Below are positions 1-64,000 of a stretch of 64,000 nucleotides of DNA, piece after piece; the stretch's first letter is position 1; each line of letters opens with the position of its first letter. The notes below the pieces were generated by a model. It saw only the letters and a program-made list of their open reading frames with translations. It was not told the origin of the DNA and did not search any database. The position numbers and the translations under genes are program-made. This stretch comes from Blepharisma japonicum. Its lineage: Eukaryota; Ciliophora; Heterotrichea; Heterotrichida; Blepharismidae. The DNA is taken from assembly GCA_949751835.1 (NCBI GenBank), contig CATKHK010000073.1, positions 1-64,000 on the forward strand, in the 5' to 3' direction.

Positions 1-974
1 TAGAATTTTTTCAATTGATTTCACAAGGCCCCGACATTAGACCATTAAATTCACTTCTTGCTGATGCTGGAGATGCAGTATCCTTAGATCTGCAGACTTT
101 TGTAAAGCTTGAGAATGGGACTTTTTGATGGTTTGCTACAACAATTATTATTTTGTGCTGGATATGGGCTATTTTTTGCATTGAAATCTTTTTTCAATTA
201 GATGAAAAATTTAACAATATTTGGTTTTTTAGAAACTTGGGGAATTTAGCCGATTTTTCTATGCCAATTTTAGGGAATTTGTGTTTTATTCCATTTATAT
301 CCATTCTATTAGAAATTTTTGTATGTGATAATTCAATTGGTAATGACTGATCAGATAGCTATCTTGCCGTCGATTGCTATCAGTTCTGCTGACAAGGAGA
401 TCATATCATTTATGCAACTTTATCTGCTCTCTCGTTAATTTGCTATGAGCCTTTTGCAGTGTTCTGCAGACCTCTATGGCAAGAATTTCAGCATGAATTG
501 CATGTAAAGTCATTTCCTCTCTATTTAATGATAAAAACTGTAGTTCAAGTAGTTATTATAGTCTTGAATAAGACACTAAAAAGATCAAGCGATATTGCTC
601 ATGGATTTGTATTTACACTTTTGATGATACTTTATATAGGATGCTTTTATAAGTTCAAAGCTTTCAACTATGGAAGATTCAACTTATGGCACAAGCTAAG
701 TCTTGCTGGAGTTGCTTGAGTTTCATTGCTATCTACCATAAATTTCTTAATTTTAGGGTCCACATTTCCTTGAATATCATTTATTATAGGTGGCTGGACA
801 ATAATAATTTTGATTGGATTTCTTATTCAAAGGAAAAAATATCCAAGTTTACTATATAGAAAGAAAGGAAAGGACACATCAACTCTATTCAAGTTCGCAT
901 TTACGCTTAGCGCGAAATCTCATACTAGTCGCTCAAAAATAGCACCTCAAAAATTAGATTTCTTAAAAAAATAA
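1..974 (+). CDS. PBP1-type receptor, C-terminal membrane part (5' end outside window)
   Basis: The reading frame is open from base 3 to the TAA at 972-974 (323 codons visible) if TGA is Trp. In-frame TGAs at 126, 348, 390, 717 and 771 fall where the intact paralogues downstream also have Trp. What is visible is the multi-pass membrane region of the family: the motif GNLCFIPFISILLEIFVC, the Cys pair around YQFCWQGDH, the block YEPFAVFCRPLWQEFQ, and a basic tail ending in KLDFLKK. The ligand-binding part must lie upstream of the window. It is the first member of a same-strand tandem array, so it probably has the same sensory role as the complete copies. Ligand and partners are unknown. Confidence 0.85.
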
Positions 975-1831
975 TTACTGCTAAGTGCCCTTTCTTTAAT
1001 TGTTAGTTATTTATTAAATTTTGTCTCATTTGCCATTTTATAAAAAATAAAAGCAAGTCGACTATTTATGCCAATATACCTAATATATTTTAAAATAGAT
1101 ATATTATTAATAATGATAGATGTATCACTCATTGCTTATTATAGTATTAATAATGATAAATGTTTCACTCATTGCTTATTAATAATTGAATTTTTATAAT
1201 TTTATCTTTTTAATTATAATAACAACTAATAACTAGCATATCATAATTTTCCAATAATCATTTGCTTTATAATATTTTATGACATAAGATCTCAAATATG
1301 TTTAGATATAGATAATGCTTAAGAGTCATTAAAAACAAAGTCCGTGATCTTCCTCTTATAATGTTCGATATGCTTATAAAGATAATTATATTTGTTTATT
1401 TAAAAATATTTTATAGTTGATACAAAATATAGAATATGAAATAGAAGATTAATTCTTAAAAAGTTTTTCTTGAAAAAGGGTCAATTTAATGGATATTTTC
1501 AAGACAGATCTGCGCAAACTATTCCTAAGTGCTCTTATAGCGGCTTATTAAGGTAATAGAGCTATGGTGGCTTCTATTATGATTTCTCTGCCACTTGCTT
1601 GGCTATTAGCTTTACATGGCAATCCAAATACTGTTTAAATTTTTATTAATTATTGGCTTCGCCATTAAAGCAAGATGAAGCATTCATGAAGCTTTTTTCC
1701 CTTAAAACACTTTAAAATTAATCAAATATAGTTAAGAATAAAAGTTAAAAGAATAGCATAATCTTGAATCGCTTTCTTTACAATTTTTTTAAAATTTTGC
1801 ATTATACAGCTTAAATTAAGAAAATCGATTT
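975..1831. other. AT-rich intergenic region
   Basis: No intact gene is visible. A short protein-like stretch starts at an ATG near 1491 (about 48 codons ending near TAA 1636) but has one TAA inside and matches no family I recognise. A 40-bp-period direct repeat is listed separately. Confidence 0.5.
1105..1181. repeat. Direct repeat, two copies, period 40 bp
   Basis: The 37-bp unit at 1105-1141 recurs at 1145-1181 with two base differences. Both contain tcactcattgcttatta. It lies in AT-rich spacer and probably arose by local slippage or duplication. Confidence 0.75.
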
Positions 1832-2310
1832 ATGCAAAAGGCTTTTCCAAATGTTGATCTTGGTATTAATGGCACTCGCAAACACCTCAGAAGTATTAAT
1901 TGTACATTCAAACTCCTCAAAAAGTATTATTCAAAGCTTAATCAGTGATATCAAAGCAAGCATTTCTGGAGCATCATCAATTGATATTGATTTTTGTGAT
2001 TCTTCATTACCCAAAAAGAAATTTTAAGGCAAGCAAATTTAGTTACCATCTTTGATATAAAAAGTAGCTTAAGCTCTCAATCTGAAATTTCGAAGCTATG
2101 TGAGGAAAATTTTATTATATATTTTCAAGTTTCTGATAGCTTGCATTATCCTCACAAATGAGCTTTTTCTCTTTCTTGTTTTCAGCAAAGCATTAAATGA
2201 AGCCTTGATTTCGAATTTAACTTATTTTAATTGAACTTCTGGTTTAGCAGTAAGCAATGTTGAAAATTATTCAAATTCAAAAAACTGTTTAAATAATTAC
2301 TCAATTATTA
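1832..2310 (+). pseudogene. Decayed 5' fragment of a PBP1-type receptor gene
   Basis: Translation in shifting frames recovers the family's signal peptide and start of the first binding domain (SEVLIVHSNSSKSIIQSL near 1895), then pieces matching the paralogue segment around LNEALISNLTYFNW near 2190. The frame breaks first after about 60 codons (TAA near 2026) and several more times, and there is no downstream binding or membrane region. This is a truncated, frameshifted copy left inside the tandem array. It aligns with the N-terminal 120 or so residues of the genes at 2647 and 7125. Confidence 0.75.
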
Positions 2311-2646
2311 TTAAATTTATTTTTTAAATTATTTTCCTATAATCATTCAATAAGAGAATCAAAATCTATTTAAGATCACTAGAATTCTATTTGAAAGATC
2401 CAAATTCTTTATATTTCAAAATTTGATCATCAAAAATAGCAAAAATTTTTAATTTTCAAATCTAATAAATCTGTGAAAAAATCATTATTAAATTTATTAG
2501 AAATTGAGACTGACAAAATAATATTTAAAAAACGGATTTAAAATTTGCATAGGGCTGAAATATTTTTAGCTAAATTTGCAATCTTTCATATATTTTCATT
2601 CCTCAGACTATCAATTTTTTTTTTATTTCATACTTTAATATTTTAT

Positions 2647-5600
2647 ATGAAGAAAATCAGCAAAAGCACATTCAGTAGTTTTCAGGGACTATTCATACTT
2701 TTGCATTTGGGATTGATTACACTTTCAACTACTTCAGAGGTGTTAATAGTATATTCAAATTTCTCAAAAAGTATAATGACAAGCATAAATGAAGGATTAG
2801 AAGAAAGCATGCCTTCACTTGAAATTTTTTCTTGTGATTTTTCCTTGCTTGCAGAAGAGGTTTTGCTTCGCCCAAATTTATTAGCAGTTTTTGATATAAC
2901 AAATAGCTTAGATTCCCAATTTTCAATCTCAAAATTATGCCAAGACAATTCGATTATTCATTTCTTAGTTTCTGACGACCTGCTTTATCATAATAAATGG
3001 ACTTATTCGCTTTCCAGTTCAAAAAATAGTCTAAATCAGGCGTTTTTTTCAGTTTTAAACTATTTTAATTGAACAGCAGGAACTGCTTTTAGTAACATTG
3101 AAAACTATTTGAACTCTAAAACTATTATAAATGGCTTCTCAGAAAATATTATACTATTTTCTGTTAGCTCAGAAACCTCAATTAAAGATTTGATTTGGAG
3201 AGAAATTATGAAATTAGGCTCATCGTTATTTTATATGTTTACAGATAAAAATAATTCTATAGAGATCCAGGAAGCATTAGCTAAATCAAAAATGCTTATA
3301 AGTGGCACTGGAATTTTACTTGTTGGGGAAAGCAGCTATGATTCACACATTAATGGGGTATTAGCTATTGTTGAAAAAGGCAAAGAAACAGTGAATTCAA
3401 ACGCAAGCTATTTAGAGATTACAATATTAGAATTTATTTCACTCATAAAGAATTGTTCAAATATCGATGATTCTTTACTTTTATTATCCAAAATATGTCC
3501 AGACCATTACTGCACTCATGATTTTTCAATTATAAATATTCAAAATAATCAAAGAAACATTGTAGGAACTATAAAAAATGGAAATTTAGTATTAAATTCT
3601 TCCATAATATTCCCTGGGGACTCATTTGATATCCCTACTTCTCAAAAGAAAGTGCTATATATTAGCGCTAATGACGGGACAGCAAATCCTGGTGGAATGG
3701 CTCCAACTAAAGCAGTTGAGCTTTATAAAAGAGGACTTACATTAGCAATGAAAGATATGAATAATGGGATTAGTATCTTGCAAAACTTCCAGCTTAAACT
3801 CTATGATTTTGACTGTGGTGCAAGCGCTTATGATGCAACTTTCAACTATAACTGCATATATAAAGATAAAAACAAACTAGGATTGGCTCGAATTATGTCT
3901 TTGGCCTCTGTAATTGCTTATGGAGAAATGGCTACATTAGCAAAATTAAATAACACAATTCCATGTGTTGGGTATCTAAACATTGATCCAGGTCTTTCAA
4001 ACGCAACAAAATATCCTTTTTATACAAGAATCATTTTCCCTAGCGATGCTTTATACTCACAAGGCCCATTACTCTTTAAGGTGATGGGATGGGCCAATCT
4101 TGCAATTTTATATGAAAATAGCAGCTTAGGAATCTGAGGGAATTATTATTTCAGCAAAGCATCTGAAAAGCAGAACTTAAAAATCGTTAATACCTTAAGA
4201 GTAATTCCGCCAAACCTTACAAGAGAGCAGATAAGAAATTACACAGATGTTATAAAAGAAATTATTGATGCAAATGTAAGGATGATTGTTTTGATTTTAA
4301 GCCCTCCTTTAATAGACTATGCTGCTGAATTATTTTATGATTTGGGAATGAGAAAAGGAGATGTCGTTTTTTTCTCTCCAAATACAGGTTGGCTTTCTTC
4401 TGTCGCGGCAAAAGATGATTATACATACAAAAGGATAGAAATTGGGATCCCTGTTTTGACACTATTTCAATCAGTCTTTGTAGGAGAAAAAGGGAAAAAG
4501 GTGCATGATAATTTATATGAAATATATGGAAACACAGAGCCGGCTTCATATTCTTGTCTTTATTATGACTCAGCATATTTAATTGGAGCTGCTTTGGATT
4601 GGACTATTAGCCAAGGAAAAGATTATACTGATCCCTATAAACTCCAATCAGCTATTCGGAACGTTAAATTTGTTGGATGCAGTGGAAAAGTTTATATTCA
4701 AAAAAACAGTAATAACGTCCAAATATCAAGCTTTACAATTCAGTCAAATTCTTATAATGCCACAACAGGAATCGTAAAAGTTTTTGATGTTGGGTATTTT
4801 ACACCTACAAGTGCACAATTATTAACAATTAAAACTCCTTTTGTATATCCAGATGGGACTACGAATAAACCAACAGATTTCAGGATCACAAGAACTGACT
4901 GCCCATTTGACGATAGATTAAAGCGAACATTTGGCAAAGGTCGTGCCCTTGCATTTGGGATTTGTTTCTTTGTTGCTGCTGTCACAGGAATTATAACTTT
5001 TATTATTTGGAAAGAATGGTGGAATAAAGAAATCAAAGAACTTACAACAAGAGAAGAAATTTCAGTCGCCGACATGATTGCTGGAGCTACAATTCTGGTT
5101 GAATTTTTCCAATTGCTTTCTCAAGGTCCTGATATTAGACCTTTAAATTCTTTTCTTGCAAAGATTGGAGATGCAGTATCTTTGGATCTGAATGGCTTTA
5201 TAAAGCTTGAAAATGGCGTTTTTTGATGGATTGCGACAACAATTATAGTGTTATGCTTTTTATGAACTATATTTTGTATTGAAATATTTTTAAGATTGGA
5301 TGAAAAGTTCAACCATATTACGTTTTTCAAAACTTTAGGGGTTATTGCTGATCATTCAACACCTATTTTAGGGAATTTATGTTTTATCCCATTTATATCA
5401 ATTTTATTAGATATTTTTGTATGTGACCATTCAATTGGAAATAACTTTATTGACAGTTACCTCTCTATTGATTGTTACCAATTCTGTTGGCAAGGAAGCC
5501 ATATTACCTACGCTGCTTTATCAGCAATTTCACTGCTTTGTTATGAACCTTTTGCTGTATTTTGTAGGCCTCTTTGACAAGAGTTTCAATCTGCTTTACA

Positions 5601-6069
5601 TGTTAAATCATTTCATTTATATTTGATGGTAAAAACAGTTCTTGAGGTGACTTTAATAGTCATGAACAAAACACTGAAAGAATCAAGTAACGTCGCTCAT
5701 GGATTTGTTTTCACTTTTCTGATTTTGCTATATATGGGATTTTTCTTTAAATTTAAAGCTTATAGCTATGGAAGATTCAACTGGTGGCACCAATTGAGCC
5801 TTGTTGGAGTTGCTTGGGTATCTTGCTTGTCAACTATAAATTTCCTTGTTAATGAATCGAGTTTTCCATGGATTTCTTTAATTATAGCTGGGTGGACGAT
5901 AATAATTTTAATAGGTTTTGCTGTTCAAAGAAAGAAGTACCCAAGCTTGTTATATAGGAAAAAGGGGAAAGATACTTCTACCTTATTTAAATTTGCATTT
6001 ACCTTTGGAAAGAAGTCTCAGGCTATGCGCTCAAAAATCGAACCCCAAAAACTGGATTTCTTAAAATAA
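2647..6069 (+). CDS. Tandem-PBP1 multi-pass receptor-like protein (copy 2)
   Basis: One uninterrupted frame of 1140 residues when TGA is Trp (in-frame TGAs at 3070, 4135, 5224, 5263, 5575). ATG 2647 opens a hydrophobic signal peptide, as in the paralogues; upstream codons lack an in-frame ATG. Residues about 28-325 form a first PBP1-like domain, ending with the family-typical order N-x-Q...VG...IFPG...P-S. Residues about 330-745 form a second one, with LSNATKYPFYTRI, LFKVMGWANLAILYEN and a GCSGKVYIQ block matching the late GxxGxxxF region of ANF-receptor domains. Eight or nine hydrophobic segments follow (about 768-1115), then a basic tail. Likely a plasma-membrane sensor for a small molecule (inference). 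The membrane part is not recognisably a class C GPCR 7TM domain, and no kinase, cyclase or other effector is attached. Confidence 0.88.
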
Positions 6070-6211
6070 ATATTTTTAATATTAAACCTATAAAATAATG
6101 AAAATAATTATTTTAAAGTGATTAGGCTTATTAATAAAGCTATTATAAAGCAGACTCTTGTGTATGATATATTTTTAACTAATATTTTTTTTCTATAGCA
6201 AAATCGTTATA

Positions 6212-6950
6212 ATGATTATTACCAAAAAAATCAAGCAATTTTCAAAACTTCAAATTTTATTGTTTTTGATCTTTATTGTGTTTTCAAACTCCTTAGAACT
6301 ATTGATTGTTTATTCAGGTTCTTCAAAAAGCATCAAATCTAGCTAAATTACAGAAATTCAAAGAATTCCATGCCATTCTTCAATTGAATTTTTTTTTGCG
6401 ATATTTCTGAACTAGAAAGAGAAAATATTTATTTACCTAAATTTGCTTGCAGTTTTTGATATAACTAATAGCTTAAATGCTCAATATGAGATCTCTAGGC
6501 TTTGCGAAGACAGTTTTGCTATACATTTTTTGGTTTCAGACAGCCTGCCTTTTGTGAGTAAAAAACAGTTCACTTTCGAGCTCTAAAAAGATTCTAAATA
6601 ATGCTTTTATTTCAGCTCTAAGCTACTTTAATTGAACTGCTGGTGCAGAGTAAGTAATCATGCTTTTAAGCAAATCCCATTGCTATTAAAAGTTATGGGC
6701 TGGAGATATTTATATTTTGTTATTCTGCTCCTTGGCTTATATAATAGTATCCTGTGATTGATGAACTTTCATTATGATATATAACTGCAATACTTTGTTA
6801 ATAAATTAAAAAAGATTTCTTTTGACGAAAGATTCTATGAAAAGTTATACGAATGTATTTCAAGAAGTCATTGATGCAAATTTAAGATTAGTTATGTTAA
6901 TAATGTGTTCAGCTGGGTTAGATTACTCATTCTTTTGAATTAATATTTTT
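6212..6950 (+). pseudogene. Receptor pseudogene with internal deletion and inversion
   Basis: The first 440 bases are a frameshifted copy of the receptor 5' end, from the signal peptide to the LSYFNWTAG region. At about 6653 it jumps to sequence identical over 51 bp to 8526-8576 of the next gene, so the middle of the first domain is deleted. Bases about 6705-6793 are the reverse complement of about 8577-8664 of that gene with a few mismatches. The copy then resumes forward orientation to about 6930. The inversion, deletion and frameshifts make it non-functional. High identity to the neighbour suggests a fairly recent duplication or gene conversion. Confidence 0.85.
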
Positions 6951-7124
6951 AATTCAAAATATAAATTTAAAAGTAAGTTTAGGCCAGTTATAGCTCCATG
7001 TATAATAGTTATTATAATTTTACTAATAGGATTCATTTATAAAGCTCACAAATTAAGGTTCACTATTTATCATTGCATTTATCACAACTATTATTCTTTT
7101 TTTTTATTTTTACGATTAACTGTA

Positions 7125-10100
7125 ATGTTTTTTACTAGAATATTATTTAGCAGCTTTAAAGGAATTTTCCTAATTTTTATGACTGCCATCGCATTCTCAA
7201 CTTGCTCAGAAGTTTTGATTGTTTTCTCAAATTTCTCAAAGATCATTATACCAAGTTTTGTGGCTGAAATTGATTCAAATATTTCAGGAATCTCCTCAAT
7301 TGAAGTGTCCTATTGCAATTTTTCAGTCCTTGAAACAGAAATCTCACAAAGACCCAATTTGCTTGCAATTTTTGATATAACAAACAACTTAAACATAGAA
7401 TTTGAGATCTCCAATATATGTAAGGACAATTTACTTATACATTTTTTGGTTTCTGACAGCTTGCCTCACAAAAATAAATGAACGTTTTCACTCTCTAGTT
7501 CAAAAGAAAAATTAAATGAAGCTTTCATTTCGATTTTAAGTTTCTTTAATTGGACTACTGGCGTGGCAGTGAGTAGTGTTAAGGAATACTCAAATTCTCA
7601 AACTATGCTAAATAGTTATTCAGAAAAAATTGAACTATTTTCAGCAAGCTCTGAAAGTTTTATTCAAGAGCTTGTCCGAAAAGAATGATTGAGAATAGGA
7701 TCATCTATGTTTTATTTATTTACAGACAAAAATATTTCAACTGATATTCAGCAAGCGTTGATCAATTCAAAAATACTAGTCAATGGAACTGGAATTTTGC
7801 TTATAGGTGAAAGTAGCTATGAATCTACAAGTGAAGGAGCACTTGCACTTGTTGAAAAAGATAGAGAATCAATTGATTCTAATGAAAAATACTTATCTGC
7901 AGTTGTTTCTCAAATGATTTATCTTTTGAGCAATACTTCAAATTTAGATGACTCTTTAAATTTACTATCAAAAAAATGCGAAAATCACTATTGTGTGAAC
8001 GATTTTTCCCTTCTCAATATACAGAAAACTCAAAGAAAAATAGTTGGGTCTATAATTGATGGGAATTTAGTATTAAATAATTTTTCTATTGTTTTTCCCG
8101 GGAATTCTATGGAAGTGCCAAAGTCTCAAAAAAAGATTTTATATTTCAGCGCTAATGATGGAATTGCAAATCCAGGTTCTCCACCACTTCAAGCAGTCAC
8201 TCTTTATAAAAGAGGCTTTTCATTGGCATTAAAAGATATAAATGACGGAATCGATATACTTCAAAATTTTGAGCTAAGACTCAATGATTTTGATTGTGGG
8301 TCAACTGTGTATAATGCAACTTTTTGTTATAACTGCATTAATAAAGATAAAAATCGCTTAGGACTGGCACACATTGTTTCTGTCACTTCTGCTATGGCTT
8401 ATGGAGAAATTGCAACAATGGCAAAATTAAATATAACAATTCCTCTTATTGGAGCTGTCAACATTGATCCAGGGCTTTCAAATTCAACTAAATATCCATT
8501 TTATACAAGAGTAAGCGTGCCAAGTAATCATGCTTTTAAGCAAATCCCATTGCTATTAAAAGTTATGGGCTGGGAAAGTATTGCAATTATATATCAAAAT
8601 GAAAGTTCATCAATCACAGGATACTATTATATAAGCCAAGGAGCAGAAGAACAAAATATAAATATTGTTAACAAATTAAAAACTATTCCTTTTTCCTTGA
8701 CGAGAGATTCTATAAAAAATTATACGAATGTATTTCAAGAAGTCATTGATACAAATGTAAGATTGGTTATGCTAATAATGTCGACAACTGCACTAGATTA
8801 CTCAGTGGAATTATTTTATGATTTAGGAATGAGAAAAGGTGATATCTTTATTTTAAATGCAAATCCTTCGTGACTCTCTTCAGTTGGGAATAAAGATGAT
8901 TATACCTTTAAAAGAGTAGAGATTGCAATTCCATCATTAACTGTATTCCAATCACTTTTTGTAGGTGAAAAAGGGAAAAAAGTCCACGAAGATCTCTATA
9001 AAGCATATGGAAACCTTGAGCCTGCCTCATGAGCTTGCTTATACTATGATTCCATATATTTAGTAGGATCAGCATTAGATTGAGCTATAAATCAGGGTAA
9101 TGACTATACTAATCCTTCAATCCTCCGCTCAGCAATTAGAAATGTGAAATTCTCTGGATGCACTGGGAATGTATACATACAAAAAAATAGTAATGATCCT
9201 GTTTGGTCAAGCTTTACCATCCAGTCAAATTCTTATAATACTACAACAGGGATAATAAAAATTTTGGATATTGGGCTTTTTACCCCTACAAAATCACAAA
9301 TATTATCTATAAAAACTCCTTTTATATATGCAGACGGAACTACAAATAAACCTACAGATTTTAGGATTACAAGGACTAATTGCCCGTTTGATGATATTTT
9401 AAGACAAACATTTATGAAAGGCCAAGCGTTAGTGTTTGGGATTTGCTTCTTTATAGCGATTGTAACAGCAGTTATCACATTTTTTATTTGAAAAATGTGG
9501 TGGAATATCGAAGTCATGGAACTTATTAAAAGAGAAGAAATTTCAGTTTCAGATATAATTGTTGGAGCTACTATTATTGTGGAATTTTTTCAAATTCTTT
9601 CTATGGGTCCAGATATACAACCTCTTAGTTCATTCCTTGCTGATATTGGAGATGCAATGTCTTTAGATCTCAAAAGTTTCATCAATCTCAAAAACGGTAA
9701 TTTTTGGTGGATCGCTACATTAGTTATTATTTTGTGTTTTTTATGAGCTATTTTTTGTATTGAAATTTTATTACATTTAGATGAAAAATTTAATCACATT
9801 TGATTTTTTAGAATTTTGGGGATTCTAGCTGATTTCTCCATGCCAATTTTAGGAAATTTATGTTTTATTCCATTCATATCAATTCTTTTGGAAATATTTG
9901 TTTGTGATCATTCTATTGGAAATAATTTTACAGACAGCTATCTTTCAATGGATTGCTATCAGTTCTGCTGACAAGGTGATCACATTATCTATGCTGTTTT
10001 ATCTGCAATTTCATTGATTTGCTACGAACCCTTTGCTGTATTTTGTAGGCCCCTTTGGCAAGAATTCCAGCATTCACTCCACGTAAAATCGATTCCTCTG

Positions 10101-10562
10101 TATTTGATGGTAAAAACAGTTGTTCAAGTAATTCTTATAGTCATGAACAAAACCCTGAAGAGGTTAAGTAATATCTTGCATGGGTTTGTATTCACATTTT
10201 TAATATTGGCATACATGGCATTTTTCTTAAGATTTAAAGCTTACAACTACGGGCGATTCAACTGATGGCATAGATTAAGTCTCCTTGGAGTTGCATGAGT
10301 GTCTTGCTTATGCACTATAAATTTCTTGATTGAAGGATCTAAAGTTCCATGGGTTGCATTAATTTTAGGGGGATGGACAGCTTTAATCTTGATAGGATTA
10401 ATCGTCCAAAAGAAAAAATATCCAAGTTTATTATTTAGAAGAGAAAAGGACACTTCAACTTTATTCAAATTTGCATTTACTTTTGGAAAGAAATCAAGAT
10501 CTCTTCATTCAAAAATTGAGCCACAAAAATTAGACCTCTTTAAGCAAATATCTTATAAATAA
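7125..10562 (+). CDS. Tandem-PBP1 multi-pass receptor-like protein (copy 3)
   Basis: An open frame of 1145 residues from ATG 7125 to TAA 10560 when TGA is Trp; about eleven in-frame TGAs are used, including 7479, 7686, 8871, 9489, 9744, 10263 and 10296. Domain order is as in the array's other copies: signal peptide with SEVLIVFSNFS, first PBP1 domain ending near IVFPGNSMEVPKSQ, second PBP1 domain with LSNSTKYPFYTRV and LLKVMGWESIAIIYQN, the GCTGNVYIQ block, YADGTTNKPTDFRI, then the multi-pass region and a tail with KKKYPSLLFR. It is the apparent parent of the pseudogene at 6.2-6.9 kb. Its heavy TGA use contrasts with conserved housekeeping genes in this window. Function as a chemosensor is inferred from the ectodomain. 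Confidence 0.88.
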
Positions 10563-11249
10563 TTAAAATCAATAAATATATTAAAAACAATTTTATGGTT
10601 CTTGGTAAATATAAAATATATTAAATATTAGATTAGTATAGCTGTTTGAAGGATCAAATAAATTCAAAATTGGACATATTTTTAAATATCAATCAATTGG
10701 TGTTTCATATAAAACATCTCAGCTCTGAAAAATGACAAAATCACCCAATATGATGCGCTTCTAACTATCCAATATGGTAAGGAATTCAAATGGTATAAAA
10801 TTGTTGTGAGATATAATGGTGATAGTCCTAGGATAAAAATCAAGAACATTCTATGAGATCTCAGCTATTATAAAGTAATATAGGAAAGAATATTAATATT
10901 CAATAAATACATTTATTTATTGTCTATATGGCAATCTCATGATATTAGCGAAATCTATAATTAATACTGCTATCGATTCTCCATTTATTAGTTGAAGATT
11001 TTTGATTCGCTTTTAGTATAATCACTGAGGATTTTTATATATTCCCATTTAACTTTTATTTATATTAAAATGTTTCATAATATAAAATTTCAGCTATACG
11101 CATAAGTGAAAAACAATTTTTTTGAGATTCTGTTCAAGCAGTTCAATTATTAAAATTATAATTAAATAATAATTCTTTAATCCTTAAAACTATTTTCGTG
11201 CCAAGTAAATCTAAAGAAAGTTTATATATCCATCCTAATCTTAGATAAA
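10563..11249. other. Intergenic region with an unassigned open stretch
   Basis: Mostly AT-rich spacer. On the + strand a frame stays open from about 10710 to 10881 (about 56 codons with one TGA), encoding a stretch such as QYDALLTIQYGKEFKWYK. It lacks a start codon and matches nothing I recognise; it may be a gene relic. Confidence 0.35.
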
Positions 11250-11640
11250 ATTATTGAGAAATCCTCTGTTGACGTCCAAAGGACACTTTATCTCAGAAAT
11301 TGTTTTGCTCCACAAGATTTTAAGCGTATCTTATACTATTTCGCTCTTTTCAGATAAGGGCATGCATTTATCCCTGAAGCAAGTCGAGGTGGGCCACTGT
11401 ACTGCGTGTCTGAGCCGCTTAACCAAGCAGCATTAGGCCTGTTGAACTTTTTGTGCGATAGAAAAAAGTGGATTCAGAATTTTCTAAAAGAGTTGAATGA
11501 AGTGCTGACGTTATCAATATTTTTCAAGACTACATGCTGGATGCGGAAAATCAGATTCTGTTAATCCCAGGATTGACTTTATGCCTCAGAAGTTCCTCAA
11601 GCTCGTTCATGCTCTGTAAAAAAGGTTTGGTAACATCATT
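11250..11640 (+). pseudogene. Unidentified protein-coding relic
   Basis: This stretch is less AT-rich than its surroundings. One + frame from about 11272 is open over some 95 codons except for a single TAA, with protein-like text such as AFIPEASRGGPLYCVSEP and ALGLLNFLCDRKKW. Sensible-looking sequence then continues in another frame (RIDFMPQKFLKLVHAL near 11575). That pattern suggests a decayed coding sequence with at least two breaks. I do not recognise the family; it does not resemble the receptors on either side. Confidence 0.4.
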
Positions 11641-11953
11641 TTTTATTTATATAAGAGTCTATATGTCTACTGCATAGCTATTAGATTTTTAGTAATATTT
11701 TGTATAATTATTAAATTGATCGTCAAGAGAATCTAATTTCATATAAGCTAAATCAAATTCATTTTTGCTCTTAAATTAAATCTCGAAAATAAAAGCCTGA
11801 GCTGATAAAGAATGAAGTTTAATTGTATTAAAAATTATTAATTTACCTAAGTTTATAAATGTTAAAATAGATTTTCTAGTTATTATGAACAAATTATTTG
11901 AATAATGATAATTTAACTTAATTTTTTTATAAAGGGCTGACTATCATAAAATT

Positions 11954-14900
11954 ATGGCACTGACTAAAAGGAAACTGATGAACGAAACTTTGGTTATTTC
12001 CAGATTTTTATTCTTTTTCTCTATATTTTTTATTTCGAAATCTTCAGAAGTGTTGATTATATATTCGAACTCAACAAAAATCTCTATTTCAGACTTTATT
12101 TTTGAAATACAACTGAGCACTTCAGCACTGTCATCAATAGAAATTGCAGCTTGTGATTTTTCAACTGCAGAAGAAGAGATTTCTAATCGCCCAAGCTTAA
12201 CTGCAGTTTTTGACATTTCAAATGACTTAAGCTTCCAGTTCCAAATTGCAAAGTTGTGCGAAAATAATCTCATTGTGCATTTTCTATATACTGATTGCTT
12301 ACCTTATGAAAATAAGTGAACTTTTTCACTATCAAGTTCAAAACAAAGTTTAAACAGAGCTGTAATTAGCACATTAACTTATCTTAATTGAACTGATGGG
12401 ATTGCAATCACAGCTGTACAACAATTTTCAAATTTGAGACATCTTTTCCACAACTTTTTTAAGGATATTGAAGTATTTTCAGTCAGTTCTGAAACTTTTA
12501 TTAAAGATTTTATTGGGATAGAAATGAAAAAATTAGGGTCGTCTCTTTTTTACCTGTATATTGACAAAGAAATGTCTTTACAGATTCAAGAGTATTTAGT
12601 TAATTCAAAACAGCTTGGAGATGGAACAGGAATTTTGCTTATTAAAGAAAGTAGCTATCAGTCAAGTGTGGAAGGTACATTAGGTCTTGTAGAAAAAGGA
12701 AAAGAATTTGTGGAATCAGAAGACAGTTTTTTATCCTCAACAATTTCAGAAATGATAATTTCTTTAAACAATGTCTCAGATACCTATATTTTAAAATTTT
12801 TAGAAGAAAAATGCCCAAATCATTATTGTATTAATAATTTTTCCGTTATAAATATTCAAGGAAAACAAAGAAAAATTGTTGGGTCTATTGTAGAAGGAAA
12901 TTTTAAAATACTTTCCTCTATAGTATTCCCAGGAAATTCTAGCAAAACCCCGATTTCACAGAAAAAAGTATTATATTTCAGCGCAAGCGATGGCACAACT
13001 GATCCGGGTGGAGTTCCATATGCTTCGGTCGCTGTTTTTGCTAGAGGTCTAACCTTAGCAGTAAAAGACATAAATAGTGGTCAAAATATTTTAGAAAATT
13101 TCCAATTACAACTTAACCATTTTGACTGCGGTGCGAGCGTCTATAATGCAGCATTCGCTTTCAATTGCTTTGAAAAAGGCAAAGACAAAGTAGGTTTAGC
13201 TCATATCACAGCTCCTATGACAGCTACAGCCTTTGGAGCTATGATATCATTAGAGAAATTAAATATAACTGTTCCCTATATCGGAGCTGTCAATAGTGGT
13301 CCCGAGCTATCCAATACAACAGCTTATCCTTATTATTCTCGAATAAGTTTACCAAGCTCCTGGGCATATACTCAAATCCCAATAATACTAAAAGTCATGG
13401 GCTGGCAAAGCATAGCAATTTTATATCAAAATGACATATCAGGCTCAGCGGCCTTTTATTATCTTAACCAAACTTGTGCAAAGCAAAATATTAAAATTGT
13501 AAATGAACATAGAGGAATTCCTCCACTTCTAGACAGAGTAGGGCTTAAAAATTATACTAGTGCTATTAAGGAAGTGGTTGATTCAAATGTAAGATTCGTT
13601 ACATTAGTATTTAACCCTCCTGAAGTAAACTATATTGCTGAAATTTTTTATGATTTAGGAATGAGGAGAGGCGATGTGCTATTTTATTCGACCTATCCTG
13701 GGTGACTGACGACTGTAGCTACACAAGATGAATTTTTGTATAAAAGAGTAGAAATTGCGATCCCTATGGTAATTATTTTCCAGTCACTTTTTGTTGGGGA
13801 GATTGGGAAGAAAGTGCATGATGATCTTTATAAAGCATATGGAAATACAGAGCCTGCAACTTATGCATGTCTTTATTATGATGCTGGGATGCTAATAGGG
13901 AATGCGATTGATTGGACGATTAATCATGGCACTGATTATACAGATTCGGATGTCCTGAATGCAGCTGTAAGGGATGTAAGGTTTACTGGATGCACTGGGA
14001 GTATGAGTATCCAAAAAGGAAGCAATGATAGGCAGTTTAGTAGCTTTACAATACAGTCAAATTCTTATAACTTCACGTCTGGAGCATTAAAAACGTTTAT
14101 TGTAGGGTATTTTACACCTACAGGATCTACAATTTTGAAAATTGAAACACCATTTGTGTATGCGGATGGAACTACAAATAAACCAAGCGATTTTAGAATT
14201 ACAAGGACTAATTGCCCATTTGATGATAAATTAAAGCGAACATTTGGTAAAGGCCGAGCTTTGGTTTTTGGGATTTGTTTCTTTATTGCTGCTGTAACAG
14301 CAGTTGTAACATTCTTTATTTGGAAAAAATGATGGAATAGAAAAGTTGATCCACTCACCAAAACTGAAGAAATTTCACTTGAAGATTTTATTGTTGGCGT
14401 CACTATAGGGGTCGAATTTTTCCAGCTGCTTTCACAGGGTCCTGATATTCGGCCTCTAAATGCTTTTCTTGCAGATGTCGGCGATGCCGTATCCTTAGAT
14501 TTGGAAAGCTTTGCAAAAATGGAAAACGGAGTTTTTTGGTGGATTGCTACAATAATAATTATTTTATGCGGGGTTTGGGTTATTTTCTGTTTAGAAATCT
14601 TCTTTCAATTAGATGAAAAGTTAAACAATATCTGGTTTTTTAGAGCTTTAGGATTTCTAGCTGACAACTCTATGCCAATTTTAGGGAATTTATGCTTTAT
14701 CCCATTTATATCCATTCTTTTAGAAATTTTTGTATGTGATCATTCTATTGGAAATAGCTTCACAGATAGCTACTTAAATAAGGATTGTTATCAATTCTGC
14801 TGAAAAGGGGACCACATTATTTATGTTATCTTATCAGCATTTTCTTTATTTTTCTATGAACCTTTAGCAGTCTTCTGTCGACCTCTTTGGCAGGAACTGC

Positions 14901-15388
14901 AGTCAAATCTGCATGTTAAATCAATCCCATTATGCTTGATGGTAAAAACTGTGATACAGGTGATGCTAATAGTTATGAATAAAACACTTAAAAGGTCAAG
15001 TGATATTGCCCATGGGTTTGTATTTACAATCTTAATACTGATATATGCAGGATTTGTATGGAGATTTAAAGCTTTTAACTATGGAAGATTCAACTGATGG
15101 CAGCAATTAAGCCTTATTGGGGTTGCTTGAGTATCATTTTTGTCAACCATAAATTTCCTTGTAGGAGGGATGTCATTTCCATGGATTTCATTGATTTTAT
15201 GTGGATGGGCAATAGTGGTACTGACAGGACTGGCTGTCCAAAAGAAAAAATATCCAAGCTTATTGTTCAGGAAAAAAGGAAAAGACACTTCAACTTTATT
15301 CAAATTTGCTTTTACCTTCGGAAGACAATCAAAAATGCACCAGTCAAAAATAGAACCTCATAAGCTTGATCTTTTTGAGTCTAAATAA
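11954..15388 (+). CDS. Tandem-PBP1 multi-pass receptor-like protein (copy 4)
   Basis: An open frame of 1144 residues from ATG 11954 to TAA 15386 with TGA as Trp (among others 12317, 13703, 14330, 14801). ATG 11954 opens a leader whose hydrophobic core SRFLFFFSIFF precedes the conserved SEVLIIYSNS. The first PBP1 domain ends near IVFPGNSSKTPISQKK and the second contains LSNTTAYPYYSRI, ILKVMGWQSIAILYQN and GCTGSMSIQ. The multi-pass region carries GNLCFIPFISILLEIFVC and YEPLAVFCRPLWQELQ, then a basic tail. It lies 1.4 kb downstream of copy 3, beyond a spacer with gene relics, on the same strand. The ligand is unknown. Confidence 0.88.
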
Positions 15389-16224
15389 TGGTTTATTATA
15401 GATAAGTAATGTAAAATAGAATTATAAAAAATATTTGGGGCAATTTTTTTAAATAAAGAAAATATGATATATGTGAATTAGAAAAATAATTAGTGATAAA
15501 TAGATTTCAAATGAGGATTGATTCATATCTTATTTTTCGTGTTTTCTTGTTGCAGAAGCCATGATTATTTTTGAAAACTAGGTAATTAATGTATGCATTA
15601 GTAAATAATTTTTTCTCATTGAATAAACTTTGTGCTAATCTATAAGTAAATGAGATAAGCGGTTCTGTTCTCCGCAATTAATTTTGTGCATTTTCATCAT
15701 ATAATATTTAAAGACTAATCATTTAACTTCAAAATAGTAAAACTGTTCTCTTGGGTCGAGCTATATTTATTATCGCTTATTTGAATAGACTAACTACTTA
15801 AGCTATTTGCTGTCTTAAATATCATAAATTTTAGATTAAATTTCCTAATTTATTATGAAGATTAGATCAAAAAACTTCAAAATTTATTAAAATTTTGTTT
15901 TATCAAAAATTTTTAGTTTAATTTCCTAAACTTCAATTATTAGCTTGCTTTATTCTGTTCTTTCAATAAATCTCTGCAATAATCAATTTTCTCTTTTACA
16001 ATTAAGCACAAAATAAAAAAGTTAATTTCTATTAGATAATTCAATATTATTTTATTAAATCTATAATATTTTACTTAGAAGAAAATCCTTGCACTATAAA
16101 GAATTAAAATAAGCACTATTAATGAATAAGATTGTATCAATATAACTTTGAGCAAAACTCACAAAATAGTGTATTTATGTTTAATGTAATGGTATTATTA
16201 TAAGTTTCTTTTTTATAAAACCAA
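15389..16224. other. AT-rich intergenic region
   Basis: About 0.8 kb of AT-rich spacer between receptor copies 4 and 5. I see no gene, relic or clear repeat on either strand. Confidence 0.6.
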
Positions 16225-19200
16225 ATGGCAGGCATTTTTTCAAAATACTCAAATTCATTCCATATGAATTTTCTAAGACTTATTTTTTTTAGTTTCCAAT
16301 TTTTTGCAAATTCTTTTGAAATACTTCTTGTCTATGATTACGAAGATGCTACTAGTATTTCAAGTTTGACAGAACAAATAGCAATGAAAATCTCTTTAAC
16401 AGATCAAATTGACATTTCTACTTGCCAATACCAAAAACTTGAACTTTGCTTATCTCTCCACTCGAATCTCCAAGCAATTTTCGACATTTCCGACAATTCT
16501 CAAGCACAATATGAGCTCGATATTTTTTGCAAAGAAAACTCTATCGTCCATATTGTAAAAAATAGTAAAATAATATATCACAGCGAATGGACCTTCTCAA
16601 TATCTAGTTCTTGAGAAGATACAAAAAACTCATTTATTTCTTTGCTCCATTATTTTAATTGGACTGAAGGAGTTTATTTTAAAGATCCTAAAGACACTGA
16701 TATAACCGAAGAATTAAAAAATAATTCGATATTAATAAATTCCCTTAGTGTTGAGTACTTATCGTCGATAGAGGGGTTTTTAGCAATTGAGGTAATGAGT
16801 ATGGGCAAAATGATTTATTTTGTTTTTACAAATGCACATGCTTCAGGAGAAATTCAAGAATCTTTAGTAAATGCAAAACTTCTAGGAAATGGAACTGCCA
16901 TATTATTTGTAAAAGAAAGTTCATATAGAGCTTCAATTGATGGGGCACTGATAATGACTGAAAAAGGTCAAGAAAATTCAGAGTCAGATGATGACTATTT
17001 AAGTACAGCTTTTGCAAATTTACTATCCTTAATAGAGCCTAACACAACAAATTCTTTCCAATTTAGAGATATTTTAATGGAAAAATGCCCAATGGATTTT
17101 TGTGCCACAGAATTTTCTCTTATAAATATTCATGAAGGGCATAAGAATTTAGTTGGAAGTATAAAAAATAATTATATTACTATTACTTCCACAATTTTTT
17201 TCCCCGGAAATTCAACAATAATTCCAGTTTCTAAGAAAAAAGTAATAAATTTGAGCATCAGTGATGGCTCTACTAACCCAAGTTCTTCTCCTGCAACGTC
17301 TAACCCTACAAATATAAGGGGTGCTCATTTAGCTATTGAAATGATAAATGAAGGAAACGACATTCTTTCAAATTTTGAGGTCTCCATGTTTAGTTATGAT
17401 TGCGGAGTCACAGTTTATAATGCAAATTTCTCTATCAAATGCTATAGTCCAAATATTGATAAAATAGGTTATGGTCATGTGGCTGCATATGGTTCTAACG
17501 TCGCTGTAGGAGATTTTCAAACTTTTAAAGCTTTAAATATCACTGTTCCATGTGTTGGCGCTGGCCCATCAGATGCTGCACTATCAAATTCAACTAATTT
17601 TCCTTATTATGCAAGGGTAAATCTAGCTAGCTCATATTTATATAATCAAATTCCTCTTTATTTAAAAGCTTCAGGATGGAAAAAAATTGCTGTGATCTAT
17701 CAAGATGATGCGAATTTTGGCAAATCAGCTTATTATTATATTAACCAATCTGCAGCAAATCAAGGACTGGAAATTGTAAACAATCCTAATTTGAGGGCAA
17801 TCCCAATGGGATTAAATAGAACGCAGCTTAAAAATTACACTAATGTAATTCAAGCTGTTATAAACTCAGGTGCTAGGCTTATAATAGCTGCTTTCGCTCC
17901 ACCTTTTGCACTATATATTACTGAGATGTTTTATGATTTGGGAATGAGAAAAGGGGATGTGATATTTTTCGCTGTCTACAGTGGATTTGTTACAGATATT
18001 GCTGCAAAAGATGACTATACTTATAAAAGATTAGAAGTCGCAGTTCCAATGCTAAGGATCTACCAAGAACTTTGAGTAGGAGAAAAAGGCATTCAAGTAT
18101 ACAATCAATTAGTGAAAAAATACAAAGAAGCTATAGCTTATAATTGCCCTTATTATGATACCTCTTACTTAATTGCTTATAGTATCAATTGGATGATTAC
18201 TAAGGGAGCTGATTATACTGACCCTGCAAAGCTCCAAAAATCAATTAGATCTGTAAAATTTTCAGGCTGCACTGGAAATGTCTATATCCAGCCAGGAAGT
18301 AATGACAGAATTGTAAACGGCTTAATAATTGACTCTAATTCCTATAATAATGATACAGGGATTTCTGTTTATACCACAGCTTTACTTAAACCCTTTGGCC
18401 CTACAATTTTGACTATTAAGCAACCTCTAATCTATGCTGACGGCACCACAGATAAACCTTCTGACCTTAGAGTAACAACTACAGATTGCCCATTTCCCAA
18501 CAAAGAAATAAGGACCTTTGTAAAAGGAAGAATCCTGGCCTTTGCTATTTCTTTTACTATTGCAGGAATTATGTGCATTTTTACATTCTTGATTTGAAAA
18601 AGATGGTGAAATATAAAAGTTGAAGAATTAAAAACTCAGGCAGAAATTTCTATACAGGACTTTTTGGTTGGAGCTACAATTGGGATAGAATTTTTTCAGC
18701 TTATTAGCATGGGGCCTGATATTAGACCTATGAGCACTTTTATAGCTGATATAGGAGATATGTTATCTCTAGATTTAGGAAGCTTTTTTAAGCTACAGAG
18801 AGGGGTTTTCTGGTGAGTTCTGGATGGCGTTTTAGCTGCGTCTCTGGTTTGGATAATTCTTTGCATTGTGATTTTATTCCAGCTTGATGAAAAATATTCA
18901 AGAATTTGGATTTTTAGAAAGCTTGGCTGGCTTGGTGATAATTTAATGCCTATCCTAGGAAATCTTTGCTTTATTCCTTTTATGTCTATTCTTTTAGATG
19001 TATTTGTGTGTGACGAGTCAATTGGAGACTCTTTTAGTGATAGTTTTCTAAATAAAGATTGCTATCAGTTTTGCTGGACTGGGGATCATATAATCTACTC
19101 AGTTTTATCAGTTTTGGCCATTCTCTCATACGAACCTCTAGCTGTATATTGTAGGCCTCTTTGGCAAGAGTTGCAGAGCAACTTGCATGTAATTTCAATA

Positions 19201-19665
19201 CCCTTGTATTTGATGGTGAAAACTGCTGTTCAAATACTTTTGATCGTGTTAAATAAAACAGTAAAAAGGGCTGATGAGGTTGCTCATGGCTTTTTATTCG
19301 TTGGGCTACTTATTTTATCTATAGCTTTTATTTTGAAATTTAAAGCTTATAATTACCCACGGTATACTTTTTGGCAAATTTTAAGTTTGGCTGGAGTAGC
19401 TTGAATGGCCTTGCTAGGCACAATATTTTTTATTTCTCGGGATAGGAGTTTTCCTTGGATCGCGCTAATTATAGGTGGCTTGCTTTTTATTTTAATTTAT
19501 GGGCTAATCAGACAGAAGAAAGGATATCCAAGTTTACTATATAGAAATAAAACACGAGATACAAGTACGCTATTTAGATTTGCTTTTACCTTTGGAAAGA
19601 GCACTAAAATTGGATCAAAAGTTTTAGCTTTTGTGAGCAATAAATCATCATCTTTGCGTAATTAG
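16225..19665 (+). CDS. Tandem-PBP1 multi-pass receptor-like protein (copy 5, divergent)
   Basis: An open frame of 1146 residues from ATG 16225 to TAG 19663 with about six TGA-Trp codons (for example 16612, 18073, 18595, 19402). The layout matches the rest of the array: signal peptide (FFSFQFFANSFEILLVYDY), first PBP1 domain ending near IFFPGNSTIIPVSKKK, second with LSNSTNFPYYARV, YLKASGWKKIAVIYQDD and GCTGNVYIQPGSNDR, then the multi-pass region and KKGYPSLLYRNK tail. It is the most divergent complete copy: the N-terminal domain starts differently, the Ser/Thr-rich loop SSSPATSNPTNIRG is unique, and the tail ends in VSNKSSSLRN rather than the usual KLDL-type end. It closes the same-strand array. 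It may have a ligand specificity of its own, which is inference. Confidence 0.87.
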
Positions 19666-20215
19666 AATAATTTTAAATTATATTATTGGATTATTAAGTC
19701 TTAAATATATTTCCTATTAAAGAATATCATAGAAAGCAATATGATTTGGCATTTACCATTTTTCAACTCATTTTTATTTTCAGCTTAACTCTTTGATGTG
19801 CTGGAGGTAGATAGTCCTTAAATGATGTACTCAGGATAAGCATTGCTATGAAATTAAGTAGTTTGCATAGTCTAGTTGCTTCTTGCATCAATTTGATATA
19901 TGCAATCTTAAAGCATTTATAAGAAATAGTAAATTTTTTAGATAATTATTTAAATTTAGTCTATTATATGTGATAACTTTATTTAAATATCTTTCAAAAA
20001 GATTATTTTTTATAGAAAGACTATTTATCTCTCTAAGATTTAATAAGAATTTTTTAAAAAATATGTTTTATTTAATATATCTTGAGAATTAAATTATACT
20101 GAGGCTACTTATCAGAATGATTTGATAAGCCAAATTAAATTTATTGATTTTTTTAATAATAATGTAGAAGGAGTAAAAATTTATTCTTTCCGAACTTGCT
20201 TAATAATAAGCAAAA
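19666..20215. other. AT-rich intergenic region
   Basis: About 550 bp separating the receptor array from the next gene. No coding relic, repeat or RNA gene is apparent. Confidence 0.6.
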
Positions 20216-22831
20216 ATGATATTACATTTCCTGCTCTTTCTAATTCAAAAATCTCTCAGCTTATGTGAAACCTCCCATTACTTTACTGAATGCGACACCA
20301 GCGATACAAGATCAGCAATATTTTATCAAGAAGACTGCAATTCTACTTTATTATCCCCAATTCTCAATCTTCCATGTAATAAAGTATGCGAAGCAGGATA
20401 TAAACTTGACATCATAAATCAAACTTTAGCATGCTCTCCATGTCCTGCTGGCTCTTATAGCACTGGAGGTGGAATCCGATATGGCGAAGACGGATCTGAT
20501 TGGAATTCATCTTATAGATATTTGAAAAGGAATTGCTGGATTCTAATGGGACTCGACTGAATAAAAAATGATAGATGCTCAAGCTGGAGTACCGAAAACG
20601 GAATTCTCATCTCTGGCAAACCAGATATTGCTAATTTCTTTGAAGACGAACTTATTTTATCTTCCCGACTTGTCACAGAAGGAGTTCTCACTTATAAATA
20701 CAGAAAAATCACCCAAAAATCTAACGGATTTATAAATGGAGACTGATTTGTCTATCTAAACGGTGAGCAAATACAATCAAACAGTCATTTAGGTGAAAAC
20801 AGCTGGGTTGTTAAAAATTTTACCATTCCTGCAGGATCTCATGAAATTGCTTTCGCTTATCAAGCATATTTTCAGCATTTATCTGATGATTTGCATGCAG
20901 AAATTTCCTTTATTGAGCTCACAGGCCTTGAATATGCTTCAACTTCATGTGAAAAATGCTTAAAAGGATCAAGCACTGAAGGATCATCATCATGCAATAT
21001 TTGCGACTATAACACATATTGGAATGGGGCTTCTTGTGAAGATTGCCCTCCTGATAAATATTCTCTAAAAGGCTCAGTAGGGAATAATTCTTGCTTAGCA
21101 AGGCAGCCTTGTGGATTTGAAGATATTATCAGCAATTTTACAGAGTGTGAAAATGGGAAGAGGACCAAAAAATACTACTGAAAGCAGCCAATTCTATGCA
21201 ATTATACAGCAGCAAGCTTACCGAGTGAAATAGATGGATTGCTTTGTGAAGAATGCCCAATTGGATATCATCAACAACCAATCTCAAACAATTTAAATAC
21301 TACGAAATGCTATCCTTGTAATTTAGGATATTATATGACCCAAAACTTAACTTGTGAAGAATGCGAAATTGGAGAAATTTCTAATAATATTTTATTGATT
21401 GAACGATGGGACACCCTTCCAGATGGTTTTAAAACTAAATGCATAACCTCATCTGGAGAAGGATGTCTTACAAGCTCTGGATGAATTGCAAATGAAACTT
21501 ATATAACGACTGGAACTTCTCTTGAGCGTTTATCAGAAGTTTCATTATCTAAATTTATTAATATCACGAACTTGACTGGAAAAATTGATTATTTTTATGT
21601 TAGTCTTGATATACAAGGGTTATTTAATTTTTATATTAATGGGATTTTGATCTCTTCAAATCAAGTCAGTGGGAGATATAAAGAATCATATGATTTATTG
21701 TCTGGGGGAAATGAGCTTGAATGGAGATATAAAACTCACAAAATGACAGGTGGAGAAATAAGGATTTATTACATAAAAATTGAAGGGAGTGATGAAGGAG
21801 CTTCTGTGGAGTGCAGCAAGTGCCCTGATGGCTTTATAAGTTCTAACAATCATACAACCTGCAGCCCGTGCTCATCTGGATTTTCTTCAAATTCTGACAA
21901 TTCTGAATGCATTAAATGCGATAACGACTATTATAGCTATTCATCTGGCCAAACATGCCAAAAATGCCCTGCAAGTACTTATTCAAATACTAATAAAACT
22001 GCATGCCTTGGAAATGACTTTTTAATCCTCCCTACAAAATCATTTTATATGAGAAATCTTACAGGAATTTCAAATATTGAGCAAACATATAGTGATGGTC
22101 TATGCAGCCGTGACAGTTTAAAGCTTTACTGTTATCAGACTTTTTATGGGCCAATTCCTGGCAATAATTCAGAGCTTTACATTTCAGTTTTAAACCCTTC
22201 AGTTTTGTCTCTCCCTGACTACGAATATTTCTACCAGCCTTCATTAGGCTATGCATTTACATTAGTTACTCTTGATTCCCCATTAGCAAAAAATAATAGT
22301 GTAAATACTTGCTATAAGGAAAATACAGCTATTTTTAATGCAGGGAGAAATATAGAAAATATCACAGAGACGGCTTATGGGTTTGATGTTCAGTACAGCC
22401 AAGGGGACATTTGTAACGAAAATGGGGATAGGTTTAGTGTTTTTATAGAGTTTGTGTGTAATAAAAGGGAAGGAGGAGGCTGGCCAATGCTAGTTAGTAG
22501 AGGAGATTGCAGCTGGAATTTTAGATGGAAATCGAGATGGGGATGCAAAATTTGCAGCGATGAAGAGATGATTGTGGTAAAAACTATGTGTGTAAATGGA
22601 AAAAGGACGATTGAAAAAATGGAAGGAAAAAACTGCATAATTCCTTCAGATTATCAAATTGTGACGTCAGGAGAAGACTGCTCATTGTCTAAAGATATTT
22701 TGTATACACTTCCAGTGCTTATTGGTATAGGCACTATAATGCTGCTATTAATGGCTATAGCTTTGCTTACATATTATTGCTATCGGTTTAAATCTAGATA
22801 CCAAAGACTAATTGACGCTAGGGAAATTTAA
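20216..22831 (+). CDS. ELAPOR/EIG121-like cysteine-rich single-pass membrane protein
   Basis: An open frame of 871 residues with TGA as Trp (in-frame TGAs at 20558, 21179 and 21482 among others). The protein has an N-terminal signal peptide (about residues 1-18) and a large Cys-rich ectodomain with GCC2/GCC3-like modules (CSPCPAGSYSTGGGIRYG, CPDGFISSNNHTTCSPC, CPASTYSNTNKTAC). One transmembrane helix lies at about 829-855, followed by a short basic cytosolic end. The order of the Cys-rich blocks, the GGIRYGEDGSDW segment and the late CSWNFRWKSRWGCKICSDEE region match the ELAPOR1/EIG121 (KIAA1324) family, which acts in secretory and endolysosomal membranes of animals. Its role in ciliates is unknown. 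The stretches between modules carry many Asn-x-Ser/Thr sites, as expected for a secreted or lumenal domain. Confidence 0.82.
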
Positions 22832-22999
22832 TTATTAACAAACTTTCAGTAAAATTTTATTAAAATTGCCAAAAAATTATCTATATTTATAATATAATGA
22901 TACTAAAAAATTATTTTCCAGAAAATTAATTTCAAAAATTTCATTTAATAAATATTTAATTTAACCATTTTTAACTGTCGATAAATTAAAAGTCTGTCA

Positions 23000-24643
23000 A
23001 TGTTAAGTCTGGAAACTGAAAGAAGGCTTGCACGCCTCTTTTTCCAAATCGCAGAAACTGAGCGCTCAATTGAAAGGAGTCGCCAAAATCTTTGTAGAGA
23101 TTATGATTTCGACCCATACTCTGCATTTCGTCTTCTTGACCAAGCGGCAGTTGGAGGATTATCATCATACGACCTTCGCGATTTCTTATCAAGATCCCGT
23201 GTTTTTGTTACAATTGAAGAGCTAGACCTACTTGTAGCCCAATATGACTCAAACTTAGACGGCCGTTTATCTTTAGATGATTTTTATTCTTTCATCTTGT
23301 CTTCTGAAGATGCCTCATTAAGAACTATTGCTAAAGAAAGATCACGATACCCATTATCCTCAATTGTAGAGCACAAGCTTGCAAGACATATTGAGCTAGA
23401 AGCCAGCTATCAAGGGCAGCTGGAAAACCTTAAAAAGCACCTCCATTCCAGATACGATTTTTCGCTGTCAAATGCATTTAGGACCGTTGATAGCGACAGG
23501 CTTGATTTTATTTCCCCTTATGAGATAAGAAACTTTTTAAGAAGAAATGGATACGCTGTCCAAGACTCTGATTTGGATGGAATAATCAGAAGAATTGACA
23601 CAGATGGAGATGGAAGGCTAAGTTATGAAGAGTTTGCAGAAGCGTTTAATATTTCAGATTTTTCAAGAAAATCAATTATAATTGAAAATAAAAGCACGAG
23701 AACCCCTTCACCTAAGAAATATGAAAGTTCGAGAAATAGGTCACCATTAAGAAGATCACCCAGCCCAACCAGATCGCATTTTAGCCCTGCAAAGTCTTCA
23801 TATTCACCTGAAAAATCATTTAGATCTACTGGCTTGAAAAGCCCTAGAAGAAGTGTAGAAAATTCACCTGAACGAAATTCATATTTCACCCCTACCAAGA
23901 CTTCATCATTTTATAAGACGACTTCAAGTGTCAGAAAAAGCCTTTTCGAGTCTCCAGTCTCTGAGGTCGCCATGCGGGAAATCGTTGATACTTTTAGAAG
24001 CCAAATTGATATAGCCCGAGACCTTGAGCAAGCCAAACTTAGCCTTGCCCGAAGCCCTGATTTTGCCTTGCTAGACTTTTTCAGAGCTTTTGATTTAGAT
24101 GATAAAGGCTACATAGCTTCTCGTGATATAGAAGGATTTTTAACTGACTTAAGGGTTTTCTACAACTCTGATGAAGTTTACTTACTGCTAAGACATTACA
24201 GCTCCCTGCAAGACTCAAAAATCAAATTTGCTGACTTTGAAAAGATGTGGCTGCCTAAGGACAGATATTATGCCCAAACCCTCAAAGACAGAAGAAGCCA
24301 AATCTACCCTCCAAGAGACAGATTAAGTGTATTTTCTAGCATCACATTAGAAAAAATCAGTCAAGCTATTAAATTACACTTACAATGCGAAAGAATTGCA
24401 GAAGACTTAAGAAGCAGACTCAATGCCAAAAGATCAATCAATTTATTTGAAGTTTTCCAAGCTATTGATGGAGACAATGACGGATATATCAGACTTGAAG
24501 AATTTGAAGGGGTTTTAAGAGATTTTGGAGTCTATGCAGACTTGAAAGACTTGGAAAGCTTGGTGGAGAGATATGACAAGGACTATGACGGAAAAGTGAG
24601 CTATTCTGAGTTCGTGCAGGAGATCACTCCTAAGCTTTTCTAG
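23000..24643 (+). CDS. Five-EF-hand calcium-binding protein
   Basis: A 547-residue open frame with no TGA. Calcium-loop sequences are visible at about 83-94 (DSNLDGRLSLDD), 200-211 (DTDGDGRLSYEE), 365-376 (DLDDKGYIASRD), 490-501 (DGDNDGYIRLEE) and 526-537 (DKDYDGKVSYSE). The 2nd, 4th and 5th are canonical; the third has Lys for Gly neighbours and may bind weakly. Between the second and third loops lies a Ser/Pro/Arg-rich linker (about 232-310) with many S-P sites, likely phosphorylated and unstructured. Each EF pair follows a similar helical stretch, so the protein looks like repeated calmodulin-like units. Such proteins are common in ciliate cortex and axonemes; that location is inferred, not shown. 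No signal peptide. Confidence 0.85.
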   Translation: MLSLETERRLARLFFQIAETERSIERSRQNLCRDYDFDPYSAFRLLDQAAVGGLSSYDLRDFLSRSRVFVTIEELDLLVAQYDSNLDGRLSLDDFYSFILSSEDASLRTIAKERSRYPLSSIVEHKLARHIELEASYQGQLENLKKHLHSRYDFSLSNAFRTVDSDRLDFISPYEIRNFLRRNGYAVQDSDLDGIIRRIDTDGDGRLSYEEFAEAFNISDFSRKSIIIENKSTRTPSPKKYESSRNRSPLRRSPSPTRSHFSPAKSSYSPEKSFRSTGLKSPRRSVENSPERNSYFTPTKTSSFYKTTSSVRKSLFESPVSEVAMREIVDTFRSQIDIARDLEQAKLSLARSPDFALLDFFRAFDLDDKGYIASRDIEGFLTDLRVFYNSDEVYLLLRHYSSLQDSKIKFADFEKMWLPKDRYYAQTLKDRRSQIYPPRDRLSVFSSITLEKISQAIKLHLQCERIAEDLRSRLNAKRSINLFEVFQAIDGDNDGYIRLEEFEGVLRDFGVYADLKDLESLVERYDKDYDGKVSYSEFVQEITPKLF

Positions 24644-24706
24644 CATTTTAATTAGAATTTGCATATTTTGATTTTTTGATAAATTCCAAGTCTTTATAAA
24701 ATAAAT

Positions 24707-24919
24707 ATGAACGGAAGACACAAGACTGAAGTCGTGATCTTTGTGATCCTCGCTTTCATCGCTTTTATTTCCAGAGCCGACTACTGGATTGTATGGACTT
24801 TACTTTCTATCTTCTGGGGTATTTTGTGCTTGTTTGACTGGCTGTTCATTAATGAAAAAGACTTCATGTTCGAGCCCAACTTCAAAAACTGGCAGAGAAT
24901 CACAGAGCCAAGATATTAG
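24707..24919 (+). CDS. Small two-helix membrane protein (70 aa)
   Basis: A short open frame, ATG 24707 to TAG 24917. Two hydrophobic stretches (about residues 8-22 VVIFVILAFIAFIS and 26-47 YWIVWTLLSIFWGILCLF) are separated by RAD, so it should form a helical hairpin in a membrane with a C-terminal tail FEPNFKNWQRITEPRY. It sits 63 bp after the EF-hand gene and 50-60 bp before the dynein light chain gene, both on the same strand, which is typical compact spacing here. Size and composition fit a small respiratory-chain or ER subunit, but no family is recognised. The dense Trp content, all as TGG, argues for a real gene. Confidence 0.6.
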   Translation: MNGRHKTEVVIFVILAFIAFISRADYWIVWTLLSIFWGILCLFDWLFINEKDFMFEPNFKNWQRITEPRY

Positions 24920-24969
24920 CTAATAAGTAGATAATTAGTCACCTCTAAGAATAACCCTTAGATCAAAAA

Positions 24970-25312
24970 ATGGTAAATATTCATGCAGCAAGAAAGCTTT
25001 ACCTCTTTTAAAGACGATATTAATCAGAAAGCCAATAAGGCAATCCAGAACTTCTTAGGCTCCAGAGAATATTCACAAGATGAAGTGCAGGCCTGGACAG
25101 CTCAGCTTTCAGAAGAAATCGTCAAAATGCTCAAAGACCAAAACAGCAACTTCAAGTATTGTGTATCGTGTGTCATTTTACAGAAAGGAGACGCTGGCAT
25201 GCATATGAGCTCTACTTGCTTCTGGGACAGCGCTCTTGATGGAAGTGTAGCGATTAAGTGGGAAAATCCTTCAATGTATTGCATTGTCAACATTTATGGC
25301 ATCGCCTTCTAG
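24970..25312 (+). CDS. DYNLT1: Tctex-type dynein light chain (DYNLT1-like)
   Basis: A protein of about 109 residues matching the whole Tctex-1 family: WTAQLSEEIVKMLK, FKYCVSCVILQKGDAGMH, SSTCFWDSALDGSVAIKWEN and the C-terminal MYCIVNIYGIAF. It would be a cargo- or intermediate-chain-binding light chain of cytoplasmic or axonemal dynein. The start is ambiguous. ATG 24983 gives M-Q-Q-E-S unspliced. An ATG at 24970 is followed at once by a perfect 16-nt GT...AG intron (24973-24988); splicing gives M-Q-E-S, one residue shorter. The intron form fits the length and branch-A position of the other introns in this window, so I favour the upstream start but only slightly. Confidence 0.9.
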
Positions 25313-25395
25313 ATTTAACTAACACTTAGACAGACTTATTTTTTGAGATAGATTTTAAATAGAAAATAATCAATTTTACAACAAATTAAGAGAGC

Positions 25396-26610
25396 TTACT
25401 GAAACGTCAAAATCTTTTCTTCTAAGTTTTCAAGCTCTTTTAAGAGGTCTGGGCTTAGACTCGAGATCATTTTTAAAGAAAATTCTTTTCCTTGTCTGTC
25501 TTTATAAGTGATGATTTCTTTGGGGTCTCCTTTAGGCTTACTGTAGCCTCCTTTTTTGGTGTTTTCTCGTTTTAGAGAGGGAGGAGGCGTTTTTGACCTT
25601 TTATATACTTGCGGCTTAAATGTGCAGCCTTCAAGCTCATTCTTTTCTTTTTCTATTTGGACTTGCCTTATTTTTTCTTCTTTTGCCATAATCAGCTTGA
25701 TTCCTTTATCATATAAAGAATTATCAATTTTTTTCACTTTTACAGAAATAGACGATGCTGTGTTTTCTGACTCGTCCAGTTTTTGTGTTTTTTCTAGTGG
25801 CTTCACATAATTTCTTACTAAAAATTCTTCAAATTCTTTCGGTTTTAAAACCCGACTTGGTTTTGGCTGCTCTGGCTCTTCCTCCACAATTGCTACTTGA
25901 GGCTTATTTTTTCTATTTGCAGCTAATTCAATTGATGTAGGATTTAGTGTCGGTTTAAAAGGGTAGCTTTGAGCAAAAACTACTTCAGCTGCTTTTTGTT
26001 TTCTATCAATAAGTGACAGTCCTTCATAATACAAATGTGCGTTGACATCTTCAGGCCTTGGCTTATTAAACTGGTTTACAACTGGCTTAAATGTTGGAAT
26101 TTCTTCTACGTTCTTCTGCCTAATTTCTTCAAGTTTCTGATGTTTTTCAATTTCTAGCCTCATCAGTCTATCTTCAACCTTTTCTTTTCAAATAGGAAAC
26201 ATTGCTCTAGACACTGAATTTATTTCAGGAGAATGTGTATACACGTCAGGGTCTTGGTTTCTAGTGTCAAAATAATGCCTAACCCTTTCTTCTCAATCTG
26301 TTAAAGGACTTTGATATCCTGGAGGTGTAGGAACTCTTCGAATTTGGCTGCGGTCTTCTAAATACTGTTGAGAACGGTTAATATCAAGCTTTTTGTTTTT
26401 CTCTGAAAGCCACTTGTTCATGATTTCTGGAAATTCATTAGGGTCTCTGTCTCCTACTAATTCTCGACTTTTCTGATTTATATCTGGGAAATCTCTGATT
26501 TCGTCAAGCTCACGCCTGATTCGGTCCTCAAGAGCTACCTCAGAGACTTCTCGCCTTTTTTGAAGCAGCATCATGCCACGGTCATATAGACTGTTATCTG
26601 CAGTCCTCAT
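25396..26610 (-). CDS. Hypothetical protein with FKP-type repeats and coiled coil
   Basis: One frame of 404 residues from ATG 26610 to TAA 25396 when two TGAs (26293-26295 and one near 26190) are read as Trp. The sequence is highly charged. It repeats a short motif, roughly F-K-P-x-(V/L)-N: PTFKPVVNQF, YPFKPTLNPTS, CTFKPQVYKRSKTP. Long Lys/Glu helices likely form coiled coil (MRLEIEKHQKLEEIRQ). SLYDRGMMLLQKRRE near the start and SLYDKGIKLIMAKEEKI later are an internal repeat, and YYEGLSLIDRKQKAAE is a third relative. Three repeat units of the pattern (D/E)(G)xxLhxxR/K plus FxPxhN suggest a structural, microtubule-linked or cortical protein. No family name is assigned. Confidence 0.7.
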
Positions 26611-26643
26611 ATTTAAATAAGAAATTTTTTATCCTACAATAAA

Positions 26644-28128
26644 TTATCTTTTTTCTTTAAATTTTCTTTTCCATTCTAAAATTTTGTCTTTATTCTGCAC
26701 CTCAGCAGCCTTGGCAGCTTGTTCTATAGACTGTGTGGCATATAAGCAGGCGAGTGCTTTTTTAATGGTTTCTCTTGAGAATTCTCCGTCAGAGTTTACA
26801 GAATCTTCGTCACTTAAGGGGATGTTTGCTTCGACTTTTTCTTTCCATTTTCATAGCTTGGGCTGAGGAATTCCTGTGAGTTCTGAAAGGGTTTGTTTTG
26901 GGAGATCGGCGTCTTTTATGAGCTCATAAAATTCGATTTTTGCTTTTGGGGATTTTATTATGGAGTAGATAGGGATTTCTTCAGTTAAATTTACATATTC
27001 TCCACGGGAGAGGTTTAGCTTGATACAGATATTCTGAGGAGAAGCTCCAGCTGTTAATAAAGAGAAAACTTGGGCCTTCAGATCGATTTTCCCTCTTATT
27101 TCATTACTGGTGAGTTGTCCCCAATTTCCAATAGAGTGAACTAAATTTGAAGAAATCTGAAAAAGTTTGGAAATTATTGTAGGATCTATACCTTTGCTGT
27201 AGAGCTTTTTTATTTCTTCTTTTATTTTTTCAAGTAAAGGGGTGTATTTTCTTTTCAATTCAGCTCTGATGTCGATGGGCTTTTCTTTTTTGGGCCTTTT
27301 TGTAGGGATTTCTCTTGATGTGTTGACCATGCTTGAACAGTTGATGATTTTGTAATTGGATTTTGGTAAGTTTGGTAATTTTAGCTTAATTTCTGGTTTG
27401 TTCATAGGAATTTCCGGTTTGGGATCAGCAGCTTTAGGTGGACTAATAAATTCCAAAGGCTCCTGTTTTAGATTTTCGCTATTATTTGTCACTTTGACGA
27501 AAACTAGCTGGCCATTTATTATTTTGGCTTCTTTTTTCTCTTCTAAATCAGGAAGATTGCCTGAGTATGAAGTTTGTATGATAGTGCTAGATGTCTCGCT
27601 ATTATTTTTATTTTCATTTTGGCTTGGAATTTTGACTTTTGGAGTTTCTTTAAGCCCAATAATTTTTGTTGGATTAGATTGGATTGTTTGAGGAGTCGGA
27701 ATCTCTATTTTATGCTTCGTTCCATGATCATTTTTAGGATTAGATTGAATTGCTTGAGGAGTTAAAATCTCTATTTTATGCTTTGTTCCAATAGGATTAG
27801 GCTGAATTGTTTGAGGTGCCGGAATCTCTATTTTATGCTTGTCTCCGAGATTATTTGTGGGGATGGGCTGAATTGCTTGAGAAGTCGGAATCTCTATTTT
27901 ATGTTTAATTCCAAGATTATTTGTGGGATTAGGCTGAATTGCTTGAGGAGTTGGAATTTCTATTTTACGTTTCTTTGTTCCAGCTGATTCATTTTGATAA
28001 TTATTATACATATTTTCAGCATCATCAATAAGACCCTGAAATATCTTTGTAATTTCGTCTTGGACAGTGTTTTGCATTCCTGCAATAGTTTTGTAAAACT
28101 CAGCAAGCAAAATGCTAGTGTCTGTCAT
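26644..28128 (-). CDS. Protein with five KHKIEIP repeats and four HTH-like modules
   Basis: A 494-residue frame; the last 69 residues become visible only when the TGA at 26851-26853 is read as Trp, placing the true stop (TAA) at 26644. Residues about 53-159 are five tandem copies of a 19-22-residue unit beginning K(H/R)KIEIPTPQ. The C-terminal 200 residues hold four similar helical modules (about 299-336, 347-381, 395-432 and 452-490), each with a helix, a turn and a second helix. The last two end in WKWKEKV or WKRKF. This pattern resembles transposase-type or homeodomain-like helix-turn-helix units. DNA binding is inferred. The next gene upstream (28.4-29.0 kb) has two modules of the same type, suggesting a shared origin. 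Confidence 0.7.
27652..27972 (-). repeat. Five tandem in-frame coding repeats (57-66 bp)
   Basis: Inside the gene at 26644-28128, five units each encode K(H/R)KIEIPTPQAIQ-type text. Four are 22 codons and one (the third) is 19 codons. The copies differ by several substitutions each. Confidence 0.85.
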
Positions 28129-28372
28129 TTAAAAAATATTGAGAGGGGGATTAAATTTTTACTTAAATAATTTTTTGTAAAACTATCTTTTCAAGAAGAA
28201 AGAAATATTAATAGGAAAAAGTATTCAAATAATGTTTATATTTATTAGTAAAACTGTATAAGATTTCTGATAATTATCTTATGAAATAAATGAACAAGAA
28301 GATTATTAGAGTAAAGCTCTTTTTTAATTCTTTATATTATCATAAATTAAAATGAATTTATTAAAGATTGTT

Positions 28373-28987
28373 TTATAATTTTTCAATATCTCCGGAAAAT
28401 TTTTCCTTCCACTTAGACACCAAGTAATCACTTATTCCAAGTGCTTGTGCGATACATCTAACTTGGCCTACTTTCTTCACCAATTTCACAATCTTCTTCT
28501 TTACTTTAGGATCAATCTCACCTATGGTATTGCTAATTTCAGCCCTAATTGCTTCCAACTTCTTCTCGATATCTTCTGGGAACATCTCTTTAGCCTCTAC
28601 GCTATTACTTTTAATTTTATTTTGTTTTTTCTTAATATATTCTTCTATAAGTTCTTCTCCGATATTTTTAAAATTTTTCATTTTTTCCTTTTTGCTGAGG
28701 TATCCTAATTTGGAAGAAGGAATATAGCCATGGTCAAAGCAGTTTCGGTCTTTTCTTCAGTCATAATATCATTGTTTTAGGTTGTGCCATGATATATTGC
28801 ATAATCGTATTAAAATATGCCTTCCACCATGTTCATTGTAGATATCGCAAACTTCTTTTTTAATGTGATCTGGCACTTCATCATTTCTTAACATACGCCC
28901 TTTGTGGGGGCGAAGTTCATCTTTGATACGTTTGAGCCTTGCATAAATTTCCAATACTCTTTGTGAGGGTTCTTCTTCTTTTAGCAT
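28373..28987 (-). CDS. Small protein with two HTH-like modules
   Basis: One 204-residue frame from ATG 28987 to TAA 28373 once TGAs at 28769 and 28757 are read as Trp; under the standard code it would look like two separate ORFs. The first module (about 38-78) has HIKKEVCDIYNEHGG and IRLCNISWHNLKQWYYDW. The second (about 160-200) has KKKIVKLVKKVGQ and IAQALGISDYLVSKWKEKF. Both show the helix / I-x-x-x-L-x-I-S / W-x-x-x-(F/W) order of homeodomain-like helix-turn-helix units, as in transposases and their domesticated relatives. It is strongly basic between modules. A DNA-binding role is inferred. It lies 245 bp upstream of the related four-module gene on the same strand. Confidence 0.68.
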
Positions 28988-29915
28988 TTTTATTACTTTT
29001 AGCCCCCAATTTTCAAAAAATTAATTTTTATGTATGGGTTTTTCATCTTTGAGTTATTTATCCTTAGATTTTTTTCATGTTTACAATTACTTTATAGTAG
29101 GTATTAAGCCTAGAAATTTGGGAAATCAGTAATATATAATTTTAGTTTTGCACGTTTATGATTATAAGAGTCCTTGAAGCTGAAATATGATTATCAGCAT
29201 AAATATAACTAAATAATTATTTAATACAAATTTATGTATTATAGTTTCAAATTGCATAATATTATTTAAAGCATAAAAATCGTTTCCTTTTTGAAGAAAA
29301 TATCATCATTTTTTCATTTGAGACAAATAAAGTCATTATTATTTTACGAATAATAATTATTGATTATTAAACCAAAAATCATTAATTAAAATAATCATGG
29401 CCAGTCCTTTGCAAATTTATGCTGCAATTTGACTCTTGCTAGATTATATATTCCATCAAACTCCCTGCAAAGTGCTTTAAGGTTGTTCTTTAAAGCTTTC
29501 AGTGGCTAATTTCAGTTGGCTGGGGTATTCAAAAATTGAATTTGATGGTCAGAAAGCTTAGTAAAAAATGTTCCAAATAACTTTATTTCAAGTAAGCTTC
29601 GAATCTAGGAATGCCTTCATCACAACAAAAGATTGAGCTATCCTCATAAGTTCATCTTATGCAATTTTAGATATGCTTAAAAATTTATAAGCCTGAAGGA
29701 AAAAAGGATAAAATGATTTTAAAACTCACAGTGAATCTCTATAAGTAAAAATTAAAATAATATATCCTCTTTTTGAGCACCTTTAAGAACCCAATTTATA
29801 GATCACCATCAATTTCAATAATATCTAACATTTATTAGTTCCCAAATGATATTTATGGCAATTTCGCAAAAAATCTAGTTTTTAAATTATCTTAACTCTA
29901 AAAAGAAAATTTGAC
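28988..29915. other. Intergenic region with weak relics
   Basis: Apart from the kelch-gene relic listed separately, there is a + strand stretch from ATG 29397 that reads MASPLQIYAAIW then stops after about 29 codons. It could be a decayed membrane-protein start but is too short to name. The rest is AT-rich spacer. Confidence 0.4.
29090..29215 (-). pseudogene. Relic of the 5' end of the neighbouring kelch gene
   Basis: The + strand text from about 29100 to 29215 aligns with about 31090-31205, which covers the first codons of the kelch gene (30252-31133) and its upstream flank. Shared pieces include agaaatttgg, aatatataat and cataaatataa. The start codon region is changed and the coding part is frameshifted, so only a promoter and leader copy remains. 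Confidence 0.6.
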
Positions 29916-30182
29916 TTATTTAAATTTTTCATCTAAAAACCTACCTTCTTCATGCTGCTTTTTTAGCCATCTATTGAAGCTTTCATCACTAAGCTCTTCA
30001 GGCACTGCTCTTTTCTTTCATGATTCCTCTTGAATGTCATAAACTCCATGTATCATATAAAGTAGAGTCCCAGGCAAAAAGATTAAATATAAAAAGACCC
30101 ATTTTCCTGTTTCCTTTGTATTTACTCTAGTTGAAGGAGGCAGAGAGTACCACTTTTTAAAAAATTTGTCCAATAATTTCAT
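29916..30182 (-). CDS. Small single-pass membrane protein (88 aa)
   Basis: A frame of 88 residues from ATG 30182 to TAA 29916 that is visible only with TGA as Trp (one TGA, in EESWKKR). The protein starts with a basic amphipathic segment (MKLLDKFFKKWYSLPPSTR), which could be a mitochondrial or membrane-anchoring leader. One hydrophobic helix follows (about 31-49, WVFLYLIFLPGTLLYMIHG), then a charged tail ending in GRFLDEKFK. The size and topology resemble small subunits of mitochondrial complexes, but I cannot assign a family. The clean stop and start and protein-like composition support a real gene; its function is unknown. Confidence 0.6.
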
Positions 30183-30251
30183 TTATATCCTTAAAAGCAT
30201 TCTATTAATTATTCAGTATAATTTAGATATAGATATGAAGCTTAAAGTTAT

Positions 30252-31133
30252 TTAAATATATTTTCCATACTCTTTTTTTAATAAATACCATAGCATTAGT
30301 GATGGTCTATACTTAATTCAGTCAATTTTTTCAGCTTCTACTTTTACAAGTTTGTGGCTGACTTCTTGAGAACTTGCTGCAAAAAACGAATTTCCATGCT
30401 CAAGAAACGGAAACATAACACAGCCTCCATACTTAAGGTCTTTATACTCATTTATTTTTCCTGCTGAAATATCAAACAAATAAGTTTTGCTGCTTTCTCC
30501 TCTGCTATTATCAATTTTTCTGACCCTTCCACATATAATTATTAAAAAATCATCAAATATAGGTATCACTCCTAATTTGCAAGAAGGAGCTGGCAAAGAA
30601 AGCTGAAGAATAACCCATTTGGTCCCATCAAATCTTTCACATGATGCCATAAATCCAAATTTTCCAGATCCTCCAATAGCGAAAATATATCTATTAGTGC
30701 TACAAATCCCAAAATCAGCCCTTGCGAAATTCAAATCAGCCACATCATAGCTTCTTACATTTTTGGAATTGCCCTGAAATTGATCTATATCAAATACCAC
30801 GCACGAAGAAGATGGTATTTGATTGATGAACCCACCAATTAGATAAAGATTTTCTTGGTATATACAAGACCTTGGAGATATTCGGTTCTCTTCATTATAA
30901 TAATATCTATTTGATTTCAATTCTGATGGGATAATTTTTTGAAAATTAAACCCCTTTGAGCTTTCGCCTCCCAAAATAAAATATTCTAATTTTTCCTTTC
31001 CTTTCCGAAGTGCAATCGCAGATGTATGATTCACTTTAATATTGCGATTATTTGACTTGAGTGCTAAATTTATATTTGGGTCGAAAGTGTAGAAATTTGG
31101 AAAATCGGGAATATATAATAATTGACTTTCCAT
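30252..31133 (-). CDS. Kelch-repeat protein
   Basis: A 293-residue frame; the TGA at 30318 is read as Trp and the protein ends at TAA 30252. Several kelch-type blades are visible: YFILGGESSKGFNF, LYLIGGFINQIPSS, RYIFAIGGSGKFGFMAS and FLIIICGRVRKI, each with the GG pair (the last degenerate) and a following aromatic strand. Such domains form beta propellers for protein binding. There is no signal peptide or partner domain, unlike the B-box/kelch protein at 43.4-45.2 kb. A decayed copy of this gene's 5' end lies 2 kb away at 29.1 kb, showing local duplication. Function is unknown beyond being a likely scaffold or adaptor. Confidence 0.75.
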
Positions 31134-31444
31134 ATTATGATTTTCAAGCGAATAAATGGATTTTGAAGTGAAATATCATTATTTAACATAAATATAAATA
31201 AATAATTATATTTTAATCCAATTTTTAAAGAATATTCGACTCTCAGAATTGTTTTTTAGTTAAATGAATCTTTTGTCTGTCATATTTTTTTACTTTACAG
31301 TAAAATTTATGAAATAAGATTTATTAGCCAGCTTAATTTTCACATAAATAAGCTCTTAGAGCAAGAGGCATTAAAATATTGTCTTTTTCCATGTTATGCT
31401 TTTAAGACTCCGTTATCTAGCCAGTTAATAAAATTAAACCTTAC
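31134..31444. other. Divergent promoter region
   Basis: About 310 bp of AT-rich DNA between two divergently oriented genes, so it must hold both promoters. No distinct motif is recognised. Confidence 0.4.
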
Positions 31445-32527
31445 ATGAACTGTAGTTCGCTTCCTCCTGTCATTGAAATAACTGAAAATTCAGATAAAAC
31501 AAGCGAAAGCGAAAATGAGAATATTGACTCCAACGAACTCTACAAGCCCCAAGATGAAGCTGAAATTGAAATTATGCCTGAAATCAAATTTTCGTTAGAT
31601 AGCTTTTCAGAAGAAAAAGCGAACAATAGCGCTGTGCGTATCATGGAACTTGAACAAGCGCTGCAAACCGAAAATTGGAGATTTCAGCAGGAAATTTTTA
31701 ATATGAACCAGGAATATCATAGCACAATCAGTCATATGTCAATGGAGCTTGACATATACCAAACAAAAACCAAAATTTATCGAAAGCAAATAGAAGACAT
31801 GAAAAAAGAGCTTGAAATAGTAAAAAAGAACCTCATAGAAGAGCAGCAAATTAGAAAAAATCTTGAAGAAAAAATTCTTGCGATCACAGTGAATTCTGAA
31901 GAAAAAGAGTCTTCCCTTCTTGCTCTATTAGAGCAACGAGATCAAGACAATTTCCAGCAGCGGGTCGAGAATGAAAAGCTACAGAAAAAGATTGAAGAGC
32001 TAAACGAAGAATTGTCCAGCAGAAAACTTATAAAGCAAGAAAGCCACTCAACCATAGGATTGAGCATTACTGACTCAATGGATGCTGATTTTCTGAAAAC
32101 TAATGAATCAGACACCTCTAAAGAGTCTGGGAAAAAGTTTTCTGACCCTATTGATATTGCATTAAAAGAACAATTGGCCAAGCTAAATTTGCATGGACAT
32201 TTTAGGAAGCAGCAAAGCAATGTGTATTGCTATGGGAATAAAAAAGTGTATATCATCTTAAAAAATGGAAAATTGCTATGCAGATGTGGAATTGGATTTC
32301 AAGCATTTGATGATTTCATTAAAATGCAAAATTTCAAAGCAAATTCGAGTCCTCCCAAGGTTGTTCATAGAAGAAGCAATACTGCTTCAGGAGACTTGCA
32401 TAAAATTCACCCAGAATTTGAGCCTGGAAATGGGTTTTCTCCAGATAGCTCAAAAATGCATTTAAAAAATAGGTTTGGGACACCTATATTGGGGAGCAGC
32501 ACTAGCTCAAGATCTTTGAAAAAATAA
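31445..32527 (+). CDS. Coiled-coil protein with a conserved C-terminal module
   Basis: A 360-residue open frame without TGA. Residues 1-55 are acidic and probably disordered. Residues about 60-200 have a strong heptad pattern (EQALQTENWRFQQEIF, KKELEIVKKNLIEEQQ, EKLQKKIEELNEELSS), so a parallel coiled coil is likely. Residues about 238-295 form a compact region, LKEQLAKLNLHGHFRKQ, YCYGNKKVYIILKNGKLLCR and IGFQAFDDFIK, whose spacing recalls the GAS2/GAR microtubule-binding module, though the match is loose and I would not name it. The last 60 residues are Ser-rich and basic. A cytoskeletal role is a reasonable guess only. Confidence 0.72.
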   Translation: MNCSSLPPVIEITENSDKTSESENENIDSNELYKPQDEAEIEIMPEIKFSLDSFSEEKANNSAVRIMELEQALQTENWRFQQEIFNMNQEYHSTISHMSMELDIYQTKTKIYRKQIEDMKKELEIVKKNLIEEQQIRKNLEEKILAITVNSEEKESSLLALLEQRDQDNFQQRVENEKLQKKIEELNEELSSRKLIKQESHSTIGLSITDSMDADFLKTNESDTSKESGKKFSDPIDIALKEQLAKLNLHGHFRKQQSNVYCYGNKKVYIILKNGKLLCRCGIGFQAFDDFIKMQNFKANSSPPKVVHRRSNTASGDLHKIHPEFEPGNGFSPDSSKMHLKNRFGTPILGSSTSSRSLKK

Positions 32528-32586
32528 ATAAAGGATAGTGATAATTGATCTTTTTATAATCTAAAATAAATAATTTATATTAATAG

Positions 32587-35500
32587 CTATTTTGACTTTA
32601 ATAAATCTAATGATTGAGGTGCAATTTTCGAGCTAAGAATTTTGGATTTTCTGCCAAAGGTAAATGCAAATTTGAACAAAAGTGAAGTGTCTTTTCCCTT
32701 TTTTCTATATAATAAGCTTGGGTATTTTTTTCTTTGTACAATGAGCCCAATACAGATTATTAGTACCCATCCTCCCAAAATTATAGCAACCCATGGAAAA
32801 CTGGAGTAGCCAAGAAGGAAATTCATTATAGATAGGATATCGACCCAAGCAACTCCAATAAGGCTTAATTCCTGCCACCAGTTAAATCTTCCATAATTGT
32901 AAGCTTTAAATTTCCAAATAATTCCAATGTATATTAATATTGCAAATGTAAAAGCGAAACCATGGGCAACATCACTTGCCCTCTTAAGTGTTTTATTGAG
33001 TACTATCAAAATTACTTGTATTACCGTTTTCACCATCAAGTACATAGGGACAGCTTTTACATGCAAGTTGTTTTGAAATTCTTGCCAAAGCGGCCTACAA
33101 AACACTGCAAAAGGCTCATAGCATGCTAATGCAAATGAAGAAAAAATGACATAAATAATATGGTCCCCTTGCCAACAAAATTGGTAACAATCTTTTGTAA
33201 GATAGCTATCAGTGAAATTGTTCCCTATAGAGTGATCACATACAAAAACTTCTAAAAGGATAGATATAAATGGGATGAAGCACAGATTTCCTAAAACTGG
33301 CATTGAATTGTCAGCTAGGAATCCTAACGCCCTAAAAACCCATACATTGTGAAATTTTTCATCTAATTGAAAGAAAATTTCCAAACAAAAAACTACCCAA
33401 AGTGCGCATAAAACAATCACTACAATTGCAATCCACCAGAAAACGCCATTTTCAAGCTTGACAAAACTTTCAAGATCCAAAGATAGCGCATCACCAATAT
33501 CTGCTATAAATGAATTTAGAGGGCGGATATCAGGCCCCATTGACAGCAATTGAAAAAACTCTACAGCAATTGTAATGCCCACAAATAAATCTGCTACTGA
33601 AATTTCTTCATTTGTTACCAGTGGCTCAACTTTTCGGTTCCATCATTTTTTCCATATTATAAAAGTGATAATTGCTGTTATAGCTGCAATAAAGAAACAA
33701 ATCCCAAAAACTAACGCCCTGCCTTTATAAAAAGTTTGCTTTAGCTTATCGTCAAATGGACAATTTGTCCTTGTAACTCTGAAATCTGCAGGCTTATTAG
33801 TTGTTCCATCTGCATATACCATTGGAGTATTTATCGTCAAAATTTTAGAGCCACTGGGTGTTAGATATCCTACTGCATAAACAGAAACTCCTGTAGTTTC
33901 ATTATAAGAGTTTGACTGAATTGTGAGGCTGCTGAAAAATCTATCATTACCTTCACTTTGTATATACATACTACCAGTGCACCCTACAAATTTAACTGTC
34001 CTTATTGCGGATTGGACTGTATAAGGATCACTATAATCATTGCCACGATTGATGGTCCAATCCAAAGCTGCAGCAATTAAATACACTCCGTCATAGTAAA
34101 GGCAAGCATATGAAGTTGGCTCTGTTTTATATGTTGAATAAAGATCATCGTGAACTTGCTTCCCTTTTTCCCCAAGATATAATGATTGAAAGGCAATCAT
34201 TGATGGGACTCCGACTTCAACTCTTTTATATGTATAATCATCTTTTGCTGCAACTGAAGTAATAAATATAGGGTTCGCTGAAAAAAGAAATATATCTCCC
34301 TTTCTTACCCCAAGGTCATAAAATACTTCTGCAGAATACTCTCCCAATGGAGATGCTACCCCTAATACAACCAATCTTACATTTAAATCTATTATTTCTT
34401 GATATACACTATACCAATTTTTAATAGTTTCTCTTGTCAACACGCCAGGAATCACCTGTAATTTATTAACAATTTTTAAATTTTGTTTTTCAGCTGCTAG
34501 CCTAACATAATATTCTACTGCAAATCCTATGCTGTCATTTTGGTATATAAGAGCAAGGCTGGACCAGCCCATTACTTTAAATATCAGTGGAATTTGTGTA
34601 TAAGCAAATGAGCTTGGTAAACTTATTCTTGAAAAAAATGGAAAATTGGTTTTATTAGAAAAAGCCACTTCGCTGCTTACTGCCCCTATAAGAGGCATAG
34701 TGACATTTAACTTCTGAAATGTGCTCATATCGACACGAACTACAGAAGAAGTTGAAGCTGCAATGTGCGCTAAGCCAAGCTTCTCTTTATTATTTTTAAA
34801 GCAGCTTAAAGAATAATTTGCATTCGGAACAGAGGCTCCGCAATCAAAATCGTTAATGCTTAGTTGGAAGTTTGGCAATATCTCTTGATCATTGTTTATG
34901 TCTTTAACTGAAAGGGTAAGTCCTCTTGCATTTGTTAGTACTGATAGGTTTGGGGATGCACCATAATTGAAAGCTCCATCGCTAGCGCTAAAGATTAGAA
35001 TTTTTTTCTGAGAGATCGGTATATTAGGAGAGTTTCCAGGAAATATAGCAGAGGATAACAATGTTAGGCTTTTTAATGCTATTATTCCAATAATTTTTCT
35101 CTCATTGTGTTGAATATTTATTAGAGAAAACTCAGTACTACAATAATGACTTGGGTACTTTTTTGTTAAAAAGTTTAAAAATTCATCTGAATTCGAAAAA
35201 TTGCTTAATGTAAAAATCATATCTGAAATAGCATCAGACCAGTATTTATCAATTGAATCTACTTGTTCTCTACCTTTATCAACCAATCCTAACGCTCCTT
35301 CAAGATTTGAACCATAACTGCTCTCTCCGATAAGCAGAATTCCTGTTCCGCTGGTTAAAATTTTAGACTCAAGTAAATTTATTTGAATTTCAATCGAAAC
35401 CTTTTTATCGGTAAAAATATAAAAGAGAGACGACCCATGCCTCATAATCTCCCTTTGCACGAACCCTTGAATATAAGTATCTGAATTTATTGAAATTGTA

Positions 35501-36018
35501 TCTATGCTTTGGGAATAATTCAATAAAGATTCTTTTGAATTTAAATATGTTTCAGCATTACTGATTGCAATTCCATCAGTTCAATTAAAAAATGTCAAAA
35601 TTGTTACTAAAGCATCGTTTAAGCTTTCTTTAGAGCTTGACAAAGAAAAAGATCAGCCGTTTTGATAAGCCAGGTTATTAGAAACCACAAAATGGACTAT
35701 AAAATTTTGCTCACATATAACTGCAATTTCGAACTCGGTATTAAGGCTATGGGTAATATCAAAAATTGCAAGCAAATTTGGGTGTATTGATATATCTTCT
35801 TTGAAAAAAGAGAAATTACATGACATAATTTCCACCGGGCTTTGACCAAGTATGTTGTTCTGAATATCTGAGACTAAGCTTGGGATAATATCTCTCGTTA
35901 AATCTGAGTAGACAATTAGTACTTCTGAGGAGAAAGATTGGGAAGCAAAGTTGAAAATCAATGAGAATTTGAATAGTTTTATAAGGATGTTGGCTAGAAC
36001 CACAAAGTTGTATTTCAT
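32587..36018 (-). CDS. Tandem-PBP1 multi-pass receptor-like protein (copy 6, minus strand)
   Basis: An open frame of 1143 residues from ATG 36018 to TAG 32587, with only three TGA-Trp codons (35653, 35581, 33643). The domain order equals the array at 1-19.7 kb: leader with FSSEVLIVYSDL, first PBP1 domain ending near IFPGNSPNIPISQKKI, second with FSNKTNFPFFSRI, FKVMGWSSLALIYQND and GCTGSMYIQ, then the multi-pass region (GNLCFIPFISILLEVFVC, YEPFAVFCRPLWQEFQ) and tail QSLDLLKSK. It is separated from the array by about 13 kb of unrelated genes and inverted, so it moved or was duplicated independently. It is the cleanest copy in the window, with no relic beside it. Confidence 0.88.
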
Positions 36019-36414
36019 TTATTAATTATTCTTAATTATAAATTATGAAAAAATATTTTTTTAATCACCAGTCGAATTGGGTGCGGTAGTGTTAATTATT
36101 TATAAATGGATCTCTGCTGGAATTTAAAGAATAAACTAAGAGTGTTGAGGTAAATGAAATACTATACTGTAAATTGATAAAAGCATACTCTATTCTTATT
36201 AGGGCGATTGTTTCAAAATCTACTCATTAAGATCACATGCATATAATTATGGGTTTAACCTGACTAGAATCTTTTAAAGAGTGAAAGGATCTCGCGTTGA
36301 ATTGTGAACAAATGACATCTTTAAAATTGTGAAAATTAATGATTATAAATACTATAAATTTATGGCATTTTTCATATAACCAAAATAGTGTGATTATGAC
36401 TAATTACTGTTATT
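36019..36414. other. Intergenic region
   Basis: About 400 bp upstream of receptor copy 6 and downstream of TIP41, both on the minus strand. No gene or structure recognised. Confidence 0.5.
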
Positions 36415-37221
36415 TTATTTATATATTATGGAATCTTTAAATAGCAATTTGACAGGTAAATATTGAAAAATAATGTCACTTTGTCGTGGATTTGAAAATC
36501 AGTCAGGAGAAAATTCGAATCCATTTGCAGTAATTTCATCAAAAGAGCCTTCTCGAAATTGAAACTCTCTTAGAATCGTATGGCCTTCAAATCCATGAAA
36601 AATTCGTGTGTCCAAGATTCTTACCAAAAGGTGATTAATCCTTACATAACACCTTAAAAGTGCATAAAAACAATCTTGCATTGCTCGAACTCTCATATAA
36701 AAGGTTGAAACACCTATTTCTTCTAAAGAATCCTCATAAAACTTTAACTCAGTGCATCATAATATTGGGTTATCTTGTCCAAGTCTATGCAGAGGCAGAT
36801 TTTCATTAGAAATTTGAAAAGCTACATTTTCAGGCAAATCTTTTCCTGGATAAATAGGCCTTAAACTTCCCTTATAAGGCGTTGAAAAAGTTCAGTCTGT
36901 CCTTGCTCCATTTGTGTTGAGATCCAAACTTGGATTTTTGATAAGTTGAGGAATAATATTAATATGGTCATGCGATAAATTGCCTTCTCTATAAAGTTTT
37001 TCATTTCTAAATTCAGGTTTGCAAAGCTGCAATGCTGCTTCTGAAGATATAAAATAATTAAATCCGAGATCAGTATTTTTAAAAGAAACAAAGCTGTTTC
37101 CATAAAATGTTTGTGGAATTTTTATGCCAGTTTGACGGTTGAGTGTGAGGGTTTCGTCTGAGCGGAGTAAACGGCCCCTTTCTACTTCAATAGTCCATTC
37201 GCCTGCTCTATATCTTTCCAT
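36415..37221 (-). CDS. TIPRL: TIP41-like protein (PP2A/TOR pathway regulator)
   Basis: A 268-residue frame from ATG 37221 to TAA 36415 with three TGA-Trp codons, close to the 270 or so residues of TIP41/TIPRL in other eukaryotes. Landmarks in order: WTIEVERGRLL, the IPQTFYGNSFVSFKN block, LGFNYFISSEAALQL, DWTFSTPYKGSL (with a TGA at its Trp), the PILW-x-ELKFYEDSLEEIGVS segment, MRVRAMQDCFYALLRCYVR and VRILDTRIFHGFEG-HTILREF. TIP41 binds PP2A-type catalytic subunits or their TAP42/alpha4 partner and tunes TOR signalling; the match over the full length makes that role likely here. The TGA codons falling at family-conserved Trp residues are good evidence for the code. Confidence 0.9.
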
Positions 37222-37834
37222 TTATCATTCAATATTTATGTTTTATGCCAAACTTAATTTTTTATTTATTAAAGAGAAAAGTTTACTCTGTAGTTAAAAT
37301 ACCTTTAATTATCAAATTTAAAAGAATCATTTCTATAGATTTTGCTATAATCAATTTAATATAAAATTGTAAATAAGCACTGCAACATTAATAAAGATGC
37401 TAAAAAGATTAAAAATGGTCTAAATTAATTATGGTAGGCTAAGCTTCAATTTATCCTTTATAAACTTTATTGCAGCCATAGAAGATTTTCACTTGCTCTA
37501 ACTCTATGATCTGTAATAATTACTTCATTCTTCTCAAAAATAGCCTAAAAAGTTATTTTCTGGCATTGATTACATTCATTAAATTTCTATTTCAGCCCAA
37601 AAGAATTTATTTAGCTTAGCAGCTCCCAATTTAAAATATTTCAGAGTTCATCTTTGCTGTATTCTCCAAAAGGACCAAAGATGCTCAGTGACTATATTTC
37701 GAGAAACGAATATGATATCCTATATTCACGCTTAGAGATTATTTTATTCAGGCTTTCCCCATTCCAAATTTAATTTCTTTATTTACCTTTTTAAACTTCT
37801 TGCCTTATTCATATTACACAATCGATTTTCAAAT
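37222..37834. other. Divergent promoter region with a doubtful relic
   Basis: About 610 bp between TIP41 (minus) and the kelch-phosphatase gene (plus). On the minus strand, around 37620-37700, the text GPFGEYSKDELWNILNW reads like the region after Walker A in ABCC-type ATP-binding domains (DPF-x-EYS-x-EELW), but only about 25 codons are recognisable. No intact gene is present. Confidence 0.35.
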
Positions 37835-40204
37835 ATGTTAACATTTAATTCCAAAATGCGTCAATCTCGCCAAGAATTTTCTCGACAAAAACTCGAAGTC
37901 TACGGCACAGCTCCTTTACCCCGTTTCGGCCATACAATGACTCCAGTCAGCAAGACAAAAATCATCCTCTTTGGTGGGGCGACTGGTGACACAGGCAAAT
38001 ACTCAATTACAGGTGACACTTACTGCTTTGATATTGTATCAAATACTTGGTCAAGGCTTGACAGAGTCTCTGGAATTTCACCATCTCCTCGTGCAGCTCA
38101 TTCTGCAAGCTCAGTCGAAGCTTATCAGATGGTTATATACGGAGGTGCCACAGGAGGTGGCTCATTAGCTTCAGATGACCTTTACCTTCTAGACATGAGA
38201 TCTGGCGAAGACCAAGCTTCATGGATGATTGTCCCAGTGGTAGGCACAACCCCAGGCAGACGTTACGGGCACACTTTGGTATTCCAAAAACCTAATTTGT
38301 TGGTCTTCGCAGGAAACACTGGGAATGAGACTGTTAACGATGTATGAAGCTTAAACGTCGAAAAAGCGCCTTTTACATGGATAAAGCTAAATATTCAAGG
38401 AGAAACCCCAAAGGTAAGAGTTTATCACTCGGCCTGCTTGTGTTTGACAGGGTCAGCTACAGGAATGATGGTAATTTATGGAGGAAGATGCAATGACCAA
38501 GCTGCATTGAATGATACGTGGGGATTGAGAAGACATAGAGATGGCAGGTGGGATTGGGTAAGAGCACCATATAAGCCGAATGGAGAACAACCAGTGCCTC
38601 GATATCAGCATGCATCGCTGTTTATTGGATCTACCATGATGGTGCTTGGAGGCAGGACAAATCAGGTAGGTGAAGTAGTTCCTCTTGAAGCTTATGACAC
38701 AGAAAATAGCGAATGGTTCAAATTTAACTCAATCCAAAGATTTCGACATGCCTGTTGGAGTTTAGATTCCGATGTATACGTTCATGGTGGCTTTGAGCAC
38801 GAAACACCTAATATCCCAACAGATACCATTTTCAAAATTGATACGATAAGACTTTTTGGAAAAAATGAGCAGCTTATTCCTCGTACTTCAGACCCTACCC
38901 CAAAAACCCAAGTAGCCAATCTAGATCAACAACGTCCTATTAATAGAGTTCCAAGAAACAACAACAAAACTCCAGAAATCCGCCTTGCAAGCCAAGTTCT
39001 TGTATATATGAACGAACAAAGTGATGAACCATCTTCTCAAATTAAACGTGTCCCTCTCGAAAGGCTTCAAGAAGAAGGCAAAAGAATCGGCGTCAAAGCA
39101 CTTCCTCCAGGGATTTCTAAAAGTACTCAAGAAATTGAAAGCAATAATGAGCTAATTTTAGACCAACTATTCAAATCCAGAGAATGGAGCAGTATCACAG
39201 AAACTCGCTTTGTATTGAGAAAAGAAATAGTCTTGAGCCTAATTCAAGACTGTGAGAATATTTTAAAAAATGAGCCAAATGTGATCAGAATTAGGGCACC
39301 TGTAAAAATATACGGAAATCTGCATGGGCAATACATCGACCTTTTAAGGTTCTTTGAGATGTGGGGAGAGCCAAGTGACAAAAATGTTGACGGAGATATC
39401 GAAAGCTTTGACTACATATTTTTAGGTGACTATGTAGATAGAGGCAATCGATCCTTAGAAACCATTTGTTTATTGATGTCATTAAAAGTCAAGCATCCAG
39501 ATCAAATTTTCATGTTAAGAGGGCATCATGAAGATATTAGCGTAAACTCAATTTATGGGTTTGCTGATGAGTGTCGCCAGCGCTTAAATGAAGATACTAA
39601 TGATCCGAACTCAGTTTATCAAAAAATTAATAAAATGTTTACATTTTTACCTCTCGCTTGTGTAATTGAGGACCGAATTTTGTGTGTTCATGGTGGAGTT
39701 GGCCATGGAATTCGCTCTTTGGACGAGCTTGATGCAATTCCTAAGCCAATTGAAGTAGCCCAGAACGCGACTTTACAAGATCAACAAATTTTGATGGATG
39801 TTTTGTGGTCAGATCCATGTGAAAAAGAAAATGAAATGGGCTTCAAAGCTAATACTGCAAGAGACTCAACAGGTAGCAGAAATATTGTTAAATTTGGAGC
39901 TGATAGACTACAAAGGTTTTTAGCTGATAATAGACTTTTAATGGTAATCAGATCTCATGAATGTGTTATGGAGGGATATGATAGAAATTCTCAAGGTGAT
40001 TTAATAACTGTTTTTTCTGCAACTGATTATTGTGGAAAATATAAAAATGCAGCTGCGATTTTAGTGGTGAAGAGGAGTATGGAAATTGTGCCAAGATTGA
40101 TCTATCCGCTGAATAACTCGAATGAAAGCTGGATAGATAATGAAGAAAGCTTAAGAAGAAGGCCAGCAACTCCTCCAAGGTGGAAATCGAGCAAGCTTAA
40201 ATAA
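37835..40204 (+). CDS. Kelch-domain Ser/Thr phosphatase (PPKL/BSU1 type)
   Basis: A 789-residue frame with one TGA-Trp (38345). The N-terminal 330 residues carry kelch blades (HTMTPVSKTKIILFGGA, MVIYGGATGGGS, MMVIYGGRCNDQ, MMVLGGRTN, VYVHGGFEHE), followed by a PP1-like phosphatase domain (about 430-760) with GDYVDRG at 531-537, VHGG, WSDP, RSHE and FSATDYCGKY. This architecture defines the PPKL family of plants and alveolates, including BSU1. Two metal-site positions are unusual: the GDxHG motif reads GNLHG (Asn at about 495) and GNHE reads GHHE (His at about 564). In PP1/PP2A these Asp and Asn residues bind the active-site metals, so catalysis may be reduced or altered. Other motifs are intact. 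Confidence 0.92.
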
Positions 40205-40461
40205 GTTATTAGATATTATATAAATATTAATATGCATTTATAGAAATTTATAATTTTAATAATAATTCCTCTAATAGGTTTATGGGTGGATTTTTTAATC
40301 AATAAAAGATTATGCATGAAATAAATTATAAAGTATTTACTCATCAAGCATCAATGTATTGGATATATTAGTCACTATAAAATAATTCACCTTCTCATAA
40401 GCATTAGATAAATAATCGCTATGGAATATTTTCAATAATTAAAGGGAATCAAATTATAGAA

Positions 40462-40860
40462 ATGGAGATCAAAAAATGCTTTAAATTAAATTGCCAGCGT
40501 GAAATTGAATATTCTTGCCATTGCACCTCTCCTGAGACTTATTTATGTGAGTATCATTTCTCAGAGCATTGCTTAGAAAAAAATAATAGGTCTCATTTTT
40601 TTAATCGGCTTTTCTTAATACCTATTGAAGCAACTAAACAAGCAATTCTTGGGTTTCTTGAAGAAAAAAAGTCTAAAAAACACTCAATACAAAGTAAAAT
40701 AATAGCCTCATTTAGCCAAACTCTTTGCAAATTAGAATATATACTTAAAAAGCTTTTAAAAGGGTTAGACTCTGATACAACAAAAATTGACAACTATTTC
40801 GAAAAAGTTTACCTAACACAAAAATTGGTTCCTTTAGAATTAATCCAAATGAAGATTTAG
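40462..40860 (+). CDS. B-box-like zinc-binding ORF, frame-broken from a TPR block
   Basis: A 132-codon frame, ATG 40462 to TAG 40858, with a Cys/His cluster (CFKLNCQREIEYSCHC, CEYHFSEHCLEKNNRSH) like the B-box of the protein at 43.4-45.2 kb, followed by a helical segment that aligns with that protein up to about YFEKVYLTQKLVP. At that point a TPR block begins in a different frame, overlapping the last codons (see next entry). No GT...AG intron of suitable length and phase joins them. Either one gene has lost a segment and its frame, or the two are now separate. I treat it as probably damaged. Confidence 0.5.
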   Translation: MEIKKCFKLNCQREIEYSCHCTSPETYLCEYHFSEHCLEKNNRSHFFNRLFLIPIEATKQAILGFLEEKKSKKHSIQSKIIASFSQTLCKLEYILKKLLKGLDSDTTKIDNYFEKVYLTQKLVPLELIQMKI

Positions 40861-41432
40861 TATACAATGATATAGGAGAGATTTTCTATAAGAAAAAGAG
40901 CTATGATGAAGCCATAAATCATTATAACGATGCAATCCAAATTAATCCAGGCTGTGCACTTTATTATAAAAATAAAGGAAATGCCTTAAAGGCATTAGGT
41001 AGAAGAGAAGAAGCAATGGAGTGCTATAATGAAGCTGCTAGACTTGACCCTTGCAAAGATGTTGCTTATATGGATATAGGAAATATCTTAAAAAATGAAG
41101 AAAGGCATGAAGAGGCAATAAATTATTACAATGAAGCAATCAAAATTAATCCAAACCGTGCAATTTATTATACAAGTAAAGGAAATGCACTAAAGGTATT
41201 AGGCAGAAGAGAAGAAGCAAGGGCATGCTACAAGCAAGCTATTGAAATCGATGAAAATGAAGATAATGCATATAATGGAATAGGAAATATCTTAAAACTT
41301 GAAAAGAGATATGAAGAAGCAATAAAATACTACAATGATGCAATTAAAATTAATCCAAATTGCGAGCTTTATTTGAGAAATAAAGGAATAGCTATAAAGG
41401 CTCTAGGCAGAAGAGAAGAAGCTAAATCTTAA
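40835..41432 (+). pseudogene. TPR repeat block, probably 3' part of the broken B-box/TPR gene
   Basis: In the frame beginning at about RINPNEDLVYNDIG (40835), five to six TPR units follow, each of the form A(I/R)-x-YYN-(D/E)-AI-x-INP or GNALK-x-LGRREEA, ending at TAA 41430. An ATG at 41016 could start a shorter protein, but the repeat block clearly begins earlier. The text starts in mid-repeat, as if an upstream TPR unit had been deleted at the junction. Perfect TPR consensus over 190 codons means the decay, if real, is recent. Such B-box/TPR fusions are plausible, but I know of no named family. Confidence 0.55.
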
Positions 41433-42426
41433 AGCAGCTACAACAGAGAAGCTCTTTAATCTTAAATATTTATTAAAATTTATATTGTTTGAAGATCTTA
41501 AATAAATATCCACAGCTTGGGTTAATTGCTTTAATAAAAAATAGGAGTATTTTTTTCGAAAGATTCTAATTTACGAATAATTTGAAAGGAATCTTTTATA
41601 TAATTATCAAATTTAAATTAAATTGAAAAGTTTTAATATTTATTTTTTAACTAACATAAGGATTTATAATTATATAAATTAAATTAGCTGCCTATATCAA
41701 ATTTAATAATGCTGCTATTTAATTTTTGAGCAATGAATATAATAATTGATGATTTTAAAATGTTTAGGATATTATTATTATTATTATTAATTAGATTTTG
41801 GAATATTACAAGGCTAATTCTTACTATACAATTTTTGTCATAATTTTTTGACTTAAATCAAATTTGTAATAAAATTTATCAGAGAACTAGTTTCAATGTA
41901 TATACCTCCTTTATTATATGTGCAATAAACTTGAGAAGAAACTGTTTTTTTAGTTATCGAAATTCCTAATTGTTTTCAAGCATATTCATCTCCTAATTCA
42001 CTTCATACATCTCTCCCTTATAACCGCACCCAATCAAATACAGTCTCTTTGCATTTTATTAACACTATTATTTGATGCTCTGCAAAATCATAAGGTATTA
42101 TAGAAAAAGAATCCATCTATATTTTAAAATTTGATGCAATATAAATAAATTGTATTTCACAATCATTTGCTTGAAAATATAATTATTCAAGTAAATTATT
42201 CAAGGCTGTAATATCATTATATTCTAATTTTTGGAGAGAGATTTAACGTAAGAGTGCATCAGCCCCTTTTGATAAGGCGTTTATATATGCCAGATGAGAA
42301 TGTGAAGATAAAAAGAATAATTGAAAATGCCAATAAGCTTAAAATTAAATTCTTATGCAAAAAATTATAAAGAGATAGTAGATTTAATCTAAATAATTGC
42401 AAACGATATATAAAATATCTATAAAG
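41433..42426. other. Intergenic region with a kelch-gene relic
   Basis: About 1 kb of AT-rich DNA including a short (ATT)n run near 41775. A decayed minus-strand fragment of the B-box/kelch gene is listed separately. No intact gene is visible. Confidence 0.5.
41877..42130 (-). pseudogene. Decayed 3' fragment of the B-box/kelch gene
   Basis: Read on the minus strand this encodes, with at least two breaks, text such as FSIIPYDFAEHQIIVLI, DEYAWKQLGISI and SSQVYCTYNKGGIYIETSS. It aligns collinearly with the last 90 residues of the gene at 43430-45172 (FFNAIPYEFTERKRKILI, DEYDWKEIANS, PSQAYCVYNKGAVYITNSS). It is a truncated paralogue lying 1.3 kb from the intact gene, on the same strand. Confidence 0.75.
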
Positions 42427-43336
42427 ATGGATATAAAATTTCCCCAAGGACATGATGAAGTTAAAGATATGAGTTATGATGAAGTTTATAGCGTTATAGA
42501 CACTGAAGGAAAAGTAGTAAACAGTCTAAGTGACCCAGACAGACCAAACGGTTTGGGAGAATACTTATTTAAATTTTCGAATTCTCAGGATTCAATGACA
42601 TGCCAAAACAAATACGGACAAAAAATACTCAAAAGTACCGAAGATCAAGAAATATTCATAAAGGGTAGCTATAATCCATCAGATTACCATAATTTAGAAG
42701 TTTCATCAGAAGTGAAACAGCTATTCCACTGCATTCAAACTTACAAGCCTAAAAAAGTGGATTTGCCAACCAAATTAGTACCATTTGTGCCCGAATATGT
42801 TCCATCAATTGGAGAAATTGATGCATTTTTAAAAATCCCAAGACCTGATGATAATCAAGAAGATTTAGGATTAATATCTTTAGATGAGCCAAATCTGTAT
42901 CAATCCACTCATTTTGGCTGCGTTTTTGAATTGCCTTCCAACGTAAATGAAAGACTGTTGTTAGATCAATAGAAAATCTGACAGAAACCCTAGGGTAATT
43001 AGCAGATGGATCAATAATATTGCAGAAATTCATAGACAAAGACCCTGTATTTACTTTTAAAAGATTTTTAACTAATTAAATTAAATTGAATTAATAATCA
43101 GAACATATGCCAGATATTGAGAGTTTAATGGACTTTTGGCACCCTGATTTAAAATTTTGTTAAAAAGAATTGAACTTCCAGGTCCTGACATTGATATGGA
43201 ACTCTCAAAATACATAGAAATGGTTTGTTTTATTTTAGATATTCCAGTCTATAACTTATCAAATAACAAAAGTTTAATAGAAAGCCTTCATATCGTCTTT
43301 ACATTGCATAGCAAAATTAAAGCAAATCGGAATTAA
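42427..43336 (+). pseudogene. IFT46: IFT46 homologue, frame-disrupted
   Basis: ATG 42427 opens a 181-codon frame with clear IFT46 landmarks: SYNPSDYHNLEVSSEVKQLF, PFVPEYVPSIGEIDAFLK, IPRPDDNQEDLGL. The reading then stops at TAG near 42970, but the rest of IFT46 is present in order in shifting frames: VRSIENLTE (about 42960), NPRVISRWINNIAEIHR (42986), MPDIESLMDFWHPDL (43107) and ELPGPDIDMELSKYIE...PVYNL...ESLHIVFTL, ending at TAA 43334. The total span (about 303 codons) equals the normal protein length, so only small indels separate it from an intact gene. Two look like single-base losses in A runs. No 15-16-nt introns reconcile the frames. IFT46 is an IFT-B subunit needed for cilia, so an intact copy is expected elsewhere. 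Confidence 0.75.
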
Positions 43337-43429
43337 GTAAATGATTTTTGAAAAAAAATATTCGTGAAGCATAATGCTATAAGATTCAAAAAAATTATTA
43401 TTTTAATAATGATCATAGAAAAACTATTA

Positions 43430-45172
43430 TTATATTTCTATCATGAGATTTTGATTCAAATCAAACTTATAATATCTCTTATTTGAGCTATTTGTTATAT
43501 AAACTGCTCCTTTGTTGTAAACACAATAAGCCTGGGAAGGGCACTTGAACTCAATTGTTGAATTCGCAATCTCTTTCCAATCATATTCATCCTCCATTCC
43601 ACTTTCATAGATTTTCCCATTCCCACACTCAATTAAATATAGTCTCTCTGCATTTATTAGGATCTTTCTTTTTCGCTCTGTAAATTCATAAGGAATTGCA
43701 TTGAAAAAGTCGTTTTCAATTGAATACAGCAAAAGATGTCTATTTCTATATCTAGAAATCAAAAAATTTTGTTTAAACCGTACAACATGGCAGCTATCAT
43801 CAGCTTTTGGCATCGGAGTTAATTTAATCCAGCAATTTTTATCCAAATCAAATCTTTCTGATAAATTTAAAGCTTTCTTCCCATTAAACCCTCCAAAACA
43901 ATAGACAGATCTATTGAAATAGATAGCTGATGAGAGTGAGACAGGCTGCCCAGATGGTAACACTCGAGCTTGAAAATCGTCGGAAATTATTAAGGTAATT
44001 CCAGAAAATTGATTATTACCAAAGCAGAATAACTCACTATCTGGTAGCTGAGCTATACATGTGTTATAATCTAAAAGTTCTGGAGTCTTTAGTATTTTAG
44101 CTTCTTCTCTCTGAGTTTCAGTGTCATAAATAAGCAAATTAGTTTTGTTGTTAGCACCGTTTATAAGGTAAAGGGATGTAATTTGATGATAAGTATTCAT
44201 ATATTCTTGATAAGCTTGACTTAACGCTAGATCAGGGCTTTGGCTCTCATATAGCGCACAAGTATTTCTGAAATCTTGCTCTAACTTTAGGTTATTAGAA
44301 TTGCATAAAATTTCAGATCTTTTAATGTTTAGCTCTTCAGGACTCAATAGCTGGTTGAAGGAATAATAGCTTTGAGTTTGGCTAATTCCATTTATTTTAT
44401 TTTCAAGATCTTCTACAGCTGAATTAAGCTGAGAAATAAGAACGACAACTTGATTTTGGGTTTTTTGCTGAATATTGTCTTTTCAATTTTCAAATTCTGT
44501 TTTATTTTTCTCACTCTCATTGCGTAGTTCAGATATCAATTGATGTATCTCTTTTAGCTTGCCATTGATTATATTATCATGCTCTTCAAGCTTTTTTTCA
44601 ATAGCCGAGAGCCGCTTGTCTAGAAAACATTCAACTTTTTCTTTGATGAAGCATTCAATGATCCTCTCAATTTCTTCGCTCAATCCGCAAAACAGCTTCA
44701 TGTTGTTATATGAATTTGAGTTTAATGGAACCATTGTTTTCACGCTATCAACCGCTACATCAGGCTGTAAAGTCAATAGCTTCAAAAGAGGATCCTGCTC
44801 TTGTTTTGGAATATTCTTAGCTTGGGAAATCTTTTCAAAGCAGCTGCTTATTTTAGTTGACTCAGAATCCAGTTTTTTTACATATTCTTCAAGGCAATTT
44901 TCTGAACTGCAAAAATGCTGGCTAAAAGATGATAAGATTTTATTCTTTAATTTCTCTTTTTTTGACTTTTCTTTTCCAAGAAACCCAAGAAGTGCCTCTT
45001 TAGTTCCTTCACAAGACTCCAGAAAAATAGATTCAAAGTTATGGGTTCTATTTGGCAATTTGCAATGCTTACCGAAATGCAATTCACAAGAGTAAGTTTC
45101 AGGGGACGAGCATTGACATACATAGTGAACTTCATGATTGCAGCTTTGTTCGAAGCATTTTTTGGCATCCAT
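43430..45172 (-). CDS. B-box, coiled-coil and kelch protein
   Basis: One 580-residue frame from ATG 45172 to TAA 43430 when the TGA at 44483-44485 is read as Trp; with the standard code it would split into two ORFs. Residues 1-45 hold a B-box-like Cys/His cluster (CFEQSCNHEVHYVCQC, CELHFGKHCKLPNRTH). Residues about 60-260 are helical with coiled-coil potential (EKVECFLDKRLSAIEKKLEE). Residues about 300-580 contain kelch-type strands (ELFCFGNNQFSGI, RSVYCFGGFNGKKALNLSER, CVYNKGAVYITNSS). The order resembles TRIM-type adaptors without a RING, so a protein-binding role is likely. Decayed relatives lie at 40.5-41.4 kb (B-box with TPR) and 41.9-42.1 kb (kelch end), so this family is duplicating locally. 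Confidence 0.8.
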
Positions 45173-45622
45173 ATCGCGCCTTAAAGATTAATTAATTACT
45201 AAGTGTTTATTCCTACATTTTCCATCTACATAATTTAGAATATGCAATTTTTCCATTATAGGAAATCTAGCTGTAAACTATATAGGTGTATATGAACAAA
45301 GATCAAAATTACTTGGTTCTAAAGATAAACTTAAGATCTTGAAGAAATTAGGGCATAAATTCTATTGGTAATATGAAGACACAGAATTAATTAGAGGAGA
45401 GGACTTAGATTTAACAGTCGCAAAGAAAATTAATGAAAGTGAAAAAGGAAATTAAAAATTATATAGGCATGAATAATTTTTAAAGATCATCAAAAAAAGA
45501 GTAGAAAAAAATATGTTTTTAAATTAATATTTTCAAATATTAATGCATGATATATTGTTTTTTGGCTAGATTTACTGATTAAAATATTCAAGCTCATTTT
45601 AACTTTATTCCTCTGTTCCAAC
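45173..45622. other. Intergenic region with a short coding relic
   Basis: On the + strand, from about 45234 to 45455, a frame reads sensible protein text (YEQRSKLLGSKDKLKILKK, ELIRGEDLDLTVAKKI) with one TAA at 45369. No start codon fits. It may be the 3' end of a decayed gene; no family recognised. Confidence 0.35.
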
Positions 45623-46468
45623 TTATTTTTTCTTTCTGTATTTTTGCTTTTCTTTATTTTCTTCAGCATCATTTTCATGAGATTTTTGCCATCCTTTTTC
45701 TTTATTAGTTTTCTTTGGGTTTTGTTTAGAGATATCCTTATTTACTTCCTCTTGCTCTTCTTTTTTTCCTATCTCGCTTTGTTTGTGCTCATTATGTTTG
45801 CCTTTATCTTTGTTTCAGTGCTGCTGCTGCTTTTGATTTCCTTTATTCCCTTTATAAACGATAGGTACCCTTTGTTCTGGCTCATTCTGACTTGTTTGAG
45901 CTTGGCTTATAGAAATTTCCTGTTTTTCCTCCTCATGCTCATTATGCTTGCCTTTATCTTTATTTCAGTGCTGCTGCTTTTGATTTCCTTTATTCCCCTT
46001 ATAAACTATAGGTACCCTTTGTTCTGAATCATTCTGACTTGTTTGAGCTTGGTTTCCTACTTCTTTGTTTTCTTCTCTGCCCTTCTTATTCCCCCAATCG
46101 TTTTTCTTTCAAATAATAGGTACTCTCTGTTCACCCTCTGCTGGCACTCCCATTCCGCTATTTATTGGGCCTCTTAAATTTGGATCAACTTTTTTAACTT
46201 TAGGTTTTATCTCTCTAGGCTCAGGAAATTCAAGAGCTTCATCTTCTTCTCTTTTCTTACTTTCAACTTTTTTCATAACTATTGGAATTCTTTGTCCTCC
46301 TATTTTCTGCTGCTCGATTAGTTCATCAGGAGATGGCTTCATAAATGCTTCAATAATTTGCTGATCTTTAGGTCTTAATAATTCATCAAGAAGATTAGTA
46401 AGGATAGTTTGTCTCTTTTGAAAGGCATTAGGAGTAGGCTGATTAACTTGCTCGAAAAATACGCTCAT
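45623..46468 (-). CDS. Low-complexity basic protein with dyskerin-tail-like N-terminus
   Basis: A 281-residue frame from ATG 46468 to TAA 45623 once three TGAs (46109 and one in each QHWNKDKGK repeat) are read as Trp. Residues about 14-37, AFQKRQTILTNLLDELLRP, resemble the C-terminal tail of the dyskerin gene just upstream ([19 protein letters not shown]), at both protein and DNA level. A motif (G/S/P)(E/Q)QR(I/V)PI(V/I) recurs four times. The last two occurrences are part of a longer repeat (YKGNKGNQKQQHWNKDKGK). The C-terminus is Lys/Glu-rich and likely nuclear or RNA-binding by composition. It begins 180 bp downstream of dyskerin on the same strand. It probably arose from a local duplication of the dyskerin 3' end. 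Confidence 0.65.
45784..46052 (-). repeat. Two-copy coding tandem repeat, period about 150 bp
   Basis: About 120 bp at 45784-45904 recurs at 45934-46052 with few differences, including shared cagtgctgctgcttttgat and ataggtaccctttgttctg. One copy has an extra ctg (Gln) codon. It encodes the EQRVPIVYKGNKGNQKQQ-HWNKDKGKHNEH segment twice. Confidence 0.85.
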
Positions 46469-46650
46469 AATTTAATATAAGTTTTAAAGAAAATACAAAT
46501 GGCTTAGCTCAGTATATTCGGAAAAAGCTAAAATATTGACTGAAAAATGATGACAAAACGATATATGGAAAAGGACTAAATGAGCCTTTGGTCTGGGTGA
46601 TCAAAGTCAAGAATTCTTAGAGAAATCTCAATAAGCGAAGAATACTTAAA

Positions 46651-47817
46651 TTATTGGTCAACTGCAGGACCAGTCGTTTGTTCTATAGGTCTTCCGTATT
46701 GATCAAGAAGACCAGCAAGTATCATTTGTCTTTTTTGTAGGGCACGAGGGCCCAAACCCCACCTGCGAGGGTAAGTTTCTCTGTCCATAATAACTCTTTT
46801 AATTTTAGCGACACATCCATGGTCGCAGTCAGCCATGACAGCTGTGGTCATTTCGGCGATTCCAATAGCCACTGCTTCTCCTTTTGTGGTCATAATGACT
46901 ACTTCTTTTCCGACCTCAATGCCATCTTCATATCTCAGAACTCCAGGAATCATAAGCTTTGCACCATAGCAAACTGCATTTACACTGCTATCTTTTATCA
47001 CGATTCTTGGAAAAGTAATTAAGAGGTATTCTAATGGTAGGACAACTCTCCTGAGATAAGTCTCATCACCTGTGTGTTCATAAACCCATTGGGCGTCAAG
47101 GACATCGTGCATTGTAACCATGTTTTCGTCTTCGTGCATGTTGCCTGACCTTACCCTTCTGAGTTCTTGCATATGGCCTCCAACTCCAAGTAATAGTCCT
47201 AAATGTACACACATGGTTCTAACGTATGTTCCTGCTTCGCAGCTGATCCAAAAGACGGCTAAGTCCTTTTCTTCATTGACATCAAGCAGTTTTGCTTCAT
47301 AAATAGTCCTAATTCTAAGTTCTCTTTTAACTGCTGCAATGAGTGGAGGCTTTTGGAAGCAAGGCCCTGTTAATTGAGCTAAGGCTTTGGCAATGCTTTT
47401 CTCGCTGTCTACTGGCTGATGGAAACGAACAACGGCCACGTACTCTTTTCCTGAGGATTGTTGGCTTTTTACAAGTCTTGTGGTTCTGTTGATGCAAACA
47501 ATGAGGCATCCTGTGACCTTGGGATCAAGAGTCCCACTATGTCCAGTTTTTTCGACTTTTAGGATCTTTTTGACCCAGGCGACGACTTCGTGAGAGGATG
47601 GGTTTGAAGGCTTGTCTAAATTGATGAACCCGTACTTTAGGTACTCTGGAAGAGGTCGAGAGAGAGGGGAGTGACCTGCTGGAATTGGAGTGTAATGATG
47701 AGTTCTCACGTGGAGCTTGTCGATGTTCTAATTGGTAAATACCTTTAGCAAAAGAGGCCAACGAGAGGTATCTGGAGCAGGAGCTGATTGATCCTTTGGT
47801 GCCAAGAAATCGCTCAT
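46651..47817 (-). CDS. DKC1: Dyskerin / Cbf5 rRNA pseudouridine synthase
   Basis: The gene has two exons, 47743-47817 and 46651-47727, giving 383 residues. A 15-nt intron (47728-47742, minus-strand text gtatttaccaattag) contains an in-frame TAG; removing it restores the conserved [20 protein letters not shown] junction. The TruB-type catalytic domain has [19 protein letters not shown] and [16 protein letters not shown], with catalytic Asp at about 93, then the PUA domain (about 250-330, with [17 protein letters not shown]) and the tail [20 protein letters not shown]. It is the catalytic subunit of H/ACA RNPs for rRNA and snRNA pseudouridylation, in the nucleolus. The usual Lys-rich extension is absent. 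No TGA codons are used, as expected for a highly expressed gene. Confidence 0.97.
47728..47742 (-). other. 15-nt spliceosomal intron in dyskerin gene
   Basis: Minus-strand sequence gtatttaccaattag begins GTA, ends TAG and has an A at position 10, in line with heterotrich mini-introns. It interrupts codons for K25 and N26 and carries an in-frame stop, so it must be spliced for the conserved N-terminus to be made. Confidence 0.92.
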
Positions 47818-48006
47818 AATGGACTATAATTTAAACATGGAAGAGACTTAAAAGGTCACGCAAACTTTGGATTATATGAGCTGCTTGAGTCAAATTTGCA
47901 AGGAATTATAAAAATTATGACTATGGATCCAATAATATGTTTAAAAAAAACTGTTTATTGAATCAGTTAAAATTGAGTATACTTTACCAGCAATTCGTTT
48001 TTCTTA

Positions 48007-48073
48007 TTCTTTGTAGATTATTAAGCTTGGCAGCATAATAAATGCTTTTTCACCCTTAATAATCTACAAAGAA
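48007..48073. repeat. Perfect 19-bp inverted repeat with 29-nt loop
   Basis: Left arm 48007-48025 (ttctttgtagattattaag) and right arm 48055-48073 are exact reverse complements, separated by 29 nt that themselves contain agcat/atgct. It lies between the divergent dyskerin and 48.2-kb genes. It could be a small hairpin RNA, a mobile-element remnant with terminal inverted repeats, or a regulatory palindrome. Confidence 0.85.
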
Positions 48074-48162
48074 AAACCTTTAGTATAAAGCAACTATTTA
48101 TAATAAGAATACTAATCGTTTAATATCAGCTTTAATCTTATAAAATAGTTAGAACCTTTAAT

Positions 48163-48681
48163 ATGGAAAATAAACGCAATGCTCATTTACCTCAATCAAG
48201 TGGGGAAATTGATTCAGCCGAAAGAATCCCAGAAGTCTATCCACCAACAAGCAGAAAGGAAAGTATATTTAAAAAGCACCCCTCCAACTTCTCCACCCAG
48301 CAAGAACCAACCTCTCCTAATGTTAAAAACAAAAAGAAATCAAAATTTCACCGAGGCAATTCTATAGTGCCTATTAATGAAAGTGAAAAAAATGATGAAG
48401 AAGAAAATTTAATCCAAGAACCCGATTTAAGGCGCTTTCGAACCGAAAGAGGCAACTCTGAAGGCAATCGCTACACAAGTATAGCTCGAAGTCGAACCAC
48501 TAGTGATCATCGTGATCAGCCGCAAAGAATTATTAAAGTTGCACGGTGCCCTCAGTGCAACCGGCTTTCTTACTTTGAAAACGATGTCTGTTGCTATTGC
48601 AAACATCAAGGAAGCGATGGTCCAAAAGTTAAATCGTTTCTATTTATTTCTGCATTTTGCTGCTGCTTACTATCAGAATAA
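48163..48681 (+). CDS. Hypothetical protein with C-terminal zinc-ribbon-like motif
   Basis: A 172-residue open frame with no TGA, ending at TAA 48679. Residues 1-125 are polar and probably disordered, with many Ser, Pro, Lys and Glu and several R-x-x-S sites. Residues about 128-151 hold a four-Cys cluster (ARCPQCNRLSYFENDVCCYC) of the zinc-ribbon type. The last 16 residues are hydrophobic and Cys-rich (FLFISAFCCCLL), which could be a tail anchor or a palmitoylated end. The gene starts about 345 bp from dyskerin, which is divergent. No family is recognised. The Cys4 motif followed by a membrane tail suggests a small membrane-bound adaptor. Confidence 0.6.
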   Translation: MENKRNAHLPQSSGEIDSAERIPEVYPPTSRKESIFKKHPSNFSTQQEPTSPNVKNKKKSKFHRGNSIVPINESEKNDEEENLIQEPDLRRFRTERGNSEGNRYTSIARSRTTSDHRDQPQRIIKVARCPQCNRLSYFENDVCCYCKHQGSDGPKVKSFLFISAFCCCLLSE

Positions 48682-48830
48682 GCAATATTTAAATTATCTA
48701 GTTTTGTAATAAATAATATCAATTTTTAATTTAATGATTTTAGAGAATTCTAGAAAATCTGTTTATTTGCAATAATTTATCTTTAAATTTATAATTAAAA
48801 GAGGGGGAACTAACATTTGTTATAATTTCA

Positions 48831-50243
48831 ATGGAAAACGAGACATTTGTAGGAAGAGTTGTGAAATACCTTGATGAAAAGTTAAATCAAAAATTCGCAG
48901 AGGTGATTGAGACTGAGGATGAAATAGTTAAATGTAAAGAACTTCTAAGGCCTGAAGACACAAAAGCTGGGAGACATTTGTATTGTGGAGACAGAGAGCT
49001 TTACCGTGGAAGTATTGTTTTTGAGATGAATAAATCTGACATAAAGGAAACTTACCCAATCGTATCATTGCAAGATTATCCTACATCAAAAGGATTTCTG
49101 GTGCGTCAATCTTATAATGCAAGCACAAGATCATTTAATCCAGTAAAGCTGCCAATAGTTTGCTTATGCCAGCAACCTCTTAATCCTGATATCAAATATG
49201 CAATATGTCAGAAATGCAATCAAGTCTTCCATGATGCCTGCCTCACAGATATTTCTTCTTGTCCAGACTGCTCTTTACCCTTTAAAAGGCAGCGCATTGA
49301 AATACTAGATTTAGATTCTCCTAAAAAGCTGCAAAAAACTTCCACAAAAGCTCGGGTCGTCAATAACGAGAATTTGCCTTTAGATATAGACAAATATAAA
49401 AACCTTGATGAAAACAGCAGAGAAAAGCTGCAAGACAATGTAATGAAAATCCACAATAACTATGTATCTCTCCAATCAAGTTTATCATATGAAGAAAAAG
49501 CAAGGCAACAACTTATCTGCAAAATAATCAGCAGCCTTTATCTTGCAATAGAAGAAAACAAAAATTTGAAAATTTATAGATCTACTAATGATTTAGAAAA
49601 AAAAGCTATGGAAATTGAAGCTGCAATTTATTACTCAACAGGAAGCAAAACAAGCTCGGCAGCTTATAAAGGGAAAGTCAGGTCGCTGGTTTTTAATCTA
49701 TGTGATGAGAAAAACCCTGATTTTAGGTTTGGGATTTTAAAAGGAGAAATCAGTGCTAAAGAAATTTCTCATATGCAGTCAAAAGATATGGCATCTTCTG
49801 CGATTAAAAATTTTAGACAAGAAAGGCAAAAAAAATACACTGAAGAAAACCTGGTTTTACCTCAATATGAAGAAAAATTGATGGTAAAGACCCATAAAGG
49901 AGAAGCTGTTTTTACAATGGAAGATGGGATAACTGACGAAACGAGCACTGACATTTTAGATGTGCTGAACAAAAAGGCAGCAAAGAAAATAGAAGAAAAC
50001 GGGATTAAAGAAGCTGATGAAGATGATCCGTTTAATCCAGATTCTTATGCTAATCAGCCTAAAGGAGAAACAAGAAATGATGAAGCGGTTAATCCACAAA
50101 TTTATGAGCTTGTAAAAGATTGGATGCCAAAAACATTGTCAATCAAGCTTAAGGAAACACTAGGGCATTATCTTGAGCGAGAGCAGTCAAGTAGAGTTTT
50201 ATCCAGAATTAATTTTCTTTCTCAGATAAGCAAATCAAAATAA
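48831..50243 (+). CDS. BAH-PHD-TFIIS central domain chromatin protein
   Basis: A 470-residue open frame without TGA. Residues about 5-95 have BAH-domain landmarks (VGRVVKYLDEK, LLRPEDTKAGRHLYCGDREL, IVFEMNKSDIKETYPI). Residues about 110-150 form a PHD-type zinc finger (CLCQQPLNPDIKYAICQKCNQVFHDACL, CPDC). Residues about 215-330 match the TFIIS central (TFS2M) domain, with AMEIEAAIYYSTGSKTSSAAYKGKVRSLVFNLCDEKNP and an LKGEISAKEI helix. This combination occurs in plant and protist chromatin proteins that read histone marks and contact RNA polymerase II. A nuclear role in transcription is likely. The true start could lie upstream, but ATG 48831 begins directly at the BAH core. Confidence 0.85.
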   Translation: MENETFVGRVVKYLDEKLNQKFAEVIETEDEIVKCKELLRPEDTKAGRHLYCGDRELYRGSIVFEMNKSDIKETYPIVSLQDYPTSKGFLVRQSYNASTRSFNPVKLPIVCLCQQPLNPDIKYAICQKCNQVFHDACLTDISSCPDCSLPFKRQRIEILDLDSPKKLQKTSTKARVVNNENLPLDIDKYKNLDENSREKLQDNVMKIHNNYVSLQSSLSYEEKARQQLICKIISSLYLAIEENKNLKIYRSTNDLEKKAMEIEAAIYYSTGSKTSSAAYKGKVRSLVFNLCDEKNPDFRFGILKGEISAKEISHMQSKDMASSAIKNFRQERQKKYTEENLVLPQYEEKLMVKTHKGEAVFTMEDGITDETSTDILDVLNKKAAKKIEENGIKEADEDDPFNPDSYANQPKGETRNDEAVNPQIYELVKDWMPKTLSIKLKETLGHYLEREQSSRVLSRINFLSQISKSK

Positions 50244-50505
50244 TATTTAATCTATAACTTATTATAATTTTGAAATTTATATATATGCAACTTAAATATT
50301 TTATAGTTATAGCTAATTTATACTTTTTTAGCTTTTAAGCAATTTAGTATTGAGTTTGCAAGTTAATCAATAACTAGTTAATGATTTTGTTAAAAATTAT
50401 ATCATTGTATTTTAAACAATTAAGAACTAGTTTTTAGATTGAAATAATTACAGTAAACTCTAAATCAATAGCTCGTATTAAGGTATATTCACAATCATTT
50501 TTTAA

Positions 50506-50829
50506 TTACAATATTTCTTCCTTATATCTTGTGTGAATTGATCTTGAATATGCCATAGGCCACGAACCTCTTCGCTTTAATTCTTGACGCACTGAAATAG
50601 GTTTTTGAATAGAGCTTTCAATCACTAAATAGTAAATACCTTGCCTAGATACAAGCCTATATAAAGGTAAAAACAATCCTAAGATATAAATAGAAATTGT
50701 TATAGTAAGTACAAAAAGTCATTTATCTCACAAGGAAATCGACAAATTCTGTCCAACCCAGTCTAAGTCAAATGCACAGGTCAGATATCCAAGTACAAAG
50801 CCAATAGAGAGGAGAATTGGTCCCCACAT
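50506..50829 (-). CDS. Small two-pass membrane protein (107 aa)
   Basis: A 107-residue frame from ATG 50829 to TAA 50506 that exists only if two TGAs (in SLWDKWLF) are Trp. It has a first hydrophobic segment (about 4-20, PILLSIGFVLGYLTCAF), a second (about 36-57, WLFVLTITISIYILGLFLP) and a basic C-terminal half (LYRLVSRQGIYYLVIE, QELKRRGSWPMAYSRS). This looks like a helical-hairpin membrane protein with a cytosolic tail. I do not recognise the family. It lies 262 bp downstream of the chromatin gene in convergent orientation. The long frame with two TGAs at hydrophobic-interface Trp positions supports coding. Confidence 0.6.
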
Positions 50830-51628
50830 TTATGCTAAATTATAAAAATAAATTTTAATTCTTAAAGGAATTGAGAAAAAAGATTTTAATCTTAAATAGT
50901 AATTGCATAATTTAAAATGAACTGAATTCAGCTATATAAAAATTTAAAGATCAAAAAAGAATGTTTAATAAATAATTATCAATAAATATCTTATTGAACT
51001 AAAATGAATAAAAGGCAATATATAATGAAGATAGTTCAATAAAAAATTTGACTCAAAACTTACAATTTGATGAATGAAATGGCAAAAAGCCAAAAGAGCA
51101 GTTTATTTTAAAATCAAGACTACCATATTTCTTTGAAAATAAATGATTTTATTTAAATAAGTCAGTAAGCACTTATTTTTTTAAATTTTAAAATAAGTAA
51201 TTATTTGAGCAACTTCATCAAAAATATTAAATGAATTCTATGTATTATAACTTATAAGTTATTTTTATTAATAAGGATAAAAGCCTTAAATGTAAAATTT
51301 ATTTTTAGTCTTAGCTCCTTTGCCAAATTAAATTTTGTCTTTTATAAAAAAAAATTTTCTAATTCCAGCATCGCTTATAAAATATTGATCATCAGCAATT
51401 AAAATCAGTTTATTTAAAAACAGATTACGAAATTAACAATTGAGCACAATCAAAAGTTTTTTTTTAAAAATCCAAAAACGAACTAAATTGCAAAAATAAA
51501 TCTATTTTTTATTAAATCAATTATAGGCAGCTTTTGTAATATCAAGAATTGAATATCTAACTAAGTTTTAAAATCGCTAATTGATTATTTATTTTAATGT
51601 AATTACTTGGCTTTGAAGACACTTGCCA
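50830..51628. other. AT-rich intergenic region
   Basis: About 800 bp of AT-rich spacer. No gene, relic, repeat or RNA structure stands out on either strand. Confidence 0.6.
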
Positions 51629-52096
51629 TTAATAACTACTTCTGTGAGAGATGAATATATGCTTTTTGAGCATATATTTGTTGTACAAGATCATGCCGCA
51701 CTGAGTGCATCTGACCTTTTTGATATCTTTATGAACTTGATTTAGGTGAAAAGTGACTGCAAACTTGTCCTTAAAATGCTTATTACATTCAGGACAAGCT
51801 TCAACTTTCACCTCGATGCTGTGTATCTTTCCCATGTGTTGCTTGAGTCCTTTGTAGTTTTTAAAGTACTTACAACAGGCCTCGCATTGAAGTCTTTTCT
51901 CAGTGCTTTCTTTTTTGTCATCTATTTTTTTTTTCATACAAGTTTGCAATTCTTTGAAAGTTTCAAAGAAGTTCTTTGGTAAAAATTCTGATGTTGCATT
52001 AGCATCTCCTTGGTTAAGTAAAGGGAGTTGTGGCGCTTTCGTATGAAAAGGCCATATGATCATGCTTTCTTTTGGGTTTGGGTTACTTGATTCCAT
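51629..52096 (-). CDS. C2H2 zinc-finger protein
   Basis: A 155-residue frame from ATG 52096 to TAA 51629 without TGA. Three classical C2H2 fingers follow one another in the C-terminal half: C-E-A-C...H-M-G-K-I-H (about 70-90), C-P-E-C...H-L-N-Q-V-H (about 98-120) and C-T-Q-C...H-I-F-I-S-H (about 129-150). Linkers differ from the TGEKP type. The N-terminal 65 residues are Pro/Ser-rich and unstructured. Three fingers can recognise about 9 bp of DNA, so a small transcription factor is likely; RNA binding is possible. It is flanked by long spacers on both sides. Confidence 0.82.
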   Translation of the reverse strand: MESSNPNPKESMIIWPFHTKAPQLPLLNQGDANATSEFLPKNFFETFKELQTCMKKKIDDKKESTEKRLQCEACCKYFKNYKGLKQHMGKIHSIEVKVEACPECNKHFKDKFAVTFHLNQVHKDIKKVRCTQCGMILYNKYMLKKHIFISHRSSY

Positions 52097-53551
52097 ATAA
52101 TTATTTTTTTGGTATTGCGTAGACTTATTATAAGCATTCAGTAATTACATAAAAGATGGAATAGTTTGAATTAAAATATGGCAGGAATTAACTCATGGAA
52201 CAGACTTTATTTTGGTTAAACTAGCTGCCATTTTTGAAATTATAAATATTTATGAAATGGTTTCTAAGAGTGGGGAGAAGTGCAGGAATTTACTGTAGCA
52301 TTCTATTTATAGGGGGAATTTCAATTCAGTAAAAAAAATTTAATTATTCTTTAAATCTAAAATTGATTACATTAAAATATTTAATGATAATTAAAGCAAA
52401 AATATAATTAAGTATTCGAAATATTTGATTATGATACAATTAATTACTTCATTTTTCAAGTTAGAGACTTTTTGGTTATATCGACTAATTAAATATAAGA
52501 ATTTAGGAATTTAAGAGAATTTTGATTATAAGAGCTTGCTGAAAGCAGAATCATATCATTACATTCATATTTTCCAAGAAAATATTCTAAAAAAGATCAG
52601 ACATGAATTTAGAAAAATCGAGATCAATCCAGTAAAATCCGCAAAAAGTTGTAAAAGTTGTAGAGTAGCTAATATTTATTTGAACACGAATTGATGGGCA
52701 CAATGACCAATAATTATATATTTATCATGCTTTTATGAAACTTGCTAAGATTGAAGCTATATCAAGAGGAAAAGAGGATAATTATTTCGGGTTGTTTTTT
52801 ATAGGTCTTTCTTCTATTTCTATCTGTCAAAAAATAAAGAGCCTTGAGAAAAAACTGTGTTTCCTTTTCAGATCTATGGTTTTATGGAAGCCGTAATTGG
52901 CGCCGATACGAGCTAATTGTTTATCTATAAGTAAAATTTAACTAAACATTACTGCCAACTCAATCCACTCTAGCCGCAATACTATCAGATATCATAGAGG
53001 ATAGCAGTGATATTGATAAGAGCCTAATCGTCCTTAACAATATCAGAAAGCACAATTTTCAATCGATCAAATATGAAACAAAATGAGAAAAATTCCGACT
53101 CAAAAAAAAATTAATAAAAGGCAAAAGATCAAATTAGATTCATACTTTTACATCAAACTTAACTAACTTGAAAAACTAATTCCACTTCAATGCATCATAT
53201 ACAAGTGCAATCCCTTTCTACTAAAAATTATGATTATTTTAAAAAATAAATCTTTTGGTTAAAGTCAATCTTCGTCTTGAGATAATTTACTTTATTCAGG
53301 CGAACATTAGCTAGAAATGGAATTATTTTACAATATTAGATTCTAATCTCAAGCTATAAATATAGGTTTCATAAAAATTGTATCTTGCTGACAGATAATA
53401 CCTTAAGTCTAATTATATTTAATCAATTAGATATAGAGACTAATTCTGAAAATTTATCAATAGCATCAATAACGAAGAGCAAAATTAATATTTTTTTTAA
53501 AATTAAAATTCATTAAATTTAAAATTTCATAATAATAAATTTATTTACTAG
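52097..53551. other. Long intergenic region with two unassigned open stretches
   Basis: Mostly AT-rich. On the + strand, ATG 52736 opens about 53 codons (AKIEAISRGKEDNYFGLFF) ending near 52897. A second frame, about 52940-53130, reads PTQSTLAAILSDIIEDSS and SLIVLNNIRKHNFQSIKYE with one TGA as Trp. They lie close together and may be pieces of one decayed or intron-bearing gene, but no joining intron is visible and no family is recognised. Confidence 0.35.
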
Positions 53552-54313
53552 CTAAGAGTTTAATAGCATCTTACGCTCTTTTGCCATTTTTGACGACCAA
53601 GTTAAGTGTATGCTGATATTTGTGACTTTTGAGATCTGATAAGGGAGACTTAGTGCTATCGTGACTAAGCTCCACTCACATAATGCTTCAACAACTTCGT
53701 TAACAAGGAAGTTTGAATAAATTGTATAAGCAAAATGCCATTCAAAAGCTGTAATTAAGCAAAGAATGTGGCATATGAATACCGATCTTCTGCACCTTTG
53801 TAGCCAAATCTTTTCATTTAAGTCAAGCTGAATATTCTGTAAGCCATCAAGTGCTGGGTATGCCCAAAGACTTAAAAGTAAATATCCTGTCACAGTTATG
53901 AAAGGATGAGCTGTGTCCAGAGGTAAGAAATAAAGCCCATTAATTTCGTCTATGATTGTTGTAGCAAGAATCGCACAGCACCCAGCAACTCCTAATAAAT
54001 TCATTTTCCATGAAATATAGGTAGAAATAGAACTATCTAGCTTTGATTTGACAGAGATAAATAGAAGAGGGAGCAAAGTTACATAGAATGTGATACCAAA
54101 AATAATCCATCTGTCATGGTTTCTGAAAGATAATAAATAAGAAATAGTTGGGAAATATCTTGAGCAGCGAAAGCTAAACATACATCCAAATAATATGCTT
54201 GAAAATATGATGCCAAATGCAATGCTTCCTGATATTGCTCAGAAAATTGATTCCTTTATTTTGATTATTTTCTTTTCTTTTCCAAGTATTGCTGAAAATT
54301 CTGCAGAGCTCAT
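53552..54313 (-). CDS. FRAG1/DRAM/Sfk1-like six-helix membrane protein
   Basis: A 253-residue frame from ATG 54313 to TAG 53552, extended upstream of the obvious Met at 54181 by reading one TGA (in SIFWAISGS) as Trp. Six hydrophobic segments are evident, in the order FWAISGSIAFGIIFSSILF, WIIFGITFYVTLLPLLF, MNLLGVAGCCAILATTI, HPFITVTGYLLLSLWAY, SVFICHILCLITAFEWHF and VVEALCEWSLVTIALSL. The SISTYISWKMNLLG segment and the final EWSLV helix resemble FRAG1/DRAM/Sfk1 family proteins (PGAP2, DRAM), which sit in the Golgi, lysosome or plasma membrane. The assignment is moderate: topology and a few motifs agree, but family-specific residues cannot be verified by eye. Confidence 0.6.
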
Positions 54314-54747
54314 ATAAAATTAATTTTATAAACCATTTTTAAGTAATAAATGCCTGCTCTCCTTAAAAAGATTCTCCATAAGGGATATAAAATAATTGTA
54401 AAATTTAAAAGGATTCTAACAGAAATTAAAATCAATATTTTTTCTAATTTTATTATAAATTTTAAATATTTCTTTTACAACTATTTCTTCTAGTAAAGAG
54501 ATTTTAATTTTTTCTCTAGTACTTAAATTAAAAAAGACAACAATCTAAAATGCATGAAATCTTTTAGATAAGCTCATTAATTTACAAAAAGCACTATTTA
54601 CTTCAAATAAAACACATTTTGAAATCAAAAAACAAAAATTAATTAATTAAATTGAGAAGTAAGATCTATGTGATTTTAAACACAAATTTTAAATTACTCA
54701 AATTAAATCAATATAGATAATTATTATTCAATTTCTCAAAAATTAAA
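54314..54747. other. Divergent promoter region
   Basis: About 430 bp of very AT-rich DNA between the FRAG1-like gene (minus) and POC1 (plus). No distinct motif identified. Confidence 0.5.
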
Positions 54748-55977
54748 ATGACTGAACCAAGTCGTCTCAAAGTTGAAGTGAACGACCCTCAAATAAAGCA
54801 AACCTTCTCAGGCCATCGTGGCCCTATAACAGGACTTGCTATAAATCCTACCTCAAATGAAATAGCATCATCTTCCGAAGATTCATGTGTCAAAATCTGG
54901 AGTTTTAAACAAGACAAGCGTCCATACCTTTTTATGGGTCATTTAGGCCCAGTGACAGAGCTCTGCTACTCTCCAAATGGTGAAACCATTGCATCATCCT
55001 CCAAAGACGAAACAGTGAAGCTCTGGACCAACACTTTTGAAGGAAGATCTGTAGGTTGGCGGGCACATAATGGCGGAGTGACAACAATTTCTTTTTCTTC
55101 TGACGGCAGCTACCTGCTAACAGGCTCAGAAGACAAAACCCTTAAAGTTTGGTCAGTCTCTGAAAGAAACTTCGAATTTTCCTTATCAGGCCATAGAGAT
55201 TGAATAAAAAGTGCAAGGTTTAGCTCTGATACCAGGATGATTATTTCTGGAAGTGATGATAGTGAAGTAAAACTTTGGGATACAAGTAGGCAAGAATTAA
55301 CAAGCACACTATTTGGGGTTGAAGGAACAGTTAATGCAGTTAGATTCCACCCTGATGGCGCATGTGCAGCTGCTAGCAGCACAGATGCAAATATCAGGAT
55401 TTGGGATATCAGATCACAAAGGCTAATCCAATTTTATGATGGGCATAGTAATAGTGTGACTTCAATTGCTTTTCACCCAAGTGGGAATTATTTATTGTCC
55501 TCTTCATTAGACTCCACTTTAAAGATATGGGATCTAAGACAAGGGCATATCATATATACACTGCACGGGCATGAAGGAGGGTCTACAGCTGTAGCTTTTT
55601 CAAAAGATGGAGGCCAGTTTGTGTCTGGAGGAATTGATGGCAAAATTATTGCATGGAAAACAAATATTATGGCATCAACCCCTGAAACTTCTTCGCAGGC
55701 TAATTCTAAAGCAAAATCGCTAAATACAACAAATAAATTGAGGAAAAGTCAAAGCTTGACTGGGACTATTAAGTCAGAAAAAACAGAAGAAGCTAAACTT
55801 TCAGAAGACTTGGCTGAGCCACTCAACAAGATTGTGAGCCAACTTAATGTTATAACTAAAGCAATTGTGAGCCTTGACCAAAGAGTTAACAAATTTGAAG
55901 ACCATATTAAGAGGATTTCTGATAGAGTCGGAGTTGCTAGTAATGTAGAGCCAAGTGCACCTTTAGAAGAGATTTAA
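54748..55977 (+). CDS. POC1: POC1 centriolar WD40 protein
   Basis: A 409-residue frame with one TGA-Trp (55201, in GHRDWIKSARF). Seven WD40 repeats run from about 17 to 310 with clear GH...WD signatures (GHRGPITGLAIN, KIWSF, GHLGPVTELCYS, KLWTN, KVWSV, KLWDT, RIWDI, KIWDL, GGIDGKIIAWK). They match POC1 blade by blade, including RPYLFMGHLGPV and FEGRSVGWRAHNGGVT. The C-terminal 45 residues form a coiled coil (EPLNKIVSQLNVITKAIVSLDQRV) like the POC1 domain. POC1 stabilises triplet microtubules of basal bodies and centrioles and is needed in ciliates for basal-body integrity. One-to-one blade order and length make this a confident call. Confidence 0.95.
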
Positions 55978-56370
55978 AATTTATAATAGACTGTTCCGAT
56001 AATAGCTCTAAAATAAAAATGTCGTTTGGCCGTTTTTTAAATTATAAATTATCAGTAACAAAAAATAAAACTATATTTAAATGACGAATTTATTAGCTGT
56101 TCTGGTATTAAATTTTAAAATAAAAATAAAATAATTTTTGAAAAATATTAATTTATTAATAAGCTTTATTCAATTGCAATAATAAAACTTGTTTAAGTAT
56201 GCATATCTAGTGCATAGATAATCTAATCCCCATTCCATTCACAAATTTTCACTTATAAAACAAACTATTAAACTTCAGTTAATTATTTAAATTATACATC
56301 TACATTATTTGAAAATTTGTATGCTGATAAAATGGCGATTTTTTAAGAAAAATCCGAATTAATATAATAA
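55978..56370. other. AT-rich intergenic region
   Basis: About 390 bp between POC1 and the chitinase-like gene on the same strand. No gene or structure recognised. Confidence 0.5.
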
Positions 56371-57573
56371 ATGTCAGGACCGATTTTAGGGAAAGTGCTA
56401 GTTGCTTATTTTGTAAATTGGGCAATTTATGAAAGGCATTTTGAAGTCTTTGACATTGATTTATCAATGGTGACTCACTTAAACTATGCATTTGCACAGG
56501 TTGACTATAACGGAGTCGTATCACTAACTGACCCTTGGGCTGACGAACAACGAAGATATCTGGACCGCGGAGACTCGTGGAATGATCCGCCCGGCAGGCT
56601 TTATGGAAGCCTTGGACAACTTTACAAGCTAAAGGTAACAAATAGGCATCTAAAAACTGGAATTTCTATTGGAGGGTGGACTTTGAGTGGCCCATTCAGT
56701 GCTGTCTGTGCTGATCCCGCTAAGAGGAGAAATTTTATCCAGACTTCCTTAACCATCCTAATGGACTATGGATTTGATTATATTGATATTGACTGGGAAT
56801 ACCCTGTTTCAGGAGGTCTAGACAGTAACACTCGTTCTACTAATGACATCAACAATTTTATATCTCTTCTTAAAGAGTTCAGCCAAGCCTTTGATAGAGT
56901 GCAGTCTACTTTAGGATTCAGGCCTTTTATCACACTTGCAGCTCCTGCTGGAAAACAAAACTATCAGCATTGGAATTTCGTAGAAATGTCAAAATACGTT
57001 GAATTTTTCAATATTATGACATATGATTTTGCTGGGTCATGGTCTCCATATGCTTGGCATATGTCTAATTTATATAGAAGTACAAATGGTTTTTCAGTGA
57101 ATGAAACTATTACAGACATAATGAGCTCTATGAGTTTATCACCAGATAAAATATGTATGGGCATTCCTCTCTATGGAAGAGGGTACAGCAATTGCAATGG
57201 CCTTGGAAGCACATTTAATGGAGTACCAACACAAGGACTCTATGAGGCTGGAGTTTATGATTATAAAATGATCCCACCAGATGGCTTTGTGGTATACTTT
57301 GATGACTCTGCGAAAGCTCCTTATTCATATTCTGCAAGTCAGAGAGTTCTTATCACTCATGATAACCCTCTTTCAGCTGGCTACAAGCTTCAATACCTTC
57401 ATGACAAATCTTTAAGAGGGGTCATGTTTTGGGAAACTTCTGGCGATAGGCCTCAATCCTCTCTTGAGTCATTAATCAGAATCAGTTATGACCAAATCAA
57501 GAACAGCATCGACTCAACATTGAATCATATTGTATATCCTACATCTAAATTCACAAATTTATTACACGAATAG
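56371..57573 (+). CDS. GH18 chitinase-like glycoside hydrolase
   Basis: A 400-residue frame without TGA, ending at TAG 57571. The (beta/alpha)8 GH18 fold is indicated by LVAYFVNWAIYERHF, THLNYAFAQVDYNG, KTGISIGGWTLSGPF and the catalytic motif GFDYIDIDWEYP with the catalytic Glu at residue 143, then FFNIMTYDFAGSW and MGIPLYGRGY. All key acidic residues (D139, D141, E143) are present, so it should cleave chitin-like polymers, perhaps of food or of the cyst wall. No signal peptide is seen; the protein begins almost at the first barrel strand, so either it is intracellular or an upstream leader exon is missed. Its 3' end faces the next gene with only 5 bp between stop codons. Confidence 0.93.
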   Translation: MSGPILGKVLVAYFVNWAIYERHFEVFDIDLSMVTHLNYAFAQVDYNGVVSLTDPWADEQRRYLDRGDSWNDPPGRLYGSLGQLYKLKVTNRHLKTGISIGGWTLSGPFSAVCADPAKRRNFIQTSLTILMDYGFDYIDIDWEYPVSGGLDSNTRSTNDINNFISLLKEFSQAFDRVQSTLGFRPFITLAAPAGKQNYQHWNFVEMSKYVEFFNIMTYDFAGSWSPYAWHMSNLYRSTNGFSVNETITDIMSSMSLSPDKICMGIPLYGRGYSNCNGLGSTFNGVPTQGLYEAGVYDYKMIPPDGFVVYFDDSAKAPYSYSASQRVLITHDNPLSAGYKLQYLHDKSLRGVMFWETSGDRPQSSLESLIRISYDQIKNSIDSTLNHIVYPTSKFTNLLHE

Positions 57574-57578
57574 TTAAA

Positions 57579-58922
57579 TTAATGGCGTTGCCTTCCTAGA
57601 ACATTACTGATTGCTTTATTCTTATTATAATTCAGCCTAAGCCTTGTTCTGTTTATTTCAGTCTGTTCGCTTAGATTGACGATATTTTTCAGCTCAGAAA
57701 TAATATCGTCTTCTTTTTCATCTTCTTCAACAATGACATTTTGCTCGCTCGTACTTGAAGCTAGTTCTTCAGATATTTTTTCTTGTTTTGTTATGGTGTC
57801 AGATCTATTTCTGTCTGATTCTTCTTGGATTGGGTCATTATTTGTCTCTCTAGTCATGTCTCGAGTCATAGATCTCATAGTTCTTAATGCGAAATTGACT
57901 GTTTTTAATTTATCAACAGCTCTCTTGATTGATTTCTTTTCTGGAGCTTCATCAATCCACTTCCCAGACATAAGCTCATCAAGAATCCCTAGGTTTTCTA
58001 AGGCTGTTGGCTCTTTTTTGACATTTACTCCTAATATGTTGGGCTGGTAGATCACTTCTTCTGGGAAAAATTTTGTATATTGATTATACTTTGGACTATC
58101 TTTATAGATAGAATGTAGAACATTTGAGTTATGTCTTGAGTGGCTTTTGAGCATTTGCTCAATTCCTGCTTTGGGCGTAGATTGCTTATTCATTTCAGTC
58201 ATCATTGAAGATATACTTGTTTCGGATCTTTGAGTAGGATTTTGATATATTTTTGGTCGAGGAGGTTTTTTGTTAAATGAAGGAATCTCATAATATACTG
58301 GAGATGCAGACTCTTCGAAAGCTGTTATGGTTCTCTTCAGGTTGGTTTCAGACTCATTTCTGTTTCCTTCAAGATTTAGTAAGGGAGGAGCGGCCCCAGT
58401 TCGCTTTTCAGGTCTGTCTTGTGAGGACTTCTTTTCTTCACAAAGATGTATAATTTCCTTTAAAATTTGTTTAAGCTTAAGAGTCCAACTATCATGATAC
58501 TTAAAAGCGTGCTTCAAAACTAGCGAAAGAGATCTTTCAATATACTGTCTTATTATATGTTTTTTATCCTTCTCGTTTTTATTCAATCATATCGTAAAAC
58601 CTCTCAATCTTTTCAAATTACTAATAAGCCTCTTTCCAAGATTTTCCAAAATCCACACATCTTTTGCATATTTTAGCTCACTTTCTATATACGCTGCAAT
58701 TAAAGTTGGCATTTCCCTTTCTGCATCTTGGCAATAAGACGAATATATAATTCTTCAAATCCTTACCAAAGAGTCCTGGATTATTCCTTCCAAAGGAGAA
58801 GAACTATTAGAAATTATTTTTTCGTTTTCTGAAATAGGCTCAGAGTAATTTGTATAGTCAACTGCTTCAAAAGTTTTATCAGAAGATTCCTTGTCGTAAA
58901 TTTCAAACCAGTTAGTTTCCAT
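57579..58922 (-). CDS. Hypothetical Ser/Glu-rich protein
   Basis: A 447-residue frame from ATG 58922 to TAA 57579, using two TGA-Trp codons (in LVRIWRII and FTIWLNKNE) that would otherwise cut off the first 112 residues. Residues 1-130 look helical and globular (EREMPTLIAAYIESELKYAKD, LGKRLISNLKRLRG). The middle is rich in Ser, Pro, Asn and charged residues, with HSRHNSNVLHS and YEIPSFNKKPPRPK, and is probably disordered. The C-terminal 100 residues are acidic, ending in NKAISNVLGRQRH. I do not recognise the family. Its stop lies 5 bp from that of the chitinase gene, so the two mRNAs probably overlap in their 3' ends. Confidence 0.72.
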
Positions 58923-58980
58923 TAATCAAATTTAACGAAGAGCATTTATTATATAAGAATCATTTTTTATTGATATGGCA

Positions 58981-60147
58981 CTAATAGTAAGATTTATAAA
59001 AATGTTTTGCCGCATAAGGGGATTTCCAGTGTGGAAATTGAGGCTTTGATATGACAGATTTAGGGTCTAAGGTGATGTTCTTTTTTGAATAAGTAGGACC
59101 TTGAATTTTGGGGACCTGCTTAAGTTTTTTGTTATCAATTGGAGGCAAATAGATGGATTCTTTAGATTTGCTGCCGGCTGCACTATCTGCAGATGGAGAT
59201 TCAGACCTTGCAGGCTGTGCAAAAAACCTGACTGTTTTTTCTTGCTGCCGAAGCTCGTTGAAATAAGGATGTTTTAGAGCTTCATGGGCAGAAATCCTTT
59301 CTTCCCAATTATAAACTAAAAGTTTCTGAATCAGATCAACTGCTTGGGGATTTGCGTTTGGGATAAGCCGAGAAAATCCGGTTCCATCGACTTTTGAGAA
59401 ATTTATTTCCATATGAGTCGCTTTTTTCTTAAAATCGTCTAGGATAGCTTGGCTTGGGGTTCCCATAATTTTATGTATCAATCTGACTTGGTCCAGCTCA
59501 TTCTTCCCTGGGAATAGTGGCGTCAACGCAATAACTTCGAAAAAAATGCATCCAGCACCTCAATTATCCATTGCAAAATTATAAAAACCATCTGTAAGTA
59601 AGCACTCAGGAGGTCTATACCATCTTGTCGAAATATATTCAGTATAAGGCTGGCGAGTGTTTATCCCTCTGCAAGAGCCGAAATCAGCCAGCTTTAAAAT
59701 GTCGTCTGCCAGCAAAACGTTTTCAGGCTTTATGTCTCTATGAAAAATGCCTGTCTGGTGCATATGTTCAAGTGCTATTAGTAGCTGATACATATATGAC
59801 TTTATCTTAGCTTCAGGAATGGGATGTTTTCTCCCTTTATATCATTCATAAAGATTTAAATCCATCAATTCAAACACCAATGCGAGTCTTCCTGTGGGCT
59901 CGTCACTGAATAGCTGTTACTATATCACTTCGATTAGTTTTACTATGTGAGGATGCGGTGATAAACGCCGCAAAGCTTGGATTTCTCGCAAATTATTTAC
60001 CTGCTCTATAGATGTAAAATGGGTTTTCATACATTTTATTGCGACAAACTTGCCTGTTTTTATGCTTTGTGCTTTGAGAACTTCGCTGAAAGTTCCTTCT
60101 CCTTTCTTCGAAATAAGTCTGTATTCTATGTAGCAGTTACTATGCAT
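58981..60147 (-). CDS. MOK: MOK-type (RCK family) protein kinase
   Basis: Two exons (59921-60147 and 58981-59905) with a 15-nt intron give 383 residues. One TGA is Trp in DNWGAGC and another in LYEWYKG. Kinase landmarks: GEGTFSEV loop, Lys38 in VAIK, HRDIKPEN with Asp133, DFG with Asp150, then a TEY dual-phosphorylation motif (164-166) in QPYTEYISTRWYRPPECLLTDGFY. The last block and FGSCRG are diagnostic of MOK rather than MAK/ICK or ERK. MOK kinases localise to cilia and help control their length and IFT. The usual APE is PPE here. The C-terminal tail beyond the kinase (about 290-383) is Pro/Ser-rich. The start at 60147 is well placed ahead of the first beta strand. Confidence 0.95.
59906..59920 (-). 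other. 15-nt spliceosomal intron in MOK gene
   Basis: Minus-strand text gtaacagctattcag starts GTAA, has A at position 10 and ends CAG. Splicing splits a Tyr codon and gives LIEVIYDEPTGRLALVFEL, which matches MOK much better than the unspliced reading, which meets TAG and TAA. An alternative GT...AG pair 8 nt upstream gives a poorer protein. Confidence 0.9.
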
Positions 60148-60657
60148 CCTTTAATGTATTTTTATTATTTTGGTGATATTGTTTTTTGATTTGTCTGCGA
60201 ATTTTAATAAATAAAATGTTAATTAAAAGGTAAACTGGAAATTTGGATTGTTGAGGAGAAATTAAGAAATAAGCTAATTTTAAATACAGGATCTGGAGAG
60301 TTTTTTAAATTGATTCAGAAACTATATTCTAGAATAAAAATGCAAATATTTATTATAAATAAATTCATGATTTTGCTTAATTATTAGGCTTAGAAGATCT
60401 CAGAACTTCTTATGAATTCAGATGACTTTTAGGAGGCATTGAAAATTTATATTTTTATAATTTATATATTAGATAAAGCTAAATTCTTTCGCTCAAATTG
60501 TATTATAGCTTCAATAAAACTAAATCAAATATGCCTTATTGAAAAAATCATATTTTTAAGTAAAATATAATTTTATGCCATGAGAAGCCTATTTTATAAA
60601 AACCTTTAAAATATCAGGTTTTAAGGCTAATTTATTACTGCTTAATTTTATTTAATT
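60148..60657. other. Divergent promoter region
   Basis: About 510 bp of AT-rich DNA between the MOK gene (minus) and the K+ channel gene (plus). No clear motif or relic. Confidence 0.5.
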
Positions 60658-61941
60658 ATGGCAAAAGTTCATTTGACTCGCAGTTTTAGTGTTAGGCACA
60701 AAGGTGAAAATGTAAGCGAAGTTCAAAAATCCCAAATTCTTTTAAATAGATGAAGACTTTTCCGACTCGGCTCTGCAGCTCTCTCCGCAATTTCAGTTAT
60801 TCCAGCCGGCACAGATTATGAAATGAGGTTTTCTGAAAGCAGGAATGCCACAAACTGCCACCTTGATCCTGACCACAGTGTATCCCCAAGAATAATAGTG
60901 ATGATACTTTGCATAGCATCAGCCCTCTTATTAATTCCTTACCGCATTTATTACATTAAATGAAGGCAGCACATGCCTTCTACCTATCGAGAACTCCCAA
61001 GCCTCGGAAAAGTCAGCTTATCAAAGATTTCAAAAATGAGAAAAAAAGCCACATGAAAAGATTACCTCGGAGGAGACACAATTTTCGCTTTTTGTGTTAA
61101 CCTTATTTTCCCTTATCCTTGGCTTAATGCAACTTTTACGATTCACCAGCAAATTTTGTATAAAGAAGTTTATATTTGCTATTTCTGGGCTGAGCTATTT
61201 TATGCCTGCATGTTTTTTAGGTGGGCATTTCTGATTTTTGTGGTTTTTAATTATGGGAGTTATCAGAACCCAATTGCTATGAGATATTGTGAAAAATATG
61301 ACGTCCCTCTTAACCCTCATTTTTCGTTGAAATGCTATGTGAATCAGCATCCAATGGCTATGCTGTTTATTTTCTTATTAATTCCAGGGACTTTGATATT
61401 TGCTTCAGCGATGAGGGTGTTTGAGAGACCTATGAGAAATCCTATAACTGATTTTGATTACCCAGGAAATGCTGTTTGGAATGTTGTCGTTACTATTTTT
61501 ACGATAGGGTATGGCGATTTTTTCCCAATTACAAATTTGGGAAGAATTACAATAGCTCTAAGCGCATTTTTAGGTAGTATCATTTTATCTTTTTTATTTG
61601 TGACTCTCACAAAAGTGTTTACGCTGACGACTAATGAAGAAAAAACCTTAAAAGGGATTTTGGTAAGTGATTCAGCTGCAGCAACTATAAGGCGTGCCTT
61701 AACTTATACTAAAACTACATTCAATAATCCAGAAGAGAGGCTGAATGCGTGGGATTCGGTGCAATCTCAAACACGGTCATTTAACAAAGTAAGAGAAGAG
61801 TTTGGGTGTGAAAGGGATGATAACGAAGCCAAAATTTGTGAACTTTCTAATAGAGTTTCAAGAGTGGAAACAGATCTTACACAAATTAAAGACTCCCTCA
61901 TAACACTCGCAAATAAAATTGATAACATGAATAACAGTTAA
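60658..61941 (+). CDS. SK-like potassium channel subunit
   Basis: A 427-residue frame from ATG 60658 to TAA 61939; the first 166 residues appear only when three TGAs (in LLNRWRLF, YIKWRQH and KATWKDY) are read as Trp. Hydrophobic segments precede a pore region with the K+ selectivity filter TIGYGD (about 282-287) in WNVVVTIFTIGYGDFFP, then the inner helix ITIALSAFLGSIILSFLFV. The arrangement, with six membrane segments and the pore between the last two, is that of voltage-insensitive SK/IK-like channels. The segment after the inner helix (RRALTYTKTTFNNPEERLNAW) could bind calmodulin, as in SK channels, but the match is weak. The tail has a short coiled coil (LSNRVSRVETDLTQIKDSL), probably for tetramer assembly. 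Confidence 0.85.
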
Positions 61942-61955
61942 TTTATTTTATCCAA

Positions 61956-62867
61956 TTAAAGCGTGACTTCTTGATTTAAAAGTTTTTCAAACTCACATAA
62001 AATATCTTCTAAATGATTCTTCATCCCCTTAAACTGATCAGGGACATGCGAAAACTTTGTGACTGAAGGCAATGGCCATCTTTTCCGCTTTGATGTCTTC
62101 ATTTTTGAAATGAGTAGTTTTTTCTCTTTTGGGGATTTCTCATACTTTTCCTTCTGCTCCATTATCTTGTGGTATTCAATATTGATCTCATTGATAACAG
62201 CTTGCAAAGACTGCTCTGCTAATAAAATCTTAGATTTTCTTGACTGTTTTTCAGCTTTTTTAATGCATTCATTAGTTGCTGTCTTTATTTTTTCAATGAG
62301 CCCATCCCTAGCTTTATTTAACTCATTTATATGGTCTTCCAGACACGTTTCGACCTCTTGCATGCATTTTTGAAGCTCAAATTTATTTTTTTCCACGTCT
62401 TCTATTTTCTTTAGAAGAAACTCTTGTTCAATAATAAATTTATTGCTAATTTTTTCGATGATCCTATCAGCTTTTGAACTATTCAATGGTATACATTTAT
62501 GGTTAATGTGCTCATCAGCACAGTTCCAGCACAGAAGTTTGTTGTCCTTTTTGCAATAGCACCCATATTCAAGTCCATGTGTAATACACATAGTTGATTT
62601 TAATTGGGTTTCATTTATTTGCAATATTGCGTAGTTTGTGGGAAGATTTTTGATACTTTCTGGGTCTAGAGATTTGCATATTGAGCATATTGAGCCTAGG
62701 TCTGACTTCAATTTTTCTAAGCACTGAGAACATGCTGTGTGGCCACATTTAGTCATTTTTGGGATAATGAGGTCAGAGTCATATGGCATTAGACATATGG
62801 GGCATTCTGCTGTCACTGTGTTCATTATCGCGATAGGCGAAGTTTGAATTGGTAAAGTACCTCCCAT
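61956..62867 (-). CDS. RING and B-box coiled-coil protein (TRIM-like E3 ligase)
   Basis: A 303-residue frame from ATG 62867 to its stop at 61956 without TGA. Residues 22-64 form a C3HC4 RING finger (CPICLMPYDSD, KCGHTACSQCLEKL, CSICK). Residues about 93-125 form a B-box-type zinc finger (CITHGLEYGCYCKKDNKLLCWNCADEHINHKC). A long coiled coil follows (about 135-250). RING, B-box and coiled coil in this order define TRIM-type E3 ubiquitin ligases, although no SPRY, NHL or other C-terminal domain follows. The last 50 residues are basic then acidic. Its stop codon is 14 bp from that of the K+ channel gene, so the two transcripts meet tail to tail. Confidence 0.85.
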   Translation of the reverse strand: MGGTLPIQTSPIAIMNTVTAECPICLMPYDSDLIIPKMTKCGHTACSQCLEKLKSDLGSICSICKSLDPESIKNLPTNYAILQINETQLKSTMCITHGLEYGCYCKKDNKLLCWNCADEHINHKCIPLNSSKADRIIEKISNKFIIEQEFLLKKIEDVEKNKFELQKCMQEVETCLEDHINELNKARDGLIEKIKTATNECIKKAEKQSRKSKILLAEQSLQAVINEINIEYHKIMEQKEKYEKSPKEKKLLISKMKTSKRKRWPLPSVTKFSHVPDQFKGMKNHLEDILCEFEKLLNQEVTL

Positions 62868-63393
62868 TAAAATTTTATTTTGAATTTAAATTCATAATAT
62901 CTTTATCAACAAATTTCGAATTTTTATTAGTAAAAATTGAAATTTATATTAATTCATGATTATACTCTGATCTTCTGGCACATGATTAAAAATTAATGAT
63001 TTTCAAATATATAGAATAAGAATTGACTAAATAGCAGCGCCATTTTCTCATAGAAGAAAAAGCTCATCATAATCAATCCTGAATTAATTTCCACTTGAAT
63101 TGAAGACTATTCTTAGAATTAATTATCAAAATATTAATGAAGAAACAAAGAAAATGCTATTCATGAGTGCGAAAGAATATAAATGTAGTCAGATACTCTT
63201 GATAAAATCATCAATCACTTTAAAAGTCTATCATCATGATCAGCTTTCTAACAAGTGGGCATTCATCCACCATTTTATTATTATAATAGCCTTAATATCA
63301 AAAGGTAAATGAAAAATCATAAGGAATTTCTCAATTCTAAAAATGTTGTATTTTTTAAAATTCTAACCTAAAACTTGAAGAAACATCTTATAA
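62868..63393. other. Intergenic region with an unassigned open stretch
   Basis: A + strand frame from about 63085 to 63370 is open with one TGA (YQNINEETKKMLFMSAKEYK), but it lacks an early ATG and shows no known motif. It may be a relic. The rest is AT-rich. Confidence 0.35.
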
Positions 63394-63840
63394 TTAAGAA
63401 TATTTTGATCGATAAAAATCAGCTGGCATTCTAACTTTATGAGGCTCCTGGTGATAACTCCACTCTGGTCTCTTTGCTTTCGAGTTAAGTGATTTTCCGT
63501 CGAAATCTCCACCATAGACAGTACGCCAATGGCTTGTCATATGTGGATTTGGTTCTGTTTTTTCTTCTTGGCCGGACTGGACAATAAACTTCCCAGTTTT
63601 ATCAAATACAGGCTTCCTTGGCCTTACTAGATAGTCTACAGGTGTGACTGTATCGCTCATCCTACTTCCATAGACGGAATGCCACCTATCATAGTTGCTG
63701 AGATACCCTTCTTCTTCCTTTACCCCAGAGACTTTATCATAATATTGCCTTTCTAATGAGTTCTGGCCTGGCTTGAGAGTTGTTATAGGCTTTTGTCCAT
63801 AGCTTTGAAAGCCTGCATAATGGGTCGCTCTAGAAATCAT
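63394..63840 (-). CDS. Small hypothetical protein with repeated W-x-x-VYG motifs
   Basis: A 148-residue frame from ATG 63840 to its stop at 63394 without TGA. Two similar units are visible: YLSNYDRWHSVYGSRMSDT and MTSHWRTVYGGDFDGKSL, both of the form aromatic/polar-W-x-(S/T)-VYG. The protein is rich in Tyr, Pro, Lys and Gly (QKPITTLKPGQ, VRPRKPVFDKTGKF) and has no membrane segment. Short proteins with repeated Trp/Tyr/Gly motifs of this kind are common among axonemal microtubule-inner proteins, but no specific family can be named. That role is a guess from composition only. Confidence 0.62.
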   Translation of the reverse strand: MISRATHYAGFQSYGQKPITTLKPGQNSLERQYYDKVSGVKEEEGYLSNYDRWHSVYGSRMSDTVTPVDYLVRPRKPVFDKTGKFIVQSGQEEKTEPNPHMTSHWRTVYGGDFDGKSLNSKAKRPEWSYHQEPHKVRMPADFYRSKYS

Positions 63841-63880
63841 ATAACTGTTGATTTAAATTATTATTCAATTTTTCATAGGC

Positions 63881-64000
63881 TTACTTAAAGTTGGGATTTT
63901 GCTGATAATACATATAAGCTCCTTGCTGGCCGTTTATATATGGATTGGCCTGTAATGATCGTGGATTCTGAGGAGCTTGATATGGATTTTGTGGATAATA
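63881..64000 (-). CDS. C-terminal end of a Gln/Pro/Tyr-rich protein (partial)
   Basis: The minus-strand frame is open from the window edge (64000) to TAA at 63881-63883, giving 39 residues such as YYPQNPYQAPQNPRSLQANP and ending in QQNPNFK. Low-complexity Gln, Pro, Asn and Tyr suggest a disordered or prion-like tail. The rest of the gene lies beyond the window, so no family can be given. Confidence 0.6.
   Translation of the reverse strand, partial: YYPQNPYQAPQNPRSLQANPYINGQQGAYMYYQQNPNFK

Follow-up and report, generated by a model that had tools for sequence, protein, structure and literature searches.

Comparison with described flytrap receptors

Ciliates respond to many chemicals, but to our knowledge only a small number of the receptor genes behind these responses have been identified. 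The described systems that come closest to the Blepharisma japonicum genes analysed here are receptors with Venus-flytrap (PBP1) ectodomains. Class C GPCRs (GABA-B, T1R, CaSR, mGluR), which include large tandem chemoreceptor families such as the vertebrate V2R, have a flytrap ectodomain homologous to domain 2 of the family described here and a multi-helix membrane part. They carry one flytrap, seven helices and a 7tm_3 domain, whereas the proteins scanned here had two flytraps, nine predicted segments and no 7tm_3 match, and membership of that class was not supported. Ionotropic glutamate receptors (NMDA GluN1 and plant GLR3.4) have an amino-terminal PBP1 domain homologous to both domains 1 and 2, but also a PBP2 ligand-binding domain and a Lig_chan pore, neither of which was matched in the family proteins scanned. 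The three Lig_chan places of the genome were not family places, and this assignment was also rejected. The ANF-receptor guanylyl cyclases share an ANF_receptor ectodomain with the family; they have one membrane helix followed by kinase-like and cyclase domains, whereas the family has nine hydrophobic segments and the proteins scanned matched neither domain, so this assignment was rejected too.

TRP-like proteins of the PF06011 type, encoded in the same genome (contigs C139, C110 and C15), likewise have a multi-helix membrane part that comes after a large ectodomain. Their ectodomain is cysteine-rich, unlike that of the receptor family, and the membrane parts have no detectable relation. Homology to PF06011 was not supported, as 0/35 PF06011 places fell at the family places listed and hhalign gave 0.5% with a three-sequence template. 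Several places on C139 and C110 encoded PF06011-type proteins.

A survey of 27 ciliates reported no family C GPCR (PMC9960496). The receptor family was not found among the literature matches listed, which comprised titles and the starts of abstracts, with subscription papers mostly outside their scope. Judged from sequence, the family is best read as class C GPCR-like in its ectodomain and unlike class C GPCRs in its membrane part, and it probably comprises chemoreceptors of the cell surface that have expanded strongly in this lineage.

Organisation of the receptor array

The window analysed was the 64,000 nucleotide stretch C73:1-64000, and its genes were read under code 4 (TGA=Trp), the code given for B. 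stoltei in PMC9942806. The receptor features of the window, with domains numbered on the 1144 aa reference copy, were as follows.

3-974, + strand: partial copy with membrane region and tail only, truncated at the contig start
1836-2399, + strand: decayed relic of the N-terminus and domain 1 (tblastn E down to 1.4e-17; repeats)
2647-6069, + strand: complete receptor gene; first ATG at 2647, open frame extends up to 2545
6212-6929, + strand: decayed relic in which domains 1 and 2 are fragmentary, with a short inverted segment at 6705-6797
7125-10562, + strand: complete receptor gene; ATG at 7125, frame extends further up
11954-15388, + strand: complete receptor gene, the reference copy
11954-12046, + strand: hydrophobic N-terminus of the reference copy, probable signal peptide (residues 1-31; hydropathy peak 15-31)
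12047-12964, + strand: PBP1 domain 1 (residues ~32-337; family profile matches GluN1 ATD)
12965-14224, + strand: PBP1 domain 2 (residues ~338-757; Pfam ANF_receptor E 2e-26; profile search)
14243-15241, + strand: membrane region with nine hydrophobic segments (residues ~764-1096; hydropathy)
14729-14809, + strand: TM4-5 loop
14855-14896, + strand: YEP-x-AV-x-CRPLWQE block after TM5
16225-19665, + strand: complete receptor gene that diverges most from the others in the array
32587-36018, - strand: sixth receptor copy, complete, beyond the array

Five receptor genes, all on the same strand and the first truncated by the contig start, therefore occupied 1-19665, as the sequence-only reading had described. 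Each complete copy of the window was a single frame of ~1140 aa encoding a hydrophobic N-terminus, two consecutive PBP1 domains and nine hydrophobic segments. The array genes were in register where direct repeats covered them, with a start-to-start spacing of 4.3-5.1 kb. Both decayed relics were situated between array genes, and that at 1836-2399 contained in-frame stops and frame changes. The relics and the sixth copy at 32587-36018 are additions to the sequence-only reading, which had described neither. The two blocks that had been put forward as conserved differed in their distribution: YEP-x-AV-x-CRPLWQE was present in 6/6 window copies, and GNLCFIPFISILL was exact in 5/6, the gene at 16225-19665 carrying GNLCFIPFMSILL instead.

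The two PBP1 domains

Profile searches confirmed that each protein has two PBP1 domains. The family profile of domain 1 resembled the amino-terminal domain of the NMDA-receptor subunit GluN1 (E 6.8e-15, profile positions 72-313 of 325), and domain 1 was related to domain 2 (hhalign 96.7%). The domain 2 profile retrieved plant GLR3.4, GABA-B1, taste, calcium-sensing and mGlu receptors from the PDB with a best E of 4.9e-25; GLR3.4 was the nearest, followed by the class C GPCR ectodomains. ANF_receptor was found in 18/18 family members scanned. Pfam alone detected mainly domain 2: ANF_receptor was present in 3/3 full-length window proteins scanned (the window holds 5 complete copies), and just one of those 3 showed two ANF_receptor stretches. 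The motifs proposed earlier, one for each domain, were present with corrections. That of domain 1 had one more x in its spacing (FPG-x-S-x-x-x-P), and that of domain 2, found in 5/5 complete copies, had the actual form GC[TS]G-x-x-x-IQ. An AlphaFold model of the full-length reference copy, built with 6 window sequences, had a mean pLDDT of 37.7, too low for a bilobed fold to be read from it.

Residues of the amino-acid pocket were partly kept, with an S/T count of 35 or 13 of 41 that varied with the alignment. Position 423, aligned to a T1R2a serine and the second GLR3.4 serine, was S/T in 35/41 sequences. Position 422, aligned to GABA-B1 S246, was S/T in 13/41, as was position 424 in an alternative reading as the equivalent of mGluR1 S165.

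The membrane region

Averaged over 41 sequences, hydropathy predicted nine groups of hydrophobic peaks, in agreement with the eight or nine membrane segments suggested earlier. Three cysteines of the TM4-5 loop were conserved in 41/41 sequences and polar residues were kept inside the predicted helices (Q824 and K998 in 41/41; D811 and N912 in 40/41). The charges of most loops were consistent with an outside N-terminus and an inside C-terminus; the exceptions to this predicted topology were the TM6-7 outside loop, which was net positive (+2.2), and TM3-4, which was neutral. N-glycosylation sites exceeded those of shuffles both in the membrane region (32/41) and in the ectodomain (33/41), so these sites do not discriminate the topology. 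AlphaFold gave the membrane region alone a mean pLDDT of 39.0, likewise too low to show a fold.

No credible match to the membrane region was found in Pfam or NCBIfam, and a PDB search with its profile gave no hit even with E values of up to 10 allowed. At the level of sequence, the membrane part thus has no credible match to a named family, class C GPCRs and the glutamate-receptor pore included, as had been claimed. The search for relatives outside the genome covered collections of prokaryotes and viruses; 2 stretches of prokaryote contigs and 32 of viral contigs matched a pattern, and no relative was confirmed there.

There is a substantial possibility that the membrane part belongs to a known membrane fold from which it has diverged strongly, in which case the receptor would be a new combination of known parts. 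Candidate folds include those of the TRP-like PF06011 type and the TMEM16/OSCA/TMC type. The nine-helix layout and the polar residues within helices are consistent with such an origin, PF06011-type proteins with cysteine-rich ectodomains occur in the same genome, and the membrane module of algal and oomycete cysteine-rich receptors presumably has a similar F-x-C, D-C and H-x-x-Y spacing, which we treat as a lead. Set against this are the Pfam and PDB results above and the hhalign value of 0.5%, which was obtained with the 41-sequence membrane profile against the three PF06011-type genes, a thin template (Neff 1.65).

Family size, duplication and selection

The membrane part was detected at ≥154 places in the genome, on 46 contigs, with 120 of the places in clusters, mostly tandem ones; this recurrence puts the array far beyond chance. 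There were 33 further ANF places that had no scored membrane match, giving a family total of at least 154-187 places. Among the 42 loci first fetched, 36 encoded the same layout in a single unbroken frame (1120-1293 aa). Whole-gene dN/dS was 0.14-0.22 in 6/6 duplicate pairs tested, which are therefore under purifying selection. In all 6 pairs, domain 1 exceeded the membrane part in the dN/dS comparison. Domain 1 was the most variable part of the receptor and the membrane part the most conserved, as would be predicted for a protein whose sensor diversifies while its transducer is kept. One pair was a recent duplication (dS 0.09), which, with the decayed relics, demonstrates the turnover behind the earlier statement that the family is still expanding.

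Surface-antigen and adhesion genes, too, typically form large, clustered families with rapid turnover, and PBP1 domains have a role in uptake in bacteria. It is unlikely, in our view, that the copies serve recognition or adhesion at the surface (of self, prey or mates) or nutrient uptake, and not chemical signalling. One member weakly matched a branched-chain amino acid substrate-binding protein, below the cut-off, but no transporter family was matched in the proteins scanned, and the conservation of the membrane part, higher than elsewhere in the protein, fits a transducer better than a mere anchor.

Enzyme domains and signalling partners

As had been noted for the array, no kinase or cyclase domain was attached: none was found at E≤1 in 4 window proteins and 18 family members. 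An exon-by-exon search of the genome recognised no canonical G-alpha. All 19 matches were partial (positions 159-264 of the 333 of the profile), and the one match region that was read contained two 182-aa ARF-like frames. As the search went exon by exon, it could have missed a G-alpha gene that is split by introns or has a highly divergent sequence.

A diverged class C GPCR family, with a flytrap ectodomain, a much altered seven-helix core and G-protein signalling, is improbable. The position of class C ectodomains, second to GLR3.4 among the PDB relatives of domain 2, would suit it. However, 7tm_3 was not matched at E≤1 in the same 18 members and 4 window proteins, the three 7tm_3 places of the genome were located elsewhere, the predicted segments number nine as opposed to seven and the flytraps two as opposed to one, and a canonical G-alpha was not recognised.

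Gamone 2, which Blepharisma species have in common, is an amino acid derivative with the structure 3-(2'-formylamino-5'-hydroxybenzoyl) lactate (PMC10892320). That one or more array copies is the gamone 2 receptor, as was once suggested, is highly improbable: a PBP1 domain could in principle bind such a derivative, but no specific support for the link was found, the ≥154-187 candidate places single out no copy and nothing marks this array, and the receptor for a signal common to Blepharisma species would be expected among conserved, not fast-duplicating, copies.

Proposed mechanism

For the preferred reading as chemoreceptors, we infer a surface location, topology and class of ligand along the following lines. 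The N-terminal signal would direct export of the protein, displaying the two flytraps outside the cell, with the nine-helix membrane domain as anchor and the C-terminus inside. Domain 2, which adjoins the membrane, would most likely close around a small ligand, either an amino-acid-like one or some other carboxylate, and its closure would move the membrane domain, the putative transducer. Domain 1, as the most variable part, may tune specificity, pairing or affinity. Speculatively, the membrane domain could quite possibly form or gate an ion channel, and it is distinctly unlikely to couple to a G protein. The channel is slightly favoured, and by elimination only, given that the genome search recognised no G-alpha and that the proteins have no enzyme domain of their own.

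Tentatively, these genes may represent an undescribed receptor class in which two tandem flytraps are joined to a transducer of nine helices that has no relation to GPCRs, to glutamate-receptor channels or to cyclases. The copies, well over 150, would then provide a unicellular organism with its chemosensory repertoire. In this view, domain 1 would be a module that can be exchanged to change specificity, and the membrane part would be a ligand-gated channel or transducer of a new kind.

Significance

Animal chemoreceptor families have repertoires on a scale comparable to >150 clustered copies. A set of >150 clustered flytrap receptors would therefore amount to an animal-scale chemoreceptor repertoire within one cell, which raises the question of how many copies one cell expresses at once. 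The family provides a concrete candidate list for receptors of food, prey and mating signals and, should its membrane part prove to be a new transducer, would represent a new way of turning flytrap closure into a signal.

The putative receptor array and its neighbourhood

The sequence-only reading claimed five same-strand genes, one of them partial, at 1-19665, and this was borne out when TGA was read as Trp. A complete sixth copy and two decayed intergenic relics were also found.

Receptor genes and relics in the window (array genes read with TGA as Trp)
3-974, same strand as the other array genes, receptor gene, partial
1836-2399, relic of an N-terminus plus domain 1, interrupted by stops and shifts of frame, intergenic
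2647-6069, same strand as the other array genes, receptor gene
6212-6929, relic with pieces of both PBP1 domains, intergenic
7125-10562, same strand as the other array genes, receptor gene
11954-15388, same strand as the other array genes, receptor gene
16225-19665, same strand as the other array genes, receptor gene
32587-36018, minus strand, sixth receptor copy, complete

The first gene is cut because the window starts at base 1 of its contig. Within the second relic lies a small inverted fragment (6705-6797) with 87% protein identity to the 7125-10562 copy. Our interpretation of the array is a cluster evolving by birth and death. Adjoining it, 20216-22831 (+) encodes an 871-aa protein that is rich in cysteine, apparently has one membrane helix, at its C-terminus, and matches Pfam Ephrin_rec_like (26.7 bits; cut-off 23.1). 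Elsewhere in the window, 37835-40204 (+) encodes a protein in which a calcineurin-like phosphatase domain comes after Kelch repeats, as in the plant BSU1 type; 56371-57573 (+) encodes a protein with the motif DIDWEYP, typical of GH18 chitinases; and 60658-61941 (+) encodes an Ion_trans_2 potassium-channel-like protein with the filter motif TIGYGDFFP.

Two PBP1 domains and a membrane part of nine predicted segments

Initially, 42 family loci, hand-chosen rather than random, were fetched from the same genome. An uninterrupted single frame of 1120-1293 aa (stop to stop) was present in 36; L004, L011, L012, L015, L018 and L030 were split between frames (tiny introns, errors or decay) and were excluded. 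These 36 loci and the five complete window genes formed a 41-sequence alignment. A Pfam scan of 18 diverse members revealed ANF_receptor in all 18; the sole other membrane-like match, Oxidored_q2, occurred in two of the 18 (best E 0.0016) and was taken as chance.

Profile searches, each with 20 sequences, confirmed the earlier claim of two PBP1 domains per protein. Domain 1 matched the GluN1 amino-terminal domain (E 6.8e-15, positions 72-313 of 325), and domain 2 matched plant GLR3.4 (E 4.9e-25) as well as GABA-B1, taste, calcium-sensing and mGlu receptors. The ectodomain is of a known kind. An hhalign comparison shows the two domains to be related (probability 96.7%, 212 columns), and both may derive from an old internal duplication. 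Median pairwise identity among the 41 sequences was 26% for domain 1, 32% for domain 2 and 49% for the membrane part.

Averaged hydropathy of the alignment gave nine groups of peaks. The mean net charges of the loops predicted inside (tail +6.2, TM1-2 +1.1, TM5-6 +0.9, TM7-8 +2.8) and outside (TM2-3 -1.2, TM4-5 -2.7, TM8-9 -0.2) fit, for most loops, a predicted topology with the N-terminus outside and the C-terminus inside; TM3-4 was neutral, and TM6-7, predicted outside, was contrary at +2.2. Three cysteines of the TM4-5 loop were kept in 41/41 sequences. Polar residues kept within predicted helices (numbered by the 11954-15388 copy) were D811 (40/41), E821 (37/41), Q824 (41/41), N912 (40/41), K998 (41/41) and Q1002 (38/41).

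A search of PDB chains with the 20-sequence membrane profile found no match at E up to 10, an NCBIfam scan of 18 members gave only below-cut-off or stray matches, and two AlphaFold attempts on window sequences alone yielded no usable model. By eye, the region may resemble a membrane module that occurs in cysteine-rich receptors of algae and oomycetes. In the same genome, another, distinct family combines cysteine-rich sequence with a TRP-like (PF06011) membrane part and has several places on contigs C139 and C110. These PF06011-type genes showed no match to the receptor membrane part (hhalign 0.5%, three-sequence template).

PF06011-type genes read
L043, contig C139, 408-3599 (-)
L044, contig C110, 236-3538 (-)
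L045, contig C15, 25-3294 (+)

Family size and turnover

Of 274 candidates for a first membrane query, 150 were scored and all of these listed; two further queries (112 of 265 and 111 of 269 scored) added, on our reading, four places, giving at least 154 on 46 contigs. With neighbours counted up to 15 kb apart, 120 of the 154 were in clusters of at least two, and 87 of 94 neighbouring pairs shared a strand. An ANF_receptor search returned 106 matches from 267 candidates, 33 of them with no listed membrane match within 3.5 kb downstream; the only one of these read, on C113 (L042), carries a divergent membrane part. Overall there are at least 187 places, decayed copies counted. True stops (TAA/TAG) lay inside the match in 5/150 rows of the first query.

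A tree built on domain 2 and the membrane part (41 rows) placed all five complete window genes, four from the array plus the sixth copy, in a supported 8-row clade together with copies of contigs C30, C12 and C11. Copies from C133, C52 and C59 stood apart on a long branch, for which the tree program warned of possible misplacement; a C173 copy groups with them by similarity.

Whole-gene dN/dS was 0.14-0.22 in all six duplicate pairs analysed, values that are rough for the two window pairs because synonymous change is near saturation. By part, it was 0.14-0.35 for domain 1, 0.11-0.22 for domain 2 and 0.08-0.19 for the membrane part; domain 1 exceeded the membrane part in 6/6 pairs and domain 2 in 5/6. 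The youngest pair, on C145, had a dS of 0.09 and 96% protein identity. In the C2 neighbours L005 and L049, the first 300 codons share 63-74% DNA identity and the following 360 codons 87-98%, a mosaic that points to gene conversion or to a swap of domain 1.

Proposed signalling

The family is best read as chemoreceptors whose nine-helix transducer would be driven by closure of the flytraps. By elimination, a channel-like transducer is our slight favourite. Lig_chan was found at three places in the genome, none at a listed family place; the two above cut-off, C68:231067-231798 (-) and C27:421495-421779 (-), are possibly ionotropic glutamate receptors of the ciliate.

Coupling of the family as a GPCR is disfavoured, because Pfam found no 7tm_3 match among the family proteins scanned and all 19 matches of a G-alpha search were partial, spanning only profile positions 159-264 of 333. 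Seventeen of these lay within open frames of 153-242 aa, as expected of small GTPases. Two rows on C42 passed the cut-off only together with neighbours; this region, the sole one read, holds two 182-aa frames (ARF-like by eye) that cover one row, the other lying outside any frame of at least 150 aa. Separately, L046 2-1138 (-) on contig C5 is a 379-aa frame with a 7tm_3 match (38.5 bits; cut-off 33.5) and a C-terminal part that is RGS-like by eye. By contrast, a survey of GPCRs across 27 ciliates that makes no mention of Blepharisma reports no family C member (PMC9960496).

Novelty and candidate ligands

The family was absent from the titles and abstract openings of the matches listed in the open-access literature, and in the Blepharisma genome paper (PMC9942806) the main text contains no word starting with 'receptor'. 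Within the literature searched, two PBP1 domains joined to this membrane part seem not to have been described. It had been speculated that the array senses gamone 2, a small molecule derived from lactate that Blepharisma species have in common (PMC10892320). Nothing in the array points to gamone 2, and with so many relatives, any given copy has a low prior of being its receptor.

Where T1R2a has its pocket serine and GLR3.4 the second serine of GPQSS, Ser or Thr was present in 35/41 sequences; a GABA-B1-based alignment moves this column by one, and Ser or Thr is then found in 13/41. The site like T188 (mGluR1 numbering) had Ser or Thr in 21/41. The pocket-serine stretch reads SYGATSANL in the C133 copy, SYGATGANL in C52 and SYGSTWTNL in C59 (3/3 copies), close to SFGAT in GLR3.4, and the C133 copy matched Pfam ANF_receptor at E 9.9e-60, compared with E 1.6e-19 to 2e-26 for three window copies. 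Plausible ligands are carboxylates or amino acids for the C133, C52 and C59 group and varied compounds for the expanded clades.
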